Below, one piece after another: positions 1 through 64,000 of a stretch of DNA of 64,000 bases. Positions within the stretch are counted from its first letter, which is position 1; each line of letters starts with the position of its first letter. The notes below the pieces were generated by a model. That model did not search any database, was not told the DNA's origin, and was given only the letters and a program-made list of their open reading frames with translations. The stretch comes from Pleurotus djamor (Eukaryota > Basidiomycota > Agaricomycetes > Agaricales > Pleurotaceae), in contig JAPEVF010000180.1 of assembly GCA_029747585.1 (NCBI GenBank), positions 1-64,000 on the forward strand, written 5' to 3'. Made by a program: the position numbers and the translations under genes.

Positions 1-1689
1 GCGTTCGTCTGCTACCACAGCGAAACTGACACTGTGGTTTCCAGCAACAGGAGTGACTACTCAGAACGTCGACTCACGCTTGACCATGTAAGTCCCTTTC
101 GTGTGGTTTCTGAATCCATTCTGACATCCGTGATCGACGCTCTCATGTTATTCCGTGGACCATACAGATCGGTTGTCATAGCTCGTGGGTTCCTCAATCA
201 ACGAAAGTGGGTGAGAGGCCAGGGGGAGAGGGTAGAGCCTAGAGAAGAGAGGAAAGGGGAAAACCATTGATCATTCCGCCGCAATGAGGTTTTCTTGTCA
301 CAGTTTTCTGACGTCGATAACAGTCAGCTTTCCCACTTGGAGTGCGAAAGGCACTCACCGATGGCATCAGCCCACGGCGGGCTGATGTGTGCAGCAAACT
401 CTGATGGATTGACCTCATGGCAGAACTGCACCTCAGTTCGACTGATTTGGGATATCGTAACTTGAACGGCTTGGTGCACGCCAAGAGAGTTGAACGGACG
501 TTGTGGGAAAAGCAAGGGGAAAGTGAGTGACAAGGGACGAGAAATACCTGCACCCCAATAGTATGGAAAACGACCCGAATTGACAAAGTCTACAGTGAAC
601 ATGCGAGGGAGTGGCCTGGTCCCATCTTGGAAGGAACCTGAGCAAAATATTCAAGCGCCGCCGCAGCGGACAAGGTTTTTTGTGGAGCGGCGTGTCTTGC
701 ACGAAGTTCCTTGCATCCGTCCGACTTGAGGGATTTTGAATCCGGATGGTTGGAATTTCGTAAGTCAAATAGAGGCCGCGTTGGCCGATAACATTGTGGC
801 CATCAGAATCGCAAACCACTGACGCGATGAAAGTAAGCAGCTGTCTCTTTTAGTCGAAGGCCGACTCACCGAGGCACTCGGTAGTTCTCAATACAATATA
901 CATTGGAGATTCCTCCATATATTCTTTTGAGACGCCGCGTCCGCTGTCCCACCGTAAATCCCAGCGCCGTGGAACCAAACCCTGTTATGTCGAAATCGAA
1001 TGGACCAGGCCAGTCAGCGCATGGGCCAAGCTACAACGAGAACAAAAGTCCGTGATAAGTCCAAGTGTTTCGATGACGCTCTCGAAAACTAATTGCCATC
1101 AAATGTACACTGGAACCGTAGCTACAAGTGGCGGGGTGTTGTGTAGACAGGCGGCGGTTTGGCCAAAGAAAATGAAACACAAATATTTTGAGCAGATTAC
1201 GACGGGAGTCTCCGACGTACGCCGCAAGTTTGATTAGCGCACAATGAACATCCAAGGTACATAGACCACTACTTACCAGGAGGAGACAGTGCATGTTGTC
1301 ATGCGATTTCATGAATGGTCGCCGTAGTTCCCATACCGAGCGCCAGGCCTTGATCGTCCGTGAAGAAACGGTCCCGAGCGAAAGGCACGCTATCCACAAG
1401 TCCTTTTTTCAATAACGATCTATATCTAGGCAACGTCGGGTACAACGTTGTGTGACGCCCCAAACCATGCGCTTTCTCGGTACCGCTTTAAAAGGGGAGC
1501 GCATGCCGCGCACTTGAAGTCAACTCACCTTACCCACTTCTCCCCGACACCCACACCGCCCTCCCCTTCTCCCTCTTACGCCCGCTCGAAACGATGTGCC
1601 ACCACGAAATGTACGTTCCGGTTGCTTGATCTTGCATCAGGATGATGGCTGATACGTNNTCAACANCNNANGAGNCNTCGCAATAATGG
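1..1689. other. No recognisable gene; N cluster at the right edge
   Basis: Only short open frames without family motifs or a consistent chain of splice sites were found on either strand. Unresolved bases cluster at 1658-1677, so the right edge is low-quality assembly. Nothing here supports a gene or an RNA. Confidence 0.5.
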
Positions 1690-3240
1690 GAGAGTCTCAC
1701 CTTGACATGTAAAGCACCTGCCGAAAGGAATGACCGAGGTGGTGGCGCGGTCGAGAAGGGAGATGACTCCCAGGTTTTGATGACGGAGACGACGATGTTG
1801 CTCAGCCGCCCCGTTCAGCTCACGATCATAAGACAGCTAAGGATAATAAGTATTAGTAATTTGCATGACATCAAAACAAGGGAGAGACTGACCTTGAGAT
1901 GTACGTGTACATGTACCTGTCACAATGATGGGAGCAAAGGAACGACCAGCATTGTGATCGAGGAAGAGAGGTGGGGCGCGTGTAGAAAGACGACGGCCTC
2001 GTTGACTCGGATGGTACGACTTGAACCGGCAACGATCGTAGAAAGTTTTGAGGGAATCCGAAAGATGGATGAGACAGGGCTTGATAGACAACGGCGGAGA
2101 GTGGTGTTGTTCAGATCAGAGGTGGTTGGTGGCGCGGTCAAGAGGGGCAGCGACCAGCCAAATGCGCCATAGCAACGCAAATGGGTAGTCGCAACGGCCA
2201 TTCGCGTGGCTCCAATCACTTCGACGATGGAGAAGAGGAGGGTCGTGCCTAGATATGGAGAGATCAGAACACCGAACAATGATTAAAGACAACAAGGGAA
2301 GGTACTCACAAAGGTTAGGTACTTCCAACACGTCAGTAACGTCTTGGAGGAGTCACAACGACGAGGATCGAACAGATACAAAAACTAAGGATTATAATGT
2401 CAGTAATGAACAAGAACGCGACGAGTATGGGGTACTCACATGCTCTAGTTGATAAGGAAGGTTCTCTGGTCAAGCCAGCGTCGTCTGGTGATCGTAGTGG
2501 CCTGTCCTCTCGCAGCATAGCCAACGGTGGCAGTTCGAACGAGCCACGAGCTGCATGGATAGGATGGACCTGCATCAAACACGCGTCAGACGTCGGCCAA
2601 CGCGTCAAAGGACTTGCTGACTTACATGGCAGCATGAAGGGCACTCATATGTAAGTGAATAGCTTCGAATCTCGCGATAGAGACCCTCGAAGTAGACGGA
2701 TCCTGGAAGGTAGGAAGGTTAGTAAAAAGATATAAAACCCTAACGCGATAAAGTCAGAACTTACAGGAAAAGCATGATGGGTACGTGCCCCATGGTCGTC
2801 GCCAATGCGAGAATGTACAGCACTAGTAAAATACAATCGTCAGCGAGGGTACTTGACCAGGAAAGGAGCTTCGACGTACCCATTGATGATGGCAAGAGGA
2901 AAGAAAGCAAGTCGGGCGCTTGGGCGACTAGTGCGGACTTGACTACAAGTCCCGACGTTCCCTAAACAAGACAGGGACATAGGAGTCAGCGATGAAAGCA
3001 ACGTTACCCGGAGAACAGCATACCACAGAGGTCGCGTAGGCGAGATGAGAAAGCGTTGATGGTGTTACGACGATTAGAGAGAGGTACGATGATGCGAGGT
3101 GGGAAGATAGAAGGACAGGATGGTGAAGGAAGGGAACAAGGGGGACGGGGAACAATGGGGACGGCATGGCGTAGGGGCATAGTGACGGGTCATGGTGGGG
3201 GGAAGTTGAGAGACGAGTGAGCTAAGGAGGAGCCTATATA
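1690..3240 (-). CDS. Candidate multi-exon gene, unidentified
   Basis: Read on the minus strand, this stretch has a TATATA box at 3240-3235 and a string of good splice donors (GTGAGTACC, GTAAGTTC, GTACGTCG) and acceptors separating short open blocks. One block near 2830-2780 encodes a hydrophobic run including VLYILALATT, so a membrane protein is possible. Candidate starts are at 3195 or 3167, but I could not join all blocks into one frame and recognise no family. The left end is uncertain. It may be a real intron-rich gene, a decayed copy, or a spliced non-coding transcript. Confidence 0.3.
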
Positions 3241-6200
3241 CTTTCTTGATGATTGGTTCTGTTGTGGTCTGCTGAATATTCACTCATCTTAGTTATCAAT
3301 AATTATTCAGAAAAGAAAATAGTGCTTGCTTCGTGCCCTGGTTCCCACTATAACGCCGTGTTCGAAGCTTATTCCCTGATCGTGTGTAGCTGCGGAAAAT
3401 TTACTGGAACAAATTGCTGTCAGATAGAAGAAGATTCAATCTGGATCGCGATGACTCAGGCAACAATGCAGTCGGCGGACATGGAAACCGTCCACCTTCC
3501 CCCATCATACCATTCCCTTCTTCCTTTCTCACTACTCACCCACTCTGCACCCCCACTGCACGCTCTCGTCGTACCCTTCTGCTACCGACCGCCGAACCTT
3601 CCCAGCAAACTGATCCCCTCCCTCCGAGCTACACCCAACGACACCCAGGGTACATTGCGTCCGTTGCTTCACAGGTCAACTTTACTTTCCTTGAGCCGTT
3701 AGCCGTTCATCTTCACTGCTTTAGGTCACCGCTCACCTCCCACCACCATCTTGTTACGCGATTCTCGTCGTCTTCATTCTCGTCGAGATTTTCCCCTGTG
3801 TCTGAGATGTTGGGGCAACTCTCGGCCTAGTGCGACATATCCGGCACATGCTGTCGGAAAGACTGCGCATCTAGAGCCTCTGTGAGTACCTCAAATGCTT
3901 GTTCTATTCATTGACTAACCAGCAGGATATAGACGGAGTACTCTCGATCGCTTCTTCGCACTGCCAATCAACCCGGTAGCTTGGTATCCTCGATACCACT
4001 TCCACAGCTTCGTAGACACCTTCTGGTTTGTATTCGCCGCCGCTCTCCTTTGCCTCCTCCGGAGTATACTCCATGGACACGTACATATCATCTTCCCGCG
4101 TTTATATTATGTACCTTGATTGACCGCTGCGACCATCTTGCGCAAGCCAATTTGTGGTGTACCCTAGCCATTAAGACCTTTTTACCGAATCGTATACTCT
4201 TGATTCCCCGATTATACGACCGATTTTGATTGTACCCACTGCAAGACCCTCTCAGAGTCGTTAGCACGAGCTCTGACTTGGGGCGAATGTTCGGGCTGCT
4301 ATTCTCACTGAAGAGAATATCAAAAACAGCAAGGCAATTGATCTGTGGAGAGCGTACAAAATGAAGATGAAGAGTGGGGTACGAAGAAGTTGGACTCATC
4401 GGGTTCGAGCTTGGTTCGAGCACCCGACTCAACTAGGTACCTTCGTGATAGCTTCCGAGAGTACTTCAAGCGACGGAATAAGAGGAATAGATGCTATGTA
4501 GTCCGCTGAAGCTTTCTAGACACGTCCGAATCGTCTTCTAGATGAAGGAACGTGAAAGAAAGAGCGGACCGAAGGATACCCCTGTCGCTCCTGTCCGAGT
4601 TGGACTTGTTCGCATCCACTTCCTGTCCACTTCTTGTCCTCGGAAGAGACCTGGAGAAGAAGGGATAAGCTCTCTTGTACGCTGAAGCACTCGAGTAAGC
4701 ATCTTGTAGCATTATAATACACAGAACTTGAAGTAACCCTCGAAGTTCGACACGGAACACACTTTAATCGACTTACCTGTGTCGAGCCTACCCAAGTTCT
4801 GCGAGTCTTCAACAACCTGTCTAATATTATTTCGCGAGATGTCTCTTACTGTAGCATCCATGAGGGTGCTCACGCTTACTCTTAAGCTCAGTTGCTGATC
4901 AAGGAAAGTACCCCAGATGATATGTTGAAAATTGAGTCGATCGTGAACTTCAGCCTAGCGTCAAGAGTCGTTACACGGCTTCATCACTCATACATGTCCA
5001 AGTCAGTCGTAAAATCCTCTTTCAATGACTTAAGTATTTACCTTGTTGCTCGCAATTGAACTTGTCACTACTTCATTCAAGATTTGTATTCCATAATGAG
5101 TATGAGTCCAGGCGCGAGTCATCAACATGTACAGAATCACTGTGTCCGGATCGTCGAGTCCGTATTGCTTCATTCAATGATTCAACTTCTTATCATTTTC
5201 CAACAGTATTATTTGCGACGGACGACGGGACCATAGCCATAGTACTTTATGTTCTACCGAAGATGTGAACTTGTTCTATGAAAACAAATCACAAGTCGGT
5301 CGGTCGGTCGGCGGCGGTACCATCAGTGATCACAAACCTCGCTTCACTGCGCAGAGTGTTCCAGACTGGCGGATCGTTTCACGACGTTGGAGTGAGTATA
5401 TCCATTCCAGGCGATTTACGTTGCAGGAGAGGGGTAGCTGCAGTTGCAGGGACGACAAATTCAACAAGCTCGACACTAGTGGCCAGAAGCACTGAATGAG
5501 GAACACCAGTTACCAAAAGAAACTTGAAAAACTCTCACCGCCCACCTGGACTCCGAGGCATTCCCAGCCAACAAATCTACGGGGATTCCCGAGAGATCTA
5601 AGAAGTAAGCTCATCGTGTTACGACATGGAGTTCTGGAATTACCAAGTCAAGGGGGCAACAATATTACTCTTCCTCTTCCCCCCATCCTTCCCCTCATAC
5701 TCCTCTTCGACCCTCCCGCAATGTCTTCAACTGTCCAAGCATCAGAACCAGCGCAAGCATCTTCTCTCCTCCGCCAAAAGATACACTCCCTTCGAAGCAC
5801 GGCCGAAGGCTGGTGCACGACTATAACTCAGTCCCAGCTGATCAGGCGTATGTCGTTCGCGTCAAGTCCACCATTTCCCACCTGACTCGCGCCTTAGGTA
5901 TCCGACGTGTCGTCCATCGTATCCAGCAGATCCGCCAGCCCAGCCTTATCATCCAGCGAACCGACACGATCGTCATCGCGAGGGAGACACGCCGTACGTC
6001 TACACGGTCTTGATGACATCTCGCAGCAGCTCACGCGTTCTTCGCAGCCGCAGGTCCTGACCAACAGAGTCGTGTGGAAGAAGCCCCGTCGGCGTCGGCG
6101 TCGACGCGTCCCAAGACAGTCAATTCCTCCAGAACCCATAAAAGGTCTGCCGTATTCATTGATCCCATGAACTTCGGTATGTCCTTCTTTTCATTTGGCT

Positions 6201-7310
6201 GCTTAACGGTTCCGGTAGTGATTGACTGGATGCTTCATTGAGCCCTGCCTTCCGAGGTCACGGAACCGGACTCGGACGTCCAATCAATGATGGGAGTGGA
6301 GGGAAGGATGTCCGATGAGGTTGAGCGCGCCCTCTCTGGGTTGGATTGGATATACAGTACCGACGACACTTGGGTTGACCCTCGGCCGTCGAGGCCATCC
6401 ACTACGGCCACAATTTGAGCTTGTCTTCTTGGCTTGATTACCTATCTTGTTGCTCCTTTCTTGACATTCTTGATGCAAATGACGCGGACTTGAAGTAATA
6501 ACCTTTGTATTTGTAGTCTACTAGCAACAGCTACGGGGGAGAAAATGACAATAACTGATGAACAACATGGTCAGCATGGTTCTGGCCCTCTCGAAGTCAT
6601 GACATACCTTTTGGCTATACTGAACATTTCCGAGGGCGTCGAAGATTCGGGGGTAGATGTGCAAATTGTCCATTGCTGCGTTCAACATCGCCGCCGCCGA
6701 TGAGCTCCAATAGGTACCCAAGGAACTGGTCCATGATGCATGATGTTGCCCATATTGGTCTCAGGCGGCGAATCGCGAAAGAACCACCCAAAACCCCTGC
6801 AGAAAAAGATAGAAGAAATCATAAATGTCAAGTCAATACGTATCGAGGTACCTTACCTAGAAATAGAACACCCACTGTCTCTATGACTCAAAGAAGATGC
6901 CCTGGAAAATATATTGCGTTCTTCTAGATGGCTGCGGTGAAGCTTAATTGACGGTGGAATGGAGGAGTTTTAATCATGTTTTTTCGGCGCGTGGGTGGAG
7001 GGTTTGTTTGGGCTGTACAGGCGGCCGGTGAGAAAGGAGGGAGGAGGAAGGAAGGAAGGAAGGACGGGGAAAGGAGATACCCAACTTACCTTCTTCCTTC
7101 TCCTCCACCATGTCAAACCGCAGTTGTTGTCGCGACCTTTGTCTTCATCGCCGTTTCTGATGTCTTCAAGGTTGTTTCTGCTCTTGTTGTCGTTCTGGCC
7201 CTTGCTGACCGTCTTAATCGTAGCAGCCGGCTTTCGTTGTCATTACCTACTGCTCAACGCGTCAGTCAGCTACCCCACCACTCAAGGCTCTTGCTGGCAA
7301 TGTCTTGACT
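3241..7310. other. Long stretch without a supported gene
   Basis: Many small overlapping ORFs occur here, none with family motifs. The best candidate is a plus-strand ORF with an ATG at 5721 that could splice into a Ser/Arg-rich exon near 5900-6150; joining is ambiguous, so it is not called. A Gly/Arg-rich GGAAGGAA run lies near 7040-7060. No RNA gene was seen. Confidence 0.4.
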
Positions 7311-7331
7311 CANNTCCGNTGNTCCCTACNN

Positions 7332-8081
7332 GGTCTCAAACGTCGAGGGATCCATCTCCTCCAATTCTTCATACGCAGCATCGAGAGCAACTTCATCGGG
7401 GCTGTCCGCGACGGAGAGCTCCTCGATGTAGGCTTCCAGCTTCGCGACCTTTTCTTTGGCCGAAGCAACGATGAAGTCGACGGCGTTGACTTCGGATGGT
7501 TCTGCTCCGCCGCTGACGAGGTATATATCGATGTGTGGTGGGATCTCGATATCCCGTTCTGCCATCGATTGCAAGAAAGTAGACTGGAAGCTTTGGGTTA
7601 GCTATGTCCGAGATAGACGGTGATGAGGTTGGACGCACCTTTCCTGAACCATTCTCTCCAAGTAGACCGTATCTCTGCCCATAGTTTAGCGCAATCTCAG
7701 CGCCCTCGATCAGAAGCCGTCCATGGAATGAGAGGGTGTACGAGTCGATCTTGATATCGCGACCTTTTGGGTCCGAGACCAAGACACCCGCTGCTGACCT
7801 ATCCATAGGCGATCCAGTCAATACCTCATCCTCTCGTGGGGGGGGTGTATGACAATTACGCACCTGTCCGTAGCCAGCGCCAACTTGGCCATGGCGTTCA
7901 AATCATCCGTACTGTTCGCTGCGCTCATGTTCGTGAGCGGCGTGTTGACCGAGCTCCCATTCTTGGACGTCGAAGCCGAGTCCACAGTCGTGCTGCCCGT
8001 CGTACTTGAGCCATTCATTTTGGCACTCTGCTTGGCCGCCTTCTCCGCAAGGCGCTTTTGTTTTGAAGCTGATGGGGCCAT
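7332..8081 (-). CDS. ABC-F family ATPase (ARB1/GCN20-like), truncated
   Basis: The start is the ATG at 8081. Exons are 8081-7864, 7798-7639 and 7583-7332, and their phases agree. The N-terminus is Lys- and Ser/Thr-rich (about residues 1-75), followed by the first ABC domain with the Walker A sequence GLLGENGSGKST, whose codons are split by the second intron, and then an acidic helical segment ending EEMDPST. This order fits cytosolic ABC-F proteins such as yeast Arb1, which act in ribosome biogenesis or translation and have two ABC domains but no membrane domain. The frame stops at unresolved bases (7313-7331) and nothing to the left continues it. The ABC signature, Walker B and the whole second ABC domain are missing. 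An assembly gap or misjoin explains this better than biology. Confidence 0.85.
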
Positions 8082-8109
8082 GGCGTCGTCAAGTCGTGAA
8101 TTATAAGAG

Positions 8110-9018
8110 TAAAGGGTAATCCAAGATTAAGAGTCGGAGACCTGGAAGGAAATGGACGATGTAGATGTGGTGATGGCGGTCCCCCTCTATGTTCTAGTGG
8201 GCGATGGGGGATTGATGGTGGTGGTGGATAATAAAATGCAATCCCTCGAAATTTTCTTGACTTCGATCTAATCGGTTGCGGATCGATTGAGTCACGTGTG
8301 CAGACTCCTATGAGTCTGTTCAGGGTGTTTTTTCGTTGGCACTCATTTTGCCCTCGTTCCTTCCACCATTGAGGATTGGTTGCGGACCTGCTAATGCTTG
8401 TGGTGAGAAAGACCTGGTACGAGCCATACACCGCTGATCTGCTAGGCACTATCCATTCAAACACCTCAAGAAGTCCTGTGGTCGCGATGTTGCAGGTGGG
8501 TATCAACGAAAAGGAGGCGCTATTCATTAGAATTTCTCATCGCAGGAGATGACAGAGGGTCATGAGTACTTCTTGTCTGATATGGAAGCCATCTTTGTTA
8601 GGGCCGAGGCTAGAACAATCTGAACTGTTGCTTGCTCAGTTGGCCACGGTTCGGACCCACAACACGCTCATTGGACTCGACTTCAGACTAAGCTTCTTCC
8701 AACCTCCTCGCATCGTTTTCATTTCTACCCGATACTTGACATGCCTCGTGTCTGCGCCCATATGCTGAGCTGGCGGCTGACCTTCGTTATGGTGTTGAAC
8801 TTTTTTNGTCGAGGTTCCTTCTAGGTCAAGCTTCCCAATCGCTGAGGTCGCAATATAGGATAGCACTTATAAGTATGTCCTGATAATCAAGGTATAAACA
8901 TCACCAGTTCATGCATCTTCAAACCATTCGCTGATTTTTCCATGCCAGCCATTTATCGATCGATTTTCGTCAGCTATGCCTCGAGGTATCGTACCCCAGT
9001 AAGCAACTGTCCAATTCC
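8110..9018. other. Intergenic region between divergent genes
   Basis: The region separates the minus-strand ABC-F gene and the plus-strand DUF2235 gene and probably holds both promoters. No clear TATA box or coding exon was identified. An N beside a T run lies near 8807. Confidence 0.4.
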
Positions 9019-12000
9019 ATGCGAGGTGTTTCCACCTTCACGGGTCTTATTTCTCCGTCCAAGAAGGATGTGGTAAACCCTGATCTTTATCGCCCACGGA
9101 AATACCGAAAAGTGAAGCTTCCTTCAACTCTTGGGAACAGTTATAATCATCCTGATCTTGACACCCCGCTCTCCTCCCCCCAAGCTCCTTCAATGCTCCC
9201 ATCACCTCCCATCACCCCCAAACTCGCCCCGGAACTCGAAGCTGAGTCACAACGACCCCTTGGTTGCGTTCACAACGAAGAGGGTCGGAATCTAATTCTC
9301 AGCGTCGACGGTACCGCGAATCAATTCAGTGAGAACGTCAGTAACTTGGACTTCTCCGAACGCCTCTACCATGTCTTATTTTTCTCTACCACTCACCACG
9401 CTCAGAGTACCAATGTCGTCGAGCTCTTCAGTCGGATCATCAGAGACGAGGGACAGTTAGCCTATTACGACAGTGGTATCGGCACCTATGCACGGCCGTC
9501 CTTTCGCTCTCTCGGCTATCTGAAGCAGGTCATCTACCACACCATTGACACGGCGATCGCTTGGTGAGTCCCTCTGATGTTTGCCTCACACGATTTTTTA
9601 TTGACATGTTTTGACTTCTCTAGGAACTTTGAGAGCATCGTCCACGCAGCATATGAATGGCTGTCGGAAAATTATCAAACAGGGGACAAGATATTTCTGT
9701 TTGGTGAGAACCTCGCCATTCAAGCTTCGCTCTTTGATGATGATGCCAGTCATAGGTTTTTCCAGAGGCGCATACCAAGTCCGCGTCATTGCCGGCATGA
9801 TCGAGAAGGTAAGCCCCAATATCATCGACGGTCGAGTTTCCAGAGCCGCCTAAGCCCCTTGCTTTGCTTTCAGGTCGGTCTGCTGCTCAAGGGCAACAAA
9901 AGGCAGATCCCGTTGTATGGAACCCTCTTCCACGTCGGTGTTAAGAAACTTGACTAACAAGTCTGCAGCGCGTACGAATTATACTCTTCCGTCATGGACA
10001 ACTCGAAACGGACCTCTACTAAGGCCAGAGCTGCGTCCAACGCTAACGATCCGAGAGATGCACCCCAGGCGGCAGTACCACAGAGCAAGGAAGATAAACT
10101 CTGTGCTCAGTTCAAGAGGACACTCTGTCACGAAAACGTCAAGGTCCACTTTATTGGTGCTTGGTAAGAATGTTCCCCTCACGTTTCTAGGATGTTGCAA
10201 CATTCACTAACCGGTGTTCTAGGGATACTGTGTCTTCGATTGGGATATTCCGGGGTAAATCTCTCCCGAAACCGTTTCTGGTATGGGCCATGTCTGTCAT
10301 TTCCGTCATGCCCTGGCTTTGGACGAGCGGCGCGTGAAGTTCCAACCTGAATTTGCGAATGGTGGACTTGGTCCTCGTTCAGACGCTCGCTGTGGAGACG
10401 TGAAGGAAGTCTGGTTCGCTGGTTCACATTCTGACATGTACGAGTACTTCCTTCATTGCCCGGATATTCACATGGCTCCTCATTATTTTCTCTGATTTGA
10501 ACAGTGGTGGTGGAAATATCCTCAACGAGGAACTGGCCAACTTTGGCCCATCTCTTCGCTGGGTTACATATGAAGCTATCACCCATGGCCTCCGTGTGAA
10601 GCCATATACGGGTAAATGGATCTCCATACAGCCGACCAACTCTTTGACTTGGTATTGGAAAATACTCGAAGCCTTTCCCCTCAGTAGCCTCTCCTACTTG
10701 GACGAGGACAGTGTGACTTGGTGGTAAGTCAAACGCTAGGCGTCTGTTTCATGTGATGCCTCACCGAAATTTCTAAGGCCCCATCTTGGAGCATGTCGAA
10801 CCATCCAACCGGGACAATTGATCCACCAGTCAGTTTTCTCCGCTTTCAAGTCCTCTCCGATCGAGGATACCGGGCGCCAGAGTGCTTCTGCGTTTCCCCA
10901 AGCCATATCCCCAACATCTACCAAGTTCGGATCTACGCCATGTTTTGACACCGAGAAGCAGTTCCCGCCTCCCTCCTCAACGTCTCCTATTCCCCTGTCA
11001 AGGGAACCATCCGTACCATCTTCTCCAATGTCTATAGACGCCACATCTGAATACTTTTCCATGTTTCCAACCCCGAAATCTACAGAATCCGCGTCTGAAT
11101 TCTTTTCTATGCCACCAACCCCCAACTACACTGGACTCCCTTCTGATTACTCCCCTCTTCGTCGCGCATCAGTAGGAATCCTAGTATCTGGAGTCGACGA
11201 ACATCTCAATTTCCAAGAAGAAGAAGACGAATATCCCATTCCTGGCGCATTTCCCTTGGTCGCAGACGCTGTGATGGGATCTGAACCACAATTGTCCTAT
11301 CGTCCCGCGGCCAACCTTTCCGAGGGTAGGGACTGGGATGCCCTCTTCCAGCATCACTTATCTTCTCCGCTCGTGGAGAAAGACCCCTTCGAGAATGTGA
11401 AGCACACCCTACATACATTGGCCGGTATCTGTGATCATGAAGATGGTCCTCCCGACTTCCATGGGTTCGATGCAACAATCCAGACACTTCAACCTATACT
11501 GAACGACGGTACGCTTCCTGGTCTGCACATTCCCAATTACACTAAACCTCTCACCAGAAACGAGACAAGCTTCCTTTGCGGAGGTATTTGAAGGGGGACC
11601 AATCTTGATCTCAGCTCTCCGGTTTTTACACCTTTACCGACCGGAGGATTTTCAATCTCGAAATAAAGTGATCCGACTCTTGAAGAAGGCAAGAGTCGTA
11701 GATCACCGGGTGCATACGACCTACGATATTCGAGAGTGGCTGGCATCGAGCGACGTGTCCCCACATGATGTCTTCCACATCCGTCAAAAATTTGGGAACC
11801 GTGAGTCATTATCTAAGATTGTTGAGTCTGGTTGCTTAGACCTCATGACTTTAAGCATTGGTTAAACTTCTGTCGGAGAGTGGCGGGATCCAATCCCTTG
11901 GCTTCTCTTCCAATGGGCAAACTCAAGGAATTGTTGCAGTACGATGTCGCGCAAGCGCGATTTTGCTCAGCTGCTGGGATCGACGTTTCGCACAAACTTC

Positions 12001-12724
12001 TGGTGATCACTCTGTTCTTACTCCGGACGGCTTATACCTATGCGTCGCCGACGAAGATGGTATCCAAATCTTTGAAACTACGGAGCTGATGGCGCCTCGT
12101 GATGGCACGACAAATCCCAAGACTGCCGGGAACATCCCGACCGTGCAATCTGAATGTGCAGCTCTCTTTGTTATATCCGACACTCAACTTTCCAAAGCAG
12201 AGAGCCGAACCGCATGGCCCATGTGGCTGCCCCCCACGCCTCCACGATTGCTTCCCGTAATCTCATTGGCATGGGATGGAAGCCACCTGGCTTACGTTCC
12301 ATATTTCTCGGACGATCTCACAATATGGGATTTGAAAGGTAGACGACCTCTGATGAAGAAGTCGTTGTCATCTGGGATATACTCTCTAACATGGTCGCCG
12401 TCTGGAAAGTACATACTCATTGGTGGGGACTCTGGCGAGGTGAGGCGATGCGATATAGATCTCGGAGAGATTATTCATAGTTTTCAAACTGGTGATCGGG
12501 CTCCCATATCCGCGCTGGCGTACCGGAATGATGAGCGGTTACTAGCAACTGGTACCCGGGCATGCATAAAGGTGTGGAGGCGCGATACCTGGAAGAAGGT
12601 ATTCGAGTTCTCCACGCCTTGGAATGTCACAGCCCTCGTTTTTTCTGCTGATGGGAAGGAACTGGTTTCTGGCTCGGACTTCGGTGACATCAGAGTCTGG
12701 GATGTTGAATTTGACGAGTGGTAG
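9019..12724 (+). CDS. DUF2235 (alpha/beta-hydrolase-like) protein fused to WD40 repeats
   Basis: Exons read as 9019-9336, 9406-9563, 9624-9703, 9756-9808, 9874-9911, 9969-10163, 10223-10437, 10505-10723, 10778-11512, 11565-11801 and a last block from about 11857. The N-terminal part carries the DUF2235 signatures: SVDGT near the start, the nucleophile-elbow-like GFSRGA, DTVSSIG, RHALALDERR and HSDIGGGN. DUF2235 is related to the catalytic domain of Tle1-type phospholipases, but the fungal substrate is unknown. A Ser/Pro-rich linker follows, then a C-terminal beta-propeller-like region with GSDFGDIRVWD. The first intron (9337-9405) is 69 nt and in frame, so retention would keep the ORF open. 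At about 10,262-10,275 the conserved frame shifts by one base between the RGKSLP and ETVSG segments, which indicates a sequencing error or an inactivating deletion. Confidence 0.8.
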
Positions 12725-13448
12725 ATTTTCTGTCTCTTCTTTGAAGTACGCTATATCGAGCAAAGCGTACACTCTGAATAGTCAGTCGTATGATTTCAGT
12801 CTGCATGCGAGGTGGATTGAACGTTGAACACTGCACGAACAACTCCACTCGACGTATCGTTCGAAGCCGTACCATTCCAACAAGTATCACCAGATACACC
12901 TGTGTAACATCGACGAGAGTCTTACCATTCGACGGTCAAGATCGCCGTTACTCAAGTCCTCCAAGCCTACGACAATATCGTTACGCTATAAGTCGGACGA
13001 GACGCCCCCGCTGCGATCCAGGCAGGAGCACCATCAAGAAGCAGGACGACGCCCCCGAAAACAGCAATGGTTCGAGCGCAGTCACCAGCGAACAGGGTGA
13101 TAATCCTGGTCACCCCGATGGACGCTCTGGATGTCTATGGGATTCAGTAGGCAGCAATGTCGGAAGCCATATTCATAGTATAAGAAAGTGAGTGTACGCA
13201 TAGGTATACATTGTGAGGGAACATCTACCAGAATGACGGGGGAAGTGCGAATACATTATTTGGATGAAAGGGCCATGGGAATGGGGAACGGGGACGTGGT
13301 GATTATGAGTAAAAGTAGGGAATCAAGTCTTGGAATCGTCAAGCCTCCTGGAGTTCCAGGCGTGAGCTCGTTGTGAGTTCTTAAGGCTGGAATTCGAGGG
13401 TAATTGAGAACGCTAGGTTGGGCGAGGGTGAGGAAGGAAAGAAACGTA
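12725..13448. other. Intergenic region
   Basis: No coding exon with support was found between the stop of the DUF2235 gene and the 3' end of the histidine-rich peptide gene. The two genes converge here. Confidence 0.4.
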
Positions 13449-13467
13449 CCTGAGACGGAAGAGGTCT

Positions 13468-13614
13468 TTAGTGGCGGTGGTGACGGTGACCATGTCCGTG
13501 GTGGTGTCTGTGCCTGTTGTCGACGTTATCCGAGGCATCCTCAGCGGGAGCAGGAGAAGCCATGACCATCATGGCGGAAGCAAAGATGGCGAACAGGGCA
13601 ATTGAAACTCGCAT
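13468..13614 (-). CDS. 48-aa secreted histidine-rich peptide
   Basis: The ATG at 13614 opens a 48-codon frame ending TAA at 13470-13468. Residues 1-19 form a signal peptide (MRVSIALFAIF core, cleavage probably near MAS/PAPA). The mature part has a short acidic stretch and a tail of His, Arg and Gly (RHRHHHGHGHRHHRH). Such a tail would bind divalent metals such as Zn, Cu or Ni, or could act as a pH-sensitive cationic peptide; both are inference. Transcript structure is unusually clear: TATAAAAG at 13787-13780, a 5'UTR intron at 13720-13620 with a good donor and acceptor, and a likely 3'UTR intron starting with GTACGT at 13449. Small secreted His-rich proteins are known in some plant-associated Agaricomycetes; homology is not established. 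Confidence 0.75.
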   Translation of the reverse strand: MRVSIALFAIFASAMMVMASPAPAEDASDNVDNRHRHHHGHGHRHHRH

Positions 13615-13779
13615 GATGTCTAAGAGTAAGAAGACGACCATCAGTCAGTCGTTCCGTCACTTAGAAAGGGAAGGGAAATGGAACGAAACGAAGTGCGAAA
13701 CGAGAAATGAAAAAGTTCACCTGTTAAACGAGTACGAAGGAGGGGATACTGAGAGCCGCCTCCATTGCTCCCTCCGCTC

Positions 13780-13787
13780 CTTTTATA
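13780..13787 (-). promoter_or_regulatory. TATA box of the histidine-rich peptide gene
   Basis: TATAAAAG on the minus strand, about 165 bp upstream of the start codon. That distance is reduced to roughly 65 nt of mature 5'UTR once the 101-nt UTR intron is removed. Confidence 0.6.
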
Positions 13788-13799
13788 CCTCGCGCGAGC

Positions 13800-14409
13800 C
13801 AGCTAGTCTGCCTCCTAGTCCTATTCGCGACTAATCCCGCAGCACAGAGCATCCATGCCATGCCATTCCATGCCTTAGACCGTCAAAAATTGCTAGCATC
13901 GAGCTAATCAAGTCGTTAGACTCTACCTAGCCCGTAAGGAGTCTTGAAGAAGAGTGGTATACATGGAAGCTAGTCCTGACGACGTCGTCGACATGAGGAA
14001 TGTTGACGCAAGGCCTCGCACGCAACTCGCCTCGGAAGTCGGCGTAAGTAATCCCTACATCCATCAAGTTAGTCGCGAGTCGATTCCGTGTTGAGTTGTG
14101 GCATCGTTTATGAGAAACACGAAAGGCAGTGTCAAAAAAAGAAGGAGGATGTAGAAAAGTGCCAGTTGAAGGAAGCTGGAAAGATCAGCCCGAACTCGAA
14201 CAGCTGAATCGCCGAAAACGGACATGAGGGGCACGTGATGTGGTCGGTCCGTAGGGGCTTTCAGGGACTTACCCTGACGCTCATCCTAGCAACTCTGCTC
14301 CCGCGCCTTCATGTACTGCAGTTGCCGATCAAGCGACACTTACAACAGACCTAGAACTCATGGGATAAATGAGCTACAACAACTTATATTCGCACCGCGG
14401 CGTTTTAGC
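13800..14409. other. Intergenic region with a CBM1-linker relic
   Basis: No gene was found. A stretch at 14291-14325 is nearly identical to the Ser/Pro/Ala linker exon of the CBM1 gene at 37793-37828, including CTCTGCTCCCGCGCCTTCA, and has no coding context here. Confidence 0.5.
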
Positions 14410-15757
14410 TTAATAACTACGCAATCCCTTCACCGTTATCATCTTTCCATGTTCGTAATACCTATCAAGCTGAATATCCCATGAATTTGGTAACCTCGCA
14501 GACTTCGCAGCGAGAATAGCATTGTATAGCCGTTTCCGCTTGTCTTTCAGGTCTTCAGGTCCTTGAGATTGATGCGCTGGGACATATAGATCGAGGTATA
14601 GGTCCATGTCGTAGTCGTCGAAGAAGTGCACAATGTCGGGGTCTTGGTGGAAGAGTGCGGGCATTGGGAAGGGTCGCTTGCCTACCAACCTTCCATAGAC
14701 AACTGGGAAAGGATAAAGAAACGTTCGGTCTCGATAAAGGCAAGTCACTCCTCACCTTCGTCTGGGTTGGCTGCTTTGACGGTGATGATGGCGTCGATAA
14801 CAGCCTTGCATTTGTCCTCAAAGTTATCGAGTCCTTCCGCTGGAATTCCAAATTTTGAAAGGTAAAAGTCTACTTTAGACTCTTTGAAGTGTCTTATCGC
14901 GCCAGGGTGGTCGAGGAACAACATTGGGATGATGGACGGCTGGTCCTTCTCTGCGCCTGAAGTACGACTCGTCTTGGGCTTTCCTCTTCTGCTCCCACCC
15001 AAGCAAATCCGACGAAACAGCCGATACATACAGTTTGTATCCTCCCGTGGACGTCTACCCCAGTTCTCATGGAACACCTTAATCCGTTCGCGTTTCTCTG
15101 GAGTCATCGTTGCGTTCGTTGCGATGATACAATCGTAGAGCCTCTTGCGCATCTCCTTGATCTCGCCGGGGCCTTGGAACGGCCCGTCGTAGAACCGGAT
15201 ATTCAAGTCCAGGGTGTTCTTACAGAAGTAATGAACGATGGGCGGATAGTCGAGGTATGTGAGAGGCAGGGGGAAGGGTGCTTCTGGTCTCCGAATACTC
15301 TCCAATTCGTCTTTCGGTTGGTTGGATTGAGCGGGTCGCAGATTCGCGAGAAACCAAGTGAGGATGCGCTTAAGGGGCGGGCGCTGAGGTATACTCTATC
15401 GTTGACTATTGGCATCGGGTAGTGGAAAGGAGGAGGGAGTGCGCTTACCGCCGAAGAGCTCGAGTTTGGCGTCGTGGCCGTCTCTATAGCACAATCAGTA
15501 CTGTCGTTCTCGAGCTTACAAGTGCTCCTTTCGACATTTGCGGTAGAACTCGACGACGTTCCAAAGGCTTCGTGTTTGCTACTAAAGCCATCCTTCCCTA
15601 GATGAGTGCTCTATGTTAACGCCATCGCATCTGCAAGCGTTGAAAGGATCTCCTGCTCACCGCTCTCCTTACCATAAGTTACAGACCTTGAAACCATTGT
15701 CTCATCGCTCTCGAAACTTCCCCTTACAAGGTCGGTCGCCGGAGCCGTCGTATGCAT
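14410..15757 (-). CDS. 388-aa protein with three copies of an internal domain, unknown family
   Basis: I reconstructed four exons whose phases all agree: 15757-15661, 15597-15449, 15383-14756 and 14702-14410 (introns 63, 65 and 53 nt). The start is the ATG at 15757. The first third is Ser/Thr-rich and probably disordered. Then come three related segments of about 60-100 residues. Copies 1 and 3 share a pattern of a Pro-rich entry (FPLPL / FPMPA), a D-P-x-IVHxF motif, a DL-rich strand, a QGPxxxK segment and a KRLY helix. Copy 2 is more diverged (FLDHPGAIRHF, then DKCKAVIDAII). No signal peptide or membrane segment is visible. I recognise no named family; the repeat hints at a small alpha/beta module duplicated in tandem. 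The exon map is well supported; the function is unknown. Confidence 0.7.
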
Positions 15758-16429
15758 CCTAAGAGGAGACAACTGGATAGGAGTTCAAAGATTGCCGTGT
15801 TTTCGTTGTAAGTCGGCTACTGTGTGCGTATACAGACTTTCTGGACTCAATGTTTTTTGTATGTGAAAGGAGGCAATGGTGGCCCGAATCTGGTGGAAGT
15901 CAGAAAGAAAGTGTCGGGAAGTCGCTTACGAAATGGTCCCTAAACACCCCCTGAATAGGAAACGTTTGAACACCGGACAGTGCGAGGCACCAGTGTCGTT
16001 TGTACTCCAGCATGCCTTTTCTAGACCCATCCAATTCTATCTACGCTACTTCGAGCGGGCTTGTGAACTGAGTAACAGGTCTGGCATGCCAGTAGTTCTG
16101 GAGCAACGACTACTTACGCCGATAATATTGGATTTTCTTAGGTCCGTCACTCCAAAGGATAGAAATTAGCATCTTCAACACGCTCACCCTTTTAGAAACC
16201 ATGATCGTGGCAGAAGACAGAGAGACTTGATCATGAGTCGTGGGTTGCGCCTTTTCCGGGATTCCAACAATATTCATCTTCAAGGTATACACCGCCACTC
16301 GATTCGTGGCCATCGTCGTGACCACGACATGTCGACGTATGTACACGGGTACGGTGTCCTTCTCATTGGATGAACCGCGTACTTATAGCTTCCGCCCGAG
16401 GACGAAACTCAAATGACAGTCGTCAGATC

Positions 16430-16825
16430 TAGAATGGTAAACCTCGGTGAATAGCCCGTCTCCACTTCCACTTGTACTTACACGTCGATTTTGAGGTAGA
16501 GGTCTAGAATTTGGAAGGAATAAGGTGTTCCTCCGATGCCGGCGTTCGTGTGAGTATACCTGGAAGAGAGACGTTGTAGCACCGTTCGTCAAAGTCACCG
16601 CCATTCGAACATACTGGCAAATAGTAAGGAACTGTGTTCCTCGGCGAAAGCCCTGACATCCCGTCTACGGTCTTTTATTTCTCGAATGCTCGCTCCTGGT
16701 CGTTGTCTTGGACAAGAATAAATCACGACAGGCCAAAACAGTTCATTCCATGCGCATAATATGGGGGATGGCGAATCGTTCATGGTAAACTTCGGCGAAT
16801 ATACCACCTCCGCCTCCACGTTGAG
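16430..16825 (-). repeat. Two imperfect copies of a Gly-rich EVYH-coding segment
   Basis: Minus-strand sequence near 16,820-16,780 and near 16,480-16,435 shares a segment that encodes G-rich residues followed by [IL]F[AT]EVYH. The copies are about 345 bp apart. They may be two exons of an unrecognised gene or decayed duplicates. No complete ORF could be joined between 15,758 and 17,066. Confidence 0.35.
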
Positions 16826-17066
16826 TCCCTGAGACCTGAGACCAAGTCCATACTCAGATCTCAGCGAGATAGTACGAGTCCACCGCGTACCTCGTACCTC
16901 GTTCCTGTTGACATACGGTAGAGATGATCATTACAGAACGACCGACGTCGGAAGAGTCCAACGGCGAGCATAAAGCACAGTTCAAATATTTATACATTAC
17001 ATTCAAATTACATTCCACATTCTTTCTTACCGCTAACATGACGACACGACTGACTAGAGGCCTCTT

Positions 17067-18843
17067 CTACCCCGTCTTCAGCAACTCCTTCAAATCAACA
17101 ACATTCCCCTCACTATTCAACGCCGCCTGAATCACCGCCACATCCACCAACGCATTCCTCGGCTCACCCAATCCCTCTCCCCCCTTCCCCGCAATAGCAT
17201 CAAAGAACGCCTCCAACTCACATTTCACACCTTCCATCGGTACATCCTCCACCTCTTCCACATCCACCTCTTCCTCCTCCACATCATCTCCATCTCCATC
17301 CCCACCCTTCTTCACCACAGCAACAACCGTCTTCACTCGAATAAACGGTCCGTTACGATCTCCCCAATTGACAGCAACGCTAATCCACCCTTTCTCACCT
17401 GTAACGACGATTTCGTCCGTCGCGGATTTGGCTTTGGTGGGGTTCGCCCAGGTGAGGTACATACTACCGTTGATGTCTTTCTGTGCTTGTGGGGCGTTTG
17501 CGGTTTGGGAGGATGCTTTGAGAATTAGGTGGACGGTGTCGTGGGGAGGGAGGTATGATTTGTTGAGCGCTGCGAAGGAGGAGATGTGGGTTAGGGGGAT
17601 GGGGAGGAGTGTTCGAAGGGCCGCGATTGTATGCTATAATTGCGGTTTCATGAGTTGAATTTCTAGAAGGAAGGCAATAGGAAGGAAGGAGGCCGGGAGA
17701 AAGGGGATTTAACAGGGATGACAGGAGATTCAGAAAGGGGGGAGAAGGAGAGGAGATAGGAAGGAAGGACGTACCACGCCGCCATCGAGCTATACATAGA
17801 CCGTGTATACGGTCGTCGAGGAGATGGTATAATATTAGGCATTATGAAGATAATCGTCAGTCATCTCCGAATAGGGACTGAATAGAAGCGAGCCGACGAG
17901 CGACGTACCAAGAATCCACCTTGATACTAGCCGAACCGAAGGAGCCAGATATGATATCCATTTCAGCGAAGGGGAATGAAGCAGGTTAACCAAGATACGC
18001 ACATCAGGGACTGTCCTCCACGGCGTCTTATACCACTTCGACGATTTATCGATATAATTCGTCACCCTCGCATTGAAGAAACACGGATTCCCGATCTTGC
18101 CTTCTGCAATCAACCTTCCCGCCTTCCGAAACCCCGGTTCAGCTTCCCAATTCTCCGCTACGCGCCACACCAGCGACTTCGTCTTATACTCGGTCTCATA
18201 CGTCTGGATGAGGGAGAGGGCAGAAGCGACGTCTTTAGCTACGGGTTTCTCGCTGATGACATGTTTACCGGCGGCTAGGGATTTGAGGATGATAGATGGC
18301 TGGAGGGTGATTGGTAGAACGACGATAACGGCTGTGATATCCGTACGCGCGAGTAGGGCGTCCAAGTTGGTCTCGTTACCACCATCGTCTGAGTAGACAC
18401 TCGGAGCAGAAGGAAGATTCAGGGTCTTTGCAGCGTAGTTTGCGACATCCTGCGCACTGTGCTTGGACCGTGAGTAGACCGCCTTGAGCTGGGGTGCGGT
18501 AGACCCTAATTTCGCCAAGGCAGGGAGATGCGCTACAAAGTCAAACAGAACAAGGTGAATACTCGGTGAAAAGAGAGATGAAGATGCGAGCAGAGGGACA
18601 AATGAGCAATCGAGCTGGCAGGCGCGTAGTAGCTAGTTGCTACTAGTCGCGCGGTGGACCTCAAGATCCAGGTACACAGCCATGGTCTACAGCCAGCTAG
18701 GTAGCAAGGGGCCAAGAGCCCGAAAGGACCTTTTAACACGGAAGTGGAGAGGAGGGGAGAGACGGAGGTTTAGTAGTTCAGCGTAACGTACCTTCCTTAG
18801 CAAATATCCCAGCGCCGAGGATAGCTATCCCTGAAACTGACAT
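17067..18843 (-). CDS. Gfo/Idh/MocA family NAD(P)-dependent oxidoreductase
   Basis: Five exons with consistent phases: 18843-18792, 18532-18003, 17926-17909, 17789-17775 and 17633-17067, giving 393 residues, a normal family length. The N-terminus has the Rossmann nucleotide-binding motif (AILGAGIF), and the conserved EKP is present in the KHVISEKPVAKD segment. The catalytic-domain signature reads DYQGGFLLDGGVHT across two very small exons of 18 and 15 nt. Members oxidise or reduce sugars, inositols or dihydrodiols; the substrate cannot be read here. No signal peptide, so probably cytosolic. An acidic insert of about 20 residues (GDGDGDD...EEEEVDVEEVE) lies in the C-terminal domain. The gene is divergent from a beta-glucosidase about 600 bp away. 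The 259-nt first intron is long for this window. Confidence 0.88.
17775..17789 (-). other. 15-nt micro-exon of the oxidoreductase gene
   Basis: Encodes LDGGV, flanked by AG upstream and GTACGTCC downstream. An 18-nt micro-exon encoding YQGGFL lies at 17926-17909. Without both, the conserved family signature would be lost. Confidence 0.8.
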
Positions 18844-19444
18844 GGAGAATCGGTATTGCGGAGACTGTCTTGGGACTTGGTGGTTATGTTGCGACGGTGG
18901 GAGGAAGGCAGTCAAGCGTCTCAAGCTGGTGCGTGGTGTATATGGCTGATAACCCCGGAGAAACCTCAGAGACTTACCATTTTGGGACTTTCGGAGGAAT
19001 ACGTGAATCTGCCGACATTGTTCCGGAGCCTGTTGCTCGTTTTTGCAGCTTTCTCTTGCTTTTGCTTCCATCCACTTGGCTACTCCGCTAATCTTACTTG
19101 AGCAAGTATTGCCTCGACGAAAAAAAATACAGTGAGTCGGCGCGTAGGATTTCCTCGAGAATACATAGTGTTCGATGGATTGTTTGCCATGACAGTCATA
19201 TGTTCTCCGACCCACGCCCAAGAATTTTCTCTCCATCCATGTCCCGACAGACCGTCTGCCAGGCTGCCTGCGTTTCTTTCTCTCCGGACAATTATCGGAA
19301 CGATGACACAATGTAATTCCACAGGAACCTAGCGATATCGGCGACTTGTCCTTGCTTTAAGAATGCCTCGTCCCAATCCTCCGTAAATCCCGTACCCCCC
19401 TCCCCCTTCACACAAACCACACATCATACACATCGTCGTAAACG
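18844..19444. promoter_or_regulatory. Shared intergenic region of a divergent gene pair
   Basis: About 600 bp separate the start of the oxidoreductase (minus) and the GH1 gene (plus). It probably contains both promoters. No textbook TATA box was identified. Confidence 0.4.
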
Positions 19445-22353
<2,909 letters not shown>

Positions 22354-23390
22354 TTTTCTTATCTCGTTCCTGACCTTCCTTTTTGTTTCCTTTTGCGTTT
22401 CTTCCACATCCTCTGCCGCTCCCTCCAACACCTACCATCCACCGCCATCATTTCTCCCCGTCTCAATGCTGTCCTTCTTGTACATCCTCGCAGAGCGTAA
22501 ATCTCCTACCACCGTGACTTCTTCTCACCGACATTGTAATGTTAGTAATTATCTCGGACTCACGGTGCCCTTCTTGCTTTTACCCGCTTTTTACCTTCCC
22601 CCACGCCTCCACATCCCTTCACATACTTTTGCGCTTATTTCTCCACTCTCCATCCTATACGCATGCACACGTCGACTTGACCGTTGGCTTCCCCTGTCCA
22701 TGCTTGACTTGCTGATTTCTTCCATCCTTGTACAATACGGCCCCCGAAAAATGTTNATTAGTACCACACAGTTCTGCGTAAACTTGTGTTTGTAGAAGTC
22801 GTATTTTATTTATTCTTATCACTCCTACCCCTCACCCTCTTCTTTCCCCCAAGACTTTTGGTAAAGGCATTCGTGTAACGTTGACCGTTGGTTCTTCCGC
22901 AGGCTCCTTTAAGTAGAGTAGAGTCGAAATTTGTGTCACTTGCGTTCTTTTTCGCCGCCCGATTGGGTAGGCGAATGTATATAGTTTCCTTGCTGTCTGT
23001 GTACGTACGTAGAGTACAATGTCTTGTTGTTAGTTTTACTCATCCGTTGACCAAAGCAAATGAATTACCCCACGTCTACTCGACTTATGATTGCCTTCGT
23101 TTGGTCTTTGCAACTCCAGCTGACCATCCGCCGATCTCAACTCACTGTGACTTTTCGCAGCCGTATGTCTCACATGAGGCGTTCTCAAAGCCCATAAAAG
23201 CCCATGATGAAGCCACCGCCACAGGAGTGTTCGCCTGCTAGATGTCTCCAAGGTCTAAGCGCTGGGCGCCTCTGTGAGTGATCGCTCCACTCTTTCTTCT
23301 TACCCACATCGCATCGCATCACATTCTACGCGACATTCCTATCCTCGGACCCCAGGGCCCCAATACTCATCCCATCCAGAGTAAAGTCCC
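22354..23390. other. Intergenic region
   Basis: Pyrimidine-rich sequence directly after the GH1 stop is probably 3'UTR. No other supported gene. An N lies near 22,756. Confidence 0.4.
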
Positions 23391-23655
23391 CAATGTACTT
23401 AACGTATTTCAAAACGAACATATCCTTTCTTTCGTTCGCCGACGGATTTTGTTTCGCAACATTAGGCTAGAATCTGCACCGGTCTCAACGCTCAACACGC
23501 GATTGATGTAGAGATTGCTAGGCATTTCGCTATGAAGATCATATGCGTACTGCGCACGTGCCCGAACAACGTTCACTGCGATTTCCAAACTCCCAACTCT
23601 GAAATCTTGGGGGAATTTTGTATGTCGTGCAGGACACTATGAAAATCATTCATAT
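23391..23655 (+). pseudogene. 5' relic of an F-box family gene
   Basis: This stretch aligns by eye with the start of the F-box gene at 27,109-27,370 at roughly three quarters identity: the CCCAATG start context, the short intron, the exon encoding I-C-T-G-L-N-A-Q, and the GATTTCCAAACT block. Compared with the intact gene, about five bases are missing right after the ATG, which removes the splice donor, and the frame is disrupted further on. Similarity fades at about 23,655. Confidence 0.75.
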
Positions 23656-23688
23656 TCAAACCTTAGTCAATCTAAGATCATACACGCT

Positions 23689-24992
23689 TCATTTCCACTG
23701 GTCGACACCCACCCACCATGGCTCCCATCTGTGCAAGGGCGGGATGCTTACAGCAATCGGTTTCGACTGATCTTGATGCCTAAGGAAACGCGATACATAT
23801 AAATCTGGCTGTGAACGGTCCATCTGATCAATAATCTTCAGACGGGGAAATGTGTTGAACAAGACCGTATTGTCGATCTTCGGGATGAGGCTGAGGTAGC
23901 GCAGATTCTTGGATGGTATACGGCAAATATACTCCGCCTCGATCTTTTGTTAATGTAGCAAATACTCTCTGTGAATTTACTAGAAATTTGAGGTTCGAAA
24001 CGCAAGAACGAACCTTTCCTGAATTCCTAATCCGAAGATACTCAATGCAGGTGAGGAATGGCATGATGTTGATATTTCTGGCTCCCATGGGTGGGCCGTC
24101 AAAGTCCAACGTGCGAACGGTGGCGAATATTTCCGGAAGATGTGTTGCTGGGGAGACATTAACGAGGTAACCAGCGAGATGCGTAATTCGACGTCCTCTA
24201 ATAAATTTGTCCCATCGCCCGGAATCACCAACGAAGGTATGAAGATGTGGTAAGGCGCCTAGTGGGAGAATGACATCTGGAAAGAACGTTATCGCGACTC
24301 TCAGGTATTGGAGGGACGGATGGGCCATGAGGAACTTGTTGAAATCTATACCAATCTCAGAATGCGTAGGAGACAAACTGAGTTATATTCATACCTATAC
24401 CAATCTACGCGATGATTAGTTACGGTATGTAAAATATGAAACGACCTCTTACCTCAGAATGCGTAGGAGACAAACTGAGGTAAGAGGCGCCCGAGGAGGG
24501 ACGAATGGTGAACTAGCGATGACGTAAGCATTGGCTCCAACAGAACTTGCGAAGAGGTTCCGCTGATACATATCCGTGGATAGCAAGGTGCGTGAGGGAG
24601 CCAATAGGCACCGACTGGAGGATCGTCTCCGCTGCATGCGTCATGACAGACAGTTTTTTCAGTTGAGATGTGGACGAGACGATCTTGGCGGTAAATTCAT
24701 CAACATCTCTGAGGTAGTCGGAGTCGTGCCAAAGATCGAGTGTTGGATCTTTTGTAAACACCAGATGCGGACTTGAGGAAAGGATTTCCAAGCTGGTACC
24801 CGGATCAACTGTTGATACACGGGTTCCCGAGAAAAGTTCATTAGGCTGGCCTGGTCCGATTGCAATCTTCTCGTAGAAAAGAGGAATTGATATCTCGCGA
24901 ATTCGATGAGATACACAGAGAACCGGGCGGAGATCAGTGCGATCTGAGGATGCGACTTCAAGGAAGATCTGTATCCACAATTCAGGCGGCAC
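23689..24992 (-). CDS. F-box-like protein with leucine-rich C-terminal region
   Basis: The minus-strand exon from about 24,992 begins with an F-box-like segment, PPELWIQIFLEVAS, followed by a CVSHRIREI-type helix and an LTHLAIHG segment. A later exon carries LQYLRVAITF and LPHLHTFVGD, and the last exon reads NLRYLSLIPK and stops at 23,691-23,689. Agaricomycete F-box proteins link substrates to SCF ubiquitin ligases, with the C-terminal repeats binding the substrate. The 5' end is not resolved: the codon at 24,992 is GTG, so the real start must lie in an upstream exon. In the middle, a 22-nt exon-like segment is present twice (24,357-24,480), which makes the splicing ambiguous. Confidence 0.6.
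24357..24480 (-). repeat. Duplicated 22-nt exon-like segment inside an inverted repeat
   Basis: The segment TTTGTCTCCTACGCATTCTG (minus strand) occurs twice about 98 bp apart, each time after CTCAG. The copy nearer the 5' end of the gene is also bracketed by a 13-bp inverted repeat, CCTCTTACCTCAG and CTGAGGTAAGAGG. Confidence 0.75.
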
Positions 24993-26178
24993 AGTGGTTG
25001 CTACTGCTCACTCTAGATCAATGGGTGCTGATACAATTCAAGGTTGCTCTCACCATCAAAGGCTGGAGGCTTGGAGAGATCCGAGCTCATACTTTTTGGA
25101 TTCGCAGTGGGGGATGTCGATGAGGAGAGATCGTGATCCCAAGGCATATCCCGAATCCACCGCGAATCGGACAATTGTCTGCCCAGCCGCGTGTCTCTCA
25201 TATCCTCCCCTCAAAATCACTTCCTCTTCTCATCCCATCTCCATTTGTACTCAAAACACTCCATGGATCAAGTCAAGCACTTAACGAACACGCTGTGATG
25301 CTTTGTATTGATGAGAAGTAACATATCGGATGTTCAATTTGGTTGTAACGAGTGACTACATACGGCTACTTTGAACATGGTAAGTTCCCCCTTCCCATGT
25401 GCGTCGAGTCTGAGAAAGCAATCCTAGAGGAGTGGGCTGAAACCAGCGGAGGAACAGCTGGGAGCGGTAAACCAAAGAAGCACGCCGTCGGTTCTGCCGG
25501 CCAAATCAGGATCCAGTGGAGTTTCGGGGCGCGAAAGCTCGGATAAATTGGCGGCAAACTCCACCAACACGCTGCTCGAATATCCGAGTTCAAGCTGTCA
25601 TTTTCCTCCAATTGTCATACTCACCTAGGTCATGCTCGGGGCTCTCTAAAGCTCGAGTCTAGTGTATGTCACGTCTCGCTCAAATCCCGCTCTCTGGGGA
25701 TGTTCCATCGTGCGCGGTCATTCCGTCGTGAGTCTCCTCCAGGGACGCTGCATCGGTTCTTTTCGCATTCTACGCAATCCAGAGGGTAGCCGTGGTGATG
25801 ATTCTGCGGTTTGACTGAGCTTGAAGATGTTTGAAGGAAAGGCTCATCTCATGGCAATCATGGTGCGTTTTAGATTGCCCAGCTCCCCGTTTACTGTCTG
25901 GATGACGGCGGCTGAACCCGCCTTCATTTCTCTTTGACTGAACCGGGTGCTCAGCCGCTGTCTAGTGCCGTATTCGGTCGACCTTGCGTTCCCTTTTTCA
26001 TCCACACTACTCTATGTTTTTCAACGCCTATCATCCCTCGTCTCCCAACCGCGTCAACGTTCTATATTCACTGTCTACTCTTTCTAGCTCCCAGGTGTAC
26101 CGCAAAATGCGCACAGGATGACGTCTATCACGGCCGACAGCTTAGTTGCTTGAGCTGATAAACCGCAAGACCTTCGAT
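24993..26178. other. Region without a firmly supported gene
   Basis: Upstream exons of the minus-strand F-box gene probably lie in 25,000-25,200, including an in-frame ATG block (MSSDLSKPP), but the splice phases did not join. The rest, to 26,178, shows no coding exon; the last part is likely the promoter of the small gene at 26,179. Confidence 0.4.
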
Positions 26179-26632
26179 ATGGGTACGTCCTGATCCTTCT
26201 TTTGATATACTACCACCCCCTCACTCCCGCTCTCCCTTTCTCGTCAAACAGCAAGGGCTCTGAGCCGCTTCCGTTGAGTTAGCATCAACTCAAGCGTTCC
26301 TTCTCGCGCAGCCGTTCTCCGTCACGTTGGTGAAATCATACAGGTATATCCGCTATATCTACGTCCTGCGGTGAGTTTTCTCCTTGCTTTCCAACGATCC
26401 CAGCTTGCGCCGTCACGTTTCCTTGATTCTTGTCTTTTTTTTTCTTTGGGCGTCTTTCGGAGCGCCCGTGCCTTCCAAATTTTCCGCATTACCTCTTTCG
26501 ACTGCTCTCCTCTCAATGCAACCTTTTCGCTTCTTTCATAGGCTACTGCTAACTACGTTCTTTCAGGGTGTCGTCTTCATTGAACCGCCGCGTAATCCCG
26601 TCGAAGCAGCTCCCAATGGCATCACCAAGTGA
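26179..26632 (+). CDS. 49-aa protein from four exons, probably mitochondrial or membrane-associated
   Basis: Exons 26179-26182, 26252-26272, 26312-26370 and 26567-26632 join with consistent phases to 50 codons including TGA. The first coding exon is only ATGG. The protein begins MARALSRFPVLRHVGEII, an Arg-containing amphipathic start like a mitochondrial presequence, then a Tyr/Pro segment (YPLYLRPAGVVF) and a Pro-rich end (EPPRNPVEAAPNGITK). The last intron has a clear branch site and acceptor (GCTAACTACG...TTTCAG). The 39-nt second intron is short. I do not recognise the family; very small respiratory-chain or import subunits look like this, but that is only a suggestion. The phase agreement argues for a real gene. 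Confidence 0.55.
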
Positions 26633-27108
26633 CGCTAAGTTGATTGCTCAACGTTTGACTTTGTGAATAGAGCACTTTGGCTACTTGACGGGATTTCTGG
26701 CCTCAGATTGGATCGGTTGTTGAATGGGCACTGCGTGGGATGACTCTTGGTTGCGATAGGCTTTGGGAGGTCACAGCGACAGCCGCGACGCAGTTCTCAG
26801 CGCTGGGACGGCGCAATGGCGAGCGTGAGCTAGGTGATCCAGAATACAGATTGTATATATTGCCAGATAGTGTCTAGATCACTTCATCAGACACAGCTGC
26901 GCTTGTTTGAGCACCGGGCATCGTAGTCGGCATGACACTGCGAACCCTTGAAGTTAACCCACCCTGGATGCTCGCACACAACGCGGAAATGCGGTGGAAC
27001 CTGGAAGCGCTCATTGCCCTTCTTGTTTCTATCCAAATTGAATCCCTCCCATTTAAAACGACCACCTCTTCGTTGGTTACATTCCTCCGGTTTAGGGTAA
27101 AATTCCCA

Positions 27109-28850
27109 ATGGTATGTACTCCAAACCGACATGGTACCTTCTCCTTCGACGTGCTTACTCATGTCATTAAACTTGATTGTTTCCGAACCAGCAGACTAGA
27201 GTCTGTACCGACCTCAAAGCTCAAAGCGCGATCGACGCAGAGATCGCTAACCATATGAAAATCATATATGGTCTACGCACGCGCCGGAACACCTTTGCTG
27301 CGATTTCCAAACTTCCCAACGAAATCATGGCAAAAATCTTCGTTGCGTGCCAAACGCTATTCAAGCAAGTCCGCCTTACCCGATCAGCGATCATCCTTGT
27401 ATGTACAGCATGGAAGGACATCGCCATGAATACGCCACAGTTCTGGTCCCTCATCTCGTTTGGGGAGCCTCGGTGTATTCGCCAATCACTTGTACTTTCG
27501 AAGAAGACACCTCTTACCGTTACTTGCGACATCAGTTGCCTCTCCAGCGTTGGAGATGTGTTTGATCTCATCTGTGATGAGACATACAGGTTTGAGGAGC
27601 TGGTACTTCATGGGAGGCGAGATGATGCATCAAACCTCACTTCCCATATCTTTCGGGAGAATCCCAATCCACGCGCTCCCCTCCTGCGACACCTCGTGAT
27701 CATTATTGACCCATCACAGACCACCGGTAATAACAGGAGTCCCTTAATCTTGACATCGTTTTGGGGGGATTTGACCGCGCTCCGGTCAATGATGCTCCGT
27801 AACGTCCTCCCAGGAAGCGTCGTTTACCTACCATCCTTGACCGATCTCAAAATTGATGTCAGCAAGAAGGGTAAATACTTGTCCATTCCGCGGGTTTCTG
27901 AGCTACTCCGTAACATGCCTATGCTGGAAAATGCTACGCTCGGCAAAATCTCGTCTAAGCACCCCATCGAGCTTCCACATCCCCTCGAATCACCGATACC
28001 TCTTCCCAAGCTGTGTAGGATCCAGTTAAACATGAAACGCCTCAGGGAGTCGAAGCTACTAGATCACCTCGAGATCCCAGACGCCGCCATCGTTGGGTTG
28101 AAATTTCTGGCCAGTGGTGATGAGAACGAGGTCGAGGAAAGTATTTCTCATCTCCGTAGGTTCTTTTCCAGTCGCTTCCCAGAGGACGCATCACTCGAGG
28201 TGCGCGTCGACGTGGACATCGGACTAGATCAAATCTATTATGTGGTATACAACAATGGATGCCAGTTCACGAATATGATAATCACACCCTTTCCATCATG
28301 GCTTCGATGGGAGAACAACCTCTTGACGTCATTGCCACTCGGCGCGATTCACCATCTACGTCTGGAGGGAGATATGGGGGACGATGAAGCCCTAGCTTGG
28401 TCAAACTTTCTTCCACATCTGACTCACCTCAAGAAAATCACTTCGTGGAAAGTAGGAGTACTCCGCTTACTCGCTGGACCCGATCCATCATCCCCCAATG
28501 TAACAACGGCAGATTTCAGTAACCTGGAGCTGGAGACTATTGATTTGAACGGTGACTCCGACGCGGACGATAGTCATTGGATCACCTTCATCTCTATCTG
28601 TCAGACTCGTTTCGAACTCGGGAAGCCCATCAACAAGGTTTGTATCCGAGGTTGCAATATCTTGAAGAGACGACTTCGGCAACTTGCATGGTACACAGAG
28701 GTAGAGTGGGATGGCGGTAAATTTTCGGAAGATGAGGTCAACCAAGATGATATTTGGGAAGAGGAGTTGTATGAGGATGACTATCTGGAAGACAAGTGGA
28801 CGGACTGTCGAAAGAAGGCGAAGTCACGAGGACAAAGAAGAAAAAGATGA
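27109..28850 (+). CDS. F-box family protein, about 552 aa
   Basis: The start codon ATG (27109-27111) appears to form the whole first coding exon; an 83-nt intron (27112-27194, GTATGT...GCAG) follows, and exon 2 runs 27195-28850. The protein begins M-T-R-V-C-T-D-L-K-A-Q, has a helix typical of this agaricomycete family (AIDAEI...), then the F-box ISKLPNEIMAKIFVAC near residue 45 and a VCTAWKDIAMNTPQFW segment. Long leucine-rich stretches follow (LTDLKIDVSK, LTHLKKITSW), and the C-terminus is very acidic and then basic. It is expected to act as a substrate receptor in an SCF ubiquitin ligase; the substrate is unknown. A paralogue at 32,966 has the same exon layout and a relic at 23,391 matches its 5' end. 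Confidence 0.8.
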
Positions 28851-29649
28851 TGAGTTGATGATGAGTTGATGATGAGGAAGACGATGAAGACAAGGAAGAA
28901 CACGTACATATATTGAATACAATCTGTTTTCTTTAGTCTATATGCGCAACGCCATCGGACATTCCCTTGTCCTCGAGGCACTAGTTCTAATGACTCCATC
29001 ACCGTTGAGGTAGGCAGGTAAGATCTCTTTCGCGGTTAGATGTCGTCAAAGCCGTTGCGTCGCCTCTGGTAGGGAAGTTCTGCGTGTTTTACCTTGAACG
29101 TCATAGGGGTACGCCACCTCCACGTCCGTCACCATCTGCATCGTCCTCATGGACTCTGTGCCAATTTCGCGCCTTGCTGCTTCTGAACACTCATCGCTAC
29201 CAATTTACCAAAAGCCTTTGGGATGTATTCAATACTGGAGACAGGTACAAAGCAATGGCACCAAGTATACTCTAGAGTACGGCGCTAACGGTGTACTTAA
29301 CGGCTTTCGAACTTCAAAGGGCAGGCTCGCGCGGAGAGAGAGAAACTCTAGAGTGCGTGTACCTGAGAGTGTCTGAGTGGAAAGTCATGCTCAGGCGAGT
29401 GATGGATGGATGGATGGTTGTCAGTTGACAGGAAAGAGAATGGGCGGTTGCGAAACGGCGAACCAGGTTGTCCCCCTGTACGATAGTAGGAAGGTCTCTC
29501 CTGTGGAGTCCAAGGCACTTCGATTGCATTTTGGAGTTGTTTTGAGGCTTCATCAATCATCCCTCGGCCTATAGTAGATCATTCTTCTATCAATGTGAGT
29601 ACATAGAGAGGACTCTTCACATAAAATGACTATAGAACCCCGCCAGTGG
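28851..29649. other. Intergenic region with short tandem repeats
   Basis: The stop of the F-box gene is followed by a TGATGAGT-type repeat (about 28,846-28,880), and a short GATG repeat lies at about 29,400. No further gene is supported. Confidence 0.45.
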
Positions 29650-30371
29650 CTAGTATATTCCCGGTACAAGACGGTAAGGCACTCTTTCCGCATACCTATC
29701 CCATTCCTCACCAAACTTCTGCCTTAGCCAATCATCCTCCACACTCATACGCCTGATCGGCAATACCAGCAAGACAGCCATCTGTATACACCAATATGCC
29801 CCAGCAACTGTAGCTGCCGTATCCACCAGAACATACTCTCTCAGAGGAGCGTTTGGCGCAAAGATCACCAATGTCATACCGAGAGCCATCAAAAACCATC
29901 CGGTGTAGCTCGGATGGCGAATGAAGGTGTAGGGGCCTGAGGTGATGAGCTGGTGGTTGACGTGGATGCGAGGTTGGAAATCAAACATTTTGCCGAGAGT
30001 TTTGAAGCACCAGAGTCGTAGGGAACTCCCTGCAACGCACATTAGTGCGCCGAGAAGGAAGACAGGTGGGGTTGTAGTGATGGATTGGTGGTCATGACCC
30101 GGTGCGTTGTGGACTGATGAAATGACTTCCATCACGGCCGTGCCCCACACGAATGTCTGTGGATTGAGGTCACGATCACATCACAAAAAGCCAGAGAACA
30201 ATGGGGTGCTCACCTTAAGAAAGAAGACTTGCTTCAATACTGTCCGTTCAATAACCTCTTTCGCTTGAAGATCTCCCTCCGCGACTNGGGGGGTTTGGTG
30301 GTGTCACCGTCCAATGGAACGCTAGTGCGTTGGCTAGGGCTACCACAGCCCTCAGACTGAAGAAGCGCATA
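29650..30371 (-). CDS. Isoprenylcysteine carboxyl methyltransferase (ICMT)-like protein
   Basis: Exon 1 is 30371-30214 and exon 2 is 30156-29650, with a 57-nt intron. The C-terminal half shows the family motifs: SGPYTFIRHPSYTGWF, several hydrophobic membrane helices, and the end segment EEDWLRQKFGEEWDRYAER-like (VEDDW...FGEEWDRY). Enzymes of this fold use S-adenosylmethionine to methylate prenylated cysteines or related small molecules in the ER membrane; true Ste14 activity on farnesylated proteins is likely but not certain, since many fungal paralogues exist. An N at about 30,287 beside a G run breaks the frame in exon 1; one extra base at that homopolymer restores it. Confidence 0.82.
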
Positions 30372-31480
30372 ATACTGGGTTGATTTGTGGGAGGGGTTAC
30401 TTTCTGTGGTGCTTGAGACTTTGTGCGCAACTACTCTACTTATAATGCTCAGGTTGATAAGGCTCGCAAGGGGGAAGCTAGTGCGAGTTCCCGATCACTT
30501 GATGGACGGTGGCGGGGGTTTGCATCAAATCTGATGCTTTATGCACCACAACACGATGGACTGGTTACGTTGGATTGCAGGAGGATAAGGAGATGGTACA
30601 CATGACCATGGTTCGCGGTATACACTTTGTGTCTCACCATCAGGCATCCATGTGTAACGGCAACGACAATGGGTTCGACTCTACGTTACTGTACTTAGTA
30701 TCGGCGAGAAATAGTACCTGTAACGGCACGAAGAAGGGTACAATGAGTAATGAACCTTGTGGACTCGAAAGGCGTCCACCTAGGATGCCTGGACTTGAAG
30801 GGGGGCGAGGGCAGTAGGAAGGGCTGTTCAGCCGCTTTGTGATGACATCCCGAGCGATCTACCCTAGATGGGAAGGATATCAAACGAGCTAGAGTCAAAC
30901 CAAACCGTGCGCGAATGGGTTCCTCCGTCTATAGAGACATTTGAACCGAGAAATGAGAAAAATGAAAACGGCGGACGAGAAATTATAAAGGAAAGAAAGA
31001 AGACAACGAATTGCAACGAGGTATGGAGGTAGAATAAGCGAGCGGTCTTGCTGAGACAGCGGCAAGTCGCAGACAAAAAAAAAGAAAAAAGTTTGGTAGA
31101 TTCAATTGGGGGCAAATGAACCAAGGTCGAGCACGAATGACGTCATAGACTGACTGTCCTTTCAACTTCTTCAAAGTCCAGCGTCCACGGCGCATGCGGC
31201 AGCTCGTCCTTTTACTGCCTCCCATCCTCGTTCTCCCTCCCGCATATTCTTGCGTCGTTGTTCCCCGCCAGGCAATTAGCCTCTTACACCCCAGCTTCTC
31301 GTGACCGCTTGGACCTTCCCCGCTACCCCGCGTCCCACATCCATCCAGACCTTTCTACCTCTCGCTATGTACATCCCTTTGATGCCATCCGGACTGATAG
31401 AAAGTTGGAGTGGGGTTGTAGAGTACTACCCGTACGTCCGACGATCCACAGTGCGAAACGATTGAGGGATTGAGGTGGGC
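30372..31480. other. Intergenic region
   Basis: No supported gene. It probably contains the promoter of the ICMT-like gene (upstream of 30,371) and downstream sequence of the candidate on the right. Confidence 0.35.
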
Positions 31481-31483
31481 GGG

Positions 31484-32661
31484 TTAGATCGTCCTGGACA
31501 GAGCGTATGAGCTGGGATAGACAGGGACGGAGGAGAGAACACGATAGAGGTAACGTACCCCGTTGTCGATAAGGTCGTAGTGGCCACCATCAGCTATTTG
31601 ATTGCGCAAGAGCGCATACATGACAGAGCGCCAGCGGCGACGGTATCCGGGCGCGAAAGCCTCAGAGGAGAGGCACAACACGACTTATTATACCTGGAGA
31701 GAAGGAAAGAAGAGAGCATCAGCACGACAGGGATGACAGTAGACGATGGAGGAAGGGAAATGCGATGCGGAGGCGAGCAGCAGAATGGCAGCAGAAGGGG
31801 GAAAGCGGTGCGGGGCACAATTTGCGACGTTATGGAGAGAAACGGAGACAGAGGTGAAAGGGGAATAAAGGGACGAACCATGAAACCATGGGTATCAGCA
31901 TNGGGGGGTGCGCTGCGAGCCAATGATATACCCTATGCGTCGCCTAGTTGCCTTAGTTGATGGTCTGGGCTCCGAACTCTGACAAAAGAGGTGCGGGTGA
32001 CAAGGTTATGCTGGAAGCTGGGATCAGGACAAGTGAGATGAGAGATAGGAGGAAAGGAAAGGAAAGGGAAGCGGAAACGTACCCAAGGCTGAGTGTAAGG
32101 ATCTCACCCAAGCGCGGTGTCCTCCTTCAAGGACTCATAGAGCGTGCCAGGAATGCCTAGGGTCAGGATCAATACAATGGATGTGAGGAATGAAGGGCTT
32201 TATGCTCACCAGGATGTACTCTGCTCCCTACTCCCCCCTTCGACATTGAATTGAGGCCTTGATGCTGGACCCTCCTCAGTCGGTAAGTAAGGTATCCGCG
32301 CCGGCTCGTGGGGTGTGCAGCATTTGAGTGCTGAGTCCGGTGTGCGGGTTCTTACGTTCACTAGCGTTCGTTCCTTTGCGAAGGTGAGCTGGACTGTGAT
32401 GAAGTGGGTAGGGAAGATATACCCGAAGCTTCATTCAAGGTTTTGGTTTTTCAGTGTGCTGGAGGGTGCCAAGCACGAGCAGAGTACCATAATGATGACT
32501 GTGCATGACCAAGACCTAGCTGACTCTGAGTCAAGACAACGGATAAAAACGGAAACAAAACTCACGACGCACTCAGATTTCACGTCGCAAATCCTGCTAT
32601 CCCCGCAGCCAGAGACTCTCCTTTCGTGACTGTCGATAAGCACCCTCACTGGATACGCCAT
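31484..32661 (-). CDS. Candidate multi-exon gene, unidentified
   Basis: Minus-strand blocks with good splice borders can be seen: an ATG at 32,661 (MAYPVRVLIDSHERR) ending at a GTGAGT donor; a block near 32,160-32,090 with GIPGTLYESLKEDTALG preceded by CTAG and ended by GTACGT; and a block near 31,680-31,560 with MYALLRNQIADGGHYDLI ended by GTACGT. The frames of all blocks could not be joined with confidence, and an N at about 31,902 adds doubt. No family recognised. Confidence 0.3.
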
Positions 32662-32965
32662 GTTTTCAATGTCAGCATTAGGCTTGGGTTAGGCGAGGCC
32701 GTGGTGGCTGAATGTATTCATCCGAGCGTAGGCGTTGGCGATAGGCGAGGCTCGCGGTCGAGTTTGGTTTTCCCTTTGGCTTGTGAGCGGTAGGTGTTGG
32801 CCCAGTTAGCAGAAGGTTGATGTGGTTGACTTGGAGGAGGGAAGTAGGCGAGAAGAGNAAAATGTGCGATGAGCGCTAAACAACCTTGTGCCTGGCGCGT
32901 CCCGAACTGCCCCCAAACTGTCCTCCCTCAAACTTCAACCAAACCGTCTGAAAGTCTCATTTTGC
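32662..32965. promoter_or_regulatory. Intergenic region between a divergent pair
   Basis: Short gap between the candidate gene on the minus strand and the F-box gene on the plus strand. No specific element identified; an N lies near 32,858. Confidence 0.3.
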
Positions 32966-34577
32966 ATGGTAAGCGATCTTCTAGGATGATTTCATGGTGG
33001 ATAAAACTGACCGCACGGTACACTAGGGGAAACGCACCGACTTGAATGCTCAGCGGGCGATCGACCAGCAAATAGCCACGGAAATCAGAGCTCACAAAGA
33101 ACGCGTCAGGGCGCTGAAGTCGTGCCGAAATGAATATTGCGCGATCAACAGGATACCAGAGGAAACGTTGACGTACATCCTTCTGCTGGTGAAGCGTTTG
33201 TCCGAGGATTCTCATGTTGGAAATCACGGTTCTGCACGTCGGGACTGGTTCAATATTACGCGTGTGTGCAACTCCTGGCGAAAGCTGGTCATGGACTGCC
33301 CTCGCTTCTGGACCTATGTCGACTCGTCATCGCGACATGCGCACCGTATGTTGACCCTTGCGAAGGCTGCCCCCCTTCATGTTGTACTTCGCACACCGCC
33401 GAGGCCGACCAAAAAGTTTTGGTCCTTGGCGACCAATGTCATGTCCCGAACATCCCAAATCGAGAACCTGGATATCAACCTCCCTCAGCAGCAAGTCATG
33501 TCACTCCTTGCTTTATCGTCAACCCAACGTGCTCTGATCCTCCAAGACCTTATAATTTGGGCTGACAACCCCGATGATGTCAATGGATCGGAGGCTGGGT
33601 GTTTGTGGTGGGACATGCCTAGCCTACTTTCCTTGAACGTTTCACACGTTCCCTTACCCGTAGAGCCTCTTCATGCGCCACGTCTCACCCAGCTTCGACT
33701 CTTTTCTTCATTTGGAATTGCCATGCCGTGGTTGCTCGATACGCTGAGAGCGACGCCTCTCATGGAGACTATCAGTGTCGAAGACCTGGGTCCTGAGCCA
33801 ATCGGACTTGAGGCTTCCTCGGTGTCTCTAACCCATCTCCAGAAAATCTACATCCACGCGGACTGCTTCAGCGCAGTCAATATCTTCAAATACCTCAAAT
33901 ACCCAGTAACATGTACCATGGCCATGTTTGACAAGATGGACGGCTCGGAGACCACTGTCGCTGGTTTACGAGAAACCTTTTCGCGGTTCACGTCTAACTA
34001 TCTCCCCTCCCCCCTCGAGCGCATTTACATCATGTTTGTTGGAAGGTTCGGACTCTATGTGTACCGCCCCGGAGACCACTACCCTCGCTACGACCTAGAT
34101 GGTGCCGATCCATTCATTTCTTTCAATGCTCCCCCTTCTTCGAAGCCTCCTATCTCTGCATACATTGAGCTCTGCCATGCTCTCCCGTTATCTCATACTC
34201 GTATCCTTGCATTGGAGGGTGCTATGGGCAACTTGATCCTTCCGGCGGTGTTGTCGCTCATGATTGCTTCCACCCATACGAAAACCTTGGAGTTGATACA
34301 CTGCGACCCGCGGCTTCTTACCCACCTTTTCCAGACGTCCAGTGATGATCCACCCGTTCTCCCTGAGCTTGAATGCTTAATCTTCATGGGAGATATGTTC
34401 CATATCCATCTGAATTCAGCTTCAGAGCCGCTCGAATTGCTTCCAGTATTGTTGCAGCTCCTCCGAGAGCGCAAAAGGCTAGGCATTCCTATAAGGACGC
34501 TGAAATGCTGGCATTGCAAGAGGCTACCTCCCTCAGATATAAAGAAGCTGCATCAGGAAAAACCTATTTTGCTATAA
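32966..34577 (+). CDS. F-box family protein, about 517 aa
   Basis: As in the paralogue at 27,109, the first coding exon appears to be the start codon alone (32966-32968), followed by a 58-nt intron (GTAAGC...ACTAG) and exon 2 at 33027-34577. The protein begins M-G-K-R-T-D-L-N-A-Q-R-A-I-D, then a basic helix, then the F-box segment INRIPEETLTYILLLVKRL and VCNSWRKLVMDCPRFWTYV. Leucine-rich segments follow (LTQLRLFSSF, LTHLQKIYIHA, HTKTLELIHCDP). The C-terminus ends in KLHQEKPILL at the edge of an AT-rich AAAGCT repeat field and lacks the acidic tail of the paralogue, so the original end may have been replaced. Expected role: substrate receptor of an SCF ubiquitin ligase. Confidence 0.78.
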
Positions 34578-34600
34578 AGAAAGATAAAGCATATCAAAGC

Positions 34601-35945
34601 TAAAAAGGGGGTGAAAGCTATGGGAGAAAGGTTATATGTATAACTACTCAGATGAAAGCAGCTGAAAGCGGGTGAAAGCAAGTATTATGTAACATCCATA
34701 AATGAAAGCTTATGAAAGATTCTAAAGATAAATATGTACATGAAAGCTGCGAAAGCTGTGAAAGCTACATTAAGCTGTAAAAAGCTATATAAAGCAAGAA
34801 ACATCATACATATTTAGAAAATCGCCAATACTTACATATTCTGATAGATCTTGCTTCTTTCAATATATGGTCAAAATTGAATATCATTATTTGAAGCTAA
34901 CTAGCTTGACACGTATAAGAGAAAAGTGTACGGAATGGTAAGGGGCATACGATAAGGCTAGCAATGGTGTAACAGCATCTTGCGGTATATCTGTAGAAAG
35001 GTTTAAGCTGGGTTCGGACTACGAAGTATGAATACCACCTACAGCCTTTTCTTCCTGGGCATCACTGTGCGACTCCAAAGTAAGGATGTTGATTGAAATA
35101 TGCTCCATTCAAATGTAGACACAATCAGTAAACGTGATTGAGAAAATGTTAATGAGAGCTTACCGCTCGCCCATAAGACCGCCCACACACCTCTACAACA
35201 CCAGTCAGTCCAATGGTTCTAAGCTGAAAGCCGGGAAAGAGAGGCTAAAACGTTGAAGGGAAAAGGCTGCACAAATCTGCTGCCTCAGCTTAAGGTTGGA
35301 GGTCACATACTAGGAAGGGTAAAGAGGAAGGAAGACGTGCAAGAGAGTGATGTGGTGGACTTGAACGATTTCAAATTAGAGAAAGTGGGCGGAGCTTGAA
35401 TAGGCAAGGCTGTGCATATCCCCGGATAGTCAGAATGAGGACTTACCTGCCAGTCCCCACCTGGCTATCCGGGGATATTTCCTAATAGTCCCGATTTGGC
35501 AGTCTATCCCCTTTGGATGGTTTACATGAATTTGACTTAACAGTCAGAGTGGGGACTGACCCTCAGTCGGCACCACAGCTGTCCACTCCACTATCCCCTC
35601 ACATTCTAACATGTTTTAATTCCTTCATATTTGTTTGTTACATTCTATTGGGCTATGTTGTATAAAGCTCCTGCAATCAATTGTGCGTGAATTATATTTG
35701 AAAGATGATGAAAGATGATGAAAGCTAATGAAAGCTTGATCTGGATATAACACTATGTAGATAATAAGCTGAAAGCTATTGAAAGATAAATTGAAACTGG
35801 ATGCTGCTCATGCAAGATGCTGAAAGCCAGTGAAAGCTAAATGTAAGGATTATACTGCTTACACAATTAACTCAAAGCAGTTGAAAGCTNAAAAAAGACA
35901 CACTATTGCTGATTCAAAAACATGAAAGCTACTGAAAGCTAGTGA
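34601..35945. repeat. AT-rich field of degenerate GAAAGCT repeats around a 0.9-kb core
   Basis: Short direct repeats built on TGAAAGCT are dense at about 34,601-34,800 and again at about 35,695-35,945, in the same orientation, with spacings near 10-20 bp. Between them is an AT-rich core with nested inverted repeats. The field begins right after the stop of the F-box gene. It may be a satellite, or the ends of a non-autonomous mobile element; no target duplication was found. Confidence 0.6.
35416..35478. repeat. Perfect 14-bp hairpin
   Basis: ATATCCCCGGATAG (35416-35429) and its exact complement CTATCCGGGGATAT (35465-35478) with a 35-bp loop. A second, partly overlapping pair is CAGTCCCCAC near 35,450 and AGTGGGGACTG near 35,548. 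Confidence 0.85.
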
Positions 35946-37323
35946 ATGCCACTGAGAGTGAGTTTAATGCTTTGGCTTAAACATCCGTCTCTGTTCAAAA
36001 CTTTGATAAGCTTTTACCCAAAAATGTTTTTCCTGATGTGTGCCATCTTGTGGATTCCATTGAATGGGAAGATTACTAGGCATAGTCTAGAATAGTAGTA
36101 TCTTTCTCAGCCGAGACGCTTGTTGGACCATGTTCAGTTGAAATTGCGCACGGTTCCTTCCCATCTTTCCCTTGTTTCGAGGATGACCTCCTCTCAGATC
36201 CGAAAACATTGTCTTGAGTCCGAAGATGATCTAACGGACGATAAACCTCCAAAGAAGCAGCGGCCACCGGGTTTCTTCTCCCATGAATTCAATTCCAAAC
36301 GAGGATGATCCTACCCCAAGGACTGCAGGCTGTGTTCATCCCCAGATGACGCCGAAAGCTCCCTTTTTTATCTCAAATGCTGCTTCCTGTAGCACTTGGT
36401 AAGTCAACTTGTTGGAACTTCTACAAAGGCGTATTGAAGGCATACCTAGCGTACGTAGATTGACGGACCGAGTCCACTTCAAAGTCAGGTGATACTGACG
36501 GAGACCAACTGGATTCGCACGCCACGTCCTTTTTGAAACTCGCCCCAAACTCGGCTCTGGCTTGCTGACATCCTCAGTCCATAGCAGCGGCGACTTCGAA
36601 ACCACAAGCTTTTCTCTTCCTCCTACCGCTGAAAGATAGAGTATACACGGGCAGCTCTCCCACTAACCCTTACTCAAAGTAGGCCCAATTTTTATTTTCG
36701 CCAGATTCTCAAATCGACATTCTTATCTCTGTCAGAATGGACTCGGACGCCTACCCCCAAGAGAGCTCACAATTTGTATTTGCATGATTCTTCATAGAGT
36801 CTGCTCTGGATCTGCGTTGATTCCTGCTTGGATATCTCGTACGGAGCTCTCCTTTGTCCTCTCACGAACTCGAGGGGTTTCTTCGTTTCGTTCTCAAGCT
36901 GCCTCTTCATCCACCCTTCATTTCTGTGCCAATCGGCTTCCGGTTGGACAGAGCCAGAACCGCGGCAAACTTATCCGACCGCTGCGTGAGCGGCTCTTGG
37001 ATTTGACCTGCTGATGGCTTGATGGATGTCGTTGAGTATGACAGTTTCGACCCATCAACCTTACGCATCATCTGAAGATTTTTCTCTGATAGAGAAGTGA
37101 TCTATTCTGGTCACACGACTACGGCTAGGCTCTAGTCAAGACGATTCACCCGTTTACAGCTGCATCTGTCCGATGACCTCGATTATGGAGTATGGCGTCG
37201 TTTCTGGAGTGGAAGCAGAGTCGTTTGCTGGGATATCGTCCTTATGGTGACCGACAAGTGCTAGTGAATACCCACGCAGCTTGTTTCATCGTTTTTCACG
37301 ATTTTTAACCGTGTCATAAACAG
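35946..37323. other. Region without a firmly supported gene
   Basis: 5' exons and the promoter of the CBM1 gene should lie here, but no signal-peptide exon could be identified. Small ORFs at 36,120-36,300 and 36,784-37,014 lack family motifs. Confidence 0.35.
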
Positions 37324-38112
37324 GAGAATCCTCCGAAACATTCTCGAAATTCGCTGCCTGCTCCTCGTACGCCAGAAGGGCAACTGGAAGGATCCCAACA
37401 CCGGGAAATCGGGGAGTGTGTCCTTTGGACCGTACGAGGGGAACGGAAACACTGTTGCCGTTCAGTTCAAGGACTTTGGTATTCCTAATGGCGTCCTCGT
37501 GAGTGAACTATCGCGTTTTCTGGATAGTAAGCACCTCTAATGGCTATTCAATATAGATCGACGAGCCTCTCGATGTTTCGGCGTCGTCTGACATTGATTT
37601 GGACCTTTGGTTCACAGTTGACTTTAGCTCCCCTTGTGTTGCACATTACACTTGGTGAGCATTCTCGATTTTCGCGTTTTCAATTGATTTGACACTAACA
37701 AGGCTGTGTTTCATAGTACCGGAAGCGTGTTCAAGTACACTTACACCTATACGGGAATCACTTGCGGTGGCTCTCCTAGTCCCAGTCCCAGTAACTCTGC
37801 TCCCGCGCCTTCAGGTACTGCGGTTCCTAAGGTGGGTTCTGCTTAACATCCCATCTTTGAGTCCGTCCCGTTGCTTACCTTGAGATTCCACGCTAGTTCG
37901 GTCAATGCGGAGGTACGTTTTGAGTTTGTCAAACTACGATTCCTCTTCCTACGAGCTCATGATGTTGCTTTAGGGATCGGTTGGACTGGTTCGACTGTGT
38001 GTGTCACCGGGACCGTTTGCACCATCGCAAATGACGCGAGTGTATTTCACATCTTCCTGAGTGTTTAAGATCATCTAAGGGTTTCATTTAGTGCTTCTCC
38101 CAGTGTTTGTAG
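37324..38112 (+). CDS. Secreted protein with C-terminal CBM1 (fungal cellulose-binding) module, 5' end missing
   Basis: Exons that join in frame: 37557-37654, 37717-37831, 37897-37912 (16 nt), 37974-38041 and 38092-38112. They encode part of a beta-rich domain (LWFTVDF, FKYTYTYTGITCGG), a Ser/Pro/Ala linker (SPSPSPSNSAPAPSG), and a CBM1 with the classic pattern QCGGIGWTG...C...C and a final QCL. CBM1 binds crystalline cellulose through aromatic residues; here the Tyr before the last Cys pair is replaced by Cys-Phe (SCFSQCL). An upstream exon, 37324-37498, encodes WKDPNTGKSG and VAVQFKDFGIPNG but its first part is open in another frame. The domain before the linker was not recognised, so a catalytic function cannot be given. 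Confidence 0.72.
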
Positions 38113-38618
38113 TTCACCAATACGAATGTCCTGATTTTGTTTGTTTTCCTTTGATAAATGTTGTTTCGCGCTGAGCCTGACGATCTGAAAATTTGTTGCT
38201 GGGGTCATACTCGAGATTAAACGAGAACACGATGTAGAAGGCTTTTGCTCGAAGCTCTAGCTGGATCCGACCCAATGACCTAGCGCACGGAAAGTCCTGT
38301 CAGTAAATTGAAGTCGCATCGTCCTTCTCCGCGCTAAGTCATAATCTGCGCTCTTTGTCTCATACTAAGACACTACGTCGCCCTAGAGTGTAGCCTTGGG
38401 AGTAATCTTGGCCGAGACATTGTCCGTTCATTGTCCTCTGCTTGTCCCTGGTAAGCTGTGTCATAAATTCTCTTTTGGATTGTTAATACCGGACAATGTA
38501 GACCATCAGTAACCTTGGTGGTCGTGCGTCACTATCCCAGCGGTGTGGTCGTATCATTGTCAATGGTCCACCGTCATTGCCCACCACGTCGCGTGCGTGC
38601 CACCAAGACGAGCTGGCG
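38113..38618. other. Intergenic region
   Basis: 3' flank of the CBM1 gene and upstream region of the next ORF. No other gene seen. Confidence 0.4.
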
Positions 38619-38626
38619 TATAAAAG
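38619..38626 (+). promoter_or_regulatory. TATA box
   Basis: TATAAAAG, 115 bp upstream of the ATG at 38,741. Confidence 0.6.
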
Positions 38627-38740
38627 CAACTCCTCACCGCCAGAGTTAACCGTCATCGCACTCTTTTTCCACCATCCAACACATCCTTCCTTCCGCATCT
38701 ATCCCCTCCTATACAAGTCCTCTTACCTTAGAGAGCTGCG

Positions 38741-39577
38741 ATGAACCACCACGCTCGATACAGCCCCTGTGCTCAGCACATCAACTCTAACCTTCCGCAA
38801 GTTCCAGGCGGTCTGCGATCTCCTTTCATGGGAACGACTTCCCGCCAACAGCGACCCTTCAAAGGTGTCCCTGAGCAGAACCAGGATCTTCGTATCCTCT
38901 ATCAAATCTTCGACTACCTCTATGCCAGCGACCCTGGTTTCCGCGACTTCGTCTCTGAACGCGAAGCAGAATATCGCCCTCGTGTTCGCCAGACTGCAAA
39001 TACCTTCGTCGGCACTCCCATTCCCAACGCTGATTTTCGAGGCCTCGATAACGGATCTCCCCGTGGAGATCACCACCATAACCCTCCGTTCCAGGTTTAC
39101 TCTGATGCACCCCCTCCCAGCCCATCCTTCTCTTGCCCTCCGTCTCCTCACCAAGCTCAATCATCCCAGTCTCCAGCCCAAGCTCATCCCAACGACGACT
39201 ACAACTACTTCACCCTCAGATCCGCAGCGCGCCAATTGCGCTTTGACAACGCTGAATAGGATGAGGACGAGTATGAGGGAGTTGTTGATGATGGAGTTGA
39301 TGAATTTGGGAGTCCGTTCTTTGACCCCGATCACGAGTATGATGGTGGAGAGGAGCGTCTCCGACAGCTGGCTGAGCTTGCCAGTACCCATGGGCATGGC
39401 CCGCCCTCCACTACCCCTCCCCAGCACCGACCAATTCGACTATTCAAGCACCTACTCAAGGAACGGTTTCTGGTGTCACTAATACCGTTGGTCAACAAGG
39501 TAGCAAGGACAAAGCAATCGAAATCCGAGTCAAGATGTCAATTTCACGCTTGCTCAACTAGGTCTTTGACGTCTTGA
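38741..39577 (+). CDS. Pro/Ser-rich low-complexity protein split by an in-frame TAG
   Basis: The ATG at 38,741 opens 172 codons to a TAG at 39,257-39,259. The same frame then stays open for another 105 codons to the TGA at 39,575-39,577, beginning with a strongly acidic stretch (DEDEYEGVVDDGVDEF) that looks coding. The first part holds a segment with a helical look (ILYQIFDYLYASDPGFRDF) and a Pro/Ser-rich tail. No intron is apparent. Either the TAG is a nonsense mutation in a 278-residue protein, or the protein ends at 39,256 and the rest is chance or readthrough. No named family was recognised. The upstream TATA box supports transcription. Confidence 0.5.
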
Positions 39578-41899
39578 CTTTTGACCAGATGGACTCTTCG
39601 TACTTCACACTTCTTTTCTTAGGGTTTACCGATTTAATTTTACGGGTTTGGGCGGTGTGGACTTCGTCTTCATAGCCCATGGTTGTCATGTGTACTACTA
39701 CAACTGCTATTTCTTCTGCTTTTTTGCTTTGTATTTTTGCTGTCTATATCGCATTTTGATTTTGGCTCTATCCTGTCGTAATCGATCATAAGTATCTACT
39801 TCTCGCACTGTTTTAGAGTATTGGACGAAATTTCCGCAGTCTAATTTTTCTGTCTTAGGCTCGTGTCTTCTCAACTGCTTCGGGATGTATTTGTCGCGTT
39901 GAACTCAAATGAATTCAGAACAATGGTAATGCTTTTCCTCGTGTTCTGGCCTTGACCAAAGAGTAAATAGACTGGGACTTCGGAGGTGGATATTCTCTGT
40001 TACTAGGCGGGAGACCTAGATGAGATGTAGTTCGACACGACCACTGTAGATTTCAAGAATCAAACTAATTGTATTTTCGTGACTTGGTTGAGGCTACTGA
40101 ACGTATGAGTAAATGTCCAAAGACTACGATAGCCACAGAGTTTACATGCATTATGGGTGATTCTGAGGTAGGTACCAAGTCCAAGAGTCCGAGGAACGAC
40201 TGTGCGAGGTACGAACAGGGATCAGAAGATCGAAGTAACGGAGTAACGAAAGAGCGTCCGTATTGGTAGGGAGAGACCTATAATCTACTTGTCCGAACAT
40301 AATTTAACGTGTACGTCTCCATCTTCAACATCTGCGTCTTCACCGCCATCCTCAAGACTAGAGTACAGCTTGCCCTTCCATCGCCCGACGCCAAGTCACC
40401 CGTGATTCCAGCAGGATTCCAGAGCCTTGGTAAGCACCACCAATCAAGCACCATAATACACCAGCAACTTGAGGTGTCTATGAGACTATGACCGAGCTCT
40501 CGAATCGGAGCGAGTGCGACCTGTGTTTGGTCGTCGACTGGTCGCCGTACTCTAGCCGTATCAAGATTGGAATTGGAATTGGGAATTGAGGGTGGGAAGT
40601 GGTGTAGAGTAGCTATCTTGGATTTGTGGGCTGAACAACGATGTCTGTGGTTGTATTTCGACTTCGATGATTTGGGTTCCGAGGGCCGATCTTTGGGGGT
40701 GGCTATAGTGTACGCTGTGCGTAAGGGAGCGGAGCTGGCGGATGGCATGACCAAAGCTCCGCGGGAACGACAGACGATGCGTAAGCACAACAGTCTCGTC
40801 GTGCTCCGTCCTTCTGGCACCTATCAAAGACCACCGACCAGCACCGGACAGCGAGCAAGGAAGGGCTGTAACCGTGACTTGAGATCGCCTGCGAGAGGTC
40901 GATCTAAAAACTCGTATGAGATCCGCGTGGACATGAAAAGGAGGTAGAGTAGATACCTGACGGGATATGACTGAGTACCTCTTCGGCTCCACCATCCTCA
41001 TTGCCTTCTGTTTCCCTGTTTGCAAACATCATATCTAACGCTAACGCTAACGCTCTTCCCGAAGGTGATACCTTAAACCGCCGCGAGACGTGATGCTGTG
41101 TACCACGTTCGGAGTGGCATAGGACCAAACATGACAGCTGTTGAGCAGAAGCAAAAGCCAGACAAAGAAATAAGAGCCTTGTTGACGACTCATCCTCATC
41201 CATAGACCGTCTGTCTTGGTAGATCATTGACTCTGCTCCCTGGAGAAGGGTACCAGCGGAACGCGAGCGCAAGGATAGAGTATGGATGCTTGTGCGCGCA
41301 AGTGAGTAGAAGACTGGGGGTATGGGAGTGTGTTGGGAAGGTACGATTCGATGCGATGTGGTGGCGACATTTGCGTTGGTGCTGTTGGTGCGGTTCAAAC
41401 GGCATAATACGCTGGACTAGCAATGGCAATATCTCGTCGTTGTTCTTCTTCGTCGCGTCCCTCTTTCCCTTCATCTTCTCCATCTTCTGCCTCCTGATTC
41501 TTCGTCCTGCGACAGCGAGTCCTCCTCCCGCCCCTCAACCGTACCCATCCCAACCAGCGCAGACACACCCTCATACCTGCATTCCAATTCCACGCTCTAC
41601 ACTCGTCTCACGTAACGCAGCTTTTGAGTGCCAATGGCGAAGACGCCCAAGGGAATGGAGGGAGGAACTGGCGTCAGCGAGGAAGAGGGGCAGGAAGAGC
41701 AAGAGCAGGGAAGGGGGATCAGAAGGAAGAATGAGAGGACGGGGCAGTATGTTCCATATGGACGTCGCCGTCGACTGGGAGCATGAGCAAAGGATTCGCA
41801 GCGACCCTGAGCTCGAACGTTTGAAGATTGAACGTTGAACCTGGAAAGCTTTATGCCGATACTGGGAGGGGTGGTTGGCGCAGGTGATGGGATCGTCAG
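39578..41899. other. Region without a firmly supported gene
   Basis: Thymine-rich sequence to about 39,860 is probably 3'UTR. A plus-strand ORF at 41,227-41,838 contains a hydrophobic stretch and a Glu/Arg-rich end (DPELERLKIER) and could be the 5' part of the gene at 41,900, but the join is unclear. Confidence 0.35.
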
Positions 41900-42628
41900 G
41901 CTGCCGGTGACATCGGCACTCCTGCGGCCAGCACTGCTCCAGCTCCTTCTACCACTGCGTTCTCCGCAGCATCCACCCCCTCCAACGTCACCTTCACCGA
42001 GATACTCACCGACGACAAGGCGGGCTACGAAGAAGAAACGGAAGGGGGGTTTGGCTCGGCCAGTGTCACCGCCGTCGGTGCAAACTTCCTTTCTCATCTA
42101 GCACGCCCGCAGATCGCTCCTTCTGGACGGGCATCCACTGAACCTCCCCGCTCCAGCAGCCCTGCAAGTGAACCCTCGCTTCGTGAGAGCTACGAACGCG
42201 CGGACATTTCGGGCCCCTTTTGGTTGGTGCGTCTTGACGATTCATCTTCCATGATGTTCAAGAACTTGTAAGCCGCCTTTCTATTTCTCATGTTAACGTT
42301 ACCAATGCTTACTCTTAACCTCTTCAGTGCCTGCGCTAAGAGAGTCTTCGATCGCTCGCTTGGGTCAGGTTATTACCCAGAGATTCTCAAGGCTGTTGGT
42401 CTCGTCAATCCAATGGACAATCTGCTGCGTAAGACACCTCGAGAGACGGTTTTCTACGGGGTGAAGTCAAGGGATAGCGCACATTGGTTTTTGACGAGGG
42501 CTGCAGCACAGCGGTGCTTCCTGGCAGAGTGCGCAGTATACAGCTACACTTCGGTTGTCATTTCGACCAACTCCACGCGAACCTGGTCGTACCTCCAAGA
42601 CACAGATTTCTACAGCTTTACCTACTAG
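41900..42628 (+). CDS. Unknown protein, C-terminal part
   Basis: Two exons join in frame: 41900-42267 and 42328-42628, with a 60-nt intron (GTAAGC...CTTCAG). The first is Ala/Ser/Thr-rich and includes FTEILTDDKAGYEEE and GPFWLVRLDD. The second has FDRSLGSGYYPEILKAVGLV and ends TDFYSFTY. Codon use and splice borders look like a real gene. The 5' end is not resolved. No family recognised. Confidence 0.5.
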
Positions 42629-43170
42629 TTGATGTTGAAAAGAGTTGTTCATTCCCCTCCGTTGCTATTTGTCGTGCTGTTTGTTCGCGTACCTGTTACT
42701 CGCTTAGTATCCTTAAAATAGAAATATGGCCATTCAGATTTTACGTCTTTCAGAGCCTGATCATATGTTGCGCATCCAACCAGTGAATAATAAATTCAGG
42801 CAGAATATTTTTGGTTTATTTCAATCAGACCCAGAGATCAGGAAGATGGCATTGTCATTTGTTGTACAAGCACCGAGTCTTATTTGAAGCGGTGCTGTAT
42901 TCCCCTCACAATGTCGCTAAAGTGAACGAGACTAAGAAAATTTTGCATACGGCGTTCCATCTACAATCTGGATGCTCTGCTTGGCATGGCCGCTTGACGT
43001 TCTGAATCTTGGGTCAATAGATCAGGGTAGACCAATAACCGTCTGTCTGAGAGGGTGTATTCACCAAGCAGATCCTCCCTTCTTTCCATCTCTTTCCTTA
43101 CCTTGCTTGGGCATTTCTAGCCATTCACGCCGTCTTTGACCGATTGCTCTCTTGCTTTCCATCACCATCG
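42629..43170. other. Intergenic region
   Basis: AT-rich flank between two plus-strand genes. No gene or repeat identified. Confidence 0.4.
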
Positions 43171-45348
43171 ATGCCAGGACCGAGTAACGGACCTCCCCGT
43201 CCTAAAAAACGTCGTCAGAAGGACACGACCGAGGCTCCGCGCAAACGAGGAAACCGTGGTGATTTTCAAGGCCGGCGGTTGCAGCATTTGGACCAAGCGT
43301 TCAGCGACTACATGGCGGCATCCAGCATCTCAAGCACCAAAGTAACCGAATGGTTCAACAACGACTTCTTCCCTGGCTGGTTTGAGAAGTTTCCTTGGTA
43401 CATTCCCCTCACTGAGGAGGTGCCTGTCGACATCGATGTTGAGAAGGGGGAGGCTGAGCTTTCTGCAGAAGTCAATGATATGAAGGAGGACGCCAAGAAG
43501 GCTATTTGTTCGGTACGTTGTTGAGAAGCCCCCTTCGTCCCGGTCAGCTAGCTAACACATCCTCCAGAAACTCAAGACTTGGTTGAATTACCAACGGACG
43601 GCAAGGAAGGAAAAGGCGGCGACAAACGCATGGCAGCCCTGGCTGAACCAGCTTCGGGATGCGAGCTCTGTCCGTCCTCGAAGACTGAATGACTGGCAGT
43701 ACTTCATCAAGTTCGAAGTGTTCTTCGAGGAGGTTGAAGCTGCGTTCAGTGCAAAGTGGCCGCCGGATTCGTTCCCTAACGAAGAAAGGTTGAACAAAGT
43801 ACGAGAGGTCGCCGAGGAGCTTTTAAAGTCTAAGGGTGATGAGGTGAAGCAGCGTATCCACCAAGAAGCAGACGCACAACACAATGAAGCAATGGCGAAG
43901 TGGAACAAGGGAAGCTGGACGGAAGATGTAACTGACCCTGAAGAGCGAGCGGCGTAAGCGCACGTTGCCTTTCACTCACTCTCACCATGCTGATGCCGCT
44001 GCCAGAGCAATCAACGCCCTATCTCAAGTAGTTCAGCCTCTACTTGATGGGATACGTGCAATGACGGGTCTTTACATCGGGATGTTTGCTGTCGATGTGA
44101 CGTCTGATGAGTCTGCTGCCCTATCTGACCGAATCCATGGGTTTTAGTGAGTATTCCAAAAACGATTGTTCAACTTGTCCCGTCGCTAATTGCTTTCACT
44201 GACAGCCTCGACGCTGGGAAATGTAGTGATGGGAAAACATTTTCGAAGTATGACCCGAAGGGCTTTAAAGTGTGCTCGAAGCTTTTTGCAAGGTTTGTAA
44301 TGGCTGCTGGCGGCGGTGAGTGGGTTTCATCTACAGCATTCATGGCGATATTTACACAGTCTCTAGTTGGTTCTGCCCCAGCAGATGAACCACTTTCATA
44401 CCAGGACATCCTCAAAGAAATTCTTCCAGCCTCTGCGTTCCTCGACCTCGCAAACCAAGGTTCTTCACAAGCGCACCCCATGACAACCCCTCATATTTCA
44501 CGCATTCTTCCCCGCACTCCCATAACCGCCTCTTCCGCGAGAACGAACCCCTCTTCTGCCCCGACAGGCTCCACTTCTTCCTCCACTCAAGCATCTGCAG
44601 CGTCTCAAAATCCGCTCGAAGCAACGATTTCCCAAATTCGAAGGGAATTTCATCAAGTCGGAAAGGCTGCTGATGTCTCGGAGGAGCTTATTCTCGAACT
44701 CGCCAAGCTTCCTCTACACGAGAAAACCACATGCCTCAGCGGCCTCTTGAAGACTTCGGCATACGAACTCCAAAGGGAAAGCAAGCTTGCCAAGAATCGC
44801 GTGCTCTTCACCCAGCTCGGTTTTGACGACCTTGCTTTCCCCGCGCGTCCACAGAAGAGGCGAGCGGACGAAGACGACGAAGACGAAGACGAGGCTGCCT
44901 ACCAACCTAGCACGCCCGATAGGCGTCGGAAAGGGAAGGCCCCAGTGCAAGTGCGTCGCTCTTCGCGGCATGCTCAGCCGGCTGAGGCGCGAGGCGAGGG
45001 GGAGGATGCCGTTGTTGCACGTCAGACGGGGGACAGCAGTGTTGTGGTTGATGAACCAATGGTAAGTTTCCCATTTATTCGAGTGCAAAGTATTCATTAA
45101 GTCTTCCTTTTACTGCCATTTAGGATGTCGACGACGAGCCGCCATCATCCACTGAAGACTCCACTTCCCTGCCACCCCTCGACTTTGAACCGGCTAGTCG
45201 CGAAGGAAGTACGCCTCCTCTTCCCTCCCCACCTTCCACAGTAATACCAGCTATTTCACTCAACACTGTTCCAGGAGTTGTTACATTCTGTTGTTTATGG
45301 TTTGCAGGTACTACGTGGATTACAACAAACAAGGTAGACTGTTTCTAG
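43171..45348 (+). CDS. Member of an expanded agaricomycete family (GDF...FPW motifs), 616 aa
   Basis: Six exons join in phase: 43171-43512, 43568-43953, 44006-44146, 44206-45061, 45124-45208 and 45308-45348. The N-terminus is basic (RPKKRRQK), followed by RGNRGDFQGRR, a WFNNDFFPGWFEKFPW segment, and helical Lys/Glu-rich blocks. The middle has a KTFSKYDPKGFKV segment, then a Ser/Thr-rich region and a basic, acidic-flanked segment (QKRRADEDDEDEDE) like a nuclear-localisation region. Proteins of this layout occur in large numbers in mushroom genomes, often near transposons; their function is not known to me. The last exon lies inside the first units of the minisatellite that the neighbouring transposon interrupted. 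In another frame those units encode an 11-residue repeat (GRLFLVVNNGE / GRVWLVIN). Confidence 0.7.
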
Positions 45349-45389
45349 TGGTTAACAATGGAGAAGGTAGAGTGTGGCTGGTAATCAAC
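45308..45389 (+). repeat. Left part of the GGTA minisatellite
   Basis: Three units beginning GGTACTACG, GGTAGACTG and GGTAGAGTG. The last is identical over 25 bp (45,365-45,389) to a unit at 53,258-53,282. The array is cut here by the transposon and resumes at 53,147. Confidence 0.85.
45383..45389. repeat. Left target-site duplication AATCAAC
   Basis: Seven bases directly outside the left terminal inverted repeat, matched at 53,147-53,153 outside the right one. If one copy and the element are removed, the join recreates a normal minisatellite unit. Confidence 0.8.
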
Positions 45390-45402
45390 CTCTAGAAAAC
45401 CC
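45390..45402 (+). repeat. Left terminal inverted repeat
   Basis: CTCTAGAAAACCC, an exact complement of 53,134-53,146. Confidence 0.85.
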
Positions 45403-45571
45403 GATTGGAGCGGTTATTCCCATCTCTTCCCCCCTTTTGGCTGGTTCACGTAAGAGCTTGGACCGGCTGATGCCCTACTTAGGCAAGATTTTCGGACTCG
45501 GGGATCCCGGGCATAATTTGAGAAAATGAGAGAAGGCGGACCGGGACGGACCGTGGATATTGCCCAAATTT

Positions 45572-45602
45572 GTCATATCTAGGTACAAATTTGGCATTAT
45601 CA
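45572..45602. repeat. 10-bp subterminal hairpin
   Basis: CCAAATTTGT and ACAAATTTGG separated by about 11 bp, about 180 bp inside the left end. A transposase-binding or cruciform role is possible. Confidence 0.6.
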
Positions 45603-45950
45603 GACAAAGATGGGTGTTATCTTTCGATCAAGTGTAAATTCTTCAAGTCGAAAGCGCCCAGGCGCCAAATTATATTTCTGAGTGCCAAGTGTTTGCGGTG
45701 CATCCCACTGCAAGACCATCTATTTGAGCAGCCTCTCTGTGGCCACTGAGTACTATCTAGCATCGTCTCAAATGCGTAGGCCGCCATTTTTGCTCTGTCG
45801 CCTTGGCATTTCCGGTTATCTCTAGCACTCTAGCAGAAGGTATTGAAGTCGTCACCCTTCCTTCGACAAGGGAAACCTCCAGTATAAAAGCTATCTCATT
45901 GAAGCTCTGTCTGATCAATATCAACTCGATTTCTGCTCCCCCTCCTTTCT

Positions 45951-48900
45951 ATGTCTGAACCTATCTTCTGCTACTGTTCTACATGTCGGGGGACAAAGTC
46001 TCGCACTGTCAAGACAGTGCAGGAACATATCCGCCGAGACAAGAGGGATGCCGATTTATCCGTTCAAAATCCGACGCACGCCAACTCCCTACGCGATTTT
46101 GCTCAGAGGAACGAATTGATGTTAGCAAAGCAACGTCAACGTAAGTACAATTATCACCTGTATTCTCACAGGCACATCCTAATCACTAATCATCATTGTC
46201 TCTTTTCCCTTCCCCATCAGCTCGCATCGAGTCCACTATAACTGCGGTGCCCCCTTCGGACCCAACAGCACCTCAAAATAGTGCGCCACGGATTCAGGAC
46301 AGCGAAAGCGACGACCCATTCATCTCCAGTAAGTCTTTCTTATCATCGTTGCGCAGATACCATCTGACGCAATCTGCGCTCCCATAGGTGGCAGTAGCGT
46401 GACTATGCCTCTTGATCAGCTGCATATCTGTGGTGTTCCAGGTGAGTTTCCCTTTAATCTAGTCTGCGCCGACCCATTGACTGATTATTTTTTGTGCTAC
46501 CAATTTAAGTTGCCCAAATACTTGACCTCCCCCTTGACAATGATGCCGTTGTTTTCATGCCAAAAGGTAAGTGATGTTTTTACATCCCCTCGAGGAGAAA
46601 TTTTCTTACTCTCGTTCCAGAAGATGACATTGCATCCGACGAACTTAGGGAACACGATGCGGATATATCAATGGCAGATCCTCTCGGCGAAGTCTCCGAC
46701 TCGACGGAAAGCCACTCTAACTCTCTCGACGCGGGGCATGGTGATGAACTCAACAGCCCCGGTCGGAGTGGCGTAGCGGCCGCTGGGAATGACTTTCCTG
46801 ACGATGGTGTGTCAATAACATCGGGTACCGATATACTGGACGACAATTGCTTCGCTACTGAGCGCGAACAACCCGAAAGGGAGCGTATGCACTACATTGG
46901 TGACGAAGAACCAGATGAACTGGAGCTTGTCAAGGACGACGACGAAATCAACACACATGGAAATCCCCTCCCCCTTGATGCTAACTCTGTCTCTTTGGAT
47001 GAGCTTCGCGCGCATATCATCGGGTCTTATCGGTGTCCACCAAATGGCCAACCAAGTATTCACCCCTCTGGTCCCCAGCACCTCACCTCCTCTGAGAAAG
47101 CATCATTGCGCCACTACCTTGCCTGGAAGCGTAGTAACTCAACGACCCTTGCATACAAAGAGTTTGCCGCCTCACTCGAAGCAACAACAGCATCAAGCTC
47201 CGTCAAAATCATGGGGCTCAAAGCTGTCCGACAACTAGCCCAAGAGCTGACGGGTATTTTCCCAAAGAAGGTCGACATATGCGCAAACAATTGCCTTGCA
47301 TTTACCGGTGCCCATGCAAAATTACAACATTGCCCCGTTGTCCTGAAACGAGACACTCCCATGCGTCAGGCGGGCAGCATCGCGCGCAAGAAGGGGGATA
47401 TATGTGGACATCCTCGGTGCATTCCTTATAAAGGGCCGGGGAAAGAACGCAACCCAAAACGCTATGCTCAAATGCTGGTCCTTCCGATCTTCGAAACCAT
47501 TCGTGCCATGTTTTCGAACGCCAAAACCGCCAAACTATTACGACACCGAGACCAAGTTATGATGGACACATTGAAGGCTTTGTATCAGGGGACACAAGGG
47601 AGGGTCTACAGCGACTTCGGAGATTCTCAAATCCACATGTCGCTTCGCGCCAAGGGACTATTCCAGGATCCCCGTGAATGTGCTGGCGCGATAACCACCG
47701 ATGGCGCTATGCTTACGCTGCAGAAGCAGTCTGAAGTTTGGGTGGCTATCCTTATACTTTACAATCTNCCCCCCCGAGGTTCGGTATCGTCTCGAAAATC
47801 TCATCATCATGTTCATAATCCCTGGTCCTTGGCCCCCTCGATTGATCGAGACCTTTTTCTACCAATCATTTGTCAACATGCTCCAGGCAAGCGAGGGCAT
47901 CTGGATGTACGATGTTTACGCCTCCGAACGCTTCGTATTCAAATTCCACCTCGTTGGACTTCTAGGCGATCTGATGGCCAGCTACAAGTTTAATGCCGGC
48001 ACGGGCACTAGCGGTGTTCATGCGGACATCTATACAAATGTTGCTGGCGCGAGGGCAACAGCTAAAGGCAACCGCCAGTATATTGTCATCTGGAGCACCG
48101 ACCTCATCCGTGTCCTCAACCCAGAGCGACCTCAGTACGACTATTATGATATCCCCTGCCGGAATGAAGCATTCTTTCTTCAAATGATTCAACGGCTATC
48201 TAATGCAAAGGATGAGAAGCAGCGAGTCCTCATCGGACGCGAAACCGGAATCACGTGCGTCCCACTTTTCGCCGCCAGTACGGGCTGAACGTATCCCACC
48301 TTCTTTCCTCTTGACTGTCTACACCAACTGTATGCAAATAATGCCAATCACCTCTATCGCTTCAACCTCGAGCTCGGCATCCTTCCGCCAGATAAGCATC
48401 GCCGATTTGGTGACATGCTGGTCCGCGCCATGCACACACTTCCAACGGTATTCAGCACATCCGTCAGAAATATCGCGGAGAAGCTTAACACGAGCTACAA
48501 GCTTTTTGAATGGATGGCCATTGTCCACTGGTACATTGGGCCGTTCATGATTGAGCTTGGTGTTGACAACCGCTACACTGCGCTCTTCTCCAAGTTTTCT
48601 CTGATTGCAGAAGTGTCAATGCGTCCTCAACCATTTACCGACCGTCAGCTTCACGACTTGACCGAGCTCATCATCTTGTTTCTCATCGAGTATGAAATTT
48701 TATACATCCGTTCTGTCAAGGATATTTCTCGGGGTCGCATCGTCACCTTCCAGCTTCTCCAGATCCCGCGGATAATTCGAGCATGGGGTTCTTACCGATC
48801 CGTTTCCCAAGGTACCTGTGAGCGAATGATTGGCTGGTTGGGGCACAAGGTTCGGACCGACAAAGCTCCATATGCGCAGCTCGCGAACATTATCCTTGAT

Positions 48901-49521
48901 CAAGAAATCGCAAAGTGTCTCCTTCTCTATTACCCTGACTTGGATGTAAACCGCCGTCAAACGCCGCCGCCTCGATTGCGTGTCTTCTCTCAGCTGCAAT
49001 TCAACCTTCGCGACCTCCAAGAGTACAGTGAACTCTCTCAACACCTACCCATCCTCTCATACTTCACGCACACCACATTTGGCCAAATTGCGAGCCTCAA
49101 AGACATCACTTCACGATTATCTCGATGGGGAAAGCTTCAGCTTGCCAATGGCAACACCCTTCAAAGTCAAATGCGCGAGTCTACGGTCAAGAACCTAACA
49201 CGCTCATCTCGGTACTTCGAAGGTATTGTTGATGGCCGATCGGTCTTCGGAGAGGCAATCGTCTTTTATCTTGTACGTTCCACAAAGCAGATTCTGGTTG
49301 TCTGCCGGGAAATCAAGAAGGTCGAGCTCGTGATGGATATCTGGTTACGTGGATCTTTTTCCTTGGACCTCTCTGTGTACGATGCCGCGATGATCTCGCC
49401 ATCCCTGATAGGAATTTGGCAGTATGGGGAGCGCGTTTACATTATTCGAAAGCATGCTGCTCAAGCTCTACTTACTGCCGCGGACTCTGCGATACCTTCC
49501 GAAACTAATACCGAAGATTGA
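45951..49521 (+). CDS. Tnp2-like transposase with one in-frame stop
   Basis: Exons 45951-46140, 46221-46328, 46388-46441, 46510-46566 and 46621-49521 join in phase, giving about 1,100 residues. The N-terminus has a small zinc-finger-like cluster (CYCSTC with a later His), as in many basidiomycete Tnp2 proteins. Next come VDICANNCLAFTG and a KRYAQMLVLPIF segment, the ITTDGAML block with a likely catalytic Asp, LPPEVRYR...IPGPWPP, and FPLDCLHQLY, which corresponds to the D-x-MH-like motif of the family. The protein would act in the nucleus, binding the element ends and cutting DNA with a DDE-type core. An N before a C run at 47,768 shifts the frame; dropping it restores the reading. A TGA at 48,286-48,288 lies in frame, 8 codons before FPLDCLHQLY, so this copy may be inactive. 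Confidence 0.82.
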
Positions 49522-49672
49522 TGTACTAAATGAATTCTCTGTGTAGTGCTCTATGGTCCTTTTCTAATGCGTAGTTTGTGTTTCTCTTCCAAGATAGGAG
49601 CCTGGTCATGTGATCGAAATCTAAACTTGTTGGTTCTTCTTTTGTGCCTTGTTGTTCTGTGCGTCGTCCAGC

Positions 49673-52578
49673 ATGTCTACCGTGTCAAAGGCAACAACGT
49701 CCACATCTTCCAACGTGCCATCGTCGTTTAGCTTAACGTCAAGCATGCTGATCCCGGAAAATCCATCGACATCCGACCCAGACTCTGCTGAGTCTGAGAT
49801 GCACCCTGTGCCAGGTGACGCATCCGCTGTTGTTCCTCCTTCAACACAACCTTCTCTGCAACCATTTCCTGTGGCCAACGATTCGCCATCAGCTTCGTTC
49901 ACGCCCATCCTTGACCTCATCATGCAAAATGCCGAATCTGGCGGGCGTATCGAGCCGGTTTTTGCAAAATGTCTATATGGTCTGATTGACACGTTGCGCA
50001 CGAACGCACTCCTTGTGCACAGCGAAGGCGAGAGTGCCAGCGCTCTCCGGGAAGAACTCAAAGAACTTCGACGATCGCACCTCCTTTTACAAGGAGCATA
50101 CGAAGCACTCCAGAATGGCCATCCCATTCCTGATTCAGTTCCTCTAATGCCGGGTGCCAATTCTATTCACCTGTATGTGTCCAANTTTTTTTTTAACGAA
50201 GCTATCATTGATGTTCCCGAAAGTGAAACACCTTCATTGTCCCCCAGTGATTCGGTCTCGCAGGGTGTCCACACCCCGCTCGATGGTGATTCGGACAGTG
50301 AGTCTAACCTCGGGACCAGTGGTATTACCAGTGGTTTGCCATCGTAAGTCGTGCGTTTCATGTGTTCCCAACTGCTACTTATTAATTATTCTATATCAGA
50401 GTGTATACAACTGGCGACGAGTGGTCTCCTACACCTACGATCACCTCCCCCAAGTGTCTGAATGATCTCACCTGGGGAGAGCTACGAAATCAGACCCATG
50501 CAACCTACGTCTCACTACGTACCCCGTTCAAGGGACTTGTTCCAGTCCGAGCTCTCTGGACCCGTAAAATCGTGAAGAATACACCCGGAAACGTCAACGT
50601 CCTTCGACGTCCCCTGCGTTGGTTTGTCAGAAACCTTGACGGCTCGTCCGTCCCCGAGGCTCTCTCGTCCATGTTTAACACCATGCAGACTGATTCCGAC
50701 ACGATCATTCGTGTCCTTTGGGACTACACGACACCTCTGGTTGCCCTGGGGGATACACGAGGCGTTGTTTACTTTAGGAAGCAACACACCGCAACTTGGC
50801 ATGGCGCGATCGCATTGATGGAAGCCCTCCACCCTCTTTTGCAGATATGTATGGATCATTGGAAGGCTATCGCAATTTTGTCGGGTTCTTTGGAGAAACT
50901 GTCGAAGGAACAAGAGAAACCAGCCACTGATGCGGCGGTGACGGGGTCAGCTACATCCAACGCAAAGCCAACGACAAAGAACAGGAAAGGCAAGAAAAAG
51001 GCGGCGAACCCACCTGTAGCATCAGAACCTATTGCCGCCGCCCAGCCGTCTGCCCCGTCTGTCCCAGAGCCTCCCCGTCGTTTTGCCCTGACCAAGTCAC
51101 CAAATGCTACGATCCGGGCAGCACACACCAACACCTGCTCGCCTTTTCGACCAGCCGCAAAACGTGACCATATATCGGACCCATCGACACCCACACGACC
51201 ATCCGCAAAGAAACAACGGAAGCGTATGTTCTTTTTCTCACTATTTTCATACATCTCCTGACTATGAAATGACCAGCTATCCCATTGTCTTTACCTTCTG
51301 CCTCGCCAGCATCTTCGCCTCGATCGGATGTTCCCATGGATCAAGACAATGTGCTCTCCTCCTTTGTGGGTGATGAGCAACTCATCAGGCAAACGGCTGC
51401 GGCACACGGCCTTAATTCGCACCCCCCTTCTTCTGGGCCTTCTCTCAAGACTCTCGCCTCCAGCCGTCTCTTCGTCGATGTGTCTCACCTCGCCCTTCCA
51501 ATAAGTGCTACTTTTCCCCTTTTGTTGCTTGGTGAAGCTTTTACTAACACCGTCATCTTTTGTCTAGTCTCAAGCTTACGATGTAAGTACTTTTTATTAT
51601 CAAATTATCAAAAGCCGCACTCACCGCCTCGACAGCTTGGCTCCAATTACATGGCACTGAAATTCCATCGGAAACTATTGATAGTATGATCGAGTTAGTC
51701 AACTCCATGTCCGTTGATCCCCAACACCTGCCAAGGACGCCATCCGACCACGCTCGCCGTCTCAAACACCTCCTTGAGTCCCTCAACCCAAATAATCCGG
51801 AATTGGATGATGACGACAATAATGACCTTCAATTCGGCCACTCAGCGTACTCCGGTCAATGGCGCAGCGCAACAGAAAGCTGGGACGCTATCGGCAATAC
51901 GGAGATGGCACTCGCCCTTCTTGCTGGCGGTATCCGAGTCGCACAAATTGCTGACTTCATATGTGTCAAGCGCCGTGTTCGATTCCCTCAGAACGTGTTC
52001 CCCAAAACTGCCATTTGCAACGTCTACCTGGCTGAGATGGTCGACTCAATCAAGGATGCTTGGGTCAAGTCCAACGGAGCTGCCGCGCACCACGTCCCCG
52101 AAGCCAATCCAGCTGCCACGGCCCCGCCGCCGACCTCAAGCTCAAGATCAACAGGCCAGCCAGGCCCTCGTCGCGGGACTGGCAAAATCCTGACAAGCTA
52201 TGCACTTGAAGATGGTAGTCTGAAGGACGTCGATCCCGCCCTCATCCCAATATTCAAAGCCCTCCTCAGGGAAGACCTCCCCGCCCTTCTCATGAAGGTT
52301 AAACCAGAGCTGAATGGAACTGTCCTTCGTAGCGCTCTCCGACCCAACCGTGAGTTTCTTTTTTCACCTTCCTTTCCAATCTAATCACTCTTCGGTGTTG
52401 TAGTTGAGAAGCAGATAGACCAGCTGTATTCATCCAGTGATGCAACTATGAAAGCATCTATCATCGCAGAGTCCGAACCGCTCATTATCAAGGTACCGAC
52501 TTATCGTAATGTGAAATTTTAAATCGCTAACATCATCCTCTCCAGCGTCAGGAGCTTCGAGCCGCCGGTAGAAAGTAG
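49673..52578 (+). CDS. Second protein of the transposon, unknown function
   Basis: Starts at the ATG at 49,673, 151 bp after the transposase stop. Exons: 49673-50343 (with an N at 50,185 and possibly a short intron there), 50400-51223, 51277-51504, 51568-51582 (15 nt), 51615-52349, 52404-52492 and 52546-52578. The N-terminus is Ser/Pro-rich, then a coiled-coil-like block (LREELKELRRSHLLLQG), a conserved-looking segment (WGELRNQTHATYVSLRTPFKG), a basic, Ala/Pro-rich hinge with Lys runs, a segment YSGQWRSATESWDAIGN, and a C-terminal helix ending RQELRAAGRK. The basic runs suggest nuclear location or DNA binding. It could be an accessory transposition protein, like TnpA of En/Spm, or captured cargo. 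The 32-nt intron after the 15-nt exon is unusually short. Confidence 0.6.
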
Positions 52579-53133
52579 TCAGCCTTGCGCGGGAATGTGC
52601 CGGCAGATGGGGCCTGGGGAGATTTCTTCGTGTTGCAATCGCCGTTTGACCGCCATTCCATATTCCATTCCCCCCTCTCTTGATGATTTCATGACTTTTT
52701 ACGACCGCTATCTTACTTGTTTTCGCTCGCACGTTGGTATCTGCTTGTTTTGATGCTTTTTTTTTTGCTTTATTTCATGCACTCGCCCGCTCTACACATA
52801 CATATACCTGTCATTACCCGGCTTTGTTTTGGAAAATTCATGCTTTTTATCATTTAAATTCGTCGTCGCAAAAAATGAAATTTTGAAATGGTTTGGCTCA
52901 AATATGTCAACTTTAGTCGGTAATAAGCAAGCTTTCGGCCAAATGCCTTGAGGGTACACAAATTGGATCATAGCTTGCCAAAAGCGCACCTAAAATCCTC
53001 TAAACTACTTGGCCCGATTCCGCCCTCGAAATGCGTGATTGTGTCAAATTAGTGTCCAATTTAGGCAAGCTGAAAAAACAAAACGGTATTAGCTAAAAAG
53101 TCTCTCCCGATTTGGTCCTAACACCTGCTAAAT

Positions 53134-53146
53134 GGGTTTTCTAGAG
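53134..53146 (-). repeat. Right terminal inverted repeat
   Basis: GGGTTTTCTAGAG, an exact complement of the left end at 45,390-45,402, followed directly by the target duplication AATCAAC at 53,147-53,153. Confidence 0.85.
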
Positions 53147-53740
53147 AATCAACAATGAAGTGGGTATTGGGAAAATGTATTCAACAACAATATAGGTATT
53201 TTGGGATGGTATTCAACAGCAATATAGGTATTTTGAGATGGTATTCAACTATGAAGTAGGTAGAGTGTGGCTGGTAATCAACAATGAAGTAGGTATTGTA
53301 GGGTGGTATTCAACTACAAAGTAGGTATTGTAGGATGGTAATCAACAATATTCCAGGTACTAGAAGGATATAATCAACAATGTAGTAGGTACTGCTAGAT
53401 GGGAATCAACAACAAAGCAGGTACTAGGGGGATATATTCAACAACAAAGTAGGTATTGCTGGGGTAGTATTCAACCATGAACCAGGTACTATTAGGATGT
53501 ATTCAACTACAAACCACGTACTACTAGGATATATTCAACAACAAAGTAGGTATTGCTAGGATGGTATTCAACAACCAACCAGGTACTAGAAGATTGTATT
53601 CAACAACAAAGCAGGTACTATAAGGATGTATTCAACAACAACATTGGTACTCCTGGGATGGTATTCAACAATGTAATCAACAATATCCTTGGTACTCATA
53701 TGGTGGTATTCAACAACAAACCAGGTATTGCAAGGGGCAT
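53147..53740 (+). repeat. Right part of the GGTA minisatellite
   Basis: About 17 units of 32-33 bp, each starting GGTATT, GGTACT or GGTAGA and containing ATTCAAC or ATCAAC near the middle, ending in a variable AAGTA, AACCA or AATATA. Units differ by several substitutions, so the array is not young. It continues the three units at 45,308-45,389. Confidence 0.9.
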
Positions 53741-53754
53741 AGATATGAATATTG

Positions 53755-54470
53755 AGTGTGGGAAATTATTATTGACTGTGGGAATAATCTACTGACTGTG
53801 AGAAGCTCCTATACAAATAGTGGGAAAAGCGGTCAGTAAATACTATTGATTGTGGGAAATATTTATTGACTGTGGGAAATAATTTATAATAGGAGAAACC
53901 CCTTTTGAAAACAGTGAAAAAGCGGTTCACTAATGTTACTGACCGTGGGAACATTTTATTGACTGTGGGAAAAAATCCTATAAACAAAATTTGGCCATTA
54001 GAAAGAGCCTAGTGGGTTTCGTGACTAAACTGGTCTCAGAAACATAGGGTGCCTACTTAGTTTTGGAGAAATTAAGCAATTTCTTCGGTCAATATTGACT
54101 GTGAGAAAGATTTATTGACCGTGGGAAAAATATTTTAAACAAAAATCGGTCATTAGAAAGAGCCTAGTAGGTTTCGTGACTAGAATGACCTCAGAAATAT
54201 AGGGTGCCTATTTAGTTATAGAGATTTTAAGCAAAACTTTTCTGCTTCACTAAGTGTGAGACAAAGTTATTGACTGTGGGAAAATATTTTCTTTAAAAAA
54301 GCGTTCAATCAGAAATGGCATACTAGGGTTTGTGGTCCAATTCATGTTAAGCTCCCCAGTCACTATTTAGCTATTGAGATTAAAAGTCAAAAACTCGGTC
54401 AGTTAGTCTCTTTACTGACTGTGAGAATATCCTATTGACTGTGGGAAAAATAAACTTTAAGTCGGTCAAT
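53755..54470 (+). repeat. Tandem 155-bp repeats and scattered GACTGTGGGAA motifs
   Basis: Three consecutive units start at about 54,001, 54,156 and 54,312 (spacing 155-156 bp); each has a GAAAGAGCC-like head, a TTTAG...GAGA middle, and a pair of TTGACTGTGGGAAAA-type boxes. The box pair also recurs at 53,755-53,970 in more degenerate context, making about a dozen boxes in all. No gene. Confidence 0.8.
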
Positions 54471-55036
54471 GCTTGATTAATGGAACCTTTGTGAATGTAG
54501 TCTATCTTGCTGTTCCCAATCTCTGTTTTACTTATTGCAAACTAACTAACCATAGCTCTATCCAACTTCAATTGATAATTCAACTTAGCTGATAAATCTA
54601 TTCATGCAACCAACATTCAATGATTGCATGGGTTGGTTATATATGTCTAATCATTAGCAACAAAACAAGAGTAATAGTTAGACTAATATTAACCTAGGTC
54701 AACCCTCAGATAAATTTGATGATATGAATAAAGTGAATGTCAAAGGGATATCTCAGATATATGCTTGTATCATTTATAACTAATCTGGATATCTCACCAG
54801 CTACAGACGACCTTTGAATAAAGCCCTGGCATCAGGAAAGGCTGACTAATTCATCAACATGGTTGTTCAAGAGTATTAACAGATTATGACCGGGTTCAAA
54901 CCCCATTTTCCCATAGTGACTAGGATATTCTCACAGTCAGTAAAGAGACTAACTGACCGAGTTTTTGACTTTCAATCTCAATAGCTAAATAGTGACTGGG
55001 GAGCTTAACATGAATTCCACCACAAACCCTAGTATG
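54319..55036. repeat. 116-bp inverted repeat with a 486-bp spacer
   Basis: Left arm 54,319-54,434 and right arm 54,921-55,036 are complementary with only three mismatches by direct reading. The left arm is part of the third 155-bp repeat unit, so the right arm is an inverted copy of it. The spacer is AT-rich and has no ORF. No convincing target duplication was seen. Confidence 0.88.
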
Positions 55037-57039
55037 TGTAAGGGGACCATCTATTTCTCCCCTACTCGACCCCTTCCCCCTGTCTCCCAGCAGACTCTAG
55101 CCCCAGTCTGCGAGAACTTCCCCATTCGGACGACCGCCGATTCTTCTGCCATGGCAGTAGTCTCGCCTCCATTTCCTTTTTGGGATTCCCCCTTTCCCTT
55201 CTCCCTTTTTCCCCTGTTCTTTCGTACTTTATCACATTCCCCCTGCTCATTTACTTCCATCTCATATTTGATTCCGCTCTTGTGACTATATTGTGGCTTG
55301 GTACTGTACAGTCATCGTCTCACACTCGTAGATACGTATTCGTGCACCGACCGAGACGGATCCTTAGAGTATTCTCTTCNGATTCCCTCTCGCTAGGTGA
55401 GCGCTTTGCTGTATTAGGTAGTTCTATATTCACTTCGGATTCCCTCTTGCTAGTCGCTCGGTGCGATTCGTTAGGTTGCCCTTACACACTCCGTAGCTTG
55501 GTTGGAACCACGATAATTCTGGCATTGCTTGATATGACCGCCAGATACCCATTTGCAGTAACAGATTTCCTGCCGGAAGATATATCCGCCCATTTCGGCC
55601 TTTCTTCACCATTGGATTGGACAGACATGCAGCAAAGTTCCTCTTTCTTTGGAAAAATCAGGTTGAAGTCAGTGTAATGGCCCATCTCATCTCCCCGTGA
55701 CGTCCTCATCTAGTTGCGTTTTAGCTCTTTTGCACTGGCAGAGAACCATGATACAACTCTCTGGAATGTCTTCAAACCTCACCAGGACCCCACCCTNATC
55801 TCCCTTTCCCTTGCTCCCTCGGGAACCATTTACCGGTCACCTCTTGAAGTCTTCCAGACACTGGCTAACAATTCAACACCCCAAGCCATCCAAGAGCTGT
55901 CTCAGAACATGGAGGATCGATACCTCAGTGTTGTCACGCGCCGCTCCGCAGCCCCTGACCCCTGTCCGAACGCCGAAACCTCCGGGGTTCGTGCACAGAC
56001 CATTGGTTGTTTGGTTCATACTACTCACCAAACATTTCCCCTATCATTCAGCTTCCATAGTTAGACACCTATCTGCCTCATGGGTTCCTCATGGTATTCA
56101 GTATATATAGTCGCAGATAGTTGTCTATAGTTCCTCAGCTTGAATATTAGGTTATTTCACCGCATCACCCTCTGGGCTTCGAACACCATTCGAACGCCAT
56201 TCGATTGCTGTTCGAACGCCATTCGTCCTCCGGGATTGGCATCCCTCTCCGAATCCCACCTCTACGAACGCCGTTCACTCTCTCTCTTCCCTGAGACTAT
56301 GTCCGGGATTCGTCGCTCTTGAACGCCATTCGTCTCGTCCGGGATTCGCCTCACCAAACGCCATTCGCTCCGGTATTCGCTTCAGCGTTCGTCCTCCTCA
56401 AGTCGGACTAGGACATGCTGGTGGGCACAGCGCAGCTCCTCTGTCGCTGCTGCCGATTAGTCCGCCCCTATCGTCGCCCCCTTAGGGCCCCTGGATCGGT
56501 GTCTTACATTGACAATCCTCCAGCTGAAGTCCTTTCCTCCCTGGATCGACGAGCCACTCCCAAGAACATCATAGTTTGGGGACTGGTGGCCCCTCCGATG
56601 ACATTGCCTGCTCATTCCAAGTCACCTTACCAGTTTAGTAGGGTTCAAGCCTTACCCTCCTTCATTCAAGCCAACCATCAATTCATTCCGTTATCGTCTA
56701 TATTTTATGATGTAAATTCAACTACGGCTCGCCAATACGCAGACGTAGATCCTCGCCCCGACTATCACATCCATGTCCTAGTATTCCAAGTCACCGATAA
56801 TTATGGCGGCGAAACGACTTGTGTTTACTCACTAGGTGTACATAAGTAGCTAGCTTAATTCGAGCGCAATCCATTTTATCTGCTCGACGTCTTATAAGGA
56901 AGACCCTGAGCCACTCTGCCATGTGCGCGGCACACGCCCCCACTATAAGTACCTCTCCTTTGTTCAAAGGGATTTGTTCTCGTTCTCTTCCACTTCCAAC
57001 TGCTACTCATTACTGCTTGAACATAAGTTTTCTGCCAAA
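55037..57039. other. Repeat-bearing region with doubtful ORFs
   Basis: ORFs at 55,714-56,064 and 56,415-56,849 carry plausible protein segments (DTTLWNVFKPHQDPT; QVTDNYGGETTCVYSLGVHK) but no family or clear start and are interrupted by Ns. A direct repeat of GGATTCCCTCT occurs near 55,380 and 55,438. The block at 56,185-56,390 contains at least five GAACGCCATTCG-like boxes. Confidence 0.4.
56185..56390 (+). repeat. Short interspersed GAACGCCATTCG boxes
   Basis: At least five boxes of GAACGCCATTCG or close variants, alternating with TCCGGGATTCG-like words, spaced about 15-60 bp apart. Confidence 0.75.
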
Positions 57040-58506
57040 ATGGCTCCCTGGTGCGCGCGACTAGATTTTCGACTACTTGGGAGCTAACAGCCAATTTGAC
57101 TATAAGGATATTAAACCTCCGCGGTGGTTCTGTGAAAGCCGTGGGTTTATCTCGCAGTGTTCGCATCACCACAGTAGCGCTGGCCGAAGTCAAAGGCAAG
57201 GAACGTACACAGGTCAAGATCGAGCCTGTAGGGATGACGGAGCAGGCGGAGATGCTCACTGTTGCTTCACTTTTGCCACACAAAGTTCGTACCACTCCTC
57301 TAAGACGTCCACTTTTATTCCTGACGGCTGAGGAAGATCGAGTCGGTCATGGTGCAAACTTGGCTTGACGCGCCTGCGGAGTACAAGTTTCACAACGTTG
57401 GTGCTAGGTTGACATCATTTCCCTTTTGTCTTCAGACGCGCAGTATACTGACACAGCCTTGTCCAGTTCCGTCAGTATCGGCGGGGATTACACCAACGAC
57501 AATTTCGGCGGCGAAGAACTCGAAACCAGGCGCGATATTATCTCCCTCCGGAGGGGACGATCTTTGAAATCCGAGCTCAGCTTCGCATTTGTGAATGATT
57601 TTGCAAACCTGTCAGTCGGAGACAACACCTCCGCCAATCCACAGGTTAAGGAAGAACTCGACGACGACCCGGCTGCTTCCCTTCGTGCACCCCCTCCTGC
57701 TAATCCCTCAAAGAGAAAGGCCGCACCTGGAGGAAATACAGGTGCATCTGGGAAACGGCGGGCCGCGACCGCACCCGTCAAGGTCTCGAAGCGGAAGGCA
57801 GAGACTGATGACAACGAAGATGCCCCACCTGCGAAGCGTGCCAAAGAAGAACCTCTCGAGTGGAAACAGTTAGGGACATCGGGCATTCAAATTGCCGACA
57901 TTGCCTACAAGGCCGACATGATCAAGAAATCCCCGTTTGCGGTTGTTGGTTCAAGAGTCGATATCTACTTTGTCATCACCTTGTTGGGCAAGAGAGAGAC
58001 AGACTACATCAGGGCCTGGGTCCCTTCCGTAAGTACTGCGATACTTACCATCTCGGATGATTGAACTTAATTGTGACAGAATGATAAAACAGCTCCCAAT
58101 CCACCGCACATTGTGAGTATCGCGATCGAAACATTGCTCATCATACTTAGACATCTTGACGTTCCTTCACAGCGATTCACCATCGGCAACACTACTGTCC
58201 TCCCAGCCATCAGCGATGCCTTGGTAGGCGCTCGCGCGGGGATTCAGCGTCAGATCATCATCCCTGCTGAGCACGCCTTTGGCGAGGTAGGACTACCCGC
58301 ATCTGGTAAGATGTTTAATAGGGAAGGAGTTCAAGATATCCCCCCCCAACACCGACATCCACGTTTGTACGTGACTAGGTGCCGCTCTCTATCATGTTCG
58401 CTCTTTATTCATGTATTTGTTTTGAGCAGGTATTCTTGTTTGCCAGGTGCTCGACCCGGTGGTTGAGGACGGTAACGCTCAAGCAGGACCTAGCCGTCGC
58501 GCGTGA
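57040..58506 (+). CDS. FKBP-like prolyl isomerase with basic linker, possibly FPR3/4 type
   Basis: The C-terminal part reads as an FKBP-like domain across several exons: GTSGIQIADIAY, GSRVDIYFV, FTIGNTTVLPAISDAL, GARAGIQRQIIIPAEHAFGEVG and SPPNTDIHV, with the stop at 58,504-58,506. Upstream is a Lys/Arg-rich linker (KRKAAPGG, SGKRRAATAPVKVSKRK) and, before that, a segment (VRITTVALAEVKGKERTQVKI) that resembles the nucleoplasmin-like domain of nuclear FKBPs. Such proteins act as histone chaperones and prolyl isomerases in the nucleus or nucleolus. Several residues expected in an FKBP active site are not obvious, so catalysis may be lost. The start (ATG at 57,040) and the first introns are uncertain. 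Confidence 0.5.
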
Positions 58507-58739
58507 TGACACACAGTTTAAGTAGCTCTTTTTTCGTCTCTCTTGACTTTGAATGTATTTGTATCCCTTAAAAATGTCCCACCATGCCTACATCTGAGAA
58601 TAATGTGACCTCTTTGTTCCATCGGCGCTTCGGTTCGAGACCGGTTTGAGACACAACGGTGCCACGCAGCATTCTAGAGCATTTACCACCACCATAATGT
58701 TGTAAGACGCGTCTTCTACTGTTCCAATGATCTCTGCTC

Positions 58740-59455
58740 ACTTTCATCAGTATTACCCCGTTATCCTCAGTCCCATTTGCTACTCAGAAGGTGACCGTCA
58801 GTGCACGCACTGCCAATGATTCTATCGTTTTGAAAGCGCCTAGTCGAGTGGCAAAGATAGCCGTTGTTGAAAGAGGCCCCGATGACTGTATGTCTTCAAT
58901 GTTCCAATCGTTAGCAAACCTACTCACAGTAATGTGTCCTTGAAGTGGTTATCAGTGCAGGTCCGCTTGAGAGCCTATCTTCTTGGTTTACAATCGACTT
59001 CGGTGTCTTCAAAGGGGCTTGTTCTTTTGACCTGGTACGTAGCTCTTCCTAGAGACTGTTGTTCAGGCCATTCAATGTAAAGGTAGTCATCATCTTCAGT
59101 CGAGTTTAACCTTCCTCTTAAAGTGGACACAAACTCTCCGCTTTGAGGTTTACCGATTCCGGATATCATTTTCACGTTGACGTTCCACCAAGAATCCACT
59201 TTTCGTTCCTTCAAGAGGTATATCTCCACGGGTGGCCTTCCCCGAAGTTATATTGGCAAGGGAATATCCACAGTCGCGGATTTTTTCGGTGGTGGTGACC
59301 GTCCCACTGGTCAACAACACCTACTTCAACTTGAAGCAACGGTTGATGTTCAACATCAAGGGCGTCCACGTCCCCGTCAATCATGCATGTCCTGTAGCAT
59401 CATTGTGCTTGTGGTAGTCATAGCTCTCTTCGTTACTGGAGGGCTGACGGCCTAG
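58740..59455 (+). CDS. Unidentified gene or remnant
   Basis: Blocks with good splice borders: one ending at 58,887 (KVTVSARTANDSIVL, AVVERGPDD), joined in phase to 58,946-59,034 (LESLSSWFTIDFGVF), then a block near 59,270-59,410 (VVVTVPLVNNTYFNL) or, in another frame, a C-terminal hydrophobic segment (SIIVLVVVIALFVTGG) ending at 59,455. The first two blocks look coding and beta-rich; the last could end in a membrane anchor. The 5' end is not identified and frames conflict after 59,034. No family recognised. Confidence 0.35.
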
Positions 59456-59629
59456 ATGCGACGTCTATCATCTACGTAGTCTTTTGGTAGTCTTAGTGCA
59501 CCAGTGTACCCCTTCGAATAACGTGACTGCATGCAACGTGCACATGATCAGTGTGGACCACATGACGCGAGGTTGCCTTTCAAATCAATCCCCTCAATCC
59601 CCAAGCCACTGAAGGATGAAATTTGCAGT

Positions 59630-62600
59630 ATGAAGAGTCGAACGGCACCGAAGTATTATCTATGCAACTGCTCCGAATGTTTCCAATGCATCTCTGTCTG
59701 TCCCGGCACTCAATCGGTAGTCAAAGGTCGATACCTAGCAGGTCGCGAATACCGAAAGCACGTCAAACAGCAAAACTTGATTGGCGTGCAGATCCAGCCC
59801 GACCTTCCGCAACCAGACTCGTTCAATTCATTGAATGACAACCTTCCGGATCCCATTGAAGAGTTCCAACGTTCAATCAAGGAACGATCGTCGCCATCTC
59901 AATCAAACCGCCGTCAACGACGTGCTTCCTCTAAGCCCTTCGACAAACCATCCGACAATTTCTACGCGAAGCTCAATGCTATCCAACTGAGACTGAATGA
60001 CTACTCGCGTAGCGCCTTACAAGGGCAACTTGTATTTTGCATACCACCATCGACCCTTCCACCCTCAGAGATGATGGAGAACCAGCTTCGCCTCAATGAA
60101 TCAGATGAACAGAATCAAACCATCCTCAATTTCGAACGCTGGATCAATTTGACAAGAAACCACGTTCTCAACGGACCCCAGAACACCGTGCAGATTCGAA
60201 TCAAGAAAACGGTCGTGCTGAAAGAACTTGAGCAAGCAACGAGCGATTTAGTAGGCTTTAAACTATCGCAATGGCGTCAACAGCGGAAGTCAACAAAAGA
60301 TAAACACAGATACAAAGAAATTGACACATGTTCGTGTGTTTCTGGTTCATCCACTTGTACTCGGGGTTAACTACTTCCCAACAGCCAACATCCTCTCCAA
60401 AAATTATTCAAGTTGGCCGCCTGGCGTACTCCTGACGTACTTGCTCGTTGTGTCGCTTTATATCCTATCCCATGTATTACTCAAATCCGCATCTGACGTC
60501 TTGCCATGCATCCGTGGCGTGTTAAACCTCTCCAGTGATGAAATTCATGAGGACATACCTCCCATCATTGATGCGCGTACAGTACTCAAGCGCCTATCCC
60601 TCGCAGAACCTCCCCACAAGGCGATTGCGTGCTGTCCTCAATGTTGGGCGGCATACCCCTTTGAACCTGGTAAAATCGGCACACTACCCCTTCAATGCAC
60701 AGCAAGAGAGACCTCGGGTAGCGCAGAATGTGGCACTCCCATCAGAAAACAGACTGCCCAAGAACGTGATCGGGTTGAGAAAGAGTTCCTGTATCACGAT
60801 TTCAAGCAATGGTTGGCATGGATGTTCTGTCGAGAAGATATTGCCGATGAATTAGAATGGGACCCTCTCTCTGATGAAGAGCGCCGCGCAGGTGTGTTGA
60901 ACGATATATGGGATGGATCCATCCTGCGCGATCTTCAAGGGCCTGGGGATGCGGACGATCGCTTTGTCGTGAAGCTTCCGGGCGAGAGGCGATTAGTTTT
61001 CAGCTTCAACTACGATTCCCTTAATCCCTACGGAAATCGAGCTTCGGGGAAATCTGTCAAGATTACTGGCATGTATCTTGCTTGCCTCAGTCTGCGGCGG
61101 CATATTCACTTTCTCGTAGAGAACGTCTTGCTGGTCGGGGTAATCCCTGGACCCGATGCTCCAGCCACAAGTCAGGTCAATCATATCATCCGCCTACTCG
61201 TCGATGACTTCCTTGACCTATGGTATCACGGTGTATATTTTACTCGGACTCTACGGCACACATCTGGGTTACGGGTACGCTGTGCCATAGTCCCAATTGT
61301 CTGTGACTTGCCCACCGCCCGGCAGCTTTCGGGGAATGCCTCCGCTACCTCTGAGCAACAGTGTAATGAATGTGATCTGCCATTGAGCGAGGTCGACAAC
61401 ATCGACTACAGAACCTGGCCCATCCGATCGAAGAAAGAGCATATGAGACTGGCTTCAGACTGGAAGAATTGCGCAACCGTCAAGGAACAAAATGCGCATT
61501 GGAGCCAGCATCACGTTCGCTGGTCCGAATTCCTTCGTCTGCCGTATTGGGATCCGACCAAGCACGTCGTCATCGATTCCATGCACGGATTTTACCTTGG
61601 ACTCTTTAACCGTCATTGCTGTATTGTTTGGGGCATGGATGCAAGCAAAGCCGATAGCGGGGGCACAAATGATGAACCAAGTCATATTCCAAAACCACTC
61701 ATGGATGCATCAAGGTTCCTCCTTCGACACGGTACCAAGCCTTCCCTCCAAATCCTGGGATTAGACGTGTTACGGCAACTTTGTAAGGATGCAGGACTGC
61801 GTTACTCCTCTCGATTCACAAAGAAACAGCTGTTAGACTCTTTGGGGGTGTATGTGAGTCATGCAGTCCATTTGACGACAGCGAGCCCATACTAATAATC
61901 TACCAGCGTATCTCTAAGTCTTGGTTTGACGCCGAAGACAATTATCTTGGGGACGATGGCCAGGCATCACAACCTCCCGATACTGTTGCTAAGGAAGCAC
62001 AAATCGTCTTCGAAAGCGCAACCAAGTCATACATCAGCAACCAATTGAGGCTTCCCCTTGCTCGAGCAATTTGTCGCCTATACCTGCAACTTCCAAACGT
62101 GGATGGCTTGGACTTGAAGTCACTGAAGGCAAGGATAAGAGAAGAAGTATGTACGGCTTTTGTTTCCTCGCTGGATAATATTTCTCTGACAATCTCTTAG
62201 AGATATCAATGAGGCTTCACCGACGAACGGTATCAGTTGATCCAACCTGCGGCGGTGACTAGCAAGAAAGGCCCTGTTCTCGGGCGCTCCGTGTGCAAGA
62301 GCATCGCCGATGATACATCAATAACTTCACTGCCCACATGGGTTAGTCGAGGTCCCCAAAAGCCTGGGCAGGCCAAACAAGGGAGTCTCAAGGCAGACGA
62401 ATGGAAGACTCTCTGCACGATCCAGCTACCTATCACGTTGATACGACTATGGGGAAGCAGTCTCGCTAATAGCCTTCAAAAGGAAATGCTTGAAAACTTC
62501 ATGGATCTTGTCCACGCCGTCCGTTTAGCAACGCTGAGGCAGATTTCATTGGACCAAGTGGACGAATATGAAATGTATATGCATCGATATCTGACCAAAC

Positions 62601-63498
62601 TTCTGGACTTATACCCAGAGACATCCATCTCCCCATATCAACACCTTTCTCTTCATTTTGGCGACCATCTTAGACGATGGGGGCCGACTCACTCTTGGCG
62701 ATGCTTCGTATTCGAGAGGTTTAACGGGATGATGCAAAGTATTCAAACAAATTCAAGATTCGGTGAGCATCTCACCCCCCGAATGGAATTGAGTTCTGAA
62801 TCTAGTCACAGGTGAACTAGAGGGAACCATTTTTCGTCACTTTTGGGCCGGACAGCGTCTCTGAGCTATGTTCAGCGACTACCAATTACCTGATGAAGTC
62901 CAACCCTACATCGATGAATTGTCAACGAAGCATGATTCAAACATTCGCGCCACTTTCATCCAAGAGAACCTTGAATTTAAGGATGGCTTCACCTTGCTCA
63001 AGCCNAAAAAAGCCTAAGATCGAAGAACTTGACAAGCGTATTCACAAGATACTTGTCCGCCTCATCAAATCCAACGTAAAGGTACCCATAAAGTGGGCTT
63101 CGGGAGAAGTAAAACTCTTAAATGGACTCCAACGCCTTGGAAAGACATTCCGACCCATGTCAACAGACGGCCAGATCATTTTCCGTGACACAGATGGTCT
63201 GGCTGCCGGTTGGATACGTTCAATTTTTACCCACACGAGGACGAATGCCAGAGCAAAATAAATGACCCAAGTATTTCTTCATGTTGTCAAACTGCAGGAA
63301 GCTCAGTCCGTTTTTGATCCCTATCAGCAATTCGCTGCTGGAGGACGACTATACCAACACGCCGACATTCACCATGAAGATGTGGTGATTACCTGCTATG
63401 ACATCATTTGTCATTTCGCTCAAACGGTCGTCAATGTCGCAGGGTTACCGGAACCACTTTTACACATATTGCCTCTTGAATATATAGTACATAACTAG
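59630..63498 (+). pseudogene. Decayed Tnp2-family (CACTA-like) transposase
   Basis: Begins with a Cys cluster (YLCNCSECFQCISVC) near 59,660. The main block, from about 60,330 to 61,855, has the family signatures CCPQCWAAYP, FNYDSLNPYGN, VGVIPGPDAP, RCAIVPIVCDLPTARQLSG, LRLPYWDPTKHVVIDSMHG and LGLFNRH, then an exon from about 61,907. Membership in the fungal Tnp2 family is clear. The copy is broken: TGA at 62,210-62,212 and 62,862-62,864 lie in frame, an N precedes an A run at about 63,005, and a frameshift plus stop occurs near 63,240-63,261. A later block (LHDVVCHFA-like ITCYDIICHFAQT) runs to 63,498. No terminal repeats were found; one end may lie outside the window. It is distinct in sequence from the transposase at 45,951. 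Confidence 0.82.
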
Positions 63499-63506
63499 AC
63501 TGCACG

Positions 63507-64000
63507 TCAATGTATGTACTCCTTTGCGATGCGCCTCAAGTACTTTAATTCTTGTAAGGAAATTTTGTCCAAGTCGATTTCATCAGACAAAACTAGCTTG
63601 AGGACCATGACACAGGTGAATACTCCTACCAGCAGATACGATATCGAGGCAACGAACTTGACGGTGAACGTAAATCCTTGCAAGTCTGGTTTCTTAACGG
63701 CACCATGGGCGTCGACTACACGAGAGGCAGGAGACTGATCCTGGCGGGAAGTTGGAACTGAAATTGCGATGTCCCGGTCCTCGTCCATGCTTTCATCGCT
63801 CACCTCATCGTCAAGAGGGGGAAGATGGATCGGGTCAATTGTAATGTATTTCACGGAAGCGTCATCACCATCGGACGCGTCGCTTGTGGGAGGGTCAACG
63901 GGGTCAACAGGTACACAAGAGGGGATCTGGTCCTGGCGGGAAACTGGAGCTGAACGTGTGATGTCCCGGTCCTCGTCCATGCCTTCATCGCTAATCTCAT
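63507..64000 (-). CDS. Membrane-anchored acidic protein with tandem 64-aa repeat, 5' end outside the window
   Basis: The minus-strand frame is open from the window edge to a stop at 63,509-63,507. It contains two copies, 192 bp apart, of a segment with SDE[GS]MDEDRDI and SRQDQ, both rich in Asp, Ser and Pro. The end has one hydrophobic helix (FVASISYLLVGVFTCVMVLK) followed by a short Glu/Asp/Leu-rich tail (LDKISLQELKYLRR). This suggests a single-pass membrane protein with a disordered acidic region. No family recognised. It follows the decayed transposase tail to tail, a few bases apart. Confidence 0.5.
   Translation of the reverse strand, partial: EISDEGMDEDRDITRSAPVSRQDQIPSCVPVDPVDPPTSDASDGDDASVKYITIDPIHLPPLDDEVSDESMDEDRDIAISVPTSRQDQSPASRVVDAHGAVKKPDLQGFTFTVKFVASISYLLVGVFTCVMVLKLVLSDEIDLDKISLQELKYLRRIAKEYIH

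Follow-up and report, generated by a model that had tools for sequence, protein, structure and literature searches.

The window (the whole stretch of 64,000 nucleotides analysed, from contig JAPEVF010000180.1 of Pleurotus djamor) was found to contain a transposon of 7,757 bp at 45390-53146. As judged from sequence comparison, the element is very probably (probability about 0.9) a copy of a two-gene cut-and-paste lineage with a DDE transposase of the Tnp2 clan, CTC ends and 7-bp duplications. The lineage appears to be an undescribed branch of the CACTA (Tnp2) clan, on evidence from one genome, and it differs from CACTA/EnSpm, Plavaka and the other relatives, by the available text of their descriptions, in its ends, its duplication length and the absence of CxxC. 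The transposase would excise the element at the CTC ends and join it across a 7-bp staggered break at a (C/G)nTGAnn target, and repair of the stagger would make the duplication. Copies of 0.9-1.1 kb with the family ends were presumably moved in trans by the transposase.

Structure of the element and its insertion site

Both ends and two genes, both on the + strand, were found in the element as the earlier note had described (Table 1); the word complete, which the note had also used, needs qualification, since the reading frame of the transposase is broken.

Table 1. Positions of the features of the element in the window
Feature	Position	Strand	Remark
Left 7-bp target site duplication AATCAAC	45383..45389	.	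Reverse complement GTTGATT fits the family target (C/G)TTGANN
Left terminal inverted repeat, 13 bp	45390..45402	+	CTCTAGAAAACCC
CCCGAGTCC word, candidate protein-binding site	45494..45502	-	105 bp from the left end; noticed after the fact
Gene 1, Tnp2-type transposase	45951..49521	+	Short introns split the 5′ part; splice sites inferred by eye
Open frame, N-terminal half of transposase	46575..47765	+	Five relatives in the genome are 35-60% identical
First conserved Asp (TTDG motif)	47700..47702	+	Positioned by comparison with relatives
N in the assembly, frame change	47768	+	
Second conserved Asp (GDL)	47968..47970	+	Not followed by CxxC, unlike in most of the other Tnp2/Plavaka proteins compared
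In-frame stop TGA interrupting the transposase	48286..48288	+	
C-terminal part of transposase, open frame of 410 aa	48289..49521	+	Glu at 48508-48510 (FEWM) is a candidate catalytic residue
Gene 2, about six exons by eye	49673..52581	+	No Pfam match; 3′ end approximate
Right terminal inverted repeat, 13 bp	53134..53146	-	Exact complement of the left repeat
Right 7-bp target site duplication AATCAAC	53147..53153	.	
32-bp minisatellite, insertion site of the element	53147..53720	+	About two more units left of the element, 45321-45389

The 13-bp inverted repeats claimed before were confirmed. The word CTCTAGAAAACCC, with at most one mismatch, was found at two sites in the window, both of them the element ends (0.04 expected), and the same two sites were the only exact matches reported across the 55.9-Mb assembly. 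AATCAAC was likewise confirmed on both outer sides, and among the flank lengths of 2-12 bp compared a match was found at 7 bp only. The word is frequent in the window (17 occurrences vs 10.3 expected) and in the array (6 of the 17 are located in the array right of the element), and the duplication as judged from the window copy alone is therefore suggestive only. Excision in silico of the element and one AATCAAC left 48 of 59 positions matching the array unit at 53247, which was the best value among excisions of 0-14 bases, followed by 45 (0 bases) and 44 (4 bases). The site had been called self-validating; the excision agrees with this, but other copies were needed, and the 7-bp duplication of the window copy was settled because independent copies show the same kind. 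The element would have inserted into a minisatellite array, the repeat word of which agrees with the family target.

Exon 1 of gene 1 was found to start with a Cys-rich segment weakly resembling PF13963 Transpos_assoc (E=0.0022, below cut-off). The in-frame stop and the frame change in gene 1 had been overlooked in the earlier note, and because of them the window copy is probably inactive, being unable to make its own transposase. A second N of the assembly was found at 50185, inside gene 2.

Related copies and their duplications

Seven more loci with similarity to gene 1 were found by a protein search of the 55.9-Mb genome; five belong to the lineage of the element, which has six members with the window copy included. 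Three members (C812, C1040 and C1139) were found to be 35-61% identical, with CTC[T/A] inverted ends, gene 2 and their own perfect 7-bp duplications; relatives ending elsewhere, the main refuting outcome named beforehand, were looked for here, and the lineage held. The full copies measure 7.1-7.8 kb, with ends starting CTC, an inverted match at 11-13 of the first 13 bases, and the genes in the same order and on one strand. In the four of six members with enough flank, exactly one pair each was found to combine a 7-bp duplication with at least 11 of 14 matching end bases, and every one of these pairs begins with CTC[T/A]. No CTC-ended pair was found for C18 and C566, the contigs of which stop before the 3′ end expected; these two have three blocks in common at 80-94% identity. 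One non-CTC pair of C566 (977-7923, AGTCATT, 11/14), which was not counted among the two-ended copies, could be a chance match or could mark a member with other ends.

Short copies of 0.9-1.1 kb lacking the transposase were found to contain three more perfect 7-bp duplications, namely TCTCAAG in C526, CTTGACA in C625 and CCTGATC in C1207. A 7-bp duplication at each copy had been asked for by the earlier note; it was perfect in seven of ten two-ended copies and imperfect in the other three (matching positions: C858 5/7, C659 4/7 and C814 1/7). At the family ends a 2-bp match was also found in C812 and a 4-bp match in C659. Other copies with the same ends had been proposed as a check as well: the exact 13-mer is unique, whereas the ends of all ten two-ended copies in this genome were CTCTA.AAAAC or CTCAGTAAAAA. 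As the short copies had been located through their ends or through DNA similarity, the real test of the end motif lies in the four full copies. The end-pattern search gave 28 matches vs 6 for the reversed pattern; 16 of the 28 were examined further and 12 were left. Eight of the 16 belong to the four full copies and two to C526, followed by one each in C625, C858, C1207, C860, C557 and C845. No partner end was found within about 3 kb for C860 or within about 1.5 kb for C557 and C845, the last two having the same sequence over the 300 bases compared. The ten do not include C626, which is interrupted and has decayed ends, or C838, which has one end.

In the control, 5 of 56 deliberately mismatched left/right pairings were found to match at 7 bp, and among the five first mismatched matches printed none starts CTC[A/T]. 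At 8 bp, none of the four same-contig searches matched (4 of 56 mismatched), and at 6 bp two of four matched (13 of 56 mismatched), with ends dissimilar to each other.

It is barely credible that the element is an ordinary CACTA or Plavaka with its true ends elsewhere, the 13-bp repeat and AATCAAC having arisen by chance from a word-rich array. The abundance of the word and the Tnp2 clan membership of the gene 1 product would fit such a reading, as would wider pairs with 2-5 bp duplications and 12-13/14 (or 13/15) end bases around C812, C1040 and C1139; however, these pairs span 10-17.5 kb, their end sequences differ from one another, and at the window copy no pair over threshold was found at 2, 3 or 5 bp. 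Against it also stand three unrelated sites at which the same two genes are bordered by similar ends and 7-bp duplications, and short copies carrying the same ends with neither full gene. The independent copies are not assembly duplicates, as their flanks and sequences differ. The array as a chance source of AATCAAC, the worry raised beforehand, is unlikely since the word fits the target preference at unrelated sites, and it was rejected on the evidence of the independent copies together with the mismatched-pair control.

Domains, motifs and phylogeny of the transposase

Pfam Transposase_21 (PF02992) was found to match all four relatives scanned (C812, C1040, C1139 and C18; best E value 5.8e-13), with 37.1 bits for C812 vs a cut-off of 28.6. 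The Tnp2-like nature given in the earlier note was borne out by these relatives, the window piece alone scoring 15.4 bits, under the Pfam cut-off. In the same four gene 1 proteins, Plavaka PF18759 and the hAT, KDZ, P and Dada domains were not listed by Pfam at E up to 1. CxxC was absent in all five family rows, whereas C(2)C or C(3)C was present in 11 of 12 other Tnp2/Plavaka proteins, the exception being L036. A conserved D..H region was found to align, within which the placement of an H(3-4)H pair is uncertain.

P and Dada elements typically have 6-8 bp duplications. Ends derived from another superfamily of that duplication length, of the hAT, P, Dada or KDZ type, with the Tnp2-like gene as a passenger or a nested older insertion, would account for the 7 bp, which are typical of those groups, but this is improbable: no other transposase superfamily was listed for the four gene 1 proteins or the gene 2 pieces, and in four copies, down to 35% identity, the two genes are enclosed by ends of one kind. 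The ends and genes have therefore long travelled together.

The transposase family formed its own clade with support of 99/98, in a tree of sequences from the same genome only, in which 6 of the 30 Plavaka loci retrieved were used and the partial C1286 and the broken window copy were omitted; when a neighbour group was removed, the support was 96/97 and 98/96. The distinct Tnp2-type lineage suggested in the earlier note, and the tree proposed as its check, thus stand as a well-supported group apart from Plavaka and other Tnp2 sequences within one genome. Its position beside the C1133/C538 group may be due to long-branch attraction; the family remained a single clade on removal of either that group or Plavaka. 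Plavaka membership was rejected, PF18759 being unlisted and the ends and duplication length being different. The Plavaka model gave 90 matches in the same genome (gene pieces counted apart), and around 30 Plavaka loci no pair over threshold was found with 2, 3, 6, 7 or 8 bp (1.5 kb on each side). Pattern-based scans of viral and bacterial/archaeal collections gave no relative, and a sequence search of PDB gave no match.

Another Tnp2 gene is present in the window at 60321-61892. It was missed by the genome-wide family scan, and the counts of that scan are therefore lower bounds.

Comparison with described transposons

The CACTA/EnSpm elements of plants, animals and fungi are alike in Transposase_21, DDE-type residues and the two-gene layout, but contain CAC/CACTA ends, 2-3 bp duplications and CxxC. 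The contrast with CACTA drawn in the earlier note is upheld by the four full copies. In the accessible text of PMC12810828, CNIRT6 (CACTA/EnSpm, Cryptococcus) is given a 3-bp duplication and CNEST, of a separate CMC group, a 2-bp TA duplication. Plavaka A and B are likewise fungal Tnp2-clan DDE transposases; their ends are TGT..ACA with 2 bp (PlavakaA) and CATCA..TGATG with 2-3 bp (PlavakaB), as described in the portion available of Kojima 2025 (PMC12730594), whereas the family here was found in a separate clade. The CMCT clade, by the same text, contains C(2)C between the second D and the last E, plus H(3-4)H, mostly CA..TG ends and 2-5 bp duplications; the family here has neither the C(2)C nor such ends or duplications. 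SmTRC and fungal TRC are alike in Transposase_21, an L-D-x-x-H-like motif and a second, fast-evolving gene, but have a conserved CxxC and, in the animal members described, CCC ends and 2-bp duplications (PMC1636069, text available in part). Zisupton is given 8-bp and hAT7 of rust fungi 7-bp duplications (PMC12730594, same text); the 7 bp are common to hAT7 and the present family, but hAT7 has a hAT transposase. In the literature, within the text accessible, no description of a 7-bp Tnp2 lineage was found, the described relatives having 2-5 bp.

DNA transposons are assigned to superfamilies by the length of the duplication and by the end motif, both of which mostly vary little within a transposase clan; a Tnp2-type lineage that duplicates 7 bp would be an exception to this rule. 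Annotators expecting CAC ends and 2-3 bp would overlook the lineage or take its short copies for hAT- or P-like elements. The clan includes Transib, the source of RAG1 (PMC12730594, same text), and the lineage lends itself to comparisons aimed at what determines the spacing of the cuts within the clan. Rather tentatively, it might be a superfamily-level branch of the CACTA/Tnp2 clan in which the CxxC ligands were lost, after which the strand-transfer spacing would have changed from 2-5 bp to 7 bp and the CTC end and STTGA target would have been acquired. In that case the distance separating the two sites of strand transfer in the clan would depend in part on the CxxC region.

Target preference

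The seven sites with perfect duplications were found to contain a common (C/G)nTGAnn, in most cases (C/G)TTGA; the array word AATCAAC agrees with it as well. The bias in the four copies found independently of it was equalled by 1 of 20000 random sets. C526, C625 and C1207, found with or through a pattern demanding TSA beside an end, were for that reason not counted for the target centre. The preference renders the lineage testable in vitro.

Gene 2 and subterminal words

A homologue of gene 2 was found at the same place and in the same orientation in C812, C1040 and C1139, and the gene is thus present in all four full copies. A piece related to its first exon is retained in the short copy C526 (28.6% identity over 119 aa). 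No family match and no transposase superfamily were listed for the gene 2 pieces in Pfam at E up to 5. The En/Spm layout consists of two genes, TNPD plus TNPA. By analogy, and more weakly than for gene 1, the gene 2 product may be an accessory, perhaps end-binding, protein like TNPA; a comparison with TNPA is also made in PMC1636069 (same text). That gene 2 is instead a host-directed factor or a captured gene without a role in movement is a possibility of some weight: no Pfam domain is present and subterminal words usable by an end-binding protein are not clearly over chance, but the conserved position and orientation and the piece kept in C526 speak against it.

CAGCACCAA was found in 4 of 12 ends, a number reached by 1 of 500 shuffles, but two of the four come from C1040 and C1139, which are related and match at their 5′ ends. 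With C1139 excluded, the top shared 9-mer was CCCGAGTCC, present in 3 of 10 ends, a number equalled or exceeded by 80 of 500 shuffles. In C812 this word is 104 bp away from the 5′ end, and in C526 it is 105 bp away from the 3′ end. That C508, C812 and C526 all have it at a distance of 104-105 bp from one end, a post hoc observation, may matter as the mark of a possible binding site, which would speak for a role of gene 2 in movement.

Copies of the element

The inverted repeats of the element in the window (contig C508) and the AATCAAC repeats outside them were found exactly where the earlier note had placed them, and 7 bp was the sole fitting duplication length among the lengths of 2-12 bp tested. 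When the flanks were rejoined, 48 of 59 positions agreed with the array unit at 53247, the best value among removals of 0-14 bases; the runners-up were no removal (45) and removal of four bases (44). Because AATCAAC/ATTCAAC is abundant in the array, the window copy alone would not prove the duplication. Beside the minisatellite begins a second repeat array (53753-54290) of 155-bp period that contains TTGACTGTGGGAA words. The earlier note had proposed a search for other copies with the same 13-bp ends; in the 55.9-Mb, 1413-contig assembly containing the window, the exact 13-mer was reported only in the window element. Introns and the abundance of Plavaka-type genes point to a fungal host.

A C-terminal piece of the transposase gave seven further matches in the genome, and the C1040 protein as query gave six members of the same lineage (contigs C508, C812, C1040, C1139, C18 and C566), other Tnp2-type genes scoring far below. 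The four members with both flanks were scanned, left against right, for inverted ends at a set duplication length, and the left side of one contig was paired with the right side of another as control. At 7 bp, one pair was found in each of the four members, with at least 11 of 14 end bases matching and all beginning with CTC, against five positives in 56 mismatched pairings, where none of the five first matches listed had ends beginning with CTC(A/T). At 6 bp, 2/4 same-contig and 13/56 mismatched searches were positive, and at 8 bp 0/4 and 4/56. Against a 7-bp duplication, pairs with duplications of 2-5 bp were also found around C812, C1040 and C1139, with 12-13 of 14 (or 13 of 15) end bases matching; such pairs enclose 10-17.5 kb, with mutually dissimilar ends. 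No CTC-ended pair was found in C18 and C566, both at contig ends. The C566 transposase was found to lie within a non-CTC end pair at 977-7923 (GCTTACTG.. / GCTTGCTG..; 11 of 14) with 7-bp AGTCATT containing the central TCA, which is either chance or a lineage member with different ends and was left out of the copy count.

A search for the target centre joined to an end sequence returned 28 matches, compared with 6 when the pattern was reversed, and yielded C526 and C625; four further two-ended relatives of C625 were found (C1207, C858, C659 and C814). The C526 copy is tied to the lineage by more than its ends because an antisense stretch resembling the first exon of gene 2 (28.6% identity over 119 residues) is retained. 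A perfect 7-bp duplication was present in seven of ten two-ended copies and absent in three. In element orientation, C858 (left flank) and C659 (right flank) share the 7-mer CCTGACG, neither copy having a perfect duplication; this might reflect recombination between copies.

Two-ended copies of the transposon lineage and their flanks
Contig	Copy	Position	Length	Flanks	Found via
C508	full	45390-53146		AATCAAC	
C812	full	13578-21351		AGTCAAG	
C1040	full	83745-90887		CTTCAAC	
C1139	full	9049-16306		AGTCACC	
C526	short	39198-40294	1,097 bp	TCTCAAG, both flanks	pattern search
C625	short	8917-9826	910 bp	CTTGACA	pattern search
C1207	short			CCTGATC, perfect	
C858	short			5/7 agree	
C659	short			4/7 agree	
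C814	short			1/7 agree	

Target sites

Seven sites in the same orientation were GTTGATT, CTTGACT, GTTGAAG, GGTGACT, CTTGAGA, CTTGACA and CCTGATC, with C or G at position 1 in all seven, T at position 2 in five and TGA at positions 3-5. The fair test was limited to the first four because the other three came, directly or indirectly, from a search restricted to TSA; the information content of these four sites, 10.1 bits, was reached by one of 20000 random sets with equal base frequencies. The array word AATCAAC conforms to this target, a fit that would account for the element having landed in the minisatellite.

Transposase

The transposase had been called Tnp2-like, and Transposase_21 (PF02992) was found in all four relatives scanned (C812, C1040, C1139 and C18; best 5.8e-13), with no match to Plavaka PF18759 at E up to 1. 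The open frames of C812, C1040 and C1139 contained 997, 951 and 1021 aa, with the core free of introns. In the window copy, terminal repeats and duplication are perfect, and the transposase frame is interrupted by an in-frame stop codon at 48286-48288 and shifts at an N (47768); no stop was found within the matched stretch of the five relatives. The explanation is either an inactive copy or errors of the draft assembly at these points.

Family rows were aligned with 12 other Tnp2/Plavaka proteins, all encoded in this genome. The first two Asp, the D..H region and a candidate Glu (EW) aligned within the family, the identity of the last Glu being uncertain. The CxxC after the second Asp was missing in all five family rows and in the window element's own transposase, against C(2)C or C(3)C in 11 of the 12 others (the exception being row L036). 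The suggested distinct lineage was recovered in core trees of same-genome proteins, where the five family rows form one group (support 99/98; 96/97 when the C1133/C538 group is omitted and 98/96 when Plavaka is omitted); its nearest neighbour in these sequence trees is uncertain because of long branches.

A second Tnp2-type transposase at 60255-62800 of the window (Transposase_21 2e-9, a weak Plavaka match, CxxC intact) was missed by the genome-wide family scan, and no clear ends were found for it within the window.

Second gene and subterminal word

The linked second gene was confirmed downstream of gene 1 on the same strand, with about six exons by eye. Each of the four full copies has a homologue at this position, the last large exon showing 43% identity in C812 and 27-28% in C1040 and C1139. 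No Pfam match was found for gene 2. By position alone, gene 2 resembles the TNPA gene of En/Spm. The same positional likeness holds for SmTRC-PrA (PMC1636069). A pair of closely similar genes (L026, C17:728-1039; L027, C379:7974-8279) shows weak similarity to gene 2, with no CTC end found in the stretches examined, and may represent the second gene of a different transposon lineage, e.g. that of C18/C566. The word CCCGAGTCC, a candidate binding site, was found 104-105 bp from one end in C508, C812 and C526; shared subterminal words were not clearly above shuffles.

Comparison with known elements

By its predicted enzyme the window element is a Tnp2-clan transposon, and the earlier interpretation holds in its essentials. 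The most fitting label is that of a new variant, namely a Tnp2-type lineage marked by CTC ends, by duplications of 7 bp and by a (C/G)TTGA-type target, because the family differs in ends, duplication and CxxC from CACTA, Plavaka and CMCT (the clade of Kojima 2025) as described. Abr1 of Agaricus bisporus is a short element with 7-bp duplications. The available text of PMC10051438 links Abr1 to a hAT-type element. In the consulted part of PMC12730594, CMCT elements have duplications of 2-5 bp, ends that are mostly CA..TG, and the shared motifs C(2)C and H(3-4)H; PlavakaA has TGT ends and 2 bp, PlavakaB CATCA ends and 2-3 bp, and rust EnSpm bearing TET CAC ends and 3 bp; 7-bp duplications there belong to hAT7. 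In the portions available, Cryptococcus CNIRT6 has a 3 bp and CNEST a 2 bp (TA) duplication (PMC12810828), and animal TRC elements have CCC ends, 2 bp duplications and a conserved CxxC (PMC1636069). No description of a Tnp2-type lineage with 7-bp duplications was found in the titles, abstracts and consulted passages of the open full-text literature.

Elsewhere in the window, 27177-28847 and 33042-34574 were found to contain two F-box-like proteins, with weak matches under the Pfam cut-off.
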